From assembly GCA_029237695.1 (NCBI GenBank), contig CM055273.1, positions 55,603,968 to 55,667,967 on the forward strand: 64,000 bases of DNA, in the 5' to 3' direction. Below the pieces are notes generated by a model. It had not been told where the DNA came from. It worked only from the letters and a program-made list of their open reading frames with translations, and ran no database searches. The stretch comes from Conchocele bisecta. Lineage: Eukaryota; Mollusca; Bivalvia; Lucinida; Thyasiridae. The position numbers were made by a program, and so were the translations under genes. Below, in pieces: positions 1-64,000 of the stretch. Each line of letters begins with the position of its first letter. Positions within the stretch are counted from its first letter, which is position 1.

Positions 1-405
1 ATTATAGGAATGAACGGCCTTTTTGTTGAATTTATCGGGGATATAAACTTGGAAAAGTCGCGGGAATACTGGACGAAGGCCAGAAGGCCTCGTTCAGTAT
101 TCCCGCGACTTTTCCAAGTAGGTCTTCGTCCAGTATTCCCGCGACTTTTCCAAGTTTATATCCCCGATAAATTCAACAAAAAGGCCGTTCATTCCTTATC
201 ATTCCAGTATTTGAAATAAATTCATCAAGAAAATGTGTTTATTTTCCGTTTTCTTAAGAATTATTTTAACTGCGCCTCACGGTTACGGAAAGTAGTTCGG
301 CGTGGGAGTTTACTGGGATATATATTTTGGACAGAGACTTGCTACGGGCCAATCAAATGTTAGGGAATTGTGTAAATATTTTTGTGCTGGAATTATCTGT
401 TGTTA
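1..405 (+). mobile_element. Family A element, copy 1 (5' end cut by window)
   Basis: Bases 1-200 form a hairpin. 'GGAATGAACGGCCTTTTTG' and 'AAACTTGGAAAAGTCGCGGG' recur inverted around a centre near 90, and the right arm carries an extra ~45-base partial duplication (about 107-150). A ~200-bp unit follows (205-405), ending in 'TGCTGGAATTAT'. The same hairpin+unit pair recurs at 1488-1850 (inverted), 4373-4665 (hairpin cut) and 8033-8392 (inverted). There is no coding capacity, so it is a non-autonomous element. The 69-aa frame at 10-219 is a by-product of the palindrome. Confidence 0.75.
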
Positions 406-860
406 TTTGGTTAGATGACAATTTGGTAAACTCATTCTGAAGACGAAAGAAAATGAGAAGATAATACACGGCGGTATGGTATTTGCCCATATATTAGTGA
501 GATGCAGTGAGTGTCTTGTGTGTGCAAGTATCAGGCTGGAAGTTGTTTAGCCTTCTCAAAATGGCTGTGATAATGTAATAAATTCAGTATAATAAAAATT
601 GTGATGTGCTGTGATGGAACAGCTACCGGGGACCAATCCTGCGCCAAAGAGTTTGTAGGTCTTACTTATTATATACTTATTATATACTTAAGCTAGTCCA
701 CTTACCGTCGGGACAGGATGTCTGAGCGGGCGCTTCGTATCGTCCGGGACAGGGACGTCAGTTGATCATGTACATCGTCCAAGTGACCTATAACCCTACA
801 ATTATATGTATGGTGGTCAGTTAGGGAAATTTCATCTCATCCGATCTTCACTGCGTAGAA
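406..860. other. Unassigned non-coding stretch
   Basis: Apart from the family B fragment at 555-600 and a short direct repeat of 'TTATTATATACTTA' near 667-690, nothing is recognised here. There is no open frame of note. Confidence 0.5.
555..600 (+). repeat. Fragment of family B core
   Basis: The stretch from 'CAAAATGGCTGTGATAATG' to the TTCAGTATAATAAAAATT end matches half of the palindromic core of family B (6297-6370). Only one arm is present, so this is a remnant. Confidence 0.6.
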
Positions 861-869
861 TAACTTGTT

Positions 870-1050
870 CACCACCGCCTGCGCTAATCTTGCCAATATT
901 GGTCAATTTAGTTATTTCAAAATACTTGAATATTGTGCTCGAAAACAATAAACTTGATTGGCTGTGCCTGAGCTGTGGTACAGCTCAGGCACAGCCATTC
1001 AAACTGCTTCATTGCGAGTTGATTCTGTCAAGGTGTTGGACTATTGGCAA
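870..1050 (+). mobile_element. Family C hairpin element, copy 1
   Basis: The centre is a near-perfect palindrome at 960-996: 'GGCTGTGCCTGAGCTGT' followed by its inverse. The flanks, including 'CACCACCGCCTGCGCTAAT' and 'AATATTGTGCTCGAAA', recur around the related palindrome at 36500-36660. The 90-aa frame over it is an artefact. Confidence 0.6.
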
Positions 1051-1231
1051 GAATAGCGCCGGCAGTGGTGTAGCATGAATTGCACAAAGGTGAAAAACTT
1101 TCCATAAGTATGCTTATATCTACTGTCTATTCCCACAGGCACTTTGTGGTATGAACTACACAATTCTCATTAAATTAAATCATACCCAGTTTACACCGAT
1201 TTAAATATCACAAGGTACGACACTCGCCATT

Positions 1232-1400
1232 TTTCAAACCAACGGAAGTGGATGATTTACCTTGGGCCCGGCTCGCTAATTCAGTAAATGTAACGCGCAC
1301 GAAGGCCGGGACCCTGCTGGTCCCGGCCTTCATGCGCGTTACAATTACTGAATTAGAGAGCCGGGCCCAAGATACACTAGTACCAATTCCGTTGGTTGAA
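1232..1400. repeat. Long hairpin (~165 bp)
   Basis: The arms 'CTTGGGCCCGGCTCGCTAAT' (from ~1260) and its inverse (to ~1372) enclose a second inverted pair, 'GAAGGCCGGGACC' / 'GGTCCCGGCCTTC', around 1315. An outer pair 'AACCAACGGAA' / 'TTCCGTTGGTT' closes it. No second copy was seen in the window. Confidence 0.7.
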
Positions 1401-1487
1401 CAGATGGTGTAATGCTGCAACGTCAACTAGTCCACCTTATTGTCGCCCATTATGCCCATTATGCAGCATAGCATATTAACTGACCAA

Positions 1488-1850
1488 TAATTCCAGCACA
1501 AAGATATTTACACAATTCCCTAACATTTGATTGGTCCGTAGCAAGTCTCCGTCCAAAATTTATATCCCAGTAAACTCCCACGCTGAACTACTTTCCGTAA
1601 CCGTGAGGCGCAGTTAAAATAATTCTTAAGAAAACGGAAAATAAACACATTTTCTTGATGAATTTATTTCAAATGCTGGAATTATAAGGAATGAATGGCT
1701 TTTTTGTTGAATTTATCGGGGATATAAACTTGGAAAAGTCGCGGGAATACTGGACGAGGCCTTCCGGCCTTCGTCCAGTATTCCCGAGACTTTTCCAAGT
1801 TTATACCCCGATAAATTCCACAAAAAGGCCATTCATTCCTATAATATCTT
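1488..1850 (-). mobile_element. Family A element, copy 2
   Basis: This is the inverted order of copy 1: the ~200-bp unit (from 'AATTCCAGCACAAAG') comes first, then a full hairpin centred near 1765, ending 'CATTCATTCCTATA'. The unit differs from copy 1 at scattered bases only. No coding capacity. Confidence 0.8.
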
Positions 1851-1854
1851 TGTT

Positions 1855-2290
1855 TTATGGTATTAAGTTTACCAGGATCGACTTGGAAATGTAGGAATTC
1901 CTCGACGATCCTCCGAAGTCCCTTGCAATATTTTGCATAATAACATCGATATCAAAAGATACTCGCCTCTATTATTCTATATTTATCAGACGCGTTTCAT
2001 AGCCTTGCCCGATCAACTTGATGTCAACATTTATAATCTGGTATTCTCTATTTATCAGACTCATCTCGCAAACGGTAGGAATTCCTCGGCGGGCCTCGGA
2101 GCTCATACGCGTTACATAGCCTTGCCTGATAAACTTGATATAATCTGGTTTATATTATCCGGCTCTCAGGTTTATCAGGGAAAGCTTGTAAACGAGTCGG
2201 AATTTCTCGCCAACCTCGAAATTCCTATTCGTTTACAAGCTTTGCCTGATGAACTTGATATCAAAAGACATGGTATTCTCTATGTCACAT
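1855..2290. repeat. Cluster of degenerate family D hairpin modules
   Basis: Three to four decayed copies lie head to tail. Each keeps pieces of D: 'GTAGGAATTCCTCG', 'GCCTTGCCTGATAAACTTGA' or 'CTGGTATTCTCTAT'. The last (about 2150-2290) still folds, with arms around 'CTCGCCAACCTCGAAATTCC'. The 119-aa frame at 1933-2292 only reflects the repeated sequence. Confidence 0.6.
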
Positions 2291-2300
2291 GAGATGTACT

Positions 2301-2522
2301 CTGCGCCGGCGTAACATATTCACGTCGAAAAATGCACCGGTTTCCTGCCGAATTCCCATCAACTACATTCAGAACAAGATATGCCACTCAGCACTACTTA
2401 GAGCTATTGAATAAACTAATGTTATAATGCGTTTATGAAGTCTTTTCTGGATGTCGCTGTATTGGAATTCATCAGGAATCCGGCGCCTATTTCGATGTCA
2501 AACAGTTTACGCCGGCGCGAGG
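2301..2522. mobile_element. Family J element, copy 1
   Basis: It is bounded by inverted repeats 'TGCGCCGGCGTAA' and 'TTTACGCCGGCGCGA'. The inner sequence 'TTCACGTCGAAAAATGCACC' recurs exactly at the start of the second copy (61152-61380). About 220 bp, no coding frame; a MITE-like element of unknown superfamily. Confidence 0.65.
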
Positions 2523-2685
2523 TGTAGCCCCCTTGTTTGTGGCTTACCTGTTGTGCCCGCGGGCGGCTGAGCTGGCCCCTATCGTCCGCCCCGCCCACGC
2601 CAGTATAGCCGTGCCGATATACAACCACGCTGTGTATACGTCTTCCATGTCGTTTGTGGCAGCGCCCTACAAATACAGACACATA

Positions 2686-2779
2686 ATTGAGACACGCCAT
2701 GCGATTTTGTACCTAAGAACATGTGCGATATTGTATGTAAACAAGATTTACAAAATTTACAACATTCTCCGTAAGATTT
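2686..2779 (+). mobile_element. Family K left arm, interrupted by a G core hairpin
   Basis: From 'GAGACACGCCATGCGATTTT' through 'ACATGTGCGAT' and 'TTTACAAAATTTACAACAT' this matches the outer arm of K (compare 4868, 45310, 14505). The right arm is absent; a family G internal hairpin follows directly. Confidence 0.6.
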
Positions 2780-2850
2780 GATTTACATTTATTGAGCATA
2801 GGCTGCATATGCAGCCTATGCTCAATAAATGTAAATCCAATCTTATAGCA
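2779..2850. repeat. Family G core hairpin, solitary
   Basis: 'GATTTACATTTATTGAGC' with its inverse surrounds the central 'GGCTGCATATGCAGCC'. It equals the centre of complete G elements (42739, 61533), but both G ends are missing. Confidence 0.7.
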
Positions 2851-3185
2851 TCTTCATGATTGTCTAATGCTGCTTACACCGGCGTCACTGTATAACGCCA
2901 ACAGACAACACTACACATACGTATAGACTAAAATGACGACATTTCATAGCAAATGCGGACTCCATGCACATTAAACGGACAAAATATATTGTTCCCCAGT
3001 AAACACAACAGCCCATGGTTTTTCTCCTTAAATGGAAACGTCCATTCGACGTATTTTGTATATCCCAGTACATTACATTAGCCCCACGTGACGTCGCGCG
3101 ACGTAATATTTCATGAAAAAAAAAGGTGCATAATCACATCGCGAGTCTCATAATTATAGTAGAATAGTGAAAGAACCAGTATCAA

Positions 3186-3360
3186 CCACAGGTTGAAGTA
3201 ACGGACCGAGGTCTATAAATACATTAAATATGCCTAAAAGCATCAATAAATGAAAACAAAGAAGCTAAAAACAATTGTTTAGCTTTTATTTTTCATTTAT
3301 TGATGTTTTTAGGCATATTTAATGTATTTATAGACCTCGGTCCGTTACTTCAACCTGTGG
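3186..3360. mobile_element. Family AA MITE with 6-bp target duplication
   Basis: This 175-bp element has ~75-bp terminal inverted repeats starting 'CCACAGGTTGAAGTAACGG'. It is flanked by identical 'TATCAA' at 3180-3185 and 3361-3366, a clean 6-bp target-site duplication. The centre holds a small hairpin, 'AAGCTAAAAACAATTGTTTAGCTT'-like. A diverged copy is at 27316-27543. No transposase is encoded and the superfamily is not assigned. Confidence 0.85.
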
Positions 3361-3614
3361 TATCAACGACACTGAGCACATATCGTGGTATACCCTATGC
3401 AATCCGATACTAGAAACAAGAACATCCGTGTTTCTAGCTGTTCGTTACTTTTATTAGCGTGACTTAATTGGAACCACTTTCTTGAAAATAATACAAACAG
3501 GAAATAAGTCAAGTTTGTGAATAATGGCCATCCATGGAAAGAGAGAGAGCCTTTGTTCACAGGTTAATTTATGTAGTAATTGATTAATTGGGAAAACAAA
3601 TGCGTGGCTGCTAT

Positions 3615-3940
3615 ATAGAGAATAGTAGGTTGGTGCAAGGCTCTGGAAACGGTAATCTCAGGAAACGGGATGGGCGAGGCTCGCCCATCCCGTTTCCGTG
3701 CCGCGCCAGATATTTTTCCCATTCACGGCACTAACCTACTATTCTATTTATCCCGTCAACATTACACCTAGCTTTAAAATGCAAAAAGATAACCCCAGCC
3801 GCATCCTCAAAATCGGAGAATCGACTAGTATGACAACCGCACATATTCATACGCAGTGATTAGGTCGTATTGACAGGATATCAACAATATTTCACGGCAC
3901 CGTGTTTCACGGCACATACGCACTGTGTTGACGGGATAAA
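3615..3940 (+). mobile_element. Family E element, copy 1 (long E2)
   Basis: Module E1 (3615-3746) begins ATAGAGAATAG and ends with 'CACTAACCTACTATTCTA'. Its left arm is rearranged: a piece 'CAAGGCTCTGGAAACGG' replaces the usual 'CCGTGAATGGG'. Module E2 (3747-3940) starts 'TTTATCCCGTCAACA' and ends 'TGTTGACGGGATAAA'. It carries two 'TTTCACGGCAC' motifs. No coding frame. Confidence 0.8.
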
Positions 3941-4140
3941 GACATCTACTTGTTATTCGGAGGTGGCCTTTAGCACAGGTTCGACTGAAATTTTTTGTCA
4001 GTAATTTTGGTTGAAATTTCTTTCGGCAAACGCCTGCGTCAGTTTGGTCTGAAACCAATTGTTTGATAATATATTACCGCCCGATCACGATCAAAACAAC
4101 AGTGAGTAATATCCGCCATTTCGACCTGCTTTTCTTGCAT

Positions 4141-4325
4141 ACATGGTGGGTGGCAGGTGGGAACATGCGATGGGTAATTTAACGATCGGGGTTCATAAAA
4201 GATCCGTTCTGATTTTGGGATCCCCCGCCCCCAATGTAGCAGGTTAAATACGGGAACGAACCCGTTGGCCCGGGCTTAAATGACCTTAGCTGTTGATAGG
4301 CCGTTAAACACCAATAACTCAAATC
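4141..4325 (+). mobile_element. SINE-like retroposon T, internally deleted copy
   Basis: It shares 'GGGAACATGCGATGGGTAAT'-type sequence, 'TTAACGATCGGGGTTCAT' and the tail 'CCTTAGCTGTTGATAGGCCG' / 'TTAAACACCAATAA' with the fuller copy at 17601-17998. It lacks about 200 internal bases of that copy. The tail matches what I recall of molluscan SINE/LINE 3' ends; the exact family needs a database comparison. Confidence 0.6.
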
Positions 4326-4372
4326 AAATATTGCATACATGTACCTCTGCAACTAATGGAGCAATGTTTATT

Positions 4373-4665
4373 ATAGGAATGATTGGCCTTTTTGTGGAAT
4401 TTATCGGGGTATAAACTTGGAAAAGTCGCAGGAATACTGGACGAAGGCCGGAAATTAATTAATTCCTTATAATTCCAGCATTTGAAATAAATTCATCAAG
4501 AAAATGTGTTTATTTTCCGTTTTCTTAAGAAATATTTTAACTGCGCCTCCCGGTTACGGAAAGTGTTCGGCGTGGGAGTTTACTGGGATATAAATTTTGG
4601 ACAGAGACTTGCTACGGGCCAATCAAATGTTAGGGAATTGTGTAAATATTTTTGTGCTGGAATTA
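4373..4665 (+). mobile_element. Family A element, copy 3 (hairpin truncated)
   Basis: The left hairpin arm 'GGCCTTTTTGTGGAATTTAT' runs to the centre near 4452, then breaks into 'ATTAATTAATTCC'. The ~200-bp unit (4469-4665) is complete. Loss of one arm shows that the hairpin can be deleted at its centre. Confidence 0.75.
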
Positions 4666-4867
4666 TATATTGGTAGCTTCGCCGATTCAAGCATACTCTA
4701 GAGCTTTCTGAGAAATGTAGGAAATGTAGGTCATGGTGCCCTACGACATTATCCACCGTGAAACGCAGAGAAGCAGAGCAATGCAGGTCATGGTGCCCTA
4801 CGACATTATCCATCGTGGAAACACAGTTAAGCAGAGCAACGTCGTCAGTGCCAGCGTTCGTATCCGA

Positions 4868-5360
4868 GACACGCCATGTGATTTTGTACCTAAGAATATG
4901 TGGGTTTTTTCTTCATGAAACCTATTTACAGAAACTGTAATATGTGATATAATTGACGTCGAAAGTTGACGAAATGTTCATAGCAATTGCTGCTGTGAAC
5001 ATTTCATCAACTTTCGACGTTATTTACGGAAACTGTCGTTAATTTTGTAAATATTTTTCATGAGGTATCGCACATTTTCTTAACCCTATGAACCCGAAAG
5101 CCCGCTATATAGCGGTTTATGCAAACAGTGCAGATCCAGATGAGCCGGCTCGTAGCGAGCCGTCTCATCAGGATCTGCACTTTTTGAAAGTAATTTTCAA
5201 ATTTTCGAGAACAAAAAAATACCCCCTTTTCATAAATGGACTAGTTTGAAAACCATTTTGTGACGATTGGATTGGTCGCAAAATTAACATATCAAAATCC
5301 ATTCCAGTTACATACATGCAGGGGGAAGGGGTTAAGAACAAAATCGCATGGCGTGCCTAA
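4868..5360 (+). mobile_element. Family K palindromic element, split by L
   Basis: The left arm starts 'GAGACACGCCATGTGATTTT'. The inner stem is 'GACGTCGAAAGTTGACGAAA' with its inverse near 4998-5020. The right arm continues to 'CACATTTTCTTAA' (5083), is interrupted by family L, and resumes 'GAACAAAATCGCATGGCGTG' at 5336. Outside the insert it is ~240 bp and non-coding. Confidence 0.75.
5080..5335 (+). mobile_element. Family L piggyBac-like MITE inserted at TTAA
   Basis: TTAA occurs at both edges (5080-5083 and 5332-5335), splitting a recognisable K element. The ends read 'TTAACCCTATGAACCC' and 'AGGGGGAAGGGGTTAA', like the TTAA-CCC ends known for piggyBac elements. A hairpin lies at about 5127-5184 ('CAGTGCAGATCCAGATGAG' and inverse). 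No transposase. A second copy is at 24985-25230. Confidence 0.8.
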
Positions 5361-5807
5361 GTAATGCTCAATGCTAATTTCGTATTGCCACGATATTTCC
5401 CGTTGAGTGCATTGCACACTAATTAATTGTACAGGTGTAGCCATATTAGGTTTTATTATTGGCATCAAATCAATTTAAGATGGCCGCCATAAACGAGTGA
5501 TTGTCACGGATATTGCTAATTGCTCTTAGATAAACCAAACCAAATTACATGTTCATAGCATCGCTGTGTTTCGCCGATATTGATTTCCTGGAAACACACT
5601 AGTTCCCCGCCCCATCCATTCTCCGCCCATGCCCAAGGTCAATGTAAAATTACTTTCAAATGTGTTTCTTCATGTTCCTATATAACTTCTTTACTGTACT
5701 ACCAATTGTCTTGAAGCTTCATGTGCATGTTTATTATCATCCATCGTTTCATTCCCCACCGACACATGTTCTTTACATGCCCAATGTGAAGATCTGTACG
5801 TATTATT

Positions 5808-5875
5808 GGATTTACATTTATTGAGCATAGGCTGCATATGCAGCCTATGCTCAATCAATGTAAATCCAATAATTG
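5808..5875. repeat. Family G core hairpin, solitary
   Basis: 'ATTGGATTTACATTTATTGA' with its inverse around 'GGCTGCATATGCAGCC'. The outer G arms are absent, as at 2779. Confidence 0.7.
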
Positions 5876-5939
5876 AAAATGTACGCACGTTTATCCTGGC
5901 AAGGGGAAGCACCGTACTCGTGTGGAACGTCATTAAATC

Positions 5940-6031
5940 TTGACATCAAGGAAACACCTGTGATATTATGTTTTATGAGATGCTTGGTCATTTATTTAGG
6001 GTGTCCGGTTTAGAGAGGTTTCACTGCATAT
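5940..6031 (+). repeat. Family H extended element, 3' fragment
   Basis: 'AAGGAAACACCTGTGATATT' and 'GGTCATTTATTTAGGGTGTC' end in 'CGGTTTAGAGAGGTTTCACTG'. This is the interior plus terminal half-hairpin of extended H elements (compare 35838-36049). Confidence 0.6.
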
Positions 6032-6154
6032 TGATTTATCTCCCATTGTTGTCTGGCCATGCCTCTGCGGGCGTATATTGTGACCTTCGGCACTCTTGTT
6101 TCGGAATCAATATCGACGAAAGTAGACAATGCAATAACGGATAATACACCAGTA

Positions 6155-6455
6155 GCCGATTTCATCAACATTGCAAAGTATACTTATCTAGCAAAGTATA
6201 CTTTGAGGGAGTAATCATTGATTTTTCACAAAATGCATTATTTCATATAGAACTAAGCACTGCATATATTTGATGATTAAAAGTATGCAGAATTATTATA
6301 CTGAATTTATTACATTATCACAGCCAAAATGGCTGTGATAATGTAATAAATTCAGTATAATAAAAATTAATAAATTTATCCTTAAATTGAAATTTTCTCC
6401 CTCAAAGTATACTTTGCTAGATAAATATACTTTGCAATGTTGGTGAAATAGGCTA
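6155..6455. mobile_element. Family B palindromic MITE, copy 1
   Basis: The ends 'TAGCCGATTTCATCAACATT' and '...AATGTTGGTGAAATAGGCTA' are inverted repeats holding paired 'CAAAGTATACTT' motifs. The core at 6295-6365 is a near-perfect palindrome, 'TACATTATCACAGCCAAAAT' and inverse. Copies lie at 49157-49556 and 57915-58222. No coding capacity. Confidence 0.85.
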
Positions 6456-7130
6456 CAGACCCGGACTCAAATATACCGAAACGATTTAAAACGCAACAAG
6501 GAGACAAATGTATATGAATATAAATGAGATATGTATTCACCCATTACATACTTTGGCAACACATTTGAGTATGAGGGTAAATATCAATTCATTATTTGTC
6601 CAAAGAACCTATAATCGATACATCAACGTCACGTGGTACACTGCGGCCACATGGGATCACGTTGGAGTGTCCAATCACATGACTTCCTCCTTGTTAGGGC
6701 CCATTGCTACTGACCGTACGTCCGTCTGTTCGTTTATCTTTTTAAAAGTTTTCGTAAGAGTTTCTCAAATCACCTATATAAGTTATATTTGCCTTCAGCT
6801 AATATATTCTTATTGCACACATGCCTTACCTGTGTAACGATACATCCTTCAACATTAATACAATTACCGTCACTACTGATCGTACGTCCGTCCGTCTGTC
6901 TGTGTATTTGTCTTTTCAAATCACCTATAGTGTGTCGACAGACCAGATTCTCTAGTTGCGGTTTTAAATCGTTTCTGTATATAGTGTTACGCAAGAAGAT
7001 CAGAGCAGACTAGCCCTAGAAACCCCGCTGCCGATGACGTTGGATGCCACATATTACAATAGATAGCTGATTAAATTTCCAAAGATCAATGAATTGCCGA
7101 TAACAATAAAAATGACACACACGTCCAATT
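6456..7130. other. Unassigned stretch with short phased repeats
   Basis: No gene is recognised. Two passages share 'GTACGTCCGTCTG' / 'CAAATCACCTATA' wording (about 6710-6780 and 6875-6930), an imperfect direct repeat ~165 bp apart. This resembles the family BB motif of CTGTCCGTCTG-type text. Confidence 0.4.
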
Positions 7131-7135
7131 AGGAG

Positions 7136-7440
7136 CATATGTGAGTGTTACTGGAGAAATGGGATCCAAATCAAATAGCACACTTCTGTAGCCTGATAGC
7201 AATCTATATTTCTTGCTAGAATAATGACGCTTGTTTCATTGACGGAATGGCGAACAGTACATATCCTGACCAGACTATGCGGATGCACATGATGGTCTGG
7301 ATCTGCCCCATTTCTCTAGTCATGTTTGGAAAAAATATACTTGTGACAATTGCGACCGGTGTAGATCCAGATCAGCGCGCGCGGATGCGCTGGCTGATCT
7401 GGAGCTACACTGATCGCCATTCAGTCAGTGAACAACAAGC
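7136..7440. mobile_element. Family M palindromic MITE, copy 1
   Basis: It starts like 'ATATGTGAGTGTTACTGGAG'. It includes 'CTTGTTTCATTGACGGAATG', a GATCAG-type core near 7260-7310, and a second core at 7362-7412 ('GTAGATCCAGATCAGCGC' and inverse). The doubled core suggests recombination between two M copies. Confidence 0.65.
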
Positions 7441-7446
7441 ATTATA

Positions 7447-7634
7447 CCCGTAAATGTATCTTATTTTGATGAGTTTCTTGGCCATTTATCTCAGATGTTA
7501 ATGTATGTTCATCATGCTTGCAAAGCACGCAAACACGTATAAGAATGTCATATGTCTGGTTTACAGTGGAACATCTATAAACCGGACACCCTGGGATCTC
7601 CCAGGGTGTCCGGTTTAGAGAGGTTTCACTGTAG
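7447..7634 (+). mobile_element. Family H extended element with terminal hairpin
   Basis: The interior 'GATGAGTTTCTTGGCCATTT' leads to the full H hairpin 7567-7633, 'ATAAACCGGACACCCTGGGA' and inverse, ending 'AGAGAGGTTTCACTGTA'. Confidence 0.7.
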
Positions 7635-8032
7635 TTAGGCTGGTCATAAATTCCATTTGTCCCTTCTCTTCCAGTCACAATTCGGAGCATCTGTGTCTTC
7701 GTGGAATACATTGCCTTAATGAATTGCAAGATAAATACGCGGGCGAACAATTCGCGATGGTTTTCTACAACACGTTTTATGGCAAAGAACTTTAAAACTG
7801 CGAATTAGAGCATATTTAAATTGAATTTAACGTTCCCATGGTGGTAATGCCTCGTCCGTAAAACATATGTATTTCACAGAGTCATCGGAATTCAGTTGGA
7901 CCACATGTTGGACATATTTTATTTTTATAGAAGTATTGAATTGTTGGAGGTTTTATACTTTAACACATGTTGGACATATTTTATTGTTACGGATGTGTTT
8001 AATTGTTACCTAGAATTGTCTCGAAATATGTA

Positions 8033-8392
8033 ATAATTCCAGCACAAAAATATTTACACAATTCCCTAACATTTGATTGGCCCGTAGCAAGTATCTGTCC
8101 AAAATTTATATCCCAGTAAACTCCCACGCCGAACTACTTTCCGTAACCGTCAGGCGCAGTTAAAATAATTCTTAATAAAACGGAAAATAAACACATTTTC
8201 TTGATGAATTTAATTCAAATGCTGGAATTATAAGGAATGAATGGCCTTTTTGTTGAATTTATCGGGGATATAAACTTGGAAAAGTCGCGGGAATACTGGA
8301 CGAGGCCTTCCGGCCTTCGTCCAGTATTCCCGCGACTTTTCCAAGTTTATACCCCGATAAATTCCACAAAAAGGCCATTCATTCCTATAGTA
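8033..8392 (-). mobile_element. Family A element, copy 4
   Basis: The unit (8033-8226) is followed by an intact hairpin (8227-8392) centred near 8308. It is very close to copy 2 (1488-1850). The 87-aa frame at 8237-8500 is the hairpin. Confidence 0.8.
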
Positions 8393-8723
8393 GCTTCACG
8401 TTTTCCGCTTTATAGGCAACAGGTTGCACTATATCGCTACACGACGCTACACAGTAAAAATGTGCGTAATAGCATTTACACTTCGAGCACTAAAATATAG
8501 AAAGAAACCTGCATGGCGTTGACGTTAATACTTCGCTATATTGTTATTGAGAGACATTTCTACAATATGACACAACTATATTACCATAAAGTGTGTAAGA
8601 GCAAATTCTTGGGTCACTCTCCACGAAGTAGAAAGTAAACACTTATGTAATGCAGTGTAATGCAATGTAATTAGAGGAATGTACTTAGAACTAAATATAT
8701 AGATGTGACAAAGAAATGTGGAA

Positions 8724-9064
8724 ATAGAGAATAGTAGGTTAGTGCCGTGAATGGGAAAACATATCTGGCAAGGCTTGGGAAACGGGATGGGCGAGGCTTT
8801 GCCGAGCCCCTCCCGTTTCCGTGCAGCGCCAGATATTTTTTCCCATTCACGGCACTAACCTACTATTATATTTATCCCGTCAACACTACAAATAGCTTTA
8901 AAATGCCAAAAAAGATAACCCCAGCCACATCCTCAAAATCTAGAATCGACTAGTATGACAACCGCACATATTCATACGCAGTGATTAGCTCGTATTGACA
9001 GGATATCAAACATGTTTCATGGCACCATGTTTCACGGCACATACGCACTGTGTTGACGGGATAA
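8724..9064 (+). mobile_element. Family E element, copy 2 (long E2)
   Basis: E1 (8724-8870) has the standard arms 'GAATGGGAAAACATATCTGG' and 'CCAGATATTTTTTCCCATTC' around 'GGGATGGGCGAGGC'. E2 (8871-9064) is the long form containing 'AACCCCAGCCACATCCTCAA' and the paired 'CACGGCAC' motifs. A truncated M element abuts it. Confidence 0.85.
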
Positions 9065-9186
9065 AATGTGATTTGTCACCAAAGTAGCTTCAGATCAGAT
9101 AGTACATTCCTATATAGCCCGATAGCGGTCTATTTTTCATTGCTTGATTGAAGCATGAGGTGTGTTTCATTGATGGATTGGCGACC
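9065..9186 (+). repeat. Family M fragment next to E
   Basis: 'AGCCCGATAGCGGTCTATTT' and 'GTGTTTCATTGATGGATTGG' match the outer arm of M. It ends in an H-like scrap, 'CGGTTTACAGAGGTTCCATT'. Confidence 0.5.
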
Positions 9187-9344
9187 ACCGGTTTACAGAG
9201 GTTCCATTGTAATAAAGTTGCAATTCGATGAGCGATAGCTAATGTCAGATACCAGACTAACAAACGATATCTGCGTAACCCGGGTCTGATGTCTATGTGC
9301 CATTTCTGCTATATCACCGTTCCCTTAGGGAGATACCTGTCAAG

Positions 9345-9590
9345 TATCGCCAATAAATGTGGCTGTGACTGGAGAAATGGGCTCATGGGATTTGTGACCA
9401 GTGTAGATCAAATGATACCATCCCATACCCTGATAAGGACATGTGATGTTTATTAGAAATAAGACGGGTCTTCCACGGACTGAATGGCGAACAGTGCATA
9501 CCCAGATCAGACTGCGCTGCATCCGCGCAGTCTGATCTGGGGATACACTGGTCGCATAACTCATAAGGCCCAAATTTCCAGTCACAACTA
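9345..9590. mobile_element. Family M MITE, copy 2
   Basis: It begins 'GTGGCTGTGACTGGAGAAAT' with a core at 9482-9552, 'ATGGCGAACAGTGCATACCC' and inverse. It ends 'CCCAAATTTCCAGTCACAAC'. A closely related copy, sharing the following 'TACTTTATTTTCTTATGGAA', is at 12190-12425. Confidence 0.7.
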
Positions 9591-9731
9591 CTTTATTTTC
9601 TTATGGAATTTGTCTTTTGAAACCATTTGGAGCGATTTAATTAATTGCGGTATTTCTGATTCTATCAAACGCCTTGCATTTGCGTTATGGGAAAACACAA
9701 AATTATTTAAAGATGCATGCCTAATCAGTAG

Positions 9732-9907
9732 GCACACAGTGTTCTTTATAGGAATTAAATAAGTGTATAATTGTGTTACTATTCCATCGGTTCTAAAATT
9801 ACGAGTGCCTGCTATACAGCACTAATCATTTAGTAATATTTATTTTATTGATAGTGACTCGAGGTGGTATCAGGCTATTTTCATATGCAAATGAGGCATG
9901 ATATTTT
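9732..9907 (-). mobile_element. Family P element, first part (split by N)
   Basis: Reverse of P: 'GTTCTTTATAGGAATTAAAT', then 'TCATATGCAAATGAGGCATG'. P resumes at 11573 with 'TATACTAATTAAATGCGTCG', exactly where an uninterrupted P (25310, 59155) continues. Confidence 0.8.
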
Positions 9908-9954
9908 TAGCTCACCTGAGCGAAGCTCATGTGAGCTATTGTTACCGCAATGTG

Positions 9955-9962
9955 TCCGTCGT

Positions 9963-9997
<35 letters not shown>

Positions 9998-9999
9998 CG
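9955..9999 (+). repeat. (GTC)n microsatellite
   Basis: A run of about a dozen GTC units preceded by 'GTCCGTCGTCCGTCG'. It lies at the usual place just inside the 5' end of N-type elements as I recall them. Confidence 0.85.
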
Positions 10000-10149
10000 T
10001 GAACATTTTCAAACGTCTTCTCCTCGGTAACCATTGGGCCTATAGTCACCAAACTTCATGGTCATGGTCCTTAGGTAGGGGGATTACAAAATTGTTAAAA
10101 TGACGTCATTACGTAATCCAAGATGGCCGCCGTGTAAAAATAGCACAAA

Positions 10150-11475
10150 TTCTTAAAAAATCTTCTTCTCAAGAACCGCCAACCGGATTTCGACAAAACT
10201 TGGTAGGAATGATCCATGTACATTGCTCTTTCAAAGTTGTTAAAATGGTGACCCCGGGGTCAAAAATGGGCGTGGCCCGTGGGGTCAAATTGGGGTCAAA
10301 TTTATTTTTAACTGAATATGGTTATGTCATATATCAAATTGAAGGTATCAATGAGGTGATCACTCTGGTGCATTTTGTGTCGAAATCGGATTGTTATGTC
10401 ATCCAAGATGGCCGCCGAAAGGTCAAAAGGTCGTTCTTTTATTAGAGATTTCAAAATTCTTCTTCACATGAACCGCTTGGCCCATGGTAGCCAAACTTAA
10501 AAGTTATGGTCCATGGGTGAAGCCTTTTCAGATTTGTTAAAATGGAAGTCATCACTAATCCAAGATGGCCGCCGTCTAAAAATAGCATAAATTCTTAAAA
10601 AATTTTCTTCTCATGAACCGCTAGCCGGATTTCGACGAAACTTGGTAGGAATGATCGATGTACATTACTCTTTCAAAGTTGTTAAAATCGTGACCCCGGG
10701 GTCAAAAATGGGCGTGGCCTGTGGGGTCAAATTGGGGTCAAATTTTATATTTGACCGAATATGGTCATGTTATATATCAAATCGAAGGTATCAATGAGGC
10801 GATCACTCTGGTACATTTTGTGTCGAAATCAGATTGTTATGTCATCCAAGATGGCCGCCGAAATGTCAAAAGGTCGTTCTTTTATTAGAGATTTCAAAAT
10901 TCTTCTTCACATGAACCGCTTGGCCCATGGTAGCCAAACTTAAAAGTTATGGTCCATGGGTGAAGCCTTTTCAGATTTGTTAAAATGGAGGTCATCGCTA
11001 ATCCAAGATGGCCACCATCTAAAAATAGCATAAATTCTTAAAAAATCTTCTTCTCATGAACCGCTAGCCAGATTTCGACGAAACTTGGTAGGAATGATCG
11101 ATGTAGAATGCTCTTTCAAAGTTGTTAAAATGGTGACCCCGGGGTCAAAAATGGGCCTGACCCGTGGTGTCAAATTGGGGTCAAATTTTATTTTTCACCG
11201 AATATGGTCATGTCTATATCAAATTGAAGGTATCAGAGAGGCGATCACTCTGGTACATTTTTTGTTGAAATTGGATGGTCATGTCATCCAAGATGGCCGC
11301 CGAAAGGTCAAAAGGTCATTCTTTTATTAGAGATTTCAAAATTCTTCTTCACACGAACCGCTTGGCCCATGGTGGCCAAACTTCACAGTTATGGTCCATG
11401 AGTGAGCCTTTTCAGTTGTTAAAACGGAGGTCATCGCTAATCCAAGATGGCCGCCATCTAAAAATAGCACACTTT
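10150..11475 (+). repeat. Tandem repeat, ~442-bp period, 3 units
   Basis: The anchor 'TGGTAGGAATGAT' starts at 10201, 10643 and 11086 (spacing 442 and 443). Each unit carries 'GTGACCCCGGGGTC', 'ATCCAAGATGGCCGCC' (twice per unit) and 'CCGCTTGGCCCATGG'. Within each unit the two 'AAGATGGCCGCC' halves show an older internal duplication. Confidence 0.9.
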
Positions 11476-11572
11476 TGTTTAAAACACATGAACTCAATGT
11501 CACATTCTCCTCTGGTGTTCATGGAGTCAGGTGAGCGAGTTAGGGCCATCATGGCCCTCTTGTTTAATTATG

Positions 11573-11872
11573 TATACTAATTAAATGCGTCGCCTGAAAA
11601 AATAATATTTTCGACAGATTATAAAGTATTATCATTGCACATCAAAACATAAATACAGAGAATAAATAGTAATGGCCGTTGCCATTTGAAGGAAACACGG
11701 TTATCGCCCCTGATACCAGTGTGGAAATTTAAGTCTGATATAAAATGTATAATAATGCCAATCAAGACGTGGGATAATGGTGATTGAATGTTTATTTGAA
11801 CAGAAAATGTCTCCGATGATGTCTCTGATAGAAAGAACATTTTGTGCCTACTGAGTGGGCATGTACCTGTAA
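11573..11872 (-). mobile_element. Family P element, second part
   Basis: It contains 'CGGTTATCGCCCCTGATACC', 'GTCTGATATAAAATGTATAA' and the terminal 'CACTGAGTGGGCATGTACCT'-like end. The terminal TTAA is mutated (CCTGTAAG). Confidence 0.75.
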
Positions 11873-12056
11873 GATGTCTCTCCCATCCGTGCTGGGTGAT
11901 TGGTATAATATTTGCCTACGTCAGTCCCTGCATGCCAGATCACGTGACTTTCCAAAACTTACATGTATGCTTACTCAACCATAAACTGACACATATGCCT
12001 CTCACTTATAGCCAGTATATCCAGGAACATGGCAAGTAATGTAACACGAACTATGC
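11873..12056 (+). repeat. Family Q repeat, copy 1
   Basis: From 'GATGTCTCTCCCATCCGTGC' through 'TGGGTGATTGGTATA', 'GCCAGATCACG' and 'CTCACTTATAGCC' to 'ACATGGCAAGTAATG' it matches 13307-13485. No ends or inverted repeats are evident; nature unknown. Confidence 0.6.
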
Positions 12057-12077
12057 ACAGTGTGATACATGTACACG

Positions 12078-12146
12078 GTGAAGCCTCTCTAAACCGGACA
12101 CACTGGGGACCTCCCAGGGTGTCCGGTTTCGAGAGGTTTCACTGTA
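12078..12146. mobile_element. Family H hairpin
   Basis: 'TGAAGCCTCTCTAAACCGGA' with its inverse around 'GGGGACCTCCCAGG'. An extended-H fragment follows (12147-12240, 'TCATTCTGAGCCATAGCTGT'). Confidence 0.75.
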
Positions 12147-12189
12147 AATCATGCATTTGATCATTCTGAGCCATAGCTGTGTGCTATGC

Positions 12190-12425
12190 GATCATGAACA
12201 AACATTATCCCCCGAGATAAATGACCAAGGGATGTGTGACCAGTGTAGATCCTGATCGAATAATACCCTCCTGTACCCTGGTAAGGACCTATGATGTTTA
12301 TTAGAAGTAAGACGGGTCTTCCGCAGACTGAATGGCGAACAGTGCAGACCCTGCGCAGTCTGATCTGGGGATACACTGGTCGCATAACTCATAAGCCCCA
12401 ATAGCCTCATAAGTCACAACTACTT
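12190..12425. mobile_element. Family M MITE, copy 3
   Basis: 'GTGACCAGTGTAGATCCTGA' to 'CATAAGTCACAACTACTTTA'. The central palindrome is partly deleted ('GCGAACAGTGCAGACCCTGC' then 'GCAGTCTGATCTGGGG'). Confidence 0.65.
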
Positions 12426-12610
12426 TATTTTCTTATGGAATTTGTCTCTTGAAACCATTTGAAACGGGAGCGATTGAATTAATTGCGGTATTTCTGTATT
12501 TATCAAGCGCCATGCATAATTATGCGCTACGGGACAACACATATTTAATGCACCATGGTAAAAGTGGTACGAAGCTTTACAATGGACATGAGAAGATAAA
12601 CAAACAAATG

Positions 12611-12752
12611 GTTATTTCGTTCTAAGGAATATGAATTCGTTCTAATGATTCAAATTATTTCGTTCTAATGCGCATTAGAACGAATTGGAATGCGTTAGAA
12701 CGAAATGAATGTGTTAGAACGAATTCAAATTCGTTAGAACGAAATAATCAAA
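12611..12752. repeat. TTCGTTCTAA iteron palindrome
   Basis: Three forward 'TTCGTTCTAA' motifs (about 12618, 12638, 12661), spaced 20-23 bp, meet at 'ATGCGCAT'. The same number or more run in reverse as 'TTAGAACGAA'. The array is bounded by inverted 'ACATGAGAAGATAAACAAA' / 'TTTGTTTCTCTTGTCATGT'. It resembles family R (18143, 46505) with a changed motif. Confidence 0.8.
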
Positions 12753-12848
12753 CTGGTCAAAACATTTGTTTCTCTTGTCATGTATCTTATAAAGCTCCGT
12801 AAAGTGGCGATACTGTCACATGACTGTTGGATATGTAACAAGGTTTGT

Positions 12849-13263
12849 GATCACGTATTTCCGAACGGCGTGACGTCATGTTTTTCTAGATGTGTTTACA
12901 ATATATTTCCTTTAATATCTTTCTAATGGAATGATATATGTTTATGACAGTATTATACCGCAGCAAATGCGATACACGTTGTATTGTATAGGCGGCTCTA
13001 ATCTCATAATTATGTCATTTTGACAAAGCATCGGTTATCGTAAATTTAAATAAGAAATAAACGGTAATCGATTCTTTGTGAAAGTTATATTTATTGCAAA
13101 TAACGTTCAGAGCACACATAAAACACATATGCCATCGTATTTGATGCGCTACATATCAACAAAATCCGTCTGTTTGTTAGGAAGATGTTAAAGAAAATCT
13201 ACTGTAAAAATGACGTCACAGATTACGTCAAGTCAGAAAATCGGGTTCGGAAACCACGTGATC
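12849..13263. mobile_element. Family FF element, copy 1
   Basis: The inverted ends are 'GATCACGTATTTCCGAACGG' and 'GTTCGGAAACCACGTGATC', each followed inward by a TGACGTCA motif. The interior shares 'GCAGCAAATGCGA', 'TAATCTCATAATTATGTC' and 'AATGGAATGATATATGTTTA' features with the copy at 44792-45306. No coding frame. Confidence 0.65.
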
Positions 13264-13306
13264 CCACACATTGTATAAGAACGCAACTAAATTGTAGCTT
13301 GTTTAC

Positions 13307-13485
13307 GATGTCTCTTCCATCCGTGCTGGGTGATTGGTATAGTGCCTACGCCAGTGTCTGCGTGCCAGACCACGGGTTACTCCGCATGTCACATGAAAGC
13401 TGAACTCCACCAAAAACTCACACATGCGCCTCTCATATATAGCCCGTGATTATACCACAATACATGGCATGTAACACGAACGCCG
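13307..13485 (+). repeat. Family Q repeat, copy 2
   Basis: It matches 11873-12056 in order: 'GATGTCTCTTCCATCCGTGC', 'TGCGTGCCAGACCACGGG', 'CACACATGCGCCTCTCATAT', 'CATGGCATGTAACACGAACG'. Confidence 0.6.
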
Positions 13486-13754
13486 AAAGACGTCTACATG
13501 AATATTATGTGTTCAAGTTTGCAAGTATTTGGATGTTGATACATGTATGCTAGAGTTTAAGTGGAATCCCTTATATCGGGATACCTTGCGGACTATCATA
13601 TGCAGGCTGAGGCAGATCTCTTTATTGGCCGTAATGTTAAAGTGAGGGTACATTCTAAAACTAGTTGTCTAATATTGTGGAAGACATATCTTATCTTATC
13701 TTAGTATTATCTGGCCGAATATGAGCTTGTTTATATTTGGTTGTTCTGTAGGGT

Positions 13755-14068
13755 CCAAGCGCGGATCCAGGATTTCGGGTTAGGGGGGGGGGGGCGTAAC
13801 TATTTTGCAATACTTGTCTATATTATCGAACGCGCTATGGGGGTTCCGGGATTTTTTTTGAAATCTACATCGCATTTCCTGCGTTCTGGCGCATTTTGGA
13901 GCAAAAAAAACAACCAATAAACAATAAATTCACAACGCGAACGTAGAAACGTGCCTTGTAACTTGTAAAAAATCTTTACTCGGCGAATTTTAGGGGGGGG
14001 GGGGGGGGGTGGGGGGGGCGCGCCGGGTCCGCCCCCACCCCCCCCCCCCCTGAATCCGCCCTTGGGGT
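13755..14068. mobile_element. Family S G-run/C-run element
   Basis: It begins 'GCGCGGATCCAGGATTTCGG' and a G13 run. It ends in a G18/G8 run, 'CGCGCCGGGTCCGCCCCCAC', a C14 run and 'CTGAATCCGCCC'. The opposed 'GGATCCAGG' / 'CTGAATCCG' ends are an imperfect inverted repeat. A related element is at 55925-56157. Confidence 0.6.
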
Positions 14069-14496
14069 TGTCAATATTTAATTTAGTATTTAGTATGTAT
14101 GTATGTACCCTAAAGAGACCAAAGAACTAAAGAAACGCACGAAACCGAACACATTAACAACAGTGGCGTTGTTTACCATCAATTACCAGCAGCGTATAGA
14201 CAAGCACGAATAAGTATTGCTACATCAATTCGTAAATAACTAGTGAAGGCAATTATAAATTAATTCACCTTCCCACGCCAAACAAACACAAACGCAACAA
14301 AAGCACAAAGACCCTACCAGACATGAACCCCAAAGTTCAACAAATCACCAAGAAAGCCTTGGCCCGAGAATAATAAAATGAACATCCCCATGATGCAAAA
14401 ACAAAACCCTACAGGCGTACGTGGTCTCAAAGTGGACTCATATCGCTCCAGAAAACGACACACAGACGCTGCACATGCTAAATGGATATACATGTA

Positions 14497-14710
14497 CGTA
14501 TATGAACACGCCATGTACCTTCGGACATGTGCGTAATCTCATGAAATACGTTTACAAAATTTACAATATTTTCCGTAAATGCGGAATTATATGTACTCTA
14601 AAAAGTTCGTCAACTTTTAACTTTATTTAGGGAAAATATTGTACATTTTGTAAACGTATTTCGTGACATTACGCAGATGTCCGAAGGTACAAAATCACAT
14701 GGCGTGTCTC
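14497..14710. mobile_element. Family K element, diverged copy
   Basis: Arms 'GAACACGCCATGTACCTTCG' / 'CGAAGGTACAAAATCACATG' and 'CGTTTACAAAATTTACAATA' / 'TTGTACATTTTGTAAACG'. It uses 'CCTTCGGACATGTGCGTAAT' in place of the usual 'CCTAAGAACATGTGCGAT', a subfamily shared with 45310. Confidence 0.7.
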
Positions 14711-14955
14711 ATATGTGGCTGTAACAGGAGAACTTGGACTTATGGGATTTGGGAGAATTGTAGCTGCTGATCAAATAGCACACTACTGTCTATATTAACG
14801 ATCTATATTGCTTGTTGGGAGCATGATGGGTGTTTCATTGATGGAATGGTGAACGGTGCAGATCCTGATCAGACTGTGCGGATGCACAGGCTGATCTGGA
14901 TCTACACTGGTTGCAAAACCTATAGGTCCCTTTCTCAAGTCATAGCCACATAATT
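14711..14955. mobile_element. Family M MITE, copy 4
   Basis: 'TATGTGGCTGTAACAGGAGA' to 'CTCAAGTCATAGCCACATAA'. The core at 14846-14912 is 'GTGAACGGTGCAGATCCTGA' and inverse. It directly abuts K. Confidence 0.75.
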
Positions 14956-15530
14956 ATGTGCATGTATGAGCAGTGGTACCATTTTCACTTTCAAACACTA
15001 ATTGCCTGATCAAGTATACATTAATATATTTATGTAACAATGACAGACCGACAGTCACTGCATAATTGTCTTATAAAAGTTTAATAGTTCGCGTGTCTCG
15101 CTTCCGAGTTGAAGCTACCTAATGGATAATACATGTGCATGTATATGGTTTGGCCATAGAGATGTTGCCATTTCGCCAGTTGCGGGTCAGTAAGGTCAAA
15201 CACTGCAACTCCCGTTGTAGATACGGACGGTATGGAAGTTGTGTAGAGTTACTGTCCACAACTTCATTTTACATTGTTACAAAGGCAATCACCAAACGCG
15301 AAAACACAACATTCAGGTAAAATATTCTCCATTTTGTGGCTTCAATTTACTGCTATTTCGCCTTCGAAAATATACGTGTGTCTGTATGCGAAAATCAGTA
15401 GAGTTTCGTCATTGTGTCAAACTGCGAAATCAATTTCGCGAAATGTCAGGTGGAAGCTTCTTGTTTTCGCGCTTCAATTTTGAAAAATGTGAAGAGATAC
15501 ATGTACGCATATCCGGATTTCAACGAATGC
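14956..15530. other. Unassigned stretch with three overlapping short frames
   Basis: Frames of 61, 99 and 69 aa overlap in different phases (15135-15538). None has a recognisable motif or clear coding bias. The text repeats 'CTTCAATTT' and 'TTTCGCG' phrases (15346, 15473), which suggests decayed repeat rather than exon. Confidence 0.35.
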
Positions 15531-15534
15531 AATA

Positions 15535-15795
15535 CTGACGTTTCATTGGTCGAACGATGACACATGACACTATCAAATTACGTCAGTGTAATCACGCAAG
15601 GTACACATACTTTTCAACGAAAAACCTGGTCATAGTTGCTCAATATGTAGCAGAAAACGTTATCTGACTAGAATATCATGGTAGAGTCATTTTATATCAT
15701 TTTTCCAAGCACGGTTCGGAAATGGCAAGCCTCGGAATTCCTACGCGTTTCCTAACCGTGTATGTTACGCTTGACATCAAAATACACTAACCTGG
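15535..15795 (-). mobile_element. Diverged D-like element
   Basis: 'GTTTCATTGGTCGAACGATG', 'TTACGTCAGTGTAATCACGC' and 'GTTATCTGACTAGAATATCA' follow the order of the reversed D2 module at 58280-58530. A worn D1 hairpin follows ('CGGAATTCCTACGCGTTTCC', 'GACATCAAAATACACTAACC'). Confidence 0.55.
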
Positions 15796-15796
15796 G

Positions 15797-16000
15797 GGCT
15801 GTTTCACTAAACTTCGTACGACTAAAATGTTCGTAAGTGCAAAATTATGATAGTCTGTAAATGTTTCATTAACAAAGTTTTCTTGTAAACAATTATTGGA
15901 TTTACATTTATTGAGCTCAATAAATGTGAGCTCAATAAATGTAAATCCATCAATTGAAATTTCCAGACGATCTTACATTTGCACTTACGAACATTTTAGG
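15797..16000 (+). mobile_element. Family G MITE (3' end incomplete)
   Basis: Left end 'GGCTGTTTCACTAAACTTCG', core hairpin 15895-15948 (a shortened loop, 'TTGAGCTCAATAAATGTGAGCTCAA'-like), then 'TTGCACTTACGAACATTTTA' before breaking off. Confidence 0.7.
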
Positions 16001-16112
16001 AGTGTTGAGGAGTGTTGCCAATTCCATGCGTATGAAAATTGGCCCAAAGAATCTTCCATACCAGCGCCCCGTTTCACTAAACTTCGTACGACTAAAATGT
16101 TAAAATCATAAC
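16001..16112 (+). repeat. Duplicated host segment plus G left end
   Basis: 'AGTGTTGCCAATTCCATGCG' to 'AATCTTCCATACCAG' followed by a G start ('CCCCGTTTCACTAAACTTCG') recurs at 29893-30000. At both sites the same unique sequence precedes G. Confidence 0.7.
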
Positions 16113-16944
16113 TAATACAGTGTAACCTCTCTAAACCGGACACCCTGGAAGTCTCGACACAAGCTCGTATTGTAACACAATAATATGTTTAAGCTTGTAA
16201 TGTTCTATGCATTCTATGTATTTCTGCAGGATACCGATAATTCTCAAATGATGATATGAACTTGCGATTACAATATTGACGTTAGAGCCTTAAACACATA
16301 ATTCCATTTGTTATGATAAGAGGTCGTGTCCGATTGAGGAAAACCAGCTGTAATTCGATATTATTTGCGTAATTATGTTCTAACTGCACTTTCCGCCAAA
16401 ATATTTACATTAGCGTTAGTAAAATCGCGGAATTTGTTATGATACGAGGTCGTGTCCGACCAAAGCTACAAGCCTCGTTCATAATTAGATAAAAGCGGAA
16501 ACACGCCGAATGCCTGTGAGCTATGTACTTCGGTAGCATACGTCGTATGGAACATTTTCTTGGCCATTTAATACTATTCTATCTAGCGCTGCATACATCC
16601 GCTCAAACTGGCTTTGTATGATGAAATATGATAACTACGGAACGGATATTTTATTTATCATGGTTATATTGTGATCAATGACCTACTGGGCAATTTACAT
16701 CTATCCTTGTTGTTGGAGAAATTAACGTATCGTTTTGGTCCGACTCTCGTTATTAAGTTACCATATTTCACGCGTTTTTTACAAATGTAGTGGCGTTTTC
16801 ACGTCCCGATACGTGATTCACACGTATTGCCGTAATCGGTTAATGAACCATTAGTCAATCACACTACGCACAATTGCTCGGACATCCATTAGGGACGTAC
16901 AGCCATATGGGAGAACAAAATGGACTCCCGTTAGGAAGACGTAT
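16113..16944. other. Unassigned stretch with a ~123-bp spaced direct repeat
   Basis: An H half-element ('AACCTCTCTAAACCGGACAC') lies at 16121-16150. 'TTTGTTATGATAAGAGGTCG' near 16308 returns near 16431 with 'CGTGTCCGA'. Nothing else is recognised. Confidence 0.4.
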
Positions 16945-17042
16945 CTTGTGATGTTTGCGAATAGCGCAGGCCCTGATCATGCTGCGCGTCCGCGCAGCCT
17001 GATCAGGGCCTGCGCTGTTCGCCAATCAGTCGATGAAATATC
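16945..17042. repeat. Family M core hairpin
   Basis: 'GCGCAGGCCCTGATCATGCT' and its inverse form a strong stem at 16963-17019, flanked by 'GTTCGCCAATCAGTCGATGA'. The outer M arms are missing. Confidence 0.65.
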
Positions 17043-17545
17043 ATTACAGCCGTCATTGAACTGATTACATCTACATCTGACTGCGTGACTAGAAAATGAT
17101 CGTGATTTACAGTTTGTTGTACATGTAAATGCCATAAGGCCCATTTTCACGAGCCGTGGTTCACAAGCCCAATTATACGTGAGAAAATATCAGCGTATAA
17201 CTAACACTTGGTCCTTTGCCTATTTGCAGCTATGCCCTATTAAGCCAGATCCAGTATTTCACATTTTAATGTCATTTTTGTTACTTTTTTATGTCTTTTT
17301 ATATTTGTTTCTGATTTTAAGTTCTCCCCAGTTTTAAGTATGCCGAGTGAAATCCAAACCTGTGTCCGCGGGGAACACTTTCTCTGGTACCGCCACGGAA
17401 GTCGATGAGAGTTGGATGAGATGTTCGAGATATTTATAGGTTATTTGATTTGTATGTGGATATATGCACGCGTTCTGCTGCGTGCAATCACCGCTGAAAG
17501 TCAGGCATATGACCATTTTGAAATGTATTGGCGTGCTTTGCAATC

Positions 17546-17588
17546 TTGAACATACACTAACATCTGAGTTAGTGTATGTTCAAGATTA
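17546..17588. repeat. Perfect short hairpin
   Basis: 'ATCTTGAACATACACTAACA' and its exact inverse with a short loop ('TCTGAG'). Confidence 0.75.
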
Positions 17589-17600
17589 CACTATCATCTG

Positions 17601-17998
17601 AGGTGGGTGGAAGGTGGGAGCATGCGATGGATAATTTAACGATCGGGGTTCATCCTTACTGGACTTCGACTGGAGACTTGGTTTGACCCTCACATACGTC
17701 TTTGGCATTTTGTATGTGACAGTTGAATCTGGTTATACCCCTTATGTGAGTATTGCGATTATTCGTAATCCTATTCTAGTGGAAGGGGGCAAGTGACTTG
17801 GTGTGGTATGGACCTGGCACCAGGTCGGGTTATTCTAAGTTCAGGGCTGAATATATGTTTTCTCGATGTAAATATTCCGTTCTAATTTTGGGATTTTCGC
17901 CCAATGCACCAAGTTAAATACGGGATTGAACCCGTTTGCCCGGCCTTACATGACCTTAGCTGTTGATAGGCCGTTAAACACCAATAAACAAACAAACA
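17601..17998 (+). mobile_element. SINE-like retroposon T, fuller copy
   Basis: It begins near 'GGTGGGTGGAAGGTGGGAGC' and ends 'CCGTTAAACACCAATAAACA' followed by AAAC repeats, the hallmark of a retroposed 3' tail. The middle (about 17655-17865) is absent from the copy at 4141. A possible B-box-like 'CGGGGTTCATCC' is near 17643, but no clear tRNA fold was found. The family resembles recalled molluscan SINEs. Confidence 0.65.
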
Positions 17999-18058
17999 CT
18001 AACATATTAGATAAATGATCAAGAACTCATCAAAAATAAGATCACAGAGGCTGCTTAA

Positions 18059-18083
18059 ATGTCCGGTTTAGAGAGGTTCCACA
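18059..18083 (+). repeat. Family H terminal fragment
   Basis: 'TGTCCGGTTTAGAGAGGTTC' after extended-H interior text ('GAACTCATCAAAAATAAGAT', 18014). Confidence 0.55.
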
Positions 18084-18142
18084 GTATTTATATATATGTA
18101 CATGCAGACAGGCTGTTCTGGGTATGTATGTATATATGTATG

Positions 18143-18437
18143 CAGGGGACATGGATTTTTTTATTAATTCGTTTCCACGAAATAAAAATTCGTTCCCTCA
18201 ATTTAACAATTCGTTCCCTCGAATTAACAATTCTTTCTCACGATATAACAATTCGTTCCCACGAGTTAACAATTCGTTCCCGTGGGAACGAATTGTTATT
18301 TCGTGGGAACGAATTGTTAAATTGAAGGAACGAATTGTTTATTCGTGGGAACGAATTGTTAAATTGAGGGAACGAATTGTCAATTCGTGGGTAACAAATT
18401 AATAAAAAAAACAGGATTATACGTCCCCTGCGGGGTC
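18143..18437. mobile_element. Family R 21-bp iteron palindrome, copy 1
   Basis: The outer inverted pair is 'GCAGGGGACATGGATTTTTT' and '...CAGGATTATACGTCCCCTGC'. Inside are five TTCGTTCCC-type units at 21-bp spacing, alternating '...ACGAATTAACAA' and '...TCAATTTAACAA' spacers, then the same motif inverted (GGGAACGAATTGTTA) to the end. Frames on both strands are artefacts of the 21-bp (7-codon) period. Confidence 0.85.
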
Positions 18438-18694
18438 CGAAGGTTTGGCTGTCGAAACTTTGTTTCACATCCACGGACTACCACGTCTTATATGAGTGGT
18501 GACTTAAGAAATGTTTAGAGAGGTTCCAATGTATTTGTATATACATGTCGACATGCTGTTCTGTGTATGTAGTGGTTTTGCTGTCGAACTACGGACAACC
18601 ACATATATACCAGGCACAACTCTCGTTTCACACATACCAAATAGCGTTTACCACATGAATGGTCATGATGTGATGTACGCTCAATGCATATAGG

Positions 18695-18955
18695 GTATTA
18701 TATGAGTGGTGACTTAAGAAATGGGGCTTATTGGTTTTGCGACCAGTGTTTATCCAGATCAGCCTGTGCATCCACACAGTCTGATCAGTATCAGGATCTG
18801 TACTATTCGCCATTCCATGAATGAAACGGCCGTCATGCTTCCAACAAGCAATGTGTACTTTATCAGGCTACATGAGTGCTATTTAATATGCGGCGACACT
18901 TGTCACAAATACCATAACCTCCATTCATCCAGTCACAGCCACATATCAGTGGTGA
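18695..18955. mobile_element. Family M MITE, copy 5
   Basis: It begins near 'TGAGTGGTGACTTAAGAAAT', core 'GACCAGTGTTTATCCAGATC' to 'CTGTACTATTCGCCATTCC', ends 'CAGTCACAGCCACATATCAG'. Outer arms pair imperfectly. Confidence 0.75.
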
Positions 18956-19128
18956 TTTAATATATTTATTAAACGCAGTTATTCATTTCACCAGAAACTA
19001 GGCTATGCAGAGTTTCTAAAGACATCAATTGACGAGAACAAATGTCATATTAAATCAACACAATGTTAGATTATATTTATTGTATAAGCACATCATCATA
19101 CATGGAAACTGTACTGAGCGTTTCCTAT

Positions 19129-19565
19129 ATAGAGAATTATAGGTTAATGCCGTGAATGGGAAAAAATATCCGGCAAGGCTCAAGAATTTCTTTATTTCTC
19201 ATCAGAAGTATATGTTGTGACCACTCATTTGAACCGTATCGCCGAGACGGTTCAAATGAGTGGTCACAACATATACTTTGGTTCAGAAATAACGAAAATA
19301 GATAGAGAATAGTAGGTTAGTGCCGTGAATGGGAAAACATATCTGGCAAGGCTCAGGAAACGGGATGGGCGAGGCTCTACCGAGCACATCCCGTTTCCGT
19401 GCCGCGCCAGATATGTTTTCCCATTCACGGCACTAACCTACTATTCTATTTATCCCGTCAACACCTACAAATGGCTGTAAAATGCAAAAATAGTATTGAC
19501 TGGATATCAAAAATGTTTCACGGCACCGTGTTTCACGGCACATACGCACTGTGTTGACGGGATAA
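19129..19565 (+). mobile_element. Composite E/F element, copy 1
   Basis: Order: E1 left arm (19129-19190) cut after 'GGCAAGGCTCAA'; F hairpin (stem 19206-19278, 'AAGTATATGTTGTGACCACT' and inverse); complete E1 (19302-19448); short-form E2 (19449-19565). The same junctions recur at 23057-23493 and, inverted, at 41896-42320, so the composite multiplied as one unit. No coding frame. Confidence 0.9.
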
Positions 19566-19662
19566 ATATCAGACTCATTCACATATTTATTACACAAGCA
19601 AATTATTAGTTTAACGCAGTACATGCAAAATACATATTTACGGGTATATATGATTATTTTTG

Positions 19663-19752
19663 TTATTTCTCAATGAAAGTATATGTTGCGACCACTCATT
19701 TGAACCGTCTCGATGAGACGGTTCAAATGGTGGTCGCGACATATACATCTAA
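19663..19752. repeat. F hairpin without E
   Basis: 'AAGTATATGTTGCGACCACT' and 'GAACCGTCTCGATGAGACGG' with the inverse arm. Adjacent 'TTATTTCTCAATG' matches the F flank in the composites. Confidence 0.7.
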
Positions 19753-20395
19753 GGACGTTTATAGAAAATAGTTATGATTTTCCCCAATCAAAATGGCGTA
19801 TCCTCAGCATGGCATGGGTTCGTTCACTATACCATAGTATGCAATAAACACAAACACGAGTTCACGGATGACAAAACGTACCCTACGAGATGTGCAGCCA
19901 TTGCATACACATATTAATGTCTGACCAGGGTCTATACTGGTCGCCACTCTTTTATTATCTGTCTGTACATAGTGAGTGCGTGATCGTTATGGAGAATCAC
20001 AAGAATGTAACAAACAAGAACATATATGCATGTACTAGGCATTTTGCATAATGTACATGTATACGGTTGTGCGTGCATGTCTTGTGTCACAGTCAGTGAG
20101 TTAAGAAACAAACTAACTTACATGAACGTCACAATATGTTGGCGAAGCATTTACAGACCTCGGATTCCGTTAAATAATTTCGTGTCAATAATTCGTTGAT
20201 ACTATTAATACTGTTTAAACTAGTGTAATAATTTTAACGACACAACTATATCATTAGATTAAACAGTATAAAATATGTTTGTTACATAATACATGTGAAA
20301 TATGAGTGACTCGGTTGTGCGACTCAGTAGTAGTCCGTAAAGGCAATTAAAACATGTGTTTACTCACACAGCATGCCGTTACCGCGCAACGCAAA
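19753..20395. other. Unassigned non-coding stretch
   Basis: No gene or family is recognised. A weak inverted pair around 'TACTGTTTAA' / 'TTAAACAGTA' lies at 20208-20270. Confidence 0.45.
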
Positions 20396-20397
20396 TA

Positions 20398-20625
20398 TAG
20401 GTGGCTGTGAAAAGAGAGAAATGATCAATGCTCGTGATGAAATATCCCACTCGTGTAGCTTGATAACGATGTACATCACTTGTTTGATGCATGACGGATG
20501 TTTCATTGATGGAATGGCGGACAGTGTAGATCCTGATCAGACTGTGCGGATGCACAGGCTGATCTGGATCTACACTGGTCGCATAAACCCGTTAACCCTA
20601 CTTCACCAGTCTTAGCCATATACAT
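20398..20625. mobile_element. Family M MITE, copy 6
   Basis: 'AGGTGGCTGTGAAAAGAGAG' to 'CACCAGTCTTAGCCATATAC'. The core 20520-20583 is 'GACAGTGTAGATCCTGATCA' and inverse with loop 'TGTGCGGATGCACA'. Confidence 0.75.
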
Positions 20626-20839
20626 AATTTGCAAATGATAATAACACATGTGGTTAATTTTTAATTTGTACGCATTAAACTGACTATATTTGTACATGAC
20701 ATGGTGAGATTTCAATACACTATAATTATGTTTATCCGAAACCTCGACACCTATACGTATATACAGACTGCACGCTGATTCATAATTAACACATACAAAA
20801 AATAGTATCCTGCATTGATTAGATACGCATAAAGTGTCG

Positions 20840-21125
20840 GAACTACGTTCACTGATGTTCCATTGGTTGAACGGGGTCACGTGTCACATTACGCTACCGA
20901 ATTACGTCCGTGTATTGGCGCAACGTAAAGAAGTCCGTGTTCTTATCAACGAAAACCGTACTATATTTGCCAATACTCTATCATGAAATTTTACTTGATA
21001 ACATATAATGCCATACCAGTGTGTTGTTATATGAAGCTTATCAGACAAGGCCCGGAAACGGTCCGTTTCCGAGCCTTGTCTGATAAGCTTGAATTCACAA
21101 GACAGTATTTCGTTTCGGCTTATAT
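20840..21125 (-). mobile_element. Diverged D-like element with intact hairpin
   Basis: D2-like text ('GATGTTCCATTGGTTGAACG', 'GTGTATTGGCGCAACGTAAA', 'TTCTTATCAACGAAAACC') precedes a hairpin at 21034-21090 whose arms 'AAGCTTATCAGACAAGGC' / inverse meet at 'GGAAACGGTCCGTTTCC'. This keeps the D/E hairpin's GGAAACGG core. Confidence 0.65.
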
Positions 21126-21435
21126 TTAAGGGTGGGAATTGGCTCATACACATTCCATACCCGGGACATAGCACAGTAAAGAAGCAGGTCGATGGTCGTC
21201 GGCGTGGGATGGAGCCAGTTTCAGTCATTTTAGGTGGTTGAATCGACGCCTTATCTAGAGCAATTTAGAGCTTGAAAATATATGCTCCTGATAGATTGGG
21301 AGATAATTTAAATTACCGACTGTTTGACTGTTGAAACAGGTGATTGTAAACAACAATAAATGCCATATTTGTAAATGTACAACGTATCGATAGTTGATTC
21401 ATTTTGATTGCCCAGTCTTGCGCAAGCATAAGCAG

Positions 21436-21530
21436 TATTGTCCCTACAGCTCAGATGGTAGCGTGCTCGGTAAATGCATTCGAACTGTGTTTCTCTTGTA
21501 CGAATTCGAGCCTCGGAAAAAATATTAATT
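21436..21530 (+). repeat. tRNA-derived fragment (SINE head)
   Basis: 'CTACAGCTCAGATGGTAGCG' resembles an A box and 'CGAATTCGAGCCTCGG' a degenerate B box about 55 bp downstream. No intact cloverleaf. Confidence 0.45.
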
Positions 21531-21683
21531 TGTTTTTATTTTTTATTCATAACTGAGTAAACGTTTTCCCTCATGTCATATGTAGTTATAGATATTGTCA
21601 AAGGGTCCTTATGCCGTGTGCACTGGTTCGACTGTGTAAAAGACCACGCAGTCAGATCGGGGCGTACGGTGTTCACAAATAAT

Positions 21684-21840
21684 TTACTAAAACAATCTTA
21701 TATATATATATATCAACGTGAAACAAAACCGGGATTTAGTCTTATTCTAAAATTGTCGCCTGTATGTATCCCATAGAAACAACAGTAAGAGGGAAGAGAG
21801 AGGGGGGAGGGGGGAGGGGAGACTCTTCGGGGCGTCAAAG
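21684..21840. repeat. Simple repeats: (TA)n and G-rich tract
   Basis: A TATATATATATATAT run at ~21697-21712 and 'GAGGGGGGAGGGGGGAGGGG' at ~21798-21818, four G-runs that could form a G-quadruplex. Confidence 0.6.
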
Positions 21841-22004
21841 ATACACATCCTGGGGGTTATTGGCCTCCTAATTTTCGGCCGTTGGAAATGTTTGGCTGAC
21901 CAAACCCACCCCACACGTCGTATGTCCAAATTTTGGTTGCTCGTACACTTGTGGTCCAGACAGACATATGGATGTACATGTAACTATGACGATTCAAATG
22001 GCAT

Positions 22005-22092
22005 TATGCAATACACGAACGAACACGACAGGTTGGAACCAACCTGTCGTGTTCGTTCGAGTGTGCACTTACACGTGACCCCACTGTATATA
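22005..22092. repeat. Family CC hairpin, copy 1
   Basis: 'ACGAACGAACACGACAGGTT' and inverse around 'GGAACC', followed by 'TGCACTTACACGTGACCCCA'. A longer copy is at 24564-24674. Confidence 0.75.
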
Positions 22093-22218
22093 TCGGTTTT
22101 CGAACGTCTGCAAAAACATGTTTCTATAGGCTACATTAAATAATATTCATAAAATAAACGTAATAACAATGGAAGATATGTGGGAGTATGAAGTGTTATC
22201 CAATAAAAAAGATACAAC

Positions 22219-22297
22219 AATGGTGGTGTCGAACCCACAACCCTCAGCGAAAGACTAATACAAAAGGATAACTGTAACCACTACGCTACATGCATCA
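22219..22297 (-). repeat. tRNA-derived SINE head, reverse strand
   Basis: On the minus strand 'TAGCGTAGTGGTTACAG' (A-box-like) is followed ~53 bp later by 'GTGGGTTCGACACCACC' (B-box-like). The spacing suits a pol III promoter. Copy number unknown here. Confidence 0.55.
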
Positions 22298-23050
22298 GAT
22301 ACAAAATGCATGTCTTGTTCATACATAGGTCGATATAGGTGCACGTATGTATAACAATGCTTGTATGTTCTAAAATTAGATAATGAAATCACAGGTACAT
22401 TGTCATCGATTAATATGGACTTGATCATGCATGAATTTCCTATATGGAGTGCTTGGCGTATGTTGGTGTGATACACATACGATTCCAGTGCCTGTGCTCA
22501 CTATTTTCTGTTTTAACAAATATGTAACAACAAAAGTGACAAATTGATTCAGAATATGCCTGAATGTTGTTTGAGTATATTTCGGGCCAATATTGGTCAC
22601 ATACTTGCTACAGCGTCGAGCCAATGTCAGTTTTGCACTTTTTACACACCTAATTTACCTATTATGGTTCAATATAGAATCTCCTGTGACCTTTGCCCTC
22701 GCCACTTTATCGGAAACCAACAATAACCTATAATTTGAGGTATCCTATAGCACCCATCAGCTTGTCAGATATAGTATAGTATGGCTGGGTAGCGATTACA
22801 GATTAGTGAGGGGATCCCAACCTAGTTTACGTGTATTTTGCGTTTTGTGTGACATATTACGGATTGGTCAGATAAAACTAAGTTGCGGAATCACTAGTAT
22901 CAAGCGAGTGTACTCTACATAATTAACGTGTAGTTACGTTCAGTCCTAATCATACCTAGTCACCATCGAGAAAAGAGAAGAGAAGAAGAAATTGATTTCT
23001 GACGGTGTGTTATTTGATGTGCCACTTTCACCCCCTTCTAGTGTGCTGCA
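22298..23050. other. Unassigned non-coding stretch
   Basis: Short overlapping frames of 60-73 aa on both strands, none with a recognised motif. No repeat family is identified. Confidence 0.4.
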
Positions 23051-23056
23051 TCAGAA

Positions 23057-23493
23057 ATAGAGAATTGTAGGTTAGTGCCGTGAATGGGAAAACATATCCG
23101 GCAAGGCTCAATAATTTCTTTATTTCTCATCAGAAGTATATGTTGTGATCACTCATTTGAACCGTCTCGCCGAGACGGTTCAAATGAGTGGTCACAACAT
23201 ATACTTTGGTTCAGAAATAAGGAAAATAGATAGAGAATAGTAGGTTAGTGCCGTGAATGGGAAAAAATATCTGGCAAGGCTCAGGAAACGGGATGGGCGA
23301 GGCTCTGCCGAGCACATCCCGTTTCCGTGCCGCGCCAGATATTTTTTCACATTCACGGCACTAACCTACTATTCTATTTATCCCGTCAACACTTACAAAT
23401 GGCTGTAAAATGCAAAAATTGTATTGACTGGATATCAAAAATGTTTCACGGCACCGTATTTCACGGCACATACGCACTGTGTTGACGGGATAA
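23057..23493 (+). mobile_element. Composite E/F element, copy 2
   Basis: Same order and junctions as 19129-19565: E1 left arm, F hairpin (23134-23206), full E1 (23230-23376), short E2 (23377-23493). The two copies appear nearly identical along their length, so this is recent. Confidence 0.9.
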
Positions 23494-23746
23494 TGATATA
23501 TTAGCCTATCATGATAACCGTGATTGATGATTTATGTTGTTAATTTGGTTGTATTTACTTTTTAATTTAATATTTGTTATTTACTAGTATTGGCTGCTAG
23601 TTAGCTAGACAAGCAGCCTCGGTGGAGCCCATCACCCGGCACAACTCCACTCAATCAGCCGACCGCCTCACCCCACCCACACACACTCAATCACATAGCA
23701 CACTCACAAGACAGTAACCTGGTATCCACTATATACATGAACTAGT

Positions 23747-23850
23747 CGATGTGGTCTAGTGGTTAAGCCATTATTTAGCGCTGATGAATGAACACAGTGA
23801 CCTTGCCCTTGGGTGGTCGGATGTGGGTCGTGTGCAAAACAAAGCATCAT
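23747..23850 (+). repeat. tRNA-like SINE fragment
   Basis: 'GTGGTCTAGTGGTTAAGCC' is an A-box-like start as in many tRNA-derived SINEs. The B box is worn ('GATGTGGGTCGTGTGC'). Confidence 0.4.
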
Positions 23851-23931
23851 CACTAGACACACATTGTGGTCGAATATTATCAACATCGGTGTAACGGTCA
23901 ATAAGTTATGGAAAAATGAAAGGCGTTACTG

Positions 23932-24128
23932 ACGTACGCACGTACCTGGCCCGTACGCAGGAATGTATATAGGGGGTGCGTTATTGACAGCGCAAATAGC
24001 CGGGGTTGAGGACAAATTGTTTACACAGACAGACCGACCTCCGAAGATTAAGGGGGTACCCGATGCACCCTCCCCACCCGCCGCCCTGCGTACAGACCTA
24101 CGTACGCACGCACGTACGCACGTACATG
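23932..24128. repeat. CGTACG-rich S-like element
   Basis: 'GGCCCGTACGCAGGAATGTA', 'TAGGGGGTGCGTTATTGACA' and 'GGGGGTACCCGATGCACCCT' resemble the element at 38697 ('CAGTACGCAGGATTTTCTAT', 'GGGGGTGCGTC'). It ends in tandem 'ACGTACGCACGC'. Confidence 0.45.
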
Positions 24129-24352
24129 GACTATCGCTATATCCCCTCTTGCATATCGGTGAGAGGATGATACTGCATGGTACCAATTTCATTCATACCT
24201 GCTTTAGAGCCAGGTATACACGATTGGAAATTACTGATGGTCCAGATTAGACAGTCTCATAATAATGAAAACTGGCTGGCTCTTTTACTTGGAGAATAAT
24301 TGAATACATGTGCCTCTGGTTGGGGTGATGTTGTAGCAAAACACTTTGGAAG

Positions 24353-24507
24353 ATAGAGAATACCAGGCTAGTGTCTTTTGATATCAAGTTTATCAGGCTC
24401 GGCTCGGAAACGGTAGGAATTCCTCGGCTGGCCTCGGAATTCCTACGCGTTTCCTAGCCTTGCCTGATAAACTTGATATTAAAAGACAATAGTCTGGTAT
24501 TCTCTAT
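24353..24507 (+). mobile_element. Family D hairpin module, copy 1 (no D2)
   Basis: 'ATAGAGAATACCAGGCTAGT' and 'AGTCTGGTATTCTCTAT' bound a hairpin whose left arm reads 'GGCTCGGCTCGGAAACGGTA' and right arm 'GCGTTTCCTAGCCTTGCC', the same unequal pairing as in other D copies. Confidence 0.85.
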
Positions 24508-24563
24508 ATACTATATACACGGAGTTAATGTCAACTTACGACGCATTGTGACTGCTAGAAATG

Positions 24564-24674
24564 CAGAGTTACAGCGGGGTCAGCGTGTAAGTGCACACAC
24601 GAACGAACACGACAGGTTGGTTCCAACCTGTCGTGTTCGTTCGTGTGTGCACTTACACGCTGACCCCACTGTAT
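24564..24674. repeat. Family CC hairpin, copy 2
   Basis: A nearly perfect ~105-bp palindrome: 'GGGGTCAGCGTGTAAGTGCA', 'CACGAACGAACACGACAGG' and their inverse around 'TTGGTTCCAA'. It ends 'GACCCCACTGTA'. Confidence 0.85.
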
Positions 24675-24810
24675 GCACGGGCACTGCACATGTCATTTGG
24701 GATTCTGTTAGAGAAAATGGATATTACTTCTTATAGGAGTTCGGAGCGTCGCTTTCTAACAGTATACACTGACCAATTTACTAACGGGGACCAAATTTCT
24801 TTTACATTGG

Positions 24811-24876
24811 AGCTCCTCAAAACGGGACACTCTGGGGACCTCACAGGGTTTCCGGTTTAGAGAGGTTCCACTGTAA
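24811..24876. mobile_element. Family H hairpin, diverged
   Basis: 'CTCCTCAAAACGGGACACTC' and 'TTTCCGGTTTAGAGAGGTTC' with 'GGGGACCTCACAGGG' between. Confidence 0.65.
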
Positions 24877-24984
24877 GACATATTTGTGAGACGCGAATAA
24901 CAATTCTCATGATCCCTTGGCCGATAGACACGAAGGGATGTAGTGGCAGTCCCATGTACGGAAGTTAGTAACGCCATTCATTTC

Positions 24985-25230
24985 TTAACCCTTTCAACCC
25001 TAAGGAACTGGAATTGACTGATATGCTAATGTTCCGACCAATTCAATGGTCACACAATGATTTTCAGACTAGTCCTTTTATGAAAAGGGGGTATTTGTTG
25101 TTCTCAAAAATATGAAAATTACTTTCAAACAGTGCAGATCATGATGAGACGGCTCGTTGCGAGCCGGCTCATCTGGATCTGCACTGTTTGCATAAACCGA
25201 TATAGTGGACTTTCGGGTTCAATGGGTTAA
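24985..25230 (-). mobile_element. Family L piggyBac-like MITE, copy 2
   Basis: TTAA at both ends (24985-24988 and 25227-25230); ends 'TTAACCCTTTCAACCC' and 'GGGTTCAATGGGTTAA' are clear inverted repeats. The hairpin 25132-25192 reads 'GTGCAGATCATGATGAGACG' and inverse. Orientation is opposite to 5080-5335. Confidence 0.85.
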
Positions 25231-25307
25231 TAACTATGAACCACTGCACCCGAGTTTAATAATATTTTGCCACAATGTGTATCTGGGGATGGTGCTTTCA
25301 ATTGCAT

Positions 25308-25813
25308 ACACCCACTCACCTTGGCACAAACTGTTCTTTATATCAGAGACATCATCTGAGCAATTTTCTGGCAAAATAAACATTCATTCACAATTACCCA
25401 ACATATTGATTGGCATGATTATACATTTTTTATCAAACGTACATTTCCACACTGATATCAGGGGCGATAACCATGTTTCCTTAAAATGTTAAGTGACATT
25501 ACTGTTTATTCTCTGTAATTAATTTTTGATTTGCAATGATCATATTTTATAATCTGTTAAAAATATGATTTTTTTCAGTGACGCATTTAATTAGTATACA
25601 TAATTTAAAAAAATGTTCCCTCATTTGCATATGAAAATAGCCTGATACCACCGCAAGTCACTATCAGTAAAATAAATATTCGTGACTAAATGATTATATC
25701 TGTATAGCGGGTATTTTTTTGAACTGGTGGAATAGTGACACAGTTATACACTTATATACATGTAGTTCCTATAGAGAACAGTTTGTGCCTATTGAGTGGG
25801 CATGTACCTTTAA
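25308..25813 (+). mobile_element. Family P element, copy 2
   Basis: 'TTGGCACAAACTGTTCTTTA' through 'GGGGCGATAACCATGTTTCC' and 'CCTCATTTGCATATGAAAAT' to 'GAGTGGGCATGTACCTTTAA'. The left end is worn. Non-coding, ~505 bp. Confidence 0.8.
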
Positions 25814-25877
25814 CGGCGTTTTTAACCAATTTCAAATATTGTTAAATAATTATGAGGTCATATTGTTATATGTATAC

Positions 25878-25946
25878 AGTGGAACCTCTCCAAACCGAAC
25901 ACCCTGGAAGGTCCCGAGTGTATCCGGTTTGGAGATGTTACAATGT
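25878..25946. mobile_element. Family H hairpin
   Basis: 'CAGTGGAACCTCTCCAAACC' and inverse 'GGTTTGGAGATGTTACAATG', centre 'CCTGGAAGGTCCCGAG'. An H terminal scrap also lies at 26043-26075. Confidence 0.7.
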
Positions 25947-26151
25947 AAATTCGCGACACATTCTAGTGTTTTGCAATCATGAAAATTGTAATTAGAGATA
26001 TATAACAGCCAAACACATCTAAGGTAAACATCTATATATTTTCCAGAGTGTCCAGTTTAGAGGGTTTCCACTGTACATACTTCACAAATTAAAGCAGTCA
26101 CTTAAGGTGATCCATGTTGCATATTATTTGTAAGAATGTTTAGCAATGCTT

Positions 26152-26357
26152 TGGCGGTTGCTATATTATGTTGAATTACGACATCTAGTATTAATTTGTA
26201 AACAAAAATGCAAAATTGATGTGGCGGTTGCTATATTATGTTGAATTACGACATCTAGTATTAATTTGTAAACAAATGCAAAATTGATGTGGCGGTTGCT
26301 ATATTATGTTGAATTACGACATCTAGTATTATTTTGTAAAAAAATGCAAAACTGATG
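26152..26357 (+). repeat. Tandem repeat, ~69-bp unit, 3 copies
   Basis: 'TGGCGGTTGCTATATTATGT' starts at 26152, 26222 and 26290. Copies differ mainly in the length of an A-run after 'TTTGTAAAC'. Confidence 0.9.
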
Positions 26358-26771
26358 TCATTGTTGTACATCCCGGCGTAACAAATACGTTACAGACGTG
26401 AGTCGGCATATATGATGCTGGATTTATGAACATTGTCTCATTTATAAATATTATATTTCCGACTTGTTTGCACATCCCATACACGTTTGAAATTTTCCAT
26501 TTTCACACTAGACTTTTTGCGTTTCCGACAATTAATTACCGTTATTTATGATTAATAATACGTTGTGATTGATATTCAGCTTCCATTTCCACAATACAGC
26601 CGACTGGCAGGTTAAGTGCACGGGGAGATAGAGTAACTATACCCGACCGGCGAACTGACGAGCTCCCGAGAAAACGCGCCTTCTGTTGATTGGCACCAGT
26701 GGCTGTATAATCACATTGTGGTGAATTTCGCGGGCGGTATGTACATGTACACCTGTCGGTACATGTACGTA

Positions 26772-27126
26772 GATAATACCAGGCTATTGTCTTTTAATAT
26801 CAAGTTTATCAGGCTCGGCTAGGAAACGCGTAGGAATTCCTCGGCTTTCCTACCGTTTCCGAGCCGAGCCAGATAAACTTGATATCAAAAGACAGTAGCC
26901 CGGTATTCTATTTATCAGATAACGTTTAATGCTCGAAAATTACCACAGATTACGTCGTTATCTATAGACAGAATGCGGACTTGTTTACGTTGCGTCATTA
27001 CATTGACGTCAATCAGTAACGTCACGTGACGTCATCCGACCAATGGAACGTCAGTTTTCACTTAGCTGTAACCCGGATGTTTGTATCAGTCAGTACGTCG
27101 GTCAATACAGGGCAGGTTATCTGATG
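26772..27126 (+). mobile_element. Family D element, copy 2 (D1+D2)
   Basis: D1 26772-26910 with core 'GGAATTCCTCGGCTTTCC'; D2 26911-27126 from 'TTTATCAGATAACG' to 'GGGCAGGTTATCTGATGA', inverted ends. D2 interior: 'GACTTGTTTACGTTGCGTCA', 'AACGTCACGTGACGTCATCC'. Confidence 0.8.
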
Positions 27127-27315
27127 ACTGTATATCTATGTCCTCCACACCCGGGGGAGCGGTAGGCGTACGGGGGCGGCATTAGACGGCTAAATGTCGT
27201 CTCTATCGGCAAACGATATAATGAAATCTGTGTCAATGTCGACAGACATATCCTAAGGTAAGTGTGTTCAACTAGTGGAACAGTGCAGTTACAACGATAC
27301 ATATCAGGCAGAAAT

Positions 27316-27543
27316 CACAGGGTGAAGTAACGGGCCAATGTCTATAAATACATTAAATATATATAAAAGTATCAATAAGTGGAGAAAAAAATCAGTTTTT
27401 TTTACTCCCCGTTAGAACACAATGTGTAATGTGTTATAACAGGGAGTAAAAAAGTTTAACTTACTTTCTTGTTCACTTATTGATACTTTTAGGTATATTT
27501 AATGTATGTATAGGCCTTGGTATGTTACTTCTTCAACCTGTGG
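27316..27543. mobile_element. Family AA element, copy 2
   Basis: Arms 'CACAGGGTGAAGTAACGGGC' and 'ACTTCTTCAACCTGTG' match 3186-3360. The centre differs: hairpin 'TTTTTTACTCCCCGTTAGAA' / 'GTTATAACAGGGAGTAAAAA'. No target duplication is obvious. Confidence 0.75.
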
Positions 27544-27799
27544 CAGTGATGAGGGTAATGTATTACAGTGGAATCTGTCTGAACCGGACGCTCCGAAAAC
27601 CTCATATGTTTCATTGGCGGATTCGGAACAGAGTGTCATACATGTTCCTGGAAAAGATTTCAGGGGAGGAATTCACATAGCACAGGCGAAGTAACCACAT
27701 AAGCGTCAGCACTTGATTTCAAATCATGTTACCAATTGTATGTGTATGCGTACTATTTTTGTTTTGACATGAAATACATTTTATTTAAACCATGCCAAG

Positions 27800-27905
27800 A
27801 CCAGTACAGCGACTGAATGGCGAACAGCGTAGACCCTGATCAGACTGCGCGGATGCGCAGGCTGATCAGGGCCTACGCTGCTCGCAAACGTCCCACGCTT
27901 CGTTT
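27800..27905. repeat. Family M core
   Basis: 'TGAATGGCGAACAGCGTAGA' and the hairpin 'CCTGATCAGACTGCGCGGAT' / 'GCAGGCTGATCAGGGCC'. The following 'GTTTTCTCAGCCGGAAAACC' is a second small hairpin. Confidence 0.6.
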
Positions 27906-28332
27906 TCTCAGCCGGAAAACCCGGGTTAATGTACACATAGTTACAGAATACAATCGTGTCATATTTGACACAACGCCGGATATCGTTCATTTGATTTTAA
28001 AATAACTAATATATTTCACCCAATAGGTTTACATTTTAAATGAAGTTTGCAGAGTAAATTGTTAATGGACGCTTTTAAAACGCCATTAGTCAAATGCATG
28101 TGGGTTCCACTTTCGGCCGATCATATCATGTTCTGTAACCGAACTACTCCGAGTTAAATGTTTTAAATATGATACCGATGTGTGTATTGTTTCTAACGTA
28201 TGATTAATGATGACAGTAATGATAAATTGTAAAGCAATAACGTTTGAATGATGATCTGGAAACAAAGTACAACGCTGTCTAAACGATGAATATTATTTAT
28301 TAAAAGCTCTTGATAGGTCACTATGGGGAGGG

Positions 28333-29632
28333 AGTGTGTATCTGTATAGGTAGAGCGACGGTACGGCAAACCAGAGGTGCCTGGTTTTTGGGCCCCGCGG
28401 CCAGGTATGCGTGCTTCTTGACATGCAACAGTGCATATGTATAGGTAGAGCGACCGTACGGCAAACCAGAGGTGTCTGGTTCGATCCCCGCGGCCAGGTA
28501 TGCGTGCTTCTTGACATGCAACAGTGCATATGTATAGGTAGAGCGATTGTACGGTAAGCCAGAGGTGCCTGGTTCGAGCACCGCGGCCAGGTATGCGTGC
28601 TTCTTGACATGCAACAGTGCATATGTATAGGTAGAGCGATTGTACGGTAAGCCAGAGGTGTCTGGTTCGAGCACCGCGGCCAGGTATGCGTGCTTCTTGA
28701 CATGCAACAGTGCATATGTATAGGTAGAGCGACCGTACGGCAAACCAGAGGTGCCTGGTTCGAGCACCGCGGCCAGGTATGCGTGCTTCTTGACATGCAA
28801 CAGTGCATATGTATAGGTAGAGCGACCGTACGGCAAACCAGAGGTGTCTGGTTCGAGCACCGCGGCCAGGTATGCGTGCTTCTTGACAATGCAACAGTGC
28901 ATATGTATAGGTAGAGCGACCGTACGGCAAACCAGAGGTGTCTGGTTCGAGCACCGCGGCCAGGTATGCGTGCTTCTTGACATGCAACAGTGCATATGTA
29001 TAGGTAGAGCGACCGTACGGCAAACCAGAGGTGTCTGGTTCGAGCACCGCGGCCAGGTATGCGTGATTCTTGACATGCAACAGTGCATATGTATAGGTAG
29101 AGCGATTGTACGGTAAGCCAGAGGTGTCTGGTTCGAGCACCGCGGCCAGGTATGCGTGCTTCTTGACATGCAACAGTGCATATGTATAGGTAGAGCGACC
29201 GTACGGCAAACCAGAGGTGTCTGGTTCGATCCCCGCGGCCAGGTATGCGTGCTTCTTGACATTCAACAGTGTATCTGTATATGTAGAGCGACCGTACGGC
29301 AAACCAGAGGTGTCTGGTTCGAGCACCGCGGCCAGGTATGCGTGCTTCTTTACATTCAACAGTGCATATGTATAGGTAGAGCGACCGTACGGCAAACCAG
29401 AGGTGTCTGGTTCGATCCCCGCGGCCAGGTATGCGTGCTTCTTGACATTCAACAGTGTATCTGTATATGTAGAGCGACCGTACGGCAAACCAGAGGTGTC
29501 TGGTTCGACCCCGCGGCCAGGTATGCGGGCTTCTTGACATGTAACAGTGTATCTGTATATGTAGAGCGATTGTACGGCAAGCCAGAGGTGCCTGGTTCGA
29601 GCACCGCGGCCAGGTATGCGGGCTTCTTGACC
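28333..29632 (+). repeat. Tandem array of 14 tRNA-like units (~92 bp)
   Basis: Fourteen units, each with 'TAGGTAGAGCGA', 'GTACGGCAAACCAGAGGTG' and 'CTGGTTCGATCCCCGCGG' or 'CTGGTTCGAGCACCGCGG'; 'GCGGCCAGGTATGCG' marks every unit (28396, 28489, 28583 ... 29605). GGTTCGATCCC is a perfect B-box type; the A-box side is reduced. Spacers read 'GCTTCTTGACATGCAACAGT'. Two solo relatives lie at 30132 and 30532. Long frames on both strands (up to 431 aa) are artefacts of the repeat. Confidence 0.9.
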
Positions 29633-29682
29633 TGTAACATTTGGCGCCCTATGGTTTTTTTATACTCAAGGTACATATACTC

Positions 29683-29892
29683 TATGATCGCCGGTTTATC
29701 TTTCCGTCTGTCTGTCCGCGTGTCTGTCTGTCCGAGATGTGCTTTAACGTTTTCTGGTACCTACACTCTATGTAGCGGTACGTGGGATTGGCTTGAAACT
29801 TCATATGCTTTGTCATCATCCATATGTTCATTCTGGGGCCCACTCATGCGGCATATGTGTCCAAAGACAGAATCAAATGACTTAGTTAAGTT
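29683..29892 (+). repeat. Family BB repeat, copy 1
   Basis: 'TCCGTCTGTCTGTCCGCGTG', 'TTTAACGTTTTCTGGTACCT', 'GGATTGGCTTGAAACTTCAT' and 'CATCATCCATATGTTCATTC' match 58930-59118 in order. It resembles a common animal repeat, but its class is unknown to me. Confidence 0.55.
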
Positions 29893-30130
29893 TTTGAAGA
29901 GTGTTGCCAATTCCATGCGTATGAAAATTGGCCCAAAGAATCTTCCATACCAGGGGCCCGTTTCACTAAACTTCGTACGACTACAATGTTCGTAAGTGCA
30001 AAATTATGATAGTCTGTACATTTCGCATTAACAATGTTTTCTTGTAAACAATTATTGAATTTACATTTATTGAGCATAGGCTGCATATGCAGCCTATGCT
30101 CAATAAATGTAAATCCATCAATTGAAATTT
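29893..30130 (+). mobile_element. Duplicated flank + family G element
   Basis: 29893-29954 duplicates 16005-16070. G starts 'GGGCCCGTTTCACTAAACTT' at 29955, with a full core hairpin at 30058-30115, and ends early at 'CATCAATTGAAATTTCAG', where a tRNA-like sequence begins. Confidence 0.75.
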
Positions 30131-30131
30131 C

Positions 30132-30195
30132 AGTTAGCGCAATAGAGCGATGTACGTACGGTAACCACAGGTCCTGGGTTCGAATTCCGCGTTTT
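30132..30195 (+). repeat. Solo tRNA-like unit 1
   Basis: 'TTAGCGCAATAGAGCGATG' (A box with a short D-loop) then 'CCTGGGTTCGAATTCCGCG' (B box). Close to 30532 and to the array units. Confidence 0.6.
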
Positions 30196-30199
30196 TAAT

Positions 30200-30531
30200 A
30201 TTGAATTTTCGCTTAATAACGACAATGTCTGTCATGGTGTCTAATCCAATTGTAATAATGTAATACAAAATTGTAAAAACACGTGTGTCCTCGGTTTTCG
30301 TCTATGGTATTTGGTGTTTGGACTGTGTGCCCGTCTGTTCTTAATATGACCTTGCAATTTTGACCTTCACAACTTTGCTTAAACACTAAGAAGACTCGGT
30401 TCAGAACATTGCCGGAGTTACTTAATTGTGTCAATACTTCTTTTTCCCTCGAAGGATTACATTAATATTGAAATATATTACACGTGTGTGTAAATGCCAC
30501 ACATGGGTGATGCCCTTTATATGTACTCACT
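30200..30531. other. Sequence between solo tRNA-like units
   Basis: Both solo units are followed by similar text ('GCGTTTTTAATATTG' / 'GCGTTTTGACCATCACAACT'), and 30360-30385 repeats 'GACCTTCACAACTTTGCTTA'. This suggests a retroposon body, not a gene. Confidence 0.4.
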
Positions 30532-30592
30532 TAGCGCAATAGAGCGATGGTACGTACGGTAACCAGAGGTCCTGGGTTCGAATTCTGCGTTT
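30532..30592 (+). repeat. Solo tRNA-like unit 2
   Basis: 'CTTAGCGCAATAGAGCGATG' to 'GGTCCTGGGTTCGAATTCTG'. It has one more base than unit 1 in the D side and 'CCAGAGG' as in the tandem array. Confidence 0.6.
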
Positions 30593-30861
30593 TGACCATC
30601 ACAACTTTCGGTTAAGAAGTACTTTGAGAACGGGGATCAGAAACACTGCTGCATGCGACCGATTCCACCCCGCATATACACGAGACTGGCTGTATTTGCG
30701 AGATTGACGTCACGTTGCTTAGTTAACGTGACGTCAAACCGACAAACTCGATCAATTATAACGCCGATGGTGCCCCGGAAACGCTCGATAAAGTGTGGTG
30801 ACCTCTGTATACCAATGGTCTAGTTTAATTACCAGGCAAACATGATTCTCATTTCCTTCCG

Positions 30862-30985
30862 GTACGATATATGCATATGCAGCATATGCTCAATAAATGT
30901 AAATTCATCAATTGCAATTTCTAGACGATTCTAAATTTGCAATTACGAACATTTTAGTCGTACGAATTTAGTGAAACGGGCCCCG
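30862..30985 (-). mobile_element. Family G right half
   Basis: 'CTCAATAAATGTAAATTCAT', 'TTGCAATTACGAACATTTTA' and end 'GTGAAACGGGCCCC'. The left half is lost. Confidence 0.65.
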
Positions 30986-31078
30986 GGAACGCACATGGTG
31001 TCATGTCATGGTGTCACATACAAATCGTCATGCGTGCAGCCAGAACATTCAGGCTTGATGGGATACGCTGTGCACCAG

Positions 31079-31293
31079 GGGGCCGTTTCACTAAACTTCG
31101 TACGATTAATATAATCGCAAGTGCAAACTTATGATAGTCTGTAAATTTCACATTAACAATGTTTTATTGTAAACAAGTATTGGATTTACATTTATTCAGC
31201 ATACGCTGCATATACGTCAATTGAAATTTCCAGACGATCCTAAGTTTGCACTGACGAACATTTTAGTCGTGCGACATTTAGTGAAACGGCCCA
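31079..31293 (+). mobile_element. Family G MITE, nearly complete
   Basis: Both ends are present ('GGGGGCCGTTTCACTAAACT' and 'GTGAAACGGCCCAC'). The core hairpin has decayed to 'CAGCATACGCTGCATATACG'. Confidence 0.75.
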
Positions 31294-31737
31294 CTGGAAC
31301 CCGGAAATATGTTAGACCAATTAAAGCTGCCAGTGGCCGAGAGAGAATGTCGTATGATATTGCATAGCGCGAACTTCTTAACGTACATTTGACACATTTT
31401 GTCTGCAAAGTAATTCATTGATATCGCTGTATGTCGAAGCTACTAAAGTGGAATTTCTCTAAACCGGACACACTGGGACCTCAGAGGGTGTCTGATGTAC
31501 AGTAACCAGGTATAGTGTCATTTTTGCCGCACGGTGTCACACTGCATCTTTCAAAGTTACACTTGACTGAAATGGATACAAGTGGTATTTATCAGCTGAT
31601 GGATTATACGCAGAAACACAGAAGGTAAATGGAAAACAAATTTGCAGATATCTTGGGAGGTGTGAATGTCAGACGGCAATTTAAGGGTTTGTGCAGTCGA
31701 AAATGAAATGTAATTTAATCACCGTTTGTCAGACGTC

Positions 31738-31815
31738 GTGATATGCGTCTGTGACTGGAGAAATGGGACTTCTGGAATTTGTGATCAATGTGGATCCAGA
31801 TCCATAGCACACGTT
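31738..31815 (+). repeat. Family M end fragment
   Basis: 'ATATGCGTCTGTGACTGGAG' and 'TTGTGATCAATGTGGATCCA' match the outer arm of M only. Confidence 0.5.
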
Positions 31816-31824
31816 AGTAACCAG

Positions 31825-32022
31825 GGGGTCGTTTCACTAAACTTCCTACGACTAAAATGTTCGTAAGTGCAAAAGATATGCAGCCTATGCTCAATAAATC
31901 CAATAATTGTTTACAAGAAAACATTGTTAATGTGAAATTTACAAACTATCATAATTGAAATTGAAATTGAAATTTCCAGACGATCTTAAATTTGCACTTA
32001 CGAACATTTTAGTCGTACGTAT
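31825..32022. mobile_element. Family G element, rearranged
   Basis: Both G ends are present, but the interior is scrambled: the 'GATATGCAGCCTATGCTCAA' core comes before an inverted 'CAAGAAAACATTGTTAATGT' arm. 'TTGAAATTGAAATTGAAATT' shows slippage. Confidence 0.65.
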
Positions 32023-32326
32023 GTCCGTGTACATTTACGTCGAAAAGTAGAAAAGTTCGTAAGAGTTTCTCCACTTGGAGACCAGTATGCCACGGGGGCA
32101 TATCCATTTTCACAAACATAATATCTAGTTGCATTTGAACATTTAATAGATTAAAGTTTAAACACTATTGTAAGTAAATATGATGTATACATCAATATAC
32201 AACAGCATCTACAAATAAGTATTAGAAAACATCTATTGGGAACGTATGTGAATTCGATTTCGTGTATTTTGTGAATTGACAATATTAGGGAATTAATTGT
32301 TTTCCAGCTTAGGACGATTTGTGGTG

Positions 32327-32541
32327 AATATGTGTTGTGAAAATAATTCAATTTTGTTGTTCGCGGAGTGAAAACATGTTCCTTTCAATGCGACCCATAT
32401 TACTTCTGGAATATCCCTTATTGCAGTTTTCAGAATATGTGTTGTGAAAATAATTCAATTTTATTGTTCGAGGAGTTAAAAAATGTTTCTTTCAATGCGA
32501 CCCATATTACTTCTGGAATATCCCTTATTGCAGTGTTCATG
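32327..32541 (+). repeat. 107-bp tandem duplication
   Basis: 'AATATGTGTTGTGAAAATAA' at 32327 and 32434, with 'CTTTCAATGCGACCCATATT' in both copies. Divergence is a few substitutions. Confidence 0.85.
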
Positions 32542-32582
32542 TGATATCTGACAGCCACAATGTCACATATAAAACAAACCAC

Positions 32583-32845
32583 GTGATTGTGTAGCTAAGA
32601 AGATGGGCGATATCTCATGCAAAACGTTTACACAATGTCTGATAGTTTCCATACACGACGCCAGAAGTTGACGAAATGTTCAGAGCAAATGCGGAATTCC
32701 ATTCCGCATTTACTCTGAACATTTCGTCAACTTAGGAAGTCATTTACGGAAATTATCACAGTTTCGGTAAATATTTTTCAGGAAAAATCGCACATCTTCT
32801 CAGATACAAAATTACGTGGTGTGTCTCATATGTCGTGTCTAATAG
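32583..32845. mobile_element. Family K palindromic element
   Basis: Arms 'CACGTGATTGTGTAGCTAAG' / 'CAGATACAAAATTACGTGGT', inner stem 'AGTTGACGAAATGTTCAGAG' and inverse around 'GGAATTCCATTCC'. About 260 bp, non-coding. Confidence 0.75.
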
Positions 32846-33117
32846 AATGATTGGTCATGCAGCATTGTTCAACCGTGCGGGGACGGGGATGGGATTTTAA
32901 CAATAACTCGCGTCTTATTGCACTAAATCCATGGAAATGAACAGGATGGAGTTAAAGGCAATTAATCTCAGGATGCAGGCTCGCGTCGCTATGTGAAAGT
33001 AGACGTTATCGTATACAGGCGTTTTTATCTTTGCCTAGAAGCACGTCGAAAATCAACGTTTTAGTATGTGGCGTTAATTTTGTGTGGGAAAGCTCAGTTC
33101 TGTTGCATTTTACAACC

Positions 33118-33180
33118 ATTTGTAGGTGTTGACAGGATACATAGAATAGTAGGTTAGTACCGTGAATGGGAAACATATCC
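33118..33180 (-). mobile_element. Family E junction remnant
   Basis: The E2 end 'TGTAGGTGTTGACAGGATAC' joins the E1 start 'ATAGAATAGTAGGTTAGTAC', then breaks at 'GGGAAACATATCC' into P. Confidence 0.65.
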
Positions 33181-33600
33181 CACTCAACATTACCCCACGT
33201 ATCGATTGGCATTAGTATACATTTTATATCAGACATACATTTCCACACAGGGGCGATAACCGTGTTTCCTTAAAAGGTTAACGGACACTACTATTTATTC
33301 TCTGTATTTATTTTTTGATGTGCAATGAGTATATTTGATAATTTGTCGAAAATATTATTTGTTCAGGTGACGCATTTAATTAGTATAAATAATATAAAAA
33401 ATGCTATGCCTCATTTGCATATGAAAATAACCTGATACCACCGCGAGTCACTATCAGTAAAATCAATATTACTAAATGATTATATCTGTATAGCGGACGC
33501 TCGTAATTTTTAGAACTGGTGGAATAAGTGACATAATTATACACTTATTTAATTCCTATAAAGAACAGTTTGTGCCTACTGATTGGGCATGTACCTTTAA
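33181..33600 (+). mobile_element. Family P element, 5' truncated
   Basis: From 'CAACATTACCCCACGTATCG' to 'GGGCATGTACCTTTAA'. The left ~90 bp is replaced by the E remnant. Confidence 0.75.
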
Positions 33601-33709
33601 CGACCAGGGTAGCCCAGGATCAGACTGATCAGGGGCTGCGCTGTGTACCATTTAACCAATATTGAAGCTGACTGTCTCAAGGAAAGTATTTGTATAAGCG
33701 CATATTCAC

Positions 33710-34030
33710 ATATTCAAGGTGTATGATCACGTGGTACTAACAACAACAACAAATACTGAAACTTCCAGAATCCATCTGATTCAAAGTACGTATTCTTTTA
33801 TATTGTTCTTATTACGGATATAAAATATGGCGCATCAAACGCGTCTTCGTTAAGCTGCATTTAGTGGTCTTTGTATTTTCGCCCAAACTGCTGTCGCTTT
33901 TGCGAAGAAGACGCGTTTGCTGCGCTATATTTCAAAATCCGTTGCATATTAAGGAAAATATCAAATAATACTTACTTTGGAGTGGGCGACGTTGTTGTTG
34001 TTGTAGCCACGTGATCATGCACCTTGATAT
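33710..34030. mobile_element. Family V inverted-repeat element
   Basis: Ends 'ATTCAAGGTGTATGATCACG' and 'CGTGATCATGCACCTTGATA' pair. Next inward 'ACAACAACAACAAA' pairs with 'GTTGTTGTTGTTG', and 'AAACGCGTCTTCGTTAAG' with 'GCGAAGAAGACGCGTTTG'. Single copy here. Confidence 0.7.
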
Positions 34031-34035
34031 TGGAT

Positions 34036-34290
34036 GTTTAAGGATTTAAATGCGAAGGAGCGTGAGCGACCGCCGCATTTAGTTCCTTAAACGATCTAAT
34101 ATGCGAACAATAACTGACTTATAGTTACGCCAAGTATATACATGTAATGCAATTTCCCATTTGAGTATTGATTTCCCATTTCCTGTTTAATTAAATCTGG
34201 TAATATGCAACTTATTGGGGTTAACTATTGCAATATGTGAAATAAGTGGAGCGCGATACTGGCTAGCGATTGGCTTAGAAATTAGGGTGA
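34036..34290. mobile_element. Family W element, copy 1
   Basis: Hairpin 'AAATGCGAAGGAGCGTGAGC' / 'GCGACCGCCGCATTTAGTTC', then 'TTTCCCATTTCCTGTTTAAT', 'CTGGTAATATGCAACTTATT' and end 'CTGGCTAGCGATTGGC'. The reverse is at 37560-37850. Confidence 0.65.
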
Positions 34291-34551
34291 ACATTAAATA
34301 AAGTTTAAACACAATGCTATGAAATATATCCAAATGTGTCACAGTGGCATCGTAAATAGATAGGGTTCACTGCATTAACAAGTGTAGATGGCCAGGTACG
34401 GAAGGTTCTTTGAGCCAATTCCCACCCTTATATATAATATAACTAAGTGTAGCTGACGGAAATGGTTAATGGCAACTAGGGGTTGGTATTATCTGGCCAT
34501 AGGCCACATCAGACGTCATATAAATCAACCGAATTACAGCTATTATATAGA

Positions 34552-34709
34552 GGATATTCCATCGTACATTTTGAATAGCAGGAAATAATACACGAGTGTG
34601 TGTCGGCTTCCGCGGAACCAACGAGTGAGCGTAGCGAACGAGTTGCTTGCACGGACGCCGACGGACACGAATGTATTTCCGCTAGTCAAACATGTACGAT
34701 TGAATATCC
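34552..34709. mobile_element. Family X palindromic element
   Basis: Arms 'GGATATTCCATCGTACATTT' and 'CATGTACGATTGAATATCC'; inner pairs 'CAGGAAATAATACACGAGTG' / 'ACACGAATGTATTTCCGC' and 'GTCGGC' / 'GCCGAC'. The loop carries 'AACGAGTGAGCGTAGCGAAC'. Confidence 0.75.
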
Positions 34710-35511
34710 TATTTACTACATTTCCACGGCGGATATATATGCACATTTAGTCTATGTTTTAGATTATAATCAATTATTTGTGATGTGCGCATGAATAGTT
34801 ATACAATTACGTGTTTTCCCGCGTTTTGACGTCACGTAAACTTTTTGAAATCCAAATTACGCAGTTGTTTCTATGAACCAGATATATTTGAGTGTATGTT
34901 TAGAATGTGTTCAATCTCATTGACATTCTAGATTAGTCGAGACCCTTTCCAAATTTTCATATAACTTTATTTTGACTGTAATAAAAAATAAACATTGTGC
35001 ATGGTAGCTCGTGGTTTCCAAGAAAACAGGCGTGCAATTACGGATGTTCTCTTTACGGTGTATTATTTGTAAGGAGTTGATTACGGGTTTTCTCTCACAT
35101 CGAAACCCGTGCAAATAATTTGCAGGAGTGTAATAAAGTGCCTTAGAAACCAAACAATCCTAGACAAATCAGGAGATTGTCCACTGAGACCCGAGTTGCA
35201 TCACAGCTGCTGTACGGGGTAATCGAATAAATCACGGTCTCCTGTGGAACAATTCCTGATCTGACGTCATCTCAATTTCCAAAATGACATGTAATAAATA
35301 AATTACGATTTTTAGCACAATGTCTTAATATACTGCGAATTTCCATTGTATGCAATATACATGTACAGTGGAATCCCTCTAAACCGGACACTCGGGAAAA
35401 TATGGATTTTTAACTTAGATGTGTTTCCCTGGTATCTATCTCTGATTACAATGACCTTTCGTGAAACACTATAATGGATCATGAAGCGCTAACATGTCTA
35501 AGTTACAATGT

Positions 35512-35577
35512 AACATCTCCATACCGGACACCCTGGGGACCTCCCAGGGTGTCCGGTTTGGAGAGGTTCCATTGTAC
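35512..35577. mobile_element. Family H hairpin
   Basis: 'TAACATCTCCATACCGGACA' and 'GTCCGGTTTGGAGAGGTTCC' around 'CCCTGGGGACCTCCCAGGG'. Another H half lies at 35366-35395. Confidence 0.75.
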
Positions 35578-35837
35578 ATATACTGTTAACATTTCTACGT
35601 TTAAGCTACGGGTTTGTGGCAGGCGTAGTACGCGTGCTGTAAAATGACCCTAGTGACATTAACAAAACGAAGCGCGCAAAAACATAGCATAACGAGTGCA
35701 CATGTTACATAATTATGAAGTATGCACGTTTGAACTACCAACACCACCGCATTGATACACATGTATAAAATGTACAAATGTTTCATCTTCATTTTTCACA
35801 CATGCATTTCTTGTACGTTTTCATGAACATGTATGTA

Positions 35838-36049
35838 CAGCGGAAACTCTCTAAACCGGACACCAAGAAAACACCTGTGATCTTATTTTTGATGAGTTAC
35901 TTGGTCATTTATCTCAGGCGATAATGTCACGATGTTCATGATCGCATAGCACACAACTATAACTCAGAAGTATCACAACTCAGAAGTATCTCTAAACCGG
36001 ACCCCTGGGGGACCTCCCAGGGCGTCCGGTTTAGAGAGGTTTCACTGTA
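35838..36049 (+). mobile_element. Extended family H element
   Basis: Left half-hairpin 'GGAAACTCTCTAAACCGGAC', interior 'AAGAAAACACCTGTGATCTT', 'GGTCATTTATCTCAGGCGAT', 'ATCGCATAGCACACAACTAT', then a right full hairpin (35986-36048). A local duplication, 'CACAACTCAGAAGTATC', lies at 35964-35995. Confidence 0.75.
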
Positions 36050-36164
36050 TATGTATTTCTTGTCTGTTTTCATGCATATGTTCAAATCTCCGCAAGGAGG
36101 AACTAAAGAGTATATTATGTGCATGTAATGCATGATTTTCTCTCATATTTCAACGAAAACAGAT

Positions 36165-36305
36165 AAATACAGTCGAACCTGTGTTAAAGACCACCTCCGA
36201 ATAGCAATCACCTGGCTGTAAAGGCCACACGCTTGTTGTCCCAATGGCACAATTACTATATAAATGACCCTGTGAATAAAGACCACCTGTGAACAAAAGG
36301 CCGGG
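36165..36305. repeat. GACCACC-type repeat
   Basis: 'ACAGTCGAACCTGTGTTAAA' with repeated 'AAAGACCACCT' / 'AAGGCCACAC' phrases. Similar wording at 21628-21650 suggests a dispersed family. Confidence 0.45.
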
Positions 36306-36499
36306 TTTGTTTTACTTCCCATGGCTGGTTTGTATTCACAGGTAAATATATAAGATATTGAGACTGTAAGCATGATGATATAATATCTCGATGAAGTACG
36401 TATAACTCTCTACACCGGCCACGCATGAGCGTGTGTAATTTTGATGCATTTTACTGCAATTTCTGTCCAATGGTGAGGCACGTTTCTGATCGGAGAGCA

Positions 36500-36665
36500 C
36501 GCACATACACCACCACCTGCGCTGATCATGCCAACGTTTATTTCATTTCATAATACTTTAATATTGTGCTTGAAATGAAGCAGCTTGATTGTCTGAGCCT
36601 GAGCTGTGCTACAGCTCAGGCTCAGCCGATCAAACTGCGTGATGGTGTCCAGTTTAGTGAGGTTC
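36500..36665 (+). mobile_element. Family C hairpin element, copy 2
   Basis: Palindrome 'GCCTGAGCTGTGCTACAGCT' within flanks shared with 870-1050 ('CACCACCTGCGCTGATCATG', 'AATATTGTGCTTGAAA'). It runs into an H scrap, 'GTGTCCAGTTTAGTGAGGTT'. Confidence 0.65.
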
Positions 36666-36686
36666 TACATTCATTTCAAGAATACC

Positions 36687-36765
36687 TGGACCCAGTTGCT
36701 CAAAATTAAGGATTTAACAGTCCGTTAAGCTAACAGAGGTTTTGAGCAACCGGGCCCAGATTTGT
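36687..36765. repeat. Short inverted-repeat element (CTGGACCCAGTTGCTCAAA)
   Basis: 'TGGACCCAGTTGCTCAAAAT' and 'TTTTGAGCAACCGGGCCCAG' enclose 'TTAACAGTCCGTTAAGCTAA'. About 78 bp. Confidence 0.7.
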
Positions 36766-37299
36766 TATATAAGCAAGTCAAACTTGGGTTAGACGTTTTA
36801 ATATTGTAGCCTCCCTTGGCAATTTCGGAAACGTGTCTCTGCAATTCTACTTCCGGTTAGCAAACATAAAAATTATAAAAAGTGAATCTTGAATATTTGA
36901 GTTGATAACGTATATATGTGGCCATCATGTTATCTTCCATCTCATTGAGTTATGTTTTTCTTCTCACATTCCTGAGTCAAAGGTCTCTGCGGTATAAAAC
37001 TACCTCTTTCACAAGCGTGGCGGATGTCAATAAACTTTACTTGAGACAATGACGTCGCTTAATTCAATTCGATTTCACATCCGACAGCGGTGCCAGCACC
37101 GGTATAATCAACCAGCAAGCTCGGATCATCTAATTATCAGTGAGTGCGTGGTTATGACTCTTGGTCTAATACTAATGTCAATCTAATGTTAGATTACATG
37201 TATTGCATAAGCACACGCTCATAATCTGAAGCTGTACTGATTACCTAACATGTTTTAAGTGACGAGCTCATTTGTATATGTATTACAATAGTGTACTAT

Positions 37300-37512
37300 G
37301 ATTTGCATACACTGTGTTTATACACTGTGTTTATATACTGTGTTTAGTGTTTATACACTGTGTTTATATACTGTGTTTATATACTGTGTTTATACACTGT
37401 GTTTATACACTGTGTTTATATACTGTGTGTATACTGTGTTTATATACTGTGTTTATACACTGTGTTTATACACTGTTTATACACTGTGTTTATACACTGT
37501 GTTTATATACTG
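37300..37512 (+). repeat. 12-bp minisatellite
   Basis: 'TGTGTTTATACAC' alternates with 'TGTGTTTATATAC', about 17 units of 12 bp with a few 10-bp or 9-bp variants. Three frames of 73-132 aa are pure repeat. Confidence 0.95.
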
Positions 37513-37559
37513 CGAGCGCCTATTTTATGCAATAATAGATACATGTATTGTTCGCCCTA

Positions 37560-37850
37560 CTTTCTAAGCCAATCGCTGGCCAGTGTCGAGCTAGTCTTAT
37601 TTTACATATTTCAAGATCTATCCCCAATAAGTTACATATTACCAGATTTAATCATTAATTGTTCGACAGGAAATGGAAAATCAATACTCGGATGGAGGAT
37701 GCATGGTAAAATTTGTCTGGACTATAAATACGTTATTGTTCACATATTGGACTTTTAAGGAACTAAATGCTGCGGTCGCTAGCGCTCCCTCGCATTTAAT
37801 TCCTTAAAACCAATAAATTCCAATATGTGAGCAATAACTTAACTTATACA
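37560..37850. mobile_element. Family W element, copy 2
   Basis: 'GCCAATCGCTGGCCAGTGTC', 'TTACATATTACCAGATTTAA', 'GACAGGAAATGGAAAATCAA', then hairpin 37752-37808 ('TTAAGGAACTAAATGCTGCG' and inverse). Inverted relative to 34036-34290. Confidence 0.65.
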
Positions 37851-37964
37851 CAGAATGTGACTATGTTGATACATAGCGGCAACTGCATCGTGTCACTATT
37901 TACCAGCTCATCATCACCATGACAACAGAAGTAACATACGCAGTTACAGGGTTAATTAACTACT

Positions 37965-38462
37965 ACTGTCTGTTCCACGTTTTGCTGCTGAACACAATAA
38001 ATCTAAAACATATTTAAAAGTAAGCACTTTTTCATCAATAACAAAAAAGTCACCCTCTCCCAAAAAATTTATTTGATGAAATTCCATCAAATATTGAATT
38101 TATTGCGAAAAAAGTATTTTCCTATGGGAAGTTAACATGGGTGCTAAAAATAGATTTTTTAAAAAAATTTTTTTAATTGTGGATCGATTTTCAAAATCTA
38201 ACTTTTGTTTTCTTAGTTACATCATTTTCAAGCTATCTCGCCCGGTTTCGGAGTCAATTTCCAATTTTTTTCGTTTTTTTGATCCTTCAGGATCAAAACA
38301 CGAAACATTTGGGAAATTGACTCCCCATGTTAAATTCCCATAGGAAAATAATTTTTTCGCAATAAAATCAATATTTCATGGAATTTCATCAAATACATAT
38401 TTTTGGGGAGGGTGATTTTTTTTGTTATTGATAAAAAAGTACTTACTTTTAACTATTAACTT
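37965..38462. mobile_element. Family U element, copy 1 (diverged)
   Basis: Arms 'TTCATCAATAACAAAAAAGT' / 'TTTTTTTGTTATTGATAAAA', 'CAAATATTGAATTTATTGCG' / 'CGCAATAAAATCAATATTTC'; centre 'GATCCTTCAGGATC'. The outer end is the worn 'CTACTGTCTGTTCCACGTTT'. Confidence 0.65.
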
Positions 38463-38696
38463 TTAACAATTCTAGGTGTACATGCATGTACTGTAATGTA
38501 ATTAGACTCCATCAACAAATAACCATTATAGGTCGTGGGAAGTGTTGAACTGATCAATTTACTTTATCTGTCCATGCATTGTGACACGGAATGTAATCAA
38601 ATGCACACTTTGGGTGGCAACTCCGGTGTTTTAAACAAATATTAACTCAAGCACGTGGTATTTGTTATCAACCTGGAATTAAAACTACAAATAACA

Positions 38697-38885
38697 GGCC
38701 AGTACGCAGGATTTTCTATTGGGGGTGCGTCAGGGGGGTGCGTCAGGGGCGAGCCCCATGTAGTGGCGCGAGTACGCTAGGGGGGCGTGTACCCGCTAAG
38801 GGGGTGTACCCCCCTAGCGTACTCGCGCCACTACATGGGGCTCGCCCCTGACGCGCCCCTCTGAAATTTTGTAAACCTAGATGGC
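38697..38885. repeat. S-like element with perfect hairpin
   Basis: 'GGGGGTGCGTCAGGGGCGAG' and 'CTACATGGGGCTCGCCCCTG' pair; stem 38742-38860 has 'GTAGTGGCGCGAGTACGCTA' exactly inverted. The flanks resume an S-type end at 39013-39068 ('GGCGAATTTAGGGGGGTGAG', 'GCACCCCCCTT'). Confidence 0.7.
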
Positions 38886-39068
38886 CTGAAATGCACTCTC
38901 CTGCATTTTATGTCATTTAAATTCGGATTTTCAACGGTGGTAAATTGTGACATTTTCATGCAAATTACCTGTATATTAATGCATTTCAAGATTTGTTGAG
39001 ATTACTGTTTGAAAAATAGCGGACCTCGGCGAATTTAGGGGGGTGAGTACGCACCCGTCGCACCCCCC

Positions 39069-39160
39069 TTCGTCAACTTCCGGCGTCGTTTACGGAAACT
39101 ATCGCAGTTTTTGTAAATATTTTGATGATAAATCGAACATGTATTTAGGTACTTAATCAC
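39069..39160 (+). mobile_element. Family K right half joined to satellite
   Basis: 'CGTCAACTTCCGGCGTCGTT', 'ACGGAAACTATCGCAGTTTT' and 'AAATCGAACATGTATTTAGG' follow the K right arm. At the K end the text becomes the 38-bp satellite. Confidence 0.7.
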
Positions 39161-40112
39161 AGGGATTGGCTTAATCACAGGATGTCCTGTGTTTTTTATT
39201 TAGGTACTTAATCACAGGGATTGTTCCTGGTTTGTTTATTTAGTACCATTAATCACAGGGATTGTCCTGTTGTTTATAGTTTAATTAATCACAGGGATTT
39301 GGTCTTAATCCACAGGGATGTCCTGTGTGTTTTATTTAGTACCTCTTTAATTTCACCAGGGATCGTCCTGTGTGGTTTTATACGTAATCACAGGGATTGT
39401 CCTGTGTGTTTATTTAGGTACTTAATCACAGGGATTGTCCTGTGTGTTTATTTAGGTACTTAATCACAGGGATTGTCCTGTGTGTTTATTTAGGTACTTA
39501 ATCACAGGGATTGTCCTGTGTGTTTATTTAGGTACTTAATCACAGGGATTGTCCTGTGTGTGTTTATTTAGGTACTTAATCACAGGGATTGTCCTGTGTG
39601 TTTATTTAGGTACTTAATCACAGGGATTGTGTGTGTTTATTTAGGTACTTAATCACAGGGATGTTCCTGTGTGATTAGTACAATACAGGGATTGTCCTGT
39701 GTGTGTTTATTTAGGTACTTAATCACAGGGATTGTCCTGTGTGTTTATTTAGGTACTTAATCACAGGGATTGTCCTGTGTGTTTATTTAGGTACTTAATC
39801 ACAGGGATTGTCCTGTGTGTGTTTATTTAGGTACTTAATCACAGGGATCCTGGTGTATTTAGGTACTTCTGTGTTGTTTATTTAGGTACTTAATCACAGG
39901 GATTGTCCTGTGTGTTTATTTAGGTACTTAATCACAGGGATTGTCCTGTGTGTTTATTTAGGTACTTAATCACAGGGATTGGTCTGTGTTTGGAATATTT
40001 ATGGTACTTAATCACAGGGATTGTCCTGTGTTATGTACTTAATCAGATTTGGTCCTTGTGTGTTTATTTAGGTACTTAATCACAGGGATTGTCCTGTGTT
40101 TATTTATCTCGC
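39150..40112 (+). repeat. 38-bp satellite array
   Basis: The unit 'TTTATTTAGGTACTTAATCA' + 'CAGGGATTGTCCTGTGTG' (38 bp) is repeated about 24 times. Some units have an extra TG. Many units at 39170-39390, 39650-39690, 39840-39880 and 39980-40060 carry single-base gains and losses. Each unit has the inverted motif 'ACAGGGATTGTCCTGT'. Confidence 0.95.
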
Positions 40113-40149
40113 CGTTACGAAATACACCACCCACTTAGGAGATGTACCT

Positions 40150-40375
40150 TATTGAGACACGCCATGTGATGTTGTACCTTAGAACCAAATTTACGATATT
40201 TTGCGTACATGATGTCGAAAGTTGATGAAAGTTTTCACAGCAATCGCAGGGTTTTGCTGTGAAAATATCGTCATCTTTCGATGTCATTTGCAGAAAATGT
40301 CACAGTTTCTGTAAATATATTTCATGAAAAATCGCACATGTCGCACAAAACCGCATGGCTTGTCCCATATGACTT
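40150..40375. mobile_element. Family K element following the satellite
   Basis: 'ATTGAGACACGCCATGTGAT' to 'GCATGGCTTGTCCCATATG', inner stem 'GATGTCGAAAGTTGATGAAA' and inverse. Two K copies thus flank the array. Confidence 0.7.
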
Positions 40376-40443
40376 TGCAACAATTGGAGGTTTTTATCAA
40401 CGTACAAATTCACTCAGTATTATTTAGTGTAAATTCACTCGAG

Positions 40444-40796
40444 GCAGTTACATGTAGCCTGCATGAGTGACTTAATCACGAACAGGGTAGCCCTTGATAT
40501 GTGCAGGCTGATCTGGGTCTACGCTGGTCGCAATGTTTGTAAGGTAATATCTCACCGTGACCAATTCATGTAGCCTCATTGAGTGACTTAATCACGAACA
40601 GGTACTTGATATGTGCAGGCTGATCTGGGTCTACGCTGGTCGCAATGTTGTAAGGTAATATCTCTCAGCCGGTGACCAATTACATGTAGCCTGCATGAGT
40701 GACTTAATCACGAACAGGGTAGCCCTTGATATGTGCAGGCTGATCTGGGTCTACGCTGGTCGCAATGTTGTAAGGTAATATCTCTCAGCCGGTGAC
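40444..40796 (+). repeat. Triplicated ~115-bp unit containing an M end
   Basis: 'TACATGTAGCC' / 'GAGTGACTTAATCACGAACA' / 'GTGCAGGCTGATCTGGGTCT' recurs at ~40449, 40570 and 40681, ending 'TAAGGTAATATCTCTCAGCC'. The second unit lacks several single bases present in the others. Confidence 0.85.
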
Positions 40797-40954
40797 CCAA
40801 ATGCAATTTGTTCAAACACTGTTGATGACGATAAACCATGGATCTGACAAATGTATATTGCTCACTGACGGAATCATCAAATCACTGACATGACAATCCA
40901 TTGGTCGAAAGACATCACATGATGTTTCTGAGTGACAGCAGCGTAATGACGTAA

Positions 40955-41260
40955 TTTATCCCGTCAACACAGTGCGTATGTGCCGTGAAACACGGTGCCG
41001 TGAAACATTTTTGATATCCTGTCAATACGACCTAATCACTGCGTATGAAAATGTGCAGTGGCTGGGGTTATTTGTTTTGCATTTTAAAGCTATTTGTAGG
41101 TGTTGACGGGATAAATAGAATAGTAGGTTAGTGCCGTGAATGGGATAAATATCTGGCGCGGCACGGAAACGGGATGTGCTCGACAGAGCCTCGCCCATCC
41201 CGTTTCATAAGCCTTGCCAGATATTGTTCCCATTCACGGCACTAACCTACTATTCTCTAT
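40955..41260 (-). mobile_element. Family E element, long E2, inverted, inside a D2 remnant
   Basis: E2 40955-41115 then E1 41116-41260. The preceding 'CAATCCATTGGTCGAAAGAC' ... 'GCAGCGTAATGACGTAA' is D2-like, so E interrupted a D-type element. A D1 end follows ('AGACACTAGCCTGGTATCAG', 41302-41322). Confidence 0.8.
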
Positions 41261-41333
41261 ATCAACGTTTACTAATCTCACCTGATAAACCTGATAGCAA
41301 AGACACTAGCCTGGTATCAGATGTTAAAGGTAC

Positions 41334-41775
41334 ATGCCCAAGCAGTAGACACAAACTACTATATATATCAGAGACATCATCTGAGACATGTTCTGGCAAA
41401 AGAAACATTAATTCACCATTACCCCACGTATTTATTGGCATTATTATGCATTTTATATCCGACTGAAATTTCAGGGGCGATAATCGTGTTTCCTTAAAAT
41501 GTTAACGGACAATTTATTCTCTGTATTTCTTGACGTGCAATGATCATACTTTTTAATATGTCGAAAATATTATTTGTTCAGGTGACGCGTCATGCCTCAT
41601 TTGCATATGAAAATAGCCTGATACCACCGTGCGCCACTATCAGTAAAATACACATTATATCTGTATAGCGGGCACTCGTAATTTTTATAACTGGTGGAAT
41701 AGTGACACAATAATAAACTTATGTTAATTCATATACAGAACATTTTGTCCCTAATGGGTGGGCATGTACCTTTAA
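41334..41775 (+). mobile_element. Family P element flanked by TTAA
   Basis: 'TTAAAGGTACATGCCCAAGC' (41334) and 'GTGGGCATGTACCTTTAA' (to 41775). The interior is slightly shortened after 'GGTGACGCGTCATGCC'. Confidence 0.85.
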
Positions 41776-41837
41776 TTTATATACGCATAGTTTATAAAAA
41801 ATAAATAAAAAATAACATTTTGTTCTTATAACCCACC

Positions 41838-41881
41838 CAATGTATACGTTGTTACCACGCATTTGAACCGTCTCGTTAAGG
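41838..41881. repeat. F hairpin, half copy
   Basis: 'GTATACGTTGTTACCACGCA' and 'TTTGAACCGTCTCGTTAAGG'; the second arm is lost, just before a composite E/F. Confidence 0.5.
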
Positions 41882-41895
41882 GGTAACAATGCATG

Positions 41896-42320
41896 TTTAT
41901 CCCGTCAACACAGTAAAACACGGTGCCGTGAAACATTTTTGATATCCAGTCAATACTATTTTTTGCATTTTACAGCTATTTGTAGGTGTTGACGGGATAA
42001 ATAGAATAGTAGGTTAGTGCCGTGAATGGGAAAAAATATCTGGCGCGGCACGGAAACGGGATGTGCTCGGCAGAGCCTCGCCCATCCCGTTTCCTGAGCC
42101 TTGCCAGATATTTTTTCCCATTCACGGCACTAACCTACTATTCTCTATTTATTTTCCTTATTTCTGAACCAAAGTATATGTTGTGACCACTCATTTGAAC
42201 CGTCTCGTCGAGACGGTTCAAATGAGTGGTAACAACATATACTTCTGATGAGAAATAAAGAAATTCTTGAGCCTTGCCGGATATTTTTCCCATTCACGGC
42301 ACTAACCTACTATTCTCTAT
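41896..42320 (-). mobile_element. Composite E/F element, copy 3 (inverted)
   Basis: Short E2 41896-42001, full E1 42002-42148, F 42150-42262, E1 arm to 42320. It reads as the exact reverse of 19129-19565 with the same 'AAGAATTTCTTTATTTCTCA' junction (here inverted). Confidence 0.9.
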
Positions 42321-42477
42321 ATACACTCTCACTAAGCAATAAATAAACTACTTGTAGATAGATAAAATACTGTTAGTACAGTTTGTTACCAGTACATCAA
42401 TATTCACAATGAAACTCATAAAACTCTTACACCTAAAAGGTGGAAACGAACAATTCGTGTCTGCAATTTTTATATGT

Positions 42478-42597
42478 GTCTTATTTCCCCAGCAAAACTA
42501 TGTTTTGACAGCACATGACAATCGTCTCGTTAGAGACGATTGTCATTCGCTGACAAAACATGTTTTCATTTGGAGAGAAAAAAAAGACACAGGAAAA
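42478..42597. repeat. Hairpin around CGTCTCGTTAGAGACG
   Basis: 'ACATGACAATCGTCTCGTTA' with its inverse, and outer pairs 'CTATGTTTTGACAGC' / 'GCTGACAAAACATG' and 'TGTGTCTT' / 'AAGACACA'. About 120 bp, single copy here. Confidence 0.7.
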
Positions 42598-42714
42598 AAA
42601 TAAACAGCAATCGTCAAAATTTAATTCAGTGTTGTACGTAACGGTTAAGGCGTTTTTTCTTGCAATGTACATGTGTTTGTTTAACATCTTACGCTTATCT
42701 AAGATAGACTGACA

Positions 42715-43134
42715 TTAACCCTTTCAACACTACATACCAGAGGCCGTTTCACTAAACTTCGTACGACTAAATTGTTCGTAAGTGCAAACTTATGATAGTC
42801 TGTAAATTTCGCATTAACAGTGTTTGCTTGCAAACGATTATTGAATTTACATTTATTGAGCATATGCAGCCTATGCTCAATAAATGTAAATCCATCAATT
42901 TAAATTTCCAGACGATCCTAAATTTGCACTTATGAACATTTTAGTCGTACGAACTTTAGTGAAACGGGCCCCTGTTTCCTAAACAGTGTAAAGCATGAGG
43001 AGGCGTCTCGTCAAGTTCTGCACCATTTGTGGGTATGTTTAAATGTTTACAGAATGATTCCCCTTTTCTTCATAAATACACAGTCTCAGCATTAACATGA
43101 ACTGGTTCATGTCAGTTAGGAGTGCAACGGTTAA
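42715..43134. mobile_element. L-like TTAA element containing a G insertion
   Basis: 'TTAACCCTTTCAACACTACA' begins at 42715 and 'GGAGTGCAACGGTTAA' ends at 43134. A complete G (42739-42972) sits inside. The remaining ~185 bp shows 'GGCGTCTCGTCAAG' but no clear L core. Confidence 0.5.
42739..42972 (+). mobile_element. Family G MITE, complete
   Basis: Ends 'AGGCCGTTTCACTAAACTTC' and 'TTAGTGAAACGGGCCCC'; core hairpin 42845-42893 'TTACATTTATTGAGCATATG'. 234 bp, no coding frame. Confidence 0.85.
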
Positions 43135-43985
43135 AGTTTGTTTGGAGTTATGTTTTAATTTCCGGCTTTGAACCAGTACATGTACCTCGACACATTCTCT
43201 ATACAAATATCGCCCATCTATAAGTGTTCACAAATATCGTTCATTATGTAGTGCTCTCAAATATCTCATCGATCATAATAATTAGCGTTTTCCGTTTAAA
43301 TAAAAAAGATATAAATGCATATGGGTATGCATATTTATAGTTCCTGTATATCAACAGCAAGTTACTAGAACCAGGTTGAATACTCGAAGACAAGATATAA
43401 TCCCGATTGATAAAACACGCAGTTTCTGGTATTCTATCGGAGTTTTATTTTATATTGCTGAGTTAATCTTTTTAAATAATAATAATGTAAATGCATACTT
43501 ATAAACATCAAATAGTACTTACGTTAATAGTTCCTGTGAATCAACAGCAAGTTAATGGAACTAACTTCGAAGACCAAAAATATAATCCCGATTGAAAATA
43601 AAACACAGGTCCTGCAATCGTTGACTTTCAGCTCCAAAAGACTGCCACCGTGCGAGGTAACTCTACTAAGCGAATGGGCCTATTAGCAGAAGCTCGCCTC
43701 CATTCTAATGCTGACAATGAAACCGTGGGTGATACCAATAAATTACAACGCCAGGTTACCACACATATAGCCACTTGCACGTCGCGAGCTACGTGTTCCA
43801 ATTGTCAACGATATCTTGTATTCAGATTGGCGCCAATCCACACTAACACTTCTGATTGTTAGTACGGGAGTATTCGTATCGTAACCAGGAAACCGCAAAG
43901 GGGTAATGCAGTTGATGACGTCATGATACCACGTGACGGTTTGTTTTGCACGCTGACCGCAACGGACGTTCACGATCATTGAACT
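43135..43985. other. Unassigned stretch with a ~190-bp spaced direct repeat
   Basis: 'ATAGTTCCTGTATATCAACA' (43336) and 'ATAGTTCCTGTGAATCAACA' (43528), each followed by 'GCAAGTTA' and 'TATAATCCCGATTG'. A 70-aa frame at 43650-43862 (starts MRGNSTKRMGLL) is the most protein-like small frame in the window, but no domain is recognised and it has no supported start or partner exon. Confidence 0.35.
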
Positions 43986-44097
43986 TCCATGGCAGGCATT
44001 GCCTCTTAGGGCATGAGGTTAAGCGGCTTAACCATTTCACTCACAAATATCCGTGACTTTTCCACGATAATTTTATGAAAATAGAGTTTTTATACAA

Positions 44098-44212
44098 TTG
44101 AACAATACTGGCAAATGCTGCAGATCCTGATGAGACGGCTCGTTACGAGCCGTCTCATCTGGATCTACAGTATTTGCACATATTGTCTTTAATGTCCGTA
44201 TAGTGTTGAAAG
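44098..44212. repeat. Family L core hairpin
   Basis: 'GCAGATCCTGATGAGACGGC' and inverse around 'CGTTACG'. Outer text 'AATGTCCGTATAGTGTTGAA' recalls the L interior; TTAA ends are lost or worn. Confidence 0.6.
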
Positions 44213-44228
44213 GCTAATGTGACTGTAC

Positions 44229-44632
44229 ATAGAGAATACCAGGCTAGTGTCTTTTGATATCAAGTTTATCAGGTAAGGCTAGGAAACGCGTAGGAATCCC
44301 GAGGCTTGCCGAGGAATTCCTACCGTTTCCGAGCCGAGCCTGATAAACTTGATATCAAAAGACACTAGCCTGGTATTCGATTTATCAGGTAACGGGTTTT
44401 GCTCGAAAATGACAACAGATGGCGTCGTTATCTATGGACAGAACGAGGACTTGTTTACGTTGCGTCATTACACTGACGTAATTCGGTAACGTCACGTGAC
44501 ATCATCCGACCAACGGAACGTCAGTTTCCACTTATTTGTAACCCGGATGTTTGTATCAAGTCAATGCCTCATACAACAATATGTTATCAGTCAGTACGTA
44601 TTCGTTCAATACAGGGCAGGTTACCTGATAAA
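44229..44632 (+). mobile_element. Family D element, copy 3 (D1+D2)
   Basis: D1 44229-44380, D2 44381-44632 ('TTTATCAGGTAACGGGTTTT' to 'GGGCAGGTTACCTGATAAA'). D2 holds 'GGTAACGTCACGTGACATCA' and 'GTAACCCGGATGTTTGTATC'. Confidence 0.85.
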
Positions 44633-44791
44633 TACAGCTATGAGGCAGCATATTTCTCATTCTAGAGTAGCATTACGTAAGTCAGTCCAACGCCTATCTA
44701 ATAGAGGTAGTATTCAAGTGTATTCACATTACAACCTAAAGTAAAGCATGACGCATGGTGATACAGTGTTTATTTATTTTACCAGGGTGTG

Positions 44792-45306
44792 GAATCACGT
44801 TGTTTCCGAACGACGTGACGTCATGTTTTAGATACGTTTACACTGAAATATCTGTCTAACGGAATGACTGATTGTTATGAAAATATCGCAGCAAATGCGA
44901 AGCTGTTTGACATTTATCGTACAGTTTTCTTTAATCTCATGAGTCTGTCGTTTTGGCGAAATTACCGAGAAAGTAAAGGAAAGTCTAGAACATGTGAATA
45001 TAAAATATAAAATATAACTGGTACTCGAGTATTCTTGAAAGTCATATTGTTTTGTAAAGAACTTTTAGTGCAGCCATCAGCACGTACGTCTTCGCCTTTG
45101 ATATCCTCTTTTATATCCTAATTCGATTTTAAATACAATTTACGCCGGAAAACGTTGTTTGGAAACCACTTGATCTCATGCCATGTAAACTGTCGAGATA
45201 TATTTTTGTTTGTGATAAACAAAGCAACTATCATAACAATGTTTTCGTATTTTTTGTAGACACGAGAGGTCAAAAATTATGTCAAGTCGTTCGGAAACCA
45301 CGTGAT
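44792..45306. mobile_element. Family FF element, copy 2
   Basis: Ends 'AATCACGTTGTTTCCGAACG' and 'GTTCGGAAACCACGTGATCA'. Interior 'GACGTGACGTCATGTTTTAG' and 'CGCAGCAAATGCGAAGCTGT' matches copy 1 (12849-13263). Confidence 0.65.
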
Positions 45307-45309
45307 CAG

Positions 45310-45590
45310 TAGTTCATTTGAGACACGACATGTGATTATGTACACCTTCGGGCATCTGCGTAATTTCATTAAATACGTTTACAAAATGTACACCATTTTT
45401 CGTAAATGGCGTCAACAATTGACAAAATGTTCAGAGTACATGCGGAATTATGTTCCGCATGTACTCTTAAAATGTTGTAAACTTTTGATTTAATTTATGA
45501 AATATATTGTAAATTGTGTTAACGTATTTAATGAAATTACGCAGATGTCTGAAGGTACAACATCCGATGGCGTGTCTCAATTCTATTTCA
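45310..45590. mobile_element. Family K element (CCTTCGG subfamily)
   Basis: 'TTTGAGACACGACATGTGAT' to 'GATGGCGTGTCTCAATTC', stem 'TTCAGAGTACATGCGGAATT' and inverse. It shares 'ACACCTTCGGGCATCTGCGT' with the copy at 14497. Confidence 0.8.
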
Positions 45591-45749
45591 ATTGTATGCT
45601 TGTTTGGTATAGAAAGAGAGAGAAGTCTACAGCTGATATGAATCACTTTCGTTGAAGATTCATTGACCAACTGCTGTTACGTTTACGTACTGAACGACGA
45701 CAGTGTCATGTCCCTATGTAAAGAAGTCCTCGTTGCTTTCACCGAAAAC

Positions 45750-46460
45750 AGCGATACAGTAGAACCTCTCAAAATCGGACACGCAGGTAATCTGTGTATC
45801 TTTAATTGTATGGGTTTCATTGGTGTATATGTATGATGATAATGCCTGTTCAAGTTCGCGAAGCACAGCCGCATACCTTGACTTAGCCATATGTCTGATT
45901 TACAGTGGAACATCCCAGGGTGTCCGGTTTAAAGAGGTTACACTGTAACTTGCGCAGTTCATAGTACAGTAGAACCTCTCTGAACCGGACACCTTGGCGA
46001 CGCCATTTCGTTTAATTTAGTTGGGTTTCACTGTCATTTCTTTCATTATCGTGTCTTTTCGAGATTGAAAATGACAAAAAAATGTTCATGGATCGCTTAA
46101 TTACAGTAGAACCTCTCTAAACCGGACACCCTGGCGACCCCATTGCGTTTAATTTAGTTGGGTTTCACTGTCATTTCTTTCATTGTCGTGTCTTTTCATG
46201 ATAGAAGAATACAAAAACTGTTCTTGGAGCGCTTAATTACAGTGGAACCTCTCTAAACCGGACACCCTGGGAGGTCCCCAGGTTGTCCGGTTTAGAGATG
46301 TTCCAATGTAAATCTGGCCGCATTGTAACATTCTGATACGTATTTGGATGATTTGAACTGATGGATATACATTATCATCTAATATAAAAGAAACCCATCA
46401 CACATAAGATCACAGACGGTATATTGGTGTTCGGTTTAGAGATGTTTCACTGTATATGTG
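45750..46460. repeat. Cluster of family H elements (west)
   Basis: H halves or hairpins at 45757, 45901-45947, 45968, 46103, 46237-46311 and 46432. Two neighbouring units (45966-46095 and 46101-46235) repeat 'GGGTTTCACTGTCATTTCTT' and 'CGTGTCTTTTC', a ~135-bp tandem duplication. Confidence 0.75.
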
Positions 46461-46504
46461 TCTAGATAGTTACGTGATTTGGATAACGTGCAGTCGTGTG
46501 AAAT

Positions 46505-46882
46505 CTACGGAGCCCCGCAGTGGACGTAGAATTCTTTTTTTTTATTAATTCGTTCCCACGAAATAACAATCCGTTCCCTAAATTTAATAATTCGTTCCCA
46601 CGAATTAACAATTCGTTCCCTCAATTTAACAATTCGTTCCCACGGGAACGAATTGTTAATTCGTGGGAACGAATTGCTATATCGTGGGAACGAATTGTTA
46701 ATTCGAGGGAACGAATTGTTAATTCGAGGGAAAAAATTGTTAAATTGAGGGAACGATTGTTATTTCGTGGGAACGAATTGTTAATTCGAGGGAACGAATT
46801 GTTAAATTGAGGGAACGAATTGTTATTCGTGGGAACGAATTAATAAAAAAAAATCCATGTCCCCTGCGGGGCTCCGTAGGAA
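46505..46882. mobile_element. Family R 21-bp iteron palindrome, copy 2
   Basis: Ends 'CTACGGAGCCCCGCAGTGGA' and 'CCCCTGCGGGGCTCCGTAGG'. TTCGTTCCC units at 21-bp spacing on the left, inverted units (GGGAACGAATTGTTA) on the right, switching at 'TTCCCACGGGAA' (~46636). The right arm has more units than the left. Confidence 0.9.
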
Positions 46883-46923
46883 TCACCTGGCTTCAGAACG
46901 TGATGATGTAATGCTCATGTAAT

Positions 46924-47038
46924 GTATCCCGCCAACACAGTGCGTATGTGCCGTGAAACACGGTGCCGTGAAACATTTTTGATATCCTGTCAATACGACC
47001 TACTCACTGCGTATGAATATGTGCGATTGCCACGTCTG
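46924..47038 (-). mobile_element. Family E2 fragment
   Basis: 'TATCCCGCCAACACAGTGCG' to 'CACTGCGTATGAATATGTGC', long form, without E1. An M scrap follows at ~47058-47120. Confidence 0.65.
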
Positions 47039-47174
47039 TGGCCATCGTAGTCCAATATCAGCCTACACACCGCGCAGTCTGAACATGACATACGCTGATT
47101 GTCATTCAGTCACTCATTAATTATTACTGCCATCAGCAAATATACAGTAGAACCCCTCGGACACCGGAAATATT

Positions 47175-47664
47175 TGTATACAGTGGAACCTCTCTAATCC
47201 GGACACCAAGAAAACCTCCATGACCTCATGCTCGATGAGTTTCTTGGTCATTTATCTCAGGTGATAAATAGAGAATATTAGGTTAGTGCCGTGAATGGGA
47301 AAAAATATCTGGCAAGGCTCAGGAAACAGGATGGGCGAGGCTCTGCCGAGCACATCCCGTTTCCGTGCCGCGCCAGATATGTGTTCCCATTCACGGCACT
47401 AACCTACTATTCTATTTATCCCGTTAACACCTAAAAATGGCTGTAAAATGCAAAAATAGTATTGACTGGATATCAAAAATGTTTCACGGCACCGTGTTTC
47501 ACGGCACATACGCACTGTGTTGACGGGATAATGTATGTTAGTGATCTCATAGCACACACATATAGCTCAGAATGAGCAAATGCCTGATTTACAGTGAAAC
47601 CTTTCTAAGCCGGACACCCTGGGGACCTCCCAGGGTGTCCGGTTTAGAGAGGTTTCACTGTACT
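47175..47664 (+). mobile_element. Extended family H element split by E
   Basis: Left 'CAGTGGAACCTCTCTAATCC' to 'TTTATCTCAGGTGATAA' (47267), right resumes 'ATAATGTATGTTAGTGATCT' (47528) and ends in hairpin 47590-47664. Intact relatives read 'CAGGCGATAATGTCACG' (35926) across this point. Confidence 0.8.
47268..47531 (+). mobile_element. Family E element, copy inside H
   Basis: E1 47268-47414 and short E2 47415-47531. ATAA lies immediately left (47264-47267) and again at the right edge (47528-47531), so a 4-bp duplication is possible, but the right-hand GATAA is also present at every other E end. Confidence 0.85.
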
Positions 47665-47765
47665 TAATTAGGGTGGGCTTAGTTTAGAGGTATCAACTAT
47701 GCTAATGTGTGTTCCTGTTCTCAAAGAACACACTCATTTGTTGTAGTGTTTATTTACCTGTTTTC

Positions 47766-47815
47766 CAGTGGAACATCTCTAAAGCGGACACCCTGGGATC
47801 AGAGACGTTCCACTG
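47766..47815. repeat. Family H fragment
   Basis: 'CAGTGGAACATCTCTAAAGC' with a shortened right arm, 'GATCAGAGACGTTCCACTG'. Confidence 0.6.
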
Positions 47816-48084
47816 CATTAGATTGTATCCATAGTGGTTGAATTTACAAGGGAATTAGATTATGGCAAATATCACGATGTACATTTTTCAGCTGGTGGCT
47901 AAAACAAGACTATTGGCTTTAAATTAGCCGATATGCCGGTATGTGTTCGGCATTTGCATATCCAAATACTGTCTCGCCAGGATTGTGATGTTTCCAAGTA
48001 GATACACTATGCTTCACACCTTACACATTCCAGTCACGTAGCTAATGGAGGTATATGTCGTATGGAAACTGTTTTTCAACTACT

Positions 48085-48605
48085 GTCTGTTTCACGAAAG
48101 CTGCCCAAATTGTACTGCTATATAAACAATTCAAAAACAATATTTTTTTCGATAATATTAAATTAATGGAAAATTTAAGAATGAGCCTTCTTTTTATTTC
48201 GTGAAATTTGGTCAAATATTGATTTTATTGCGAAAAAAACAATTTCCCCATGTTAAATGCCCATAGACATCTTCACAGAGTGAAGATGTCTATGGGGATT
48301 TAACATGGGGAAATATTTTAGAATTTCAGAAATACTGGACCGATTTTCAAAATTTAACTTTTGTTTTCTTAGTTAGATCATTTCCAAGCTATCTATTTTT
48401 TCGTTTTTTAGCTCCTCCCACACTTCTCTACCTCTTTTTCCCCCATGTTAAGTTCCCATAGACAAATGAATTTTTCGTAATAAAATCAATATTTGACCGA
48501 ATTTCACGAAATAAAAAGAAGGCTCATTCTTAAATTTTGATAAAATTTAATATTATCGAAAAAAATATTGTAAAATTTGGGCAGGTTTCGTGAAACAGAC
48601 AGTAG
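48085..48605. mobile_element. Family U element, copy 2
   Basis: Ends 'CTACTGTCTGTTTCACGAAA' and 'TTTCGTGAAACAGACAGTAG' are exact inverses. Central perfect hairpin 48270-48294, 'GACATCTTCACAGAGTGAAG', nested in 'ATGTTAAATGCCCATA' / 'TATGGGGATTTAACAT'. Non-coding. Confidence 0.85.
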
Positions 48606-48796
48606 ACATAAATGTGTCATTGGCCCGTTTTTGTTGTTGTTGTTTTTTTCTAGAGATAAAAAAACCCGGTGATTGGATTTGTGAACGACGGTTGACGGGC
48701 GGCTGCAGCGACGGCGGAGGCAATGTCCACAATGTTCAGTTACTCCGTTTAACACATTTGTAACGGTCCATTTTCAGGCGATATATTTAGTTTCAA

Positions 48797-49017
48797 CTAC
48801 TGTGAAACCTCTCTAAACCGGACACCCCGGGAGGTCCCCAGGGTGTCCGGCTTAGAGAGGTTTCACTGTACATCAGGCATTTGATCATTGTGAGCCATAG
48901 GCGTGTGCTATGCAATCACGAACAGACATTATCACCTGAGATAAATGACCAGGAAACTCATAAAAAATAGCATCACAGGTGTTTTATGGGTGTCTGATTT
49001 AATGGGCTTTCACTGCA
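48797..49017 (-). mobile_element. Extended family H element, intact, inverted
   Basis: Hairpin 48797-48870, then 'TGTGAGCCATAGGCGTGTGC', 'ACATTATCACCTGAGATAAA', 'CATCACAGGTGTTTTATGGG' to the terminal 'GGGCTTTCACTG'. This copy shows the empty site of the E insertion at 47268. Confidence 0.8.
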
Positions 49018-49156
49018 TGATAATTTGGCTGCTTCTAAAATTTCATTCAATAAATGTTTTTTTCACATTGCTGGGCCCTTTGAAATATGTTCAGTTGCTG
49101 TGTTTCGCAAATGTGTAAGGGTCCACTTTCAGTTTCCACTAACCGATTTTAACCAG

Positions 49157-49556
49157 TAGCCTATTTCACCAACATTGCAAAGTATACTTTTCCAGCAAAG
49201 TATACTTTGAGGGAGAAATTTTCAATTTTAGGATAAATTTATTAATTTTTATTATACTGAATTTATTACATTATCACAGCCATTTTGGCTGTGATAATGT
49301 AATAAATTCAGTATAATAATTCTGCATACTTTTGATCATCAAACATATGCAGTCGTTAGTTGTATATTAAATAATGCATTTCGGGGGAAATAATTGATTA
49401 CTCCCTCAAAGTATACTTAGCTAGATCAGTAGCTTAGCACCTTTGTCTTTGTGGCAGTAGAGAGTGCTGTCGTTAGTTATACATGTATATGAAATAATGC
49501 ATTTCAGGAAAAATAAAAACAAAAAAGTATACTTTGCAATGTTGGTGAAATAGACA
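49157..49556. mobile_element. Family B MITE, copy 2 (right side duplicated)
   Basis: 'AGCCTATTTCACCAACATTG' to 'CAATGTTGGTGAAATAGAC'. The right arm is extended by a second partial copy of 'ATGAAATAATGCATTTCAGG' text (49360-49385 and 49490-49515). Confidence 0.8.
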
Positions 49557-49760
49557 ACTGGTCCTGCATGAGCTTTCTGTCTAACACAATACAAAATCGT
49601 GCGTTATCTGACATTGACCTGCTTTTTTCCGCTTCGATAACTTAATCATTTTCAATTTTAAGGTTTTGTATTCTAAGTCTAAAATCCGGCCTTCCTGGCT
49701 CTGCCTCATTTCTTGTTTTATATACTAATTTAATAAACGGAGATCCGCTATACACATACA

Positions 49761-50101
49761 TTTATCCCGTCAACACAGTGCGTATGTAACGTGAAACACG
49801 GTGCCGTAAAACATTGTTGATATCCTGTCAATGCGACCTAATCACTGCGTAAGAATATGTGCGGTTGCCATACTAGTCGATTCTCCGATTTTGAGATGCG
49901 ACTGGGGTTATTTTTGGCATTTTAAAGCTATTTGTAGTGGTGACGGGATAAATAGAATAGTAGGTTAGTGATACGTGAATGAGAAAACATATATGGCGCG
50001 GCACGGAAACGGGATGTGCTCGGCAGAGCCTCGCCCATCCCGTTTCCTAAGCCTTGCCAGATATGCTTTCCCATTCACGGCACTAACCTACTATTCTCTA
50101 T
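49761..50101 (-). mobile_element. Family E element, long E2, inverted
   Basis: E2 49761-49953 with 'TTGAGATGCGACTGGGGTTA', then E1 to 50101 with 'GAAACGGGATGTGCTCGGCA' and 'CCTAAGCCTTGCCAGATATG'. Confidence 0.85.
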
Positions 50102-50282
50102 ATATTCATCGCAAATCGAACGTTCATGTACATTATGTGATATTGTTTTGATTAGGCTGCTAATCTGTCTGATCACCCGTATTGCCATCACCAATAATAT
50201 TACATCTTAAACACGCTTGTTCGTATGTAGAAGCTCTATGTCGGACTTTAACGAAACACTCCACTGACGAGTTCACTTTATT

Positions 50283-50345
50283 TGCGGGCAGTAACTCTGC
50301 GAAACTCCCGCGCGATGCGGGAGTTTTGCAGAGTTAGTGCCCGCA
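50283..50345. repeat. Strong hairpin, 63 bp
   Basis: 'TGCGGGCAGTAACTCTGCGA' pairs with 'TGCAGAGTTAGTGCCCGCA'; inner 'AACTCCCGC' / 'GCGGGAGTT'. A ~90-bp imperfect direct repeat follows (50352-50500, 'GTGATGATACTGTCTGGTTA' twice). Confidence 0.8.
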
Positions 50346-50534
50346 GCTATCTTGAGTTGTGATATGATTCGCCGCAATTACATGAAATGTGTGATGATAC
50401 TGTCTGGTTATCAGTGTGCGTAAAACTCACATGTATGATGTAATTCGCTGAAATCACATGTAATCGGTGATGATACTGTCTGGTTATCATAGTGCGCGAA
50501 GCGAAACATGTATTTGGTCGAGTGTCCATGTACT

Positions 50535-51060
50535 TGAACCTGTCGAACCTCTCTGAAACGGACGCACATGGTGTCCGGTTTACAGAGGTTCTAGTTCCGA
50601 GAGTGTCCGGTCTAGAGAAGTTCCACTACAGTGAAATCTCTCTCCGGACACCCTGGGAGGTCCACAGGGTGTCCGGTTTGGAGAGACTCCACTGTAAAGC
50701 AGGCATACGTTACTTTATATATGTTTGTATTATTATGCCTAGAATCAATGGTATTATAATTATTTGAGAGAAGATAGCTAAGCCACATTGAAAATGCGTA
50801 CCTGTCTTAGCTATAGGTTGCGGGTGTGAACAAGATACAAGTTTATACCTCTCTAAACCGGACACCATGGGAGGTCCCCAGGGTATCCGGTTTAGATAGG
50901 CTCCACTGTAAATCAGGCATACGGGCACCACAAAACTGGTATATGTGGTTTGTGATTATAAACTTACGTTATCAGCGGTGAGAGATGACAATAAACACAT
51001 ACACTTAAGTAGACATAGCCTTAGACGGGTGTCCGGTTTAGAGAGGTTCCAATATACGGG
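50535..51060. repeat. Cluster of family H elements (centre)
   Basis: H halves or hairpins at 50545-50592, 50600-50627, 50632-50697, 50851-50911 and 51025-51050. Several are tail to tail without interior. Confidence 0.75.
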
Positions 51061-51464
51061 AATGCGGAATCCCAACCAATCGTTATCCTAATTTCCCGTT
51101 GTTCCTCGGTCCGTTGCCAAGATTATACATATCGAATGTATGAACAGTATTTTACTAACAGATTCAGTATTCACTGAAGGAATATTCCTACGAACTGATT
51201 TCATGACGCCAATACCATATGGGGCTACGGATTTGTCAACATTTAATGTGGCAACTGTGAATTACACGCCCGCCCGCGGTTTCTTAATAAGGTCTACAGC
51301 TCGGCGGTCCTCAAGCTCCAGTTTTGTTTATCCATTATAGATGAGTCTTATAAATAGGTTAATGGAACTTGTAAACTCATGAGTAATTTCTCGTAGAGCA
51401 TTTTCTGGGTCACGTAGTGTTAGATTTGACTATAAACCGGCAAACATCGCTTATCTCCATCCAG

Positions 51465-51830
51465 GGTGTCCGGTTTATAGAGGTCTTCGTTCCGAGGGCG
51501 ACATGTTTAGCGATATTCTAGCTCCGAGGGGGTCAGGTCTAGAGGTATAGTGAAACCTCTCTAATCCGGACACCCTGTGAGGTCCCCAGGGTGTCCGGCT
51601 TAGAGAGGTTTCATTGTAAATTAGGTATTTTATCATTCTGAGCAATAGTTGTGTGATATGCGATCACGAGCAGACATTATCACCGGAGATAATGACATAG
51701 AAACTCATCAAAAATAACATCACATGCGTTTTCTTGGTGTCCGGTTTAGAGGCGTTCCACTGTATAGCTAACATCACAGGTGTTTTATTGGTGTCCGGTT
51801 TAGAGGGGTTCCACTGTATTCTAGCTACAT
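51465..51830. mobile_element. Family H pair, extended and duplicated
   Basis: H end at 51468; full hairpin 51547-51618 ('CTCTCTAATCCGGACACCCT'); interior 'TCATTCTGAGCAATAGTTGT', 'ACATTATCACCGGAGATAAT'; two successive 3' ends at 51738-51762 and 51788-51818 differing by 'AACATCACA' duplications. Confidence 0.75.
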
Positions 51831-51894
51831 GTGAATGAGGAATCGACACCAATTGTTGTCATAATGTCACGTTTGTCAGTACGTTGCCTAGATT

Positions 51895-52168
51895 ATATGC
51901 GACAAGCCTTGTGATTGTGTACCTTAGAAGGTACATGTATGTCATGAAAAATATTTACAAAATTCGCTATATATTCCGTAAATGATGTCGAAAGTTAACG
52001 AAATCTTCATAGCAAATGCGGAATAGTCTACCGACTATTCCGCATTTGCACTGAATATTTTGTCAACCTTCAACGTCATTTACAGAAAATATCACAGTTT
52101 CTGTAAATTATTTCATGAAAATTGCACATTTTCTTGCGTACAAAATCACATGGCTTGTCTTATATCGA
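51895..52168. mobile_element. Family K element
   Basis: 'GCGACAAGCCTTGTGATTGT' to 'AATCACATGGCTTGTCTTAT', stem 'AGCAAATGCGGAATAGTC' / 'GACTATTCCGCATTTGC', 'GATGTCGAAAGTTAACGAAA'. Complete, 270 bp. Confidence 0.8.
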
Positions 52169-52890
52169 ATGTTTAAACAGCATGTTCCCAACTAATGCAG
52201 TATGTAGGAATATTGCTACTGTAACGATATGGTCTGACCCTCCGACTGTAAATGAAATATCTCAGGGTATACATACTAATATTGAGACAAGCACACATCA
52301 ACGGGGACCAGTTCAATCTCGTAATTCTGATGCAATAAACATTAAATGGCATGCGTAGAATATATAAGACCATCAGTTTGGATTGTCTAATCATTGTGCA
52401 AATTGCTCGCTTAAACGCTATACACTCCGGTTGGGTTTGTCATGTTGGACCCACGCCGGGTCACCTTGGGGAGCCGTTTGATAGTCAGTTCACGCGTGGT
52501 AATCCGGGTCTCTGAGATATATGTTCATTTTGAATAAATCCACTATATATGAACGATTGCGTGTTAATAAAAGTATGATTGCAGAACTAATCCGTTGTTC
52601 GTCTTAGAGAGGTTCCACAGAAGGTGCAATTCAGATGGTGATCACAACAACATTACGTTGCACTACGAATGGATCTAACTGTGTCAATATCATAGGGTTA
52701 CGGCTTTGTCAACACTGACATGCGTGTTATATGGAGTCACACTTCCGTCGACTTGCGACCTGCGAGTCGACGGGGTGCGCTTGTTAAACAGTCACAAACG
52801 TAACGTGTTACAATTGAGCCACGGGCACGGGCCGCTCTCGCAAACTTTGAGACATTATTGGTCAGTTAATCTGAACATTTTTATATCTAC
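52169..52890. other. Unassigned non-coding stretch
   Basis: An H scrap lies at 52600-52620 ('GTCTTAGAGAGGTTCCACAG'). A small inverted pair 'CGTCGACTTGCGACC' / 'GCGAGTCGACG' is at 52747-52778. No gene is recognised. Confidence 0.4.
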
Positions 52891-52930
52891 GACTGGAGAA
52901 ATGAGGCTTTTGGGCTTAGCGACCAGTGTA

Positions 52931-53068
52931 GAATAATTATTTGAGTTTATGTAGATTCTGCGTTCCTTGAACGCAGAATCTACATAAACTCAAATAATCA
53001 ATGCTAGCTCTAAATAATTAATGCTATGTTTACTTATTTAGAGCTAGCATTACTTATTTCAGTTTATG
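52931..53068. repeat. Two adjacent hairpins interrupting an M fragment
   Basis: First: 'ATTATTTGAGTTTATGTAGA' with exact inverse, loop CTT (52935-53000). Second: 'AATGCTAGCTCTAAATAA' / 'TTATTTAGAGCTAGCATT' (53002-53052). An M start ('GGAGAAATGAGGCTTTTGGG', 52892) breaks off at 'GACCAGTGTAGA'. Confidence 0.7.
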
Positions 53069-53334
53069 TAGTTTCGGCGTTCCATACGAGTACAGCATGA
53101 TGTGATGAATGCATTAATGCTAGCATGGCTGCAGAAATATGTCTTGTCGGATTACTGAATAATGCATGGTAGCTGTTGTGTAATGTATTGCACCAGCTGC
53201 TCAGCAACGGAGATGTTATCTAGATGGGAGCAGTGAATGATCTAGTTTAAATTAGAAACTGTTAGTCCTTTGTACAAACGTCCGGTTATTCTAGTTAACC
53301 GTTAGCCACTTGCGCAAATGGCACCTGCATACTC

Positions 53335-53957
53335 TACTGTATGTTTCACGAAACCTGCCCAAATTGTACGGCTATATAAAGCAAAAACAATATTTCTTTC
53401 GATAATATTAAGTTATAGCAAAATTTAAGAATGAGACTACTTTTTATTTCGTGAAATTTAGCCCAATATTGATTTTATTGCGAAAAAACAATTTCCACAT
53501 GTTAAATCCCCATAGACATCTTCACAGAGTGAAGATGTCTATGGGGATTTAACATGGGGACATTTTTCTAATTTCAGAAATAGTGGACTGATTTTCACAT
53601 TGTTGTTTTCTTAGTTAGATCATTTCCAAACTATCTAGCCAGGTTTCAGAACCAATTTCCAATTTGTTTCGTTTTTCGACTCCTCCTCCAGGTTCTCCAT
53701 CTCTTTTTTGAATATATATTCGATTATCCAATCAAATATTCGAATACCATTTTTACCATTCGATGCCATCCCTACTTGTTCCCCATGTTAAATTCCCATA
53801 GAGAACTCATTTTTCTTAATAAAATCAATATTTGACCAAATTTCACGAAATAAGGCTCATTTTTAAATTTTGCTATAATTTAATATTATCAAAAATATAT
53901 TGTTTTTGCATTATTTATATAGCCGTAAGATTTGGACAGGTTTCGTGAAACGTAAAC
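53335..53957. mobile_element. Family U element, copy 3, with insertion
   Basis: 'ACTGTATGTTTCACGAAACC' to 'GGTTTCGTGAAACGTAAACT'; centre hairpin 53511-53541 as in copy 2. A ~70-bp foreign piece ('TATTCGATTATCCAATCAAA') sits at 53708-53778. Confidence 0.8.
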
Positions 53958-55008
53958 TCCAATATATTATACTTATATCATAGTCACATACACACATGTC
54001 TGGATATTCGAATTAACCGTTCTAAAGTCGCATGCAACACATTAAAAAGCCATGGTTTTATAATTCAGCCTTAGTTGTTTAGGCAAATGCTAGGATATTC
54101 CAATAACCTTTGTCGCTTGCGCAAACGCTAGCATGTTAAATTGAAATGTCTGGCGTTTGCGCAAGCGACTGAAATTCATCCAAAATGACCGAGATGAAGC
54201 TCAGTCACTTGCGCACAAGTTTCAAGTTAACGCTTCTAGAAGTCCTGCGTAAATGCATGCAGTGGTAGTGTAGGTTCAACTCTTAGAAAGTGGGACATGA
54301 AAATATCGTCTGCTGTGATTTCCTATTTTGTCGATTTTTCACAATAGAAACATGGTTTTGCAGCAATATAGAATAATGTTTTGTTGAGAAAAGTCGCAAC
54401 GAAAAAATAAACAACACGCGACAAATTTTAGCTCAGAATGTTAAGGATTAATGTAGTCCTACACAAACGCCAGAAACAATTTGAGTTAAGGTTCAATCAC
54501 ACTAAACAATCAGATATCCATGAGCGGTGTAGTCAAACGGTGTAGTACGTTAAGAAATATAATCCAGCTTTGCTAGGCCATATACACTCTTTGCTTGCAG
54601 AAACCGGTCGATTGGTGTACTAATCTACTTCACAGGCATGTTACTGTATCATTTACATCAGTTTCAAGCATGTGCTTTGGGACTATTTTGTAAGTCGGAA
54701 CATGTTTGTCATGAGAGGCAGTTTAAATTCAAGCCGCTGAATTTTTGCGCCACGACCAGGGTAGTCGCAAGAGATTGAATGTATCTTTCTTAACAATACG
54801 TAAACCTATATTTTAATTAGTAAATATCCAGGATAATAATTCACAATAAGCTTGTTTTCAAATCCTGTTCTCAATTGTATGTATATATATCTCACTTGCC
54901 ATAACTTGACATACATATTGTTTAAACTAAAAGTAGTTCTGGCCTGGCAAACGGAAATAAATTCTTGTTAATACCCTGGCTATATTTACATCGGCTAAAT
55001 ATATCGCT
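53958..55008. other. AT-rich unassigned stretch with one hairpin
   Basis: Hairpin 54112-54169: 'GTCGCTTGCGCAAACGC' and exact inverse with an 18-base loop. 'CTTGCGCAA'-type motifs recur nearby (53313, 54210). No gene is recognised. Confidence 0.5.
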
Positions 55009-55924
55009 GAATACACACCCGTTATCCGGAGATACGCAACTAGGGGAGGAGAACATGGAAAGGGGAACGCACAAACTAGTGGGAATTTGGAGGGTTTGTA
55101 AAATTAGCTAAAACAATATATTTTATGCATGATCAGAACAATGTGAGCTTGCAACGTTGAGGAAGAATGATTGAAGCACATGTAGCAAAAATATTGAGCT
55201 CGAACGCCGTCGTAAAAGTTGAAAATTTATAAATTCAATATAGGATTTTATTTTTTTTTGTAATTTTTGTTTAAAAAATCGTCTTTCCTGCACCAATCGT
55301 ATGCTTTTCAGCACTATCAGGCATACAGTTATGTTTGCTGATCATTTACACTGATACCTTGAAAGCGACAGCGACCAGGATATTCTGAGAAAAAAATGGC
55401 GGCCGTTTTATGCACCGTGGTATAGCGCAAAATGGTGCACAAAAACTATGGGACTGGAGGACACAAATTGGGGGACGAGTGCACACAAACTGTGGAACGC
55501 GCTGCACAGAAAATGCCAATATACGTGGGTTTTAAGTTGCAAATTCACGTATGTATTTACAAAAATATTATATTTGCAGACGAGGATCCACGAATATTTA
55601 CGCAGGGGCCGGTCCAAATGTGTCTGTAAGGAATTTATGCAAGTTTTTAATCAATATTCACCACAATTATGCATTGTTTTAGTAAGTTCGCTGTTCAATG
55701 CAGGCTTCTTTAGCAGCGCTCGTTTATTAATGGGCGAGCAGAGCCTCATTTCGTATGCAATCAGTAAACCCGTTTAATACATATCACACATTAAACCATA
55801 GGTCACCACCTAAACTCGCACCACACTTCGTTTATAACTTGAAGCACGGGGTTTGGGAGAATCAACCATGCGGAACTGAGTTAACCATGCTAATCGATGA
55901 CCAGGCGAAGTAGTGCAGCCAAGG

Positions 55925-56157
55925 TCAGGGCCGGATCCTGGATTTAGGAGAAAGGGGGGGCGTGGGTGAGGGGGGTATGGGGGTCCTCCCCTAGAAAATT
56001 TAGAAAATTTGAGTGTCTCTGATGCATTTTCCTGGCATTTGAGAACAGAATACTGATAGCCTTTTCTAATCTGAATAAAAAAAATCATTGCTTCGTCAAA
56101 AATAGGGGGGGGGGCGTACGCCTCTCACGCCCCCACCCCCCTGGATCCGGGCCTGAA
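55925..56157. mobile_element. Family S G-run/C-run element, copy 2
   Basis: 'GGCCGGATCCTGGATTTAGG' and 'CCCCCTGGATCCGGGCCTG' are inverted ends; G-runs follow each inner side. Interior 'TGCATTTTCCTGGCATTT' resembles 13755 ('CGCATTTCCTGCGTTCTGG'). Confidence 0.7.
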
Positions 56158-56395
56158 GGTGCAACTCAATCTTATTATCATTGGCGTTAGCAAGACGTTT
56201 GGCAATGATAACCATAATGAGAGTGTCCTGTGTATTCTCGAGGCAGATAGCGACACATTCCAGTCGGAATTATCCCGGAATAAGGACCGACTCTCATTGC
56301 AATTGAGATACTGCACAGTCCGTCAGCGGGCTGCAAAACACACATAGAGCACCCACCGCCACAAGTTTAAGAACTTTCCACCGGTAAAGACAGTG

Positions 56396-56470
56396 ATGCT
56401 GGAGCGCGAGTGGCCTAGGGTGTAGCGAGATGGACTGTGGATCGGAGGTCCCCGAACTACACCGGAGGAA
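56396..56470 (+). repeat. tRNA-like fragment
   Basis: 'GAGTGGCCTAGGGTGTAGCG' and 'GGATCGGAGGTCCCCG' resemble the front two thirds of a tRNA-derived SINE head. The B box is lost. Confidence 0.4.
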
Positions 56471-57678
56471 TATATATACATACAATACAATTGCAGTGTT
56501 ACTTAGTATAAGTATGGTGTTTATATGTTGTATATACACATCACGGTGCTCTCCGACAAACAGTGGGTGCTACAGAAACAACAACGATTGCGTCACAAAC
56601 ATTCTATGACGGACGGAATGGTCGTAGGACGAACGAATGCACTTGTGAATCGATGGATTGGTTATCGCGGACAAAACTTTATGGCGACCCCCGAAATTCT
56701 GCGGATGAAATCATGTCGACTTGTCGTATGCCGTGCAAGCTTGCTGTGGTCTTTCTCCGGGTACTCCGGGTTTCCTCCGAGTTTAGGTGGTGACCTATGG
56801 TTTAATGTGTGATATGTATTAAACGGGTTTACTGATTAAATGAATACGAAATGAGGCTCTGCTCGCCCATTAATAAACGAGCGCTGCTAAAGAAGCCTGC
56901 ATTGAACAGCGAACTTACTAAAACAATGCATAATTGTGGTGAATATTGATTAAAAACTTGCATAAATTCCTTACAGACACATTTGGACCGGCCCCTGCGT
57001 AAATATTCGTGGATCCTCGTCTGCAAATATAATATTTTTGTAAATACATACGTGAATTTGCAACTTAAAACACGTATATTGGCATTTTCTGTGCAGCGCG
57101 TTCCACAGTTTGTGTGCACTCGTCCCCCAATTTGTGTCCTCCAGTCCCATAGTTTTTGTGCACCATTTTGCGCTATACCACGGTGCATAAAACGGCCGCC
57201 ATTTTTTTCTCAGAAGATCCTGGTCGCTGTCGCTTTCAAGGTATCAGTGTAAATGATCAGCAAACATAACTGTATGCCTGATAGTGCTGAAAAGCATACG
57301 ATTGGTGCAGGAAAGACGATTTTTTAAACAAAAATTACCAAAAAAAATAAAATCCTATATTGAATTTATAAATTTTCAACTTTTACGACGGCGTTCGAGC
57401 TCAATATTTTTGCTACATGTGCTTCAATCATTCTTCCTCAACGTTGCAAGCTCACATTGTTCTGATCATGCATAAAATATATTGTTTTAGCTAATTTTAC
57501 AAACCATCCAAATTCCCACTAGTTTGTGCGTTCCCCTTTCCATGTTCTCCTCCCCTAGTTGCGTATCTCCGGATAACGGGTGTGGAATATAGCAATAACT
57601 CACAAAAGAGCCGCCTACAAATTATGCCACAAATTGTATGACTAGGGATGTAGTCCCCGTTGAAAATTATGGCAGCGT

Positions 57679-57840
57679 CCTGGTGCCAATGCGAACATAT
57701 TTGTATAAGTCCTAATTATGAGACACTAACTCATAATTAGGAGATGCTATGTCCTAATTAAGAGTTACTATCTCGTTATTAGGATTTAGTATCTGCTAAT
57801 TAGGAGATAAATATAGTTTAGCATTGGCACTAGGTGCTTC
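57679..57840. mobile_element. Family EE element: alternating CCTAATTA repeat
   Basis: Ends 'CCTGGTGCCAATGC' and 'GCATTGGCACTAGGTGC' are inverted repeats. Inside, 'TCCTAATTATGAGACACTAA' and its inverse alternate about every 20 bp (five to six units). Confidence 0.75.
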
Positions 57841-57914
57841 CATAGAAAATGACCACCGACCTCCGTCTGGCGCAGCCGTCACAATGGGCGTACATATATA
57901 TTGCCGTTTATCTG

Positions 57915-58222
57915 GGTCTATTTCACCAACATTGCAAAGTATACTTTTCTAGCAAAGAATACTTTGAGGGAGAACTTTTAAATTTTAGGATAAATTTATT
58001 AATTGTTAATAAAATTATACTGAATTTATTACATTATCACAGCCAATTTGGCTGTGATAATGTAATAAATTCAGTATAATAATTCTGGATACTTTTAATC
58101 ATCAAATATATGCAGTGGTTAGTTCTATATGAAATAATGCATTTCAGGAAAAATAAATGATTACTCCCTCATAGTATACTTTGCTAGAAAAGTATACTTT
58201 GCAATATTGGTGAAATCGGCTA
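57915..58222. mobile_element. Family B MITE, copy 3
   Basis: 'CTATTTCACCAACATTGCAA' to 'GCAATATTGGTGAAATCGGC', core palindrome 58012-58080 with 'CACAGCCAATTTGGCTGTG'. Complete, ~305 bp. Confidence 0.9.
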
Positions 58223-58279
58223 CAGAGCAAATAGGACAAGATCATGTGCAGTCGGACCTCTATACATCGGAGAAGGGTG

Positions 58280-58683
58280 TTTATCAGGTAACTTGCCCTG
58301 CATTGACCGAATACGTACTGACTGATAACATATTGTTATATCATGCATTGCCCTTATATAAACATCCGGGTTACAACGAAGTGAAAACTAACGTTCCATT
58401 GGTCGGATGATGTCACGTGACGTTACCGAAAGGCGTCAGTGTAATGACGCAACGTAAACAAGTCCGCGTTCTGTCCATAGAATACGACGTCATCTAATGT
58501 CATTTTCGAGCATAAAACGTTACCTGATAAATAGAATACCAGGCTAGTGTCTTTTGATAGCAAGTTTATCAGGCTCGGCTCGGAAACGGTAGGAGTTCCT
58601 CGGCAAGCCTCGTAATTCCTACACGTTTCCTAGCCTTGCCTGATAAACTTAATATCAAAAGACACTAGCCTGGTTTTCTCTAT
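58280..58683 (-). mobile_element. Family D element, copy 4 (D2+D1, inverted)
   Basis: D2 58280-58531, 'TTTATCAGGTAACTTGCCCT' to 'CGTTACCTGATAAA'; D1 58532-58683, 'ATAGAATACCAGGCTAGTGT' to 'CTAGCCTGGTTTTCTCTAT'. Module order is the exact reverse of 44229-44632. Confidence 0.85.
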
Positions 58684-58929
58684 ATCTGTGACTTTAGTTG
58701 AGTTTCACTGTCATCTCTGAGCATAATACATTATATGTACCCCGCAAAACATATGGTTGCCACCCTGTCCGTCTCTTCTTTTGCCCGGGCACACATTCGG
58801 GGTCTTAGAGGGTTGGAGTTGTGGCCTGAGACAACATAAAACAGTGCAACTTATTCCATACCACCTAGGGCTATATTGCTTCTTAGGGGGTCATTCCTTT
58901 GTTTGAAAATAATGGATGTACCACCTAAG

Positions 58930-59118
58930 TGGTGCAATGTAAGAACGTCGGTCTGTCCACCTGTCCGTATGTGTGTCCAAGACTTGCGTTAACGTTTTCA
59001 GCTACCTACTGTCTCTGTTACCATACGTCGGATTAGCTTGAAACTCCATATATCTAAGTATCATCATCCATATTTTCATTCTACAGTACATCCACGGGAC
59101 AGCTGGGCTCAAGCTTAC
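58930..59118 (+). repeat. Family BB repeat, copy 2
   Basis: 'GGTCTGTCCACCTGTCCGTA', 'GTTAACGTTTTCAGCTACCT', 'GATTAGCTTGAAACTCCATA', 'ATCATCATCCATATTTTCAT', colinear with 29683-29892. Confidence 0.55.
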
Positions 59119-59154
59119 TGACATATGACTTCGACATTTGAGGGTTGTTTTGCA

Positions 59155-59664
59155 TTAAAGGTGCATGCCCACTCAGTAGGCACAACATGTTCTTTATATC
59201 AGAAATATCATCTGACATTTCTGGCAAAATAAACATTATTTCACCATTACCCCGCGTATTGATTGGCATTATTATACATCTTATATCATACGTAATTTTG
59301 CACACTGATATCAGGGGCGATAACCGTGTTTCCTTAAAAATTTAACGGACACTACTATTTATTATCTGTAGTTATATTTTGATGTGTAATGATCATACAT
59401 TATAATCTGTCGGAAATATTTTTGTTCAGGTGACGCATTTAATTAGTATAAATAATTTAAAAAAGATCATGCCTCATTTGCATATGAAAATAACCTGATA
59501 CCACCGCGCGTCACTATCAGTAAAATAAATAATACTAAGTTATTTTATCTATATACCGGGCATTCGTAATTGTTAGAACCGGTGGAATAGTGACACACTT
59601 ATATACACTTATTTAATTCCTATAAACAACATGTTGTGCCTACTGAGTGGGCATGTACCTTTAA
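59155..59664 (+). mobile_element. Family P element, complete, TTAA-flanked
   Basis: TTAA 59155-59158 and 59661-59664; ends 'AAAGGTGCATGCCCACTCAG' and 'CTGAGTGGGCATGTACCTTT'. The inverted repeats extend ~60 bp. No transposase frame in 510 bp; non-autonomous. Confidence 0.9.
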
Positions 59665-59751
59665 CGTGTTTGAAGGTTCGATCCATGAGTGTTGCTGATT
59701 ACTGCTGATTACTTAATCATTGCCAAGCCCATGAACGTGTCTCATATTCAA

Positions 59752-59808
59752 TGGGACCTCTCAAAACCAGACACACTGGGGGCCGGTTGAGAGAGATTCC
59801 ATTCTAAC
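59752..59808. repeat. Family H fragment
   Basis: 'GGGACCTCTCAAAACCAGAC' and 'GGTTGAGAGAGATTCCATT', a worn hairpin. Confidence 0.55.
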
Positions 59809-59814
59809 GCAAGT

Positions 59815-60055
59815 GTTGCTTTGACTGGAGAAATGGGGCTTATGTGATGTTTGACCAGCGTAGCTCGTGATTAAACAACGCACTCATGTGGCCTGATAAT
59901 GGTATATAGTTCTTGTTAGAAGCATACCGGGTGTTTCATTGATGGAATGTCGAACAGTGCAGATCCTGATCAGCCTGTGCGGATGCACAGGCTGATCTGG
60001 ATATACACTGGTCGCACAACCCATAAACCCCAATTCTTCAATCTCAAATACAAAT
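59815..60055. mobile_element. Family M MITE, copy 7
   Basis: 'TGCTTTGACTGGAGAAATGG' to 'AATTCTTCAATCTC', core 59950-60017 'GAACAGTGCAGATCCTGATC' and inverse, with the 'TGTTTCATTGATGGAATG' block. Confidence 0.75.
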
Positions 60056-60168
60056 ACGGAATGCTTGTGCAATGTTCACAATTGTGAACAATAATGATAA
60101 ATGTGGTTACACAAATGCATGTAATCCGTCTATACATTACCATTTCAACACTTCACTAAATCACAATG

Positions 60169-60235
60169 TTTGAAAACGGTGTAGATCTAGATGATGCGAC
60201 TCGTCACGAGCCGTCTCATCTAGGTCTGCTTTGTT
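60169..60235. repeat. Family L core hairpin, solitary
   Basis: 'GTAGATCTAGATGATGCGAC' and 'GAGCCGTCTCATCTAGGTCT'. No TTAA ends. Confidence 0.55.
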
Positions 60236-60284
60236 CGCTGATATTTTTGTTTCTGTATTTTACCACAGTTACTCATTTTCTAAC

Positions 60285-60359
60285 CCGAATTATCTGCCTG
60301 TAACGCAGGGCGATTTACGACTTACTTACGTCGCCCTGCGTTGCAGACAGATAATTCGG
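60285..60359. mobile_element. Hairpin flanked by a 17-bp direct repeat
   Basis: Stem 'CCGAATTATCTGCCTGTAAC' / inverse with 'GCAGGGCGA' / 'TCGCCCTGC' inside. 'GTTACTCATTTTCTAAC' stands exactly on both sides (60268-60284 and 60360-60376), which looks like a long target duplication. Confidence 0.8.
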
Positions 60360-60447
60360 GTTACTCATTTTCTAACATGAAATTGTCCATGCAAGCTACA
60401 TATACGTATGAATGAAAACAATACACATTAATTACCGTATACAGTCA

Positions 60448-60668
60448 GAATATTCATATTTTTGCAACGAATATGACATATACATGTATGTTCATCTCGT
60501 GGTGTGAAATGTCTATATTTCACGAGTGCCTAACGGCACTCGTGAAATATGGACATTTCACACCTCTCGATGAACATATATGTCATATTCATGACACTCG
60601 TTAAATATGGAAATTTCACACCACTCGATGAACATATATGTCATATTCGTTGCAAAAATATGAATATC
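60448..60668. mobile_element. Family DD hairpin with duplicated right arm
   Basis: Left arm 'GAATATTCATATTTTTGCAA', 'GACATATACATGTATGTTCA', 'GTGGTGTGAAATGTCTATAT'; centre 'GAGTGCCTAACGGCACTC'. The right arm is present twice: 60540-60590 and again, with the true end, 60595-60668 ('GATGAACATATATGTCATAT' in both). Confidence 0.8.
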
Positions 60669-60669
60669 C

Positions 60670-61140
60670 TCTATTTATTCTCAACTCTTTACTATACTGG
60701 CTTCAGTCGGTAGTCAATTTATGTTGGCTTCATTGTTATGTGTGAAGTTATTCTCCACTGAAATATGCATGCACCACGCGCGCACTACAATTACCATTTT
60801 GACAATAAACTCAATGCTATCGAGATAGGTTGTGTTGATAACGTCGGGCGATGATAACTTGTAGCCCCCTGTGCCCGTCCAAATCGATTGATCCAACAGC
60901 CAAAACATATTTCATATTGAATCATAATACATGTAGAAGTATTTCTGATGAGAAATTAGATAAGTTAATGTTTATTTAATAAACATGGCGGTACATTACT
61001 AGCGTGGTTCTAAAAGAATTATAAACATTAGGAGGCGGTGTAGTGTCCATGTGGGGCTATCAATGTTGGAAATTGATACGTTAATGACGCTGAGGTCACA
61101 TGATGTTTTCAGCTTCACGGAATGGATTCACAGTTTCACA
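60670..61140. other. Unassigned non-coding stretch
   Basis: No repeat family or coding frame is recognised between the DD and J elements. Confidence 0.45.
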
Positions 61141-61151
61141 ACTCTTTCTCT

Positions 61152-61380
61152 AGTGCTTCTATCCGCGCCGGCGTAAAATGTTTCACGTCGAAAAATGCAC
61201 CATTCCGGAACGAGATGCCACTAAGCTCTACTTGGAGTTGATCACATACACGCGTTCTCTTGCGCCGGTTACTAGAGGAAAATGTGTGTATGCATCTTCT
61301 GCATGTAGCCGAACGGGAATTCGCCACGATTCCGGCGTAAATTTCGACGTGAAACATTTTATGCTGGCACGGAGGAGTGC
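61152..61380. mobile_element. Family J element, copy 2
   Basis: 'CGCGCCGGCGTAAAATGTTT' and 'CCGGCGTAAATTTCGACGTG' / 'AAACATTTTATGCTGGCACG'. Start-to-core match with 2301-2522. Paired frames of 73 and 81 aa on opposite strands follow from the inverted ends. Confidence 0.65.
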
Positions 61381-61532
61381 AGTATCAGTGACTATAAACT
61401 TAAATCGTTGTCTAAATTCTTAATGCGGTAAATGCGGACATTGCAAAAACTCTAAACAAAAATATCAGGATTTGTCGTGATGACGTCACGCGTAACGCCA
61501 AACCGACAAACCCCGCCATGTTTACGCTACGG

Positions 61533-61768
61533 GGGCCCGTTTCACTAAACTTCGTACGAATAAATTGTTCGTAAGTGCAAATTTAGGATCGTCTTCATTT
61601 AAATTGATGGATTTACATTTATTGAACATATGCAGCATATGCTCAATAAATGTAAATCCAATAATTGTTTACAAGAAAACTTTGTTAATGTGAAATTTGC
61701 AGACTATCATAATTTTGCACTTACAAACAAAAATTTTAGTCGTACGACGTTTAATGAAACGGCCCCCT
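61533..61768 (-). mobile_element. Family G MITE, complete, inverted
   Basis: 'GGGGGCCCGTTTCACTAAAC' to 'TTTAATGAAACGGCCCCC', core 61608-61660. The asymmetric 'GTTTACAAGAAAACTTTGTT' block is on the right, opposite to 42739. Confidence 0.85.
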
Positions 61769-61936
61769 GATGCCCCAGATGTAGTTCTAAGGGAAGTTAC
61801 TCGTGATTGTCTAAGTTCGGTAATCTACATCATCCATGTACATGTATGAGACCGACCTATTGGCACGATCGGTGTACAGTGGGCGGGCATTGATCAACAA
61901 ATACAGACATGATAACTCAGCCGTGCATTACCCAAT

Positions 61937-62092
61937 TGTAACAGGAAGAGAACGATATGCAGCCGGCCCGGGACTCGAACCCGGCACCTCCCGCTTACAA
62001 GGCGGTCGCTTTACCTTCTGAGCTAACCTAACCGGGCACAGATACACATCTTCTCTCCTGAGTTACTAGATCCGTACCGTGACATTCTCCCC
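61937..62092 (-). mobile_element. tRNA-derived SINE-like unit 1
   Basis: Reverse strand: 'GTCACGGTACGGATCTAGTA', 'CTCAGGAGAGAAGATGTGTA', tRNA-like part (61961-62037), then 'TTCTCTTCCTGTTACAATTG'. Next to the same unit at 62200-62346. The tRNA part has a 5-base duplication (TTAGG) at the acceptor/D junction that breaks the fold. Confidence 0.7.
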
Positions 62093-62199
62093 CGCCAAAG
62101 TGAAATTCGTCTTCAAATTACATATTATTTGGAATTAGTGATTATCTGTGGGACAATCTCGGAGTATATACATCAGTCACGATCCCATCAGTTGGGCGC

Positions 62200-62346
62200 C
62201 AATTGTAACAGGAAGAGAAAAATATGCACCCGACCCGGGACTCGAATCCGGCACCTCCCGCTTACAAGGCAGTCGCTCTACCGACTGAGCTAACCGGACA
62301 CAGATACATATCTTCTCTCCTGAGTTACTAGATCCGTACCGTGACA
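62200..62346 (-). mobile_element. tRNA-derived SINE-like unit 2
   Basis: Same order as unit 1, ~263 bp downstream, with 'GGAAGAGAAAAATATGCACC' and 'ACTAGATCCGTACCGTGACA'. The pair is a tandem duplication, or two insertions of one family. Confidence 0.7.
62228..62299 (-). tRNA. tRNA-like, anticodon TGT (Thr-type), within SINE unit 2
   Basis: On the minus strand the 72-nt sequence folds as a cloverleaf. The 7-bp acceptor (GTCCGGT with GTCGGGT) uses several G-U pairs; D arm 'GCTCAGTCGGTAGAGC'; anticodon loop CTTGTAA (TGT); T arm 'CCGGATTCGAGTCCCGG' with one A-C mismatch. A box 'TAGCTCAGTCGG' and B box 'GATTCGAGTCC'. Because its flanks are duplicated with it at 61937, it is probably a SINE head or pseudogene rather than a working tRNA gene. 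Confidence 0.5.
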
Positions 62347-62432
62347 CAATTACATGATCAGATGACGTCAAAAGATGACCCGGGGGCGTGGAATTTCAAG
62401 TTGAAACCCAAACGGTTCATAAGAAGGGAAGA

Positions 62433-62504
62433 CAGTGGTGCCTCTCTAAACAGGACACCCTGGGGACCTCCCAGGGTGTCCGGTTTAGAGAGGCTCCACT
62501 GTTA
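62433..62504. mobile_element. Family H hairpin
   Basis: 'AGTGGTGCCTCTCTAAACAG' and 'GGTTTAGAGAGGCTCCACTG' around 'CCCTGGGGACCTCCCAGGG', followed by extended-H text to 62640 ('GCAATCACGAACATGCATTG'). Confidence 0.75.
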
Positions 62505-62649
62505 AACATGCAGAGAAGTACTTCAAGGCACGCGTGGGTGCTTGCAATCACGAACATGCATTGTCATTGGAGATAAATGGAAACCAAATGTATCAAAATT
62601 AAACACAACTAACTTGTCTCTGTGTTCGGTTTAGATGATTCGACTGTAT

Positions 62650-63155
62650 TATTAGATGTGCACGTGACCTGCCATTCAATAATCTCTAAAACACTGCTTC
62701 ACCCGTCGGGAATTCCGTCAGTCAGCACCTCCAACCCTCAGCCCCCATCACCTTCGGACGCGAAGGACATTGCTAAATGCATACACTATGAACACATACT
62801 TATTTCTGACTACCGCCTGGTTTTTACTGTCGTTATTGACACTTATTATTCTTAACATCGTATATTGTTACATGGCTGTCGTTGTTCGACACCGCTCACA
62901 TCCGTGTTCAAACGTACAGCGCGTGCTGTTTGACCATGGCTGTAGACAATGCTCATTCCGGGGCCAGGCCAGAACCTACGTAATGCATGTGTCGCATGAC
63001 GTTACTAAAACGCGCCATTTGAACTGCATCACGCGACGTGTACTGTGGTCCAAGACTATGTATGTGTAAATCAGCTGTTTGAATGGAGCAGATTATCAAA
63101 GTACCGAAAGTACTGCATATAAGCTCATATTATACGATATTTCCGACGGAATGTA
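62650..63155. other. Unassigned stretch with a membrane-like 99-aa frame
   Basis: A frame at 62770-63069 has a hydrophobic run early (LTLIILNIVYCYMAVVV). However, its DNA 'CCTGGTTTTTACTGTCGTTA' (62818) recurs at 63309 as 'CCTGGTTTTTACTGTAGTTA' without the frame, so this is a repeat, and I do not call a gene. Confidence 0.4.
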
Positions 63156-63158
63156 ACA

Positions 63159-63293
63159 ATAACGTTCGACAATGTCCAGGCGTGGGTAAACGTTGCCGTG
63201 ACACTCGGGAACTGTTTGAACCCGCGGCCTACGGCCTTGGGGTTCAAACAGTTACCTCGTGCCACGGCAAACGTGTACATTGTCGAACATTAT
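63159..63293. repeat. Long hairpin between two copies of a flank repeat
   Basis: 'ACGTTCGACAATGT' / 'ACATTGTCGAACAT', 'AACGTTGCCGTG' / 'CACGGCAAACGT' and 'GAACTGTTTGAACCC' / 'GGGTTCAAACAGTT'; centre 'GGCCTACGGCC'. The flank 'ACCGCCTGGTTTTTACTG' / 'ACCACCTGGTTTTTACTG' lies at both sides (62816, 63307). Confidence 0.75.
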
Positions 63294-63689
63294 ATTTCTA
63301 AATACCACCTGGTTTTTACTGTAGTTATGGACACGTATTATTCTTAGTATCGTGTATTGGAATCTGTGATAGGCTATAGATTTCTGGCTTTGAATAACAT
63401 TATTCTACGTGACTAATTGATAAAAGTTATGACAGCACGAATTCAAATCTTATTTGCTCTAACGGTGTTACTTGAAGACATTAATGGACACAAACTTGGA
63501 GAATATTTAGAAATAAAGTGATCTACATGTACCTGGAGCGTGTGCTCCCTGTATTTAATCCATCAATGCGTATTTTATCCTACGTCTAGCTGTATTGACG
63601 ATGGCATTGATTCCTTATTACTATTCTTCATATTCCGTTGTTGTAAAGTTCAAGGGTGCAGACGTGGGAGTGATATATTGGTTGCCATT

Positions 63690-63965
63690 ATTTGGCTGTG
63701 ATTGGAGCTTATTAAGTGTGTGGCCAGTCTAGCTTCTGATCTATTAGCGCATTCCAATCGCCTTATAAGAATATGTTTTGCATGAGCACGACGTGTGCTT
63801 CACTGATTGAATAGTGAATAATGCACAGCTTATTTAGCACAATTACGTGGACTAATACGGATTTAAAGTATATGTTGATTGTTCCCCATCTCGAGAGAGT
63901 ACAATGTAGGCACTGATCAGGCTGATCTGTGGCTACACTGCAGTTCAGGATAAACATTTGCTCAA
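63690..63965. mobile_element. Family M element, worn
   Basis: 'TGGCTGTGATTGGAGCTTAT', 'GTGTGTGGCCAGTCTAGCTT', 'GTGTGCTTCACTGATTGAAT' and 'CACTGATCAGGCTGATCTGT' follow the M order. The core palindrome is broken by ~90 bp of other sequence. Confidence 0.55.
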
Positions 63966-64000
63966 CCATATTCCAAATGTCATGCGAATCCGCACTAGTG

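Follow-up and report, generated by a model that had tools for sequence, protein, structure and literature searches.

The repeat families D and E, distributed through the 64-kb window (the whole stretch of DNA analysed here, AT-rich at 60%, repeat-dense and eukaryotic in appearance), raise the question of whether each copy is a pair of joined modules or a single element of an unusual kind. An earlier note had read the two families as one superfamily, in which a hairpin (module 1) is joined to a second module with TTTATC and GATAAA edges. D and E were mapped in the window by motif scans and by nucleotide profiles built for each module. The two joined modules are more likely one element that had been read backwards: module 2 is most likely the body between asymmetric terminal inverted repeats, and module 1 the 3′ terminal hairpin. 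D, E and a third family, A, are probably non-autonomous elements that work in the manner of Helitron2/Helentron-type (HINE) rolling-circle transposons, and they are described here as Helitron2/HINE-like and not as proven members. It is easy to classify elements of this kind as MITEs, or as a pair of adjacent repeats, and the rolling-circle fraction of a genome is then undercounted. The reading, if real, offers a route to recognising rolling-circle elements with no enzyme gene in view.

Beginning at the outer side of module 2, the parts of an E element are, in order, TTTATCCCGTCAACA, the body, TGTTGACGGGATAAA, a T, the hairpin AGAATAGTAGG...CCTACTATTCT and CTAT, and those of a D element are TTTATCAGGTAAC, the body, GTTACCTGATAAA, a T, the hairpin AGAATACCAGG...CCTGGTATTCT and CTAT. 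The terminal inverted repeat is asymmetric and 13-15 nt long, namely, the 15-nt TTTATCCCGTCAACA in E and the 13-nt TTTATCAGGTAAC in D. Motif scans found TTTATC edges with GATAAA inverses in both families, as had been proposed for module 2. The eight E copies with both ends have 107-196 nt before a hairpin of 131-148 nt; in the three D copies that retain both ends, of which one is diverged at the 5′ end, 220-253 nt precede a hairpin of 141-151 nt. Across these 11 copies, a distance of 131-151 nt separates the 3′ repeat from the 3′ end, and each hairpin contains 47-64 pairs. The description of module 1 as a hairpin was borne out by the hairpin-edge motif TAGAGAATANNAGGNTAGTG, which occurs 28 times in the window with up to 3 mismatches allowed (0.14 expected; maximum of 1 in 100 shuffles), and by the folding of two hairpins, with z values of −15.3 (E40955) and −15.7 (D58280). 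No significant 5′ hairpin was detected in the four 5′ ends folded (two E and two D; z of −1.31, 0.51, −0.23 and 0.72). The arms of the D hairpin (44265-44277 and others) also carry TTTATCAGG, with which the D terminal repeat begins, and a full D element therefore has this motif approximately four times.

Two D copies are full elements. The first occupies 44229-44631 on the minus strand, with TTTATCAGGTAAC at 44632 (its first T is read as host), the body, the inverse repeat and a 151-nt hairpin at 44229-44379 whose 3′ end is CTAT. The second lies at 58281-58683 on the plus strand, with the body up to 58532 and the hairpin at 58533-58683. The copy at 26769-27129 (minus strand; hairpin 26769-26909) is full-length with diverged ends. 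Two decayed copies at 15504-15795 (lacking the 5′ end) and 20803-21107, both on the plus strand and both recovered by nhmmer, keep the order of body and hairpin; they are additions to the earlier copy list. A D body fragment was matched by profile at 45654-45753 (plus strand). Old pieces of D hairpins, none with a body, are clustered at 1851-2282 (plus strand), and the A copy at 1487 lies at the left edge of this cluster. The sequence at 24353-24507 (plus strand by profile polarity), previously taken for a two-module D copy, is a solo hairpin without module 2, and it has free-type ends, ATAGAG...CTCTAT, on both sides.

Full E elements were located at 3615-3939 (minus strand; hairpin shortened to 131 nt), 40956-41260 (plus strand; flanked by D fragments at 40891-40957 and 41266-41317) and at 8724-9064 (minus strand) and 49762-50101 (plus strand). 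A short E without extension lies at 47268-47531 (minus strand), in a site that has empty relatives in the window. Two plus-strand fragments comprise the 3′ part of the body with one hairpin arm (33095-33179) and the 5′ end with part of the body, lacking the 3′ repeat and the hairpin (46923-47038). The copies at 19129, 23057 and 41896, which had been listed simply as E, do contain E and are longer composites.

Profile search with nhmmer returned 17 module-2 matches in the window; 14 extend to the junction, the remaining three are fragments that fall short of it, and the 5′ end is also present in 11 of the 17. A module-1 match was found within 12 nt of every junction-reaching copy (14/14), and in the window the modules do not occur mostly apart, the outcome that the earlier note had named as decisive against its own reading. 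The fixed module order that it reported holds in all 14. Polarity of module 1 is constant by at least 25 bits in 12 of them, with exceptions in fragment 33095, which is almost tied at 2.0 bits towards that polarity, and in the decayed D copy at 20803, which scored 3.2 bits better on the opposite strand. This adjacency bears on the view that D and E are cut-and-paste MITEs, in which a DDE transposase would have moved the TTTATC-repeat body and the hairpin would be a second, palindromic MITE lodged beside it. Such a view would accommodate the solo hairpin with symmetric free ends at 24353 and the abundance of fold-back palindromes in the window (33 listed, some of which are F or D pieces), but it leaves the hairpin on the same edge of 14/14 junction-reaching bodies, in two families with homologous hairpins and in A besides, and whole D and E elements have no target duplication, whereas a MITE has terminal inverted repeats with a flanking target site duplication. 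We consider it improbable, in agreement with the earlier judgement that the dyad is not a plain MITE.

The two families are related through their hairpins. The E hairpin profile scored 44.2, 40.0, 31.2 and 22.2 bits against the four D hairpins, and the D profile scored 22.3-40.1 bits against the eight E hairpins; as controls, one D hairpin was shuffled 300 times with its palindrome preserved, and only 3 of these shuffles scored at all (maximum 1.8 bits), while the reversed window gave no more than 4.3 bits. The D and E hairpin consensuses are identical in 93 of 145 aligned columns and have the same arm asymmetry. Judged by this similarity, the D and E hairpins are homologous, and the grouping of D and E into one superfamily with a common plan was upheld. 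The statement that the families differ in almost all of their sequence has to be narrowed to the bodies, between which the profile search detected no similarity at an E value of 1e-3. In a joint alignment of 12 hairpins (the solo hairpin at 24353 is in the alignment and outside the D consensus), 94.9% of cells are paired, compared with 39.9-50.2% when the partners are slid. Changes on both sides of a pair account for 46 cells, compared with 16.7 in shuffles, and affect 13 of 46 pairs, a value reached by 17 of 500 shuffles; further pair types show no excess (20 versus 21.3 in shuffles). Most both-sided changes go back to a single difference between D and E that four D copies inherited. Given this and the shuffle results, the covariation indicates pairing kept between two families and not many independent events.

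Target duplications were sought in flanks and empty sites. The longest agreement between the flanks of an element averaged 2.33 nt in 12 elements, compared with 2.54 nt for mismatched left and right flanks. E47268 sits in another repeat family, empty relatives of which are present within the window; its flanks, joined as we built them, are one base longer than the empty site at the junction in 7/7 non-self alignments among the nine listed, one of which has an extra 4-base difference nearby, and this evidence compares a single insertion with seven relatives. The junctions fix the element as TTATC...CTCTAT without target duplication. The insertion point slides rightward by a few bases because TTATC is common to host and element. 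For E3615, one empty-site relative (36159-36281) shows no visible duplication, and the junction is inexact because this relative has 78% identity. Within the window, empty sites bridging the junction were found neither for D nor for A, and none was found for the solo hairpin at 24353. A target duplication of whole D and E elements was accordingly rejected by the flank test (12 elements) and the empty sites of E47268 and E3615; separate duplications for each module, which the earlier note would have taken as a sign of two independent elements, were likewise not seen in the whole elements tested. A T precedes TTATC in 8 of the 10 copies with clear ends (p = 0.0016), and the base following CTAT is A in six, T in three and G in one, giving nine A/T bases among ten (p = 0.048); the ends had already been seen when the two preferences were tested, and the 10-copy count leaves out D26769 (diverged 5′ end), the solo hairpin at 24353 and the truncated copy at 46923.

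Comparison with known systems draws on the available parts of PMC4067079, PMC3627910, PMC7492417, PMC4778049, PMC3422177, PMC5148889 and PMC5139131, and what follows is limited to those parts. In Helitron2, the terminal inverted repeats are short and asymmetric, and the one at the 3′ side directly precedes a hairpin, at approximately 20-30 bp from the 3′ end; members are recognised by a repeat of 8-15 bp, 0-2 bp from the 5′ end, with its inverse upstream of the 3′ hairpin, and by a RepHel protein in an autonomous partner (Bao and Jurka 2013; PMC3627910). The same source reports a 5′ hairpin involving the 5′ repeat, a T preference at the 5′ end, one non-autonomous family nearly always without target duplication, and duplications of 7-19 bp in the CRe-1, 2 and 3 elements (PMC3627910). 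The present families resemble this description in their repeats of 15 nt (E), 13 nt (D) and 12 nt (A) with the inverse upstream of the 3′ hairpin, and D and E also in the T preference at the 5′ end and the lack of target duplication. They differ from it in that 131-151 nt, instead of about 20-30, separate the D/E 3′ repeat from the 3′ end, four D/E 5′ ends folded gave no hairpin, and no RepHel was seen in the window.

HINEs provide a second point of comparison. In mites, they have repeats of 12-15 bp, a palindrome of 5-10 bp and a distance of 38-60 bp between repeat and 3′ end, and they leave the target site unmodified (PMC4067079); the oyster Cg_HINE has two modules and a 3′ palindrome (PMC7492417). 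HINE/Helentron insertion is described as occurring between two T, with an autonomous partner that carries an endonuclease fused to RepHel, and in Fusarium Helitrons the 3′ repeat is placed 20-40 nt from the 3′ end. D and E share with HINE/DINE-1 elements a non-coding two-part plan, subterminal repeats, a 3′ palindrome, the absence of target duplication and T-rich sites. An unmodified target, as in HINEs, was found exactly at one E insertion and inexactly at another, along with the 12-element flank test. The hairpin of 47-64 pairs departs from the 5-10 bp palindrome of mite HINEs, and the 3′ hairpin of D and E is several times longer than in the available descriptions of Helitron2 and HINE. No 3′ hairpin of this size appeared in titles or abstract openings among the literature matches listed, and six sequence strings from the window retrieved no papers. 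A search of viral_contigs with the hairpin-edge pattern gave 0 exact matches. A one-base-longer edge pattern gave 6 matches in genome_contigs, where approximately 7 would be expected by chance (our own estimate, assuming equal bases), and these were rejected because none had the inverse arm within 400 nt.

The order of repeat, body, inverse repeat and hairpin, found in 14/14 junction-reaching D/E copies and in A, argues for rolling-circle transposition, as do the absence of target duplication in D and E, the T before the element, the hairpin-side extension of three copies and the pairing kept between the D and E hairpins. Under this reading, the 5′ end would be the asymmetric terminal inverted repeat, starting with TTTATC in D and E or being ATAATTCC in A, and its inverse lies at the inner side of the oversized 3′ hairpin, which has CTAT as its terminus. 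The nick at the 5′ repeat would be made by a RepHel protein supplied from elsewhere, whose involvement we infer; one strand would then be peeled off from this repeat and stop at the 3′ hairpin, with the direction of transfer and the role of the hairpin as terminator both presumed, and the freed strand would be joined into a T-flanked site without target duplication. Counted against this reading are the 3′ repeat at 131-151 nt, the lack of a 5′ hairpin in the four ends folded, the solo hairpin at 24353, the covariation that stems largely from one difference between the families, the post hoc testing of the T preference and the derivation of the empty sites from one exact and one inexact insertion. 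No RepHel gene was seen in the window, where the four open frames of at least 150 aa lie in or beside a tandem array, and a Pfam search of 10 of the 13 open frames of at least 100 aa gave nothing of the transposase kind. A Nodulin_C match in the tandem-array frame 29156-29992 (26.6 bits against a cut-off of 26.5) was rejected as an effect of composition, with no single stretch passing. The lack of target duplication and of a transposase in the window would also suit another class of element, such as a tyrosine- or serine-recombinase element with the hairpin as the recombinase site. We hold this to be highly improbable, given that a short terminal repeat with its inverse just inside the 3′ hairpin is the plan stated for Helitron2 and that 3′ extension with a new end, a known outcome for Helitrons, is seen here.

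This extension is carried by three composites. E19129 (19129-19565, minus strand) consists of an E part at 19302-19565, an F palindrome and one further 3′ hairpin arm with CTCTAT at its end; E23057 (23057-23493, minus strand) has the same structure at a different site, as does E41896 (41897-42320, plus strand), with its first 3′ end at 42148 and its second at 42320. Up to the first CTCTAT, the three share 96-98% identity among themselves and 96% with E47268. Beyond it comes a stretch of about 115 nt that includes the F palindrome, and then a second copy of the outer hairpin arm, 58-60 nt long and ending in CTCTAT; relative to an E47268-like element, the composites are extended only past the hairpin side. 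In Helraiser, the 3′ hairpin is a terminator, the bypass of which leads to 3′ extensions with new ends (PMC4778049). D and E resemble it in the 3′ hairpin and, through the composites, in the 3′ extension with a new end; unlike them, Helraiser/Helibat has TC/CTAG ends and a 19-bp palindrome (PMC4778049), and terminal inverted repeats are absent from the available part of its description. The presence of the composite at three sites, always ending at the second terminus, is consistent with read-through past the first terminator.

The composites could instead be nested insertions or segmental duplications and not read-through products. The F palindrome does occur elsewhere in the window (19654-19750 and 41837-41876), and F pieces lie 5′ of two composites, 41896 (20-57 nt away) and 19129 (about 110-180 nt away), which indicates that nesting in or beside F occurred. 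The 400-nt outer flanks of the three composites, by contrast, have nothing in common apart from F pieces at differing distances, and every composite stops at the second terminus, from which it follows that the composite moved as a unit. We therefore regard nesting or duplication as an unlikely account of the three copies. The extra sequence likely arose when an ancestral copy became nested beside F and the entire unit then transposed, and nesting may account for all of it.

Family A has the same arrangement, namely, ATAATTCCAGCA, body, TGCTGGAATTAT, a hairpin of approximately 157 nt (longer in the copy at 1-396) and ATTCCTATA, in four copies. Its body is 198-199 nt long including both repeats, which are 12 nt in the two best copies, with ATAATTCC at the 5′ end. 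Full copies lie on the plus strand at 1487-1843 (72 pairs, −79.0 kcal/mol) and 8033-8389 (73 pairs, −86.8 kcal/mol). On the minus strand, the copy at the window edge (1-396) has a longer hairpin (83 pairs, −95.1 kcal/mol) and an inner repeat changed at two positions, and the copy at 4369-4666 has lost most of its inner hairpin arm (30 pairs, −8.4 kcal/mol). The A hairpin was not matched to the D/E hairpins by profile; with no similarity detected, the plan is common to families whose hairpins are unrelated in sequence. A scan for a repeat beside a hairpin matched 11 of the 50 hairpins scored (two A, four E, three composites and two others, at 41060-41311, which spans E40955 with a partner from another repeat, and at 63159), and it was not exhaustive, since the D copies went undetected, as did two of A and four of E.

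A more specific proposal is that the families represent a distinct rolling-circle lineage, in which the 3′ terminator would have grown to a hairpin of about 150 nt, and unrelated hairpins (A versus D/E) would occupy the same slot, be kept paired, accumulate to provide alternative 3′ ends and be mobile on their own as double-ended hairpins. We offer this as a doubtful extension of the rolling-circle reading. Among maize Heltir and mosquito ATon elements (PMC3422177), 3′-type ends on both sides are described for Heltirs, and the solo hairpin at 24353 is like them in this; the difference is that D and E possess a distinct 5′ end. With three neighbouring families that have oversized hairpins, one of which naturally has two 3′ ends, the size and sequence needs of the terminator would become testable.

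The window contains other repeats. One fold-back family forms a palindrome for most of its extent and has arms with CAAAGTATACTTT (57918-58226, 6152-6456 and 49156-49431), and a second has AAGTTGACGAAATGTT arms (32565-32833, 51902-52165, 4866-5082 and fragments). A hairpin around CAGTGGAACCTCTCTAAACCGGACACC, which we tentatively call pogo-like, is present in eleven copies (12047-12146, 24776-24875, 25848-25947, 35477-35576, 35950-36049, 46211-46310, 47563-47662, 48771-48870, 50811-50910, 51519-51618 and 62404-62503), and E47268 is inserted near one of them. A 93-nt tandem unit fills 28294-29617 in twelve register positions, with long frames open on both strands, and a broken array of a 38-nt tandem unit covers 39365-40057. 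Rfam at gathering scores gave nothing in the window beyond two tRNA matches. A tRNA-Thr (TGT) is predicted at 62226-62299 on the minus strand, and a second tRNA-like match lies at 61968-62025. The segments 55014-55759 and 56841-57584 form a near-perfect inverted repeat (99-100%) of more than 700 nt with a 1.1-kb spacer.
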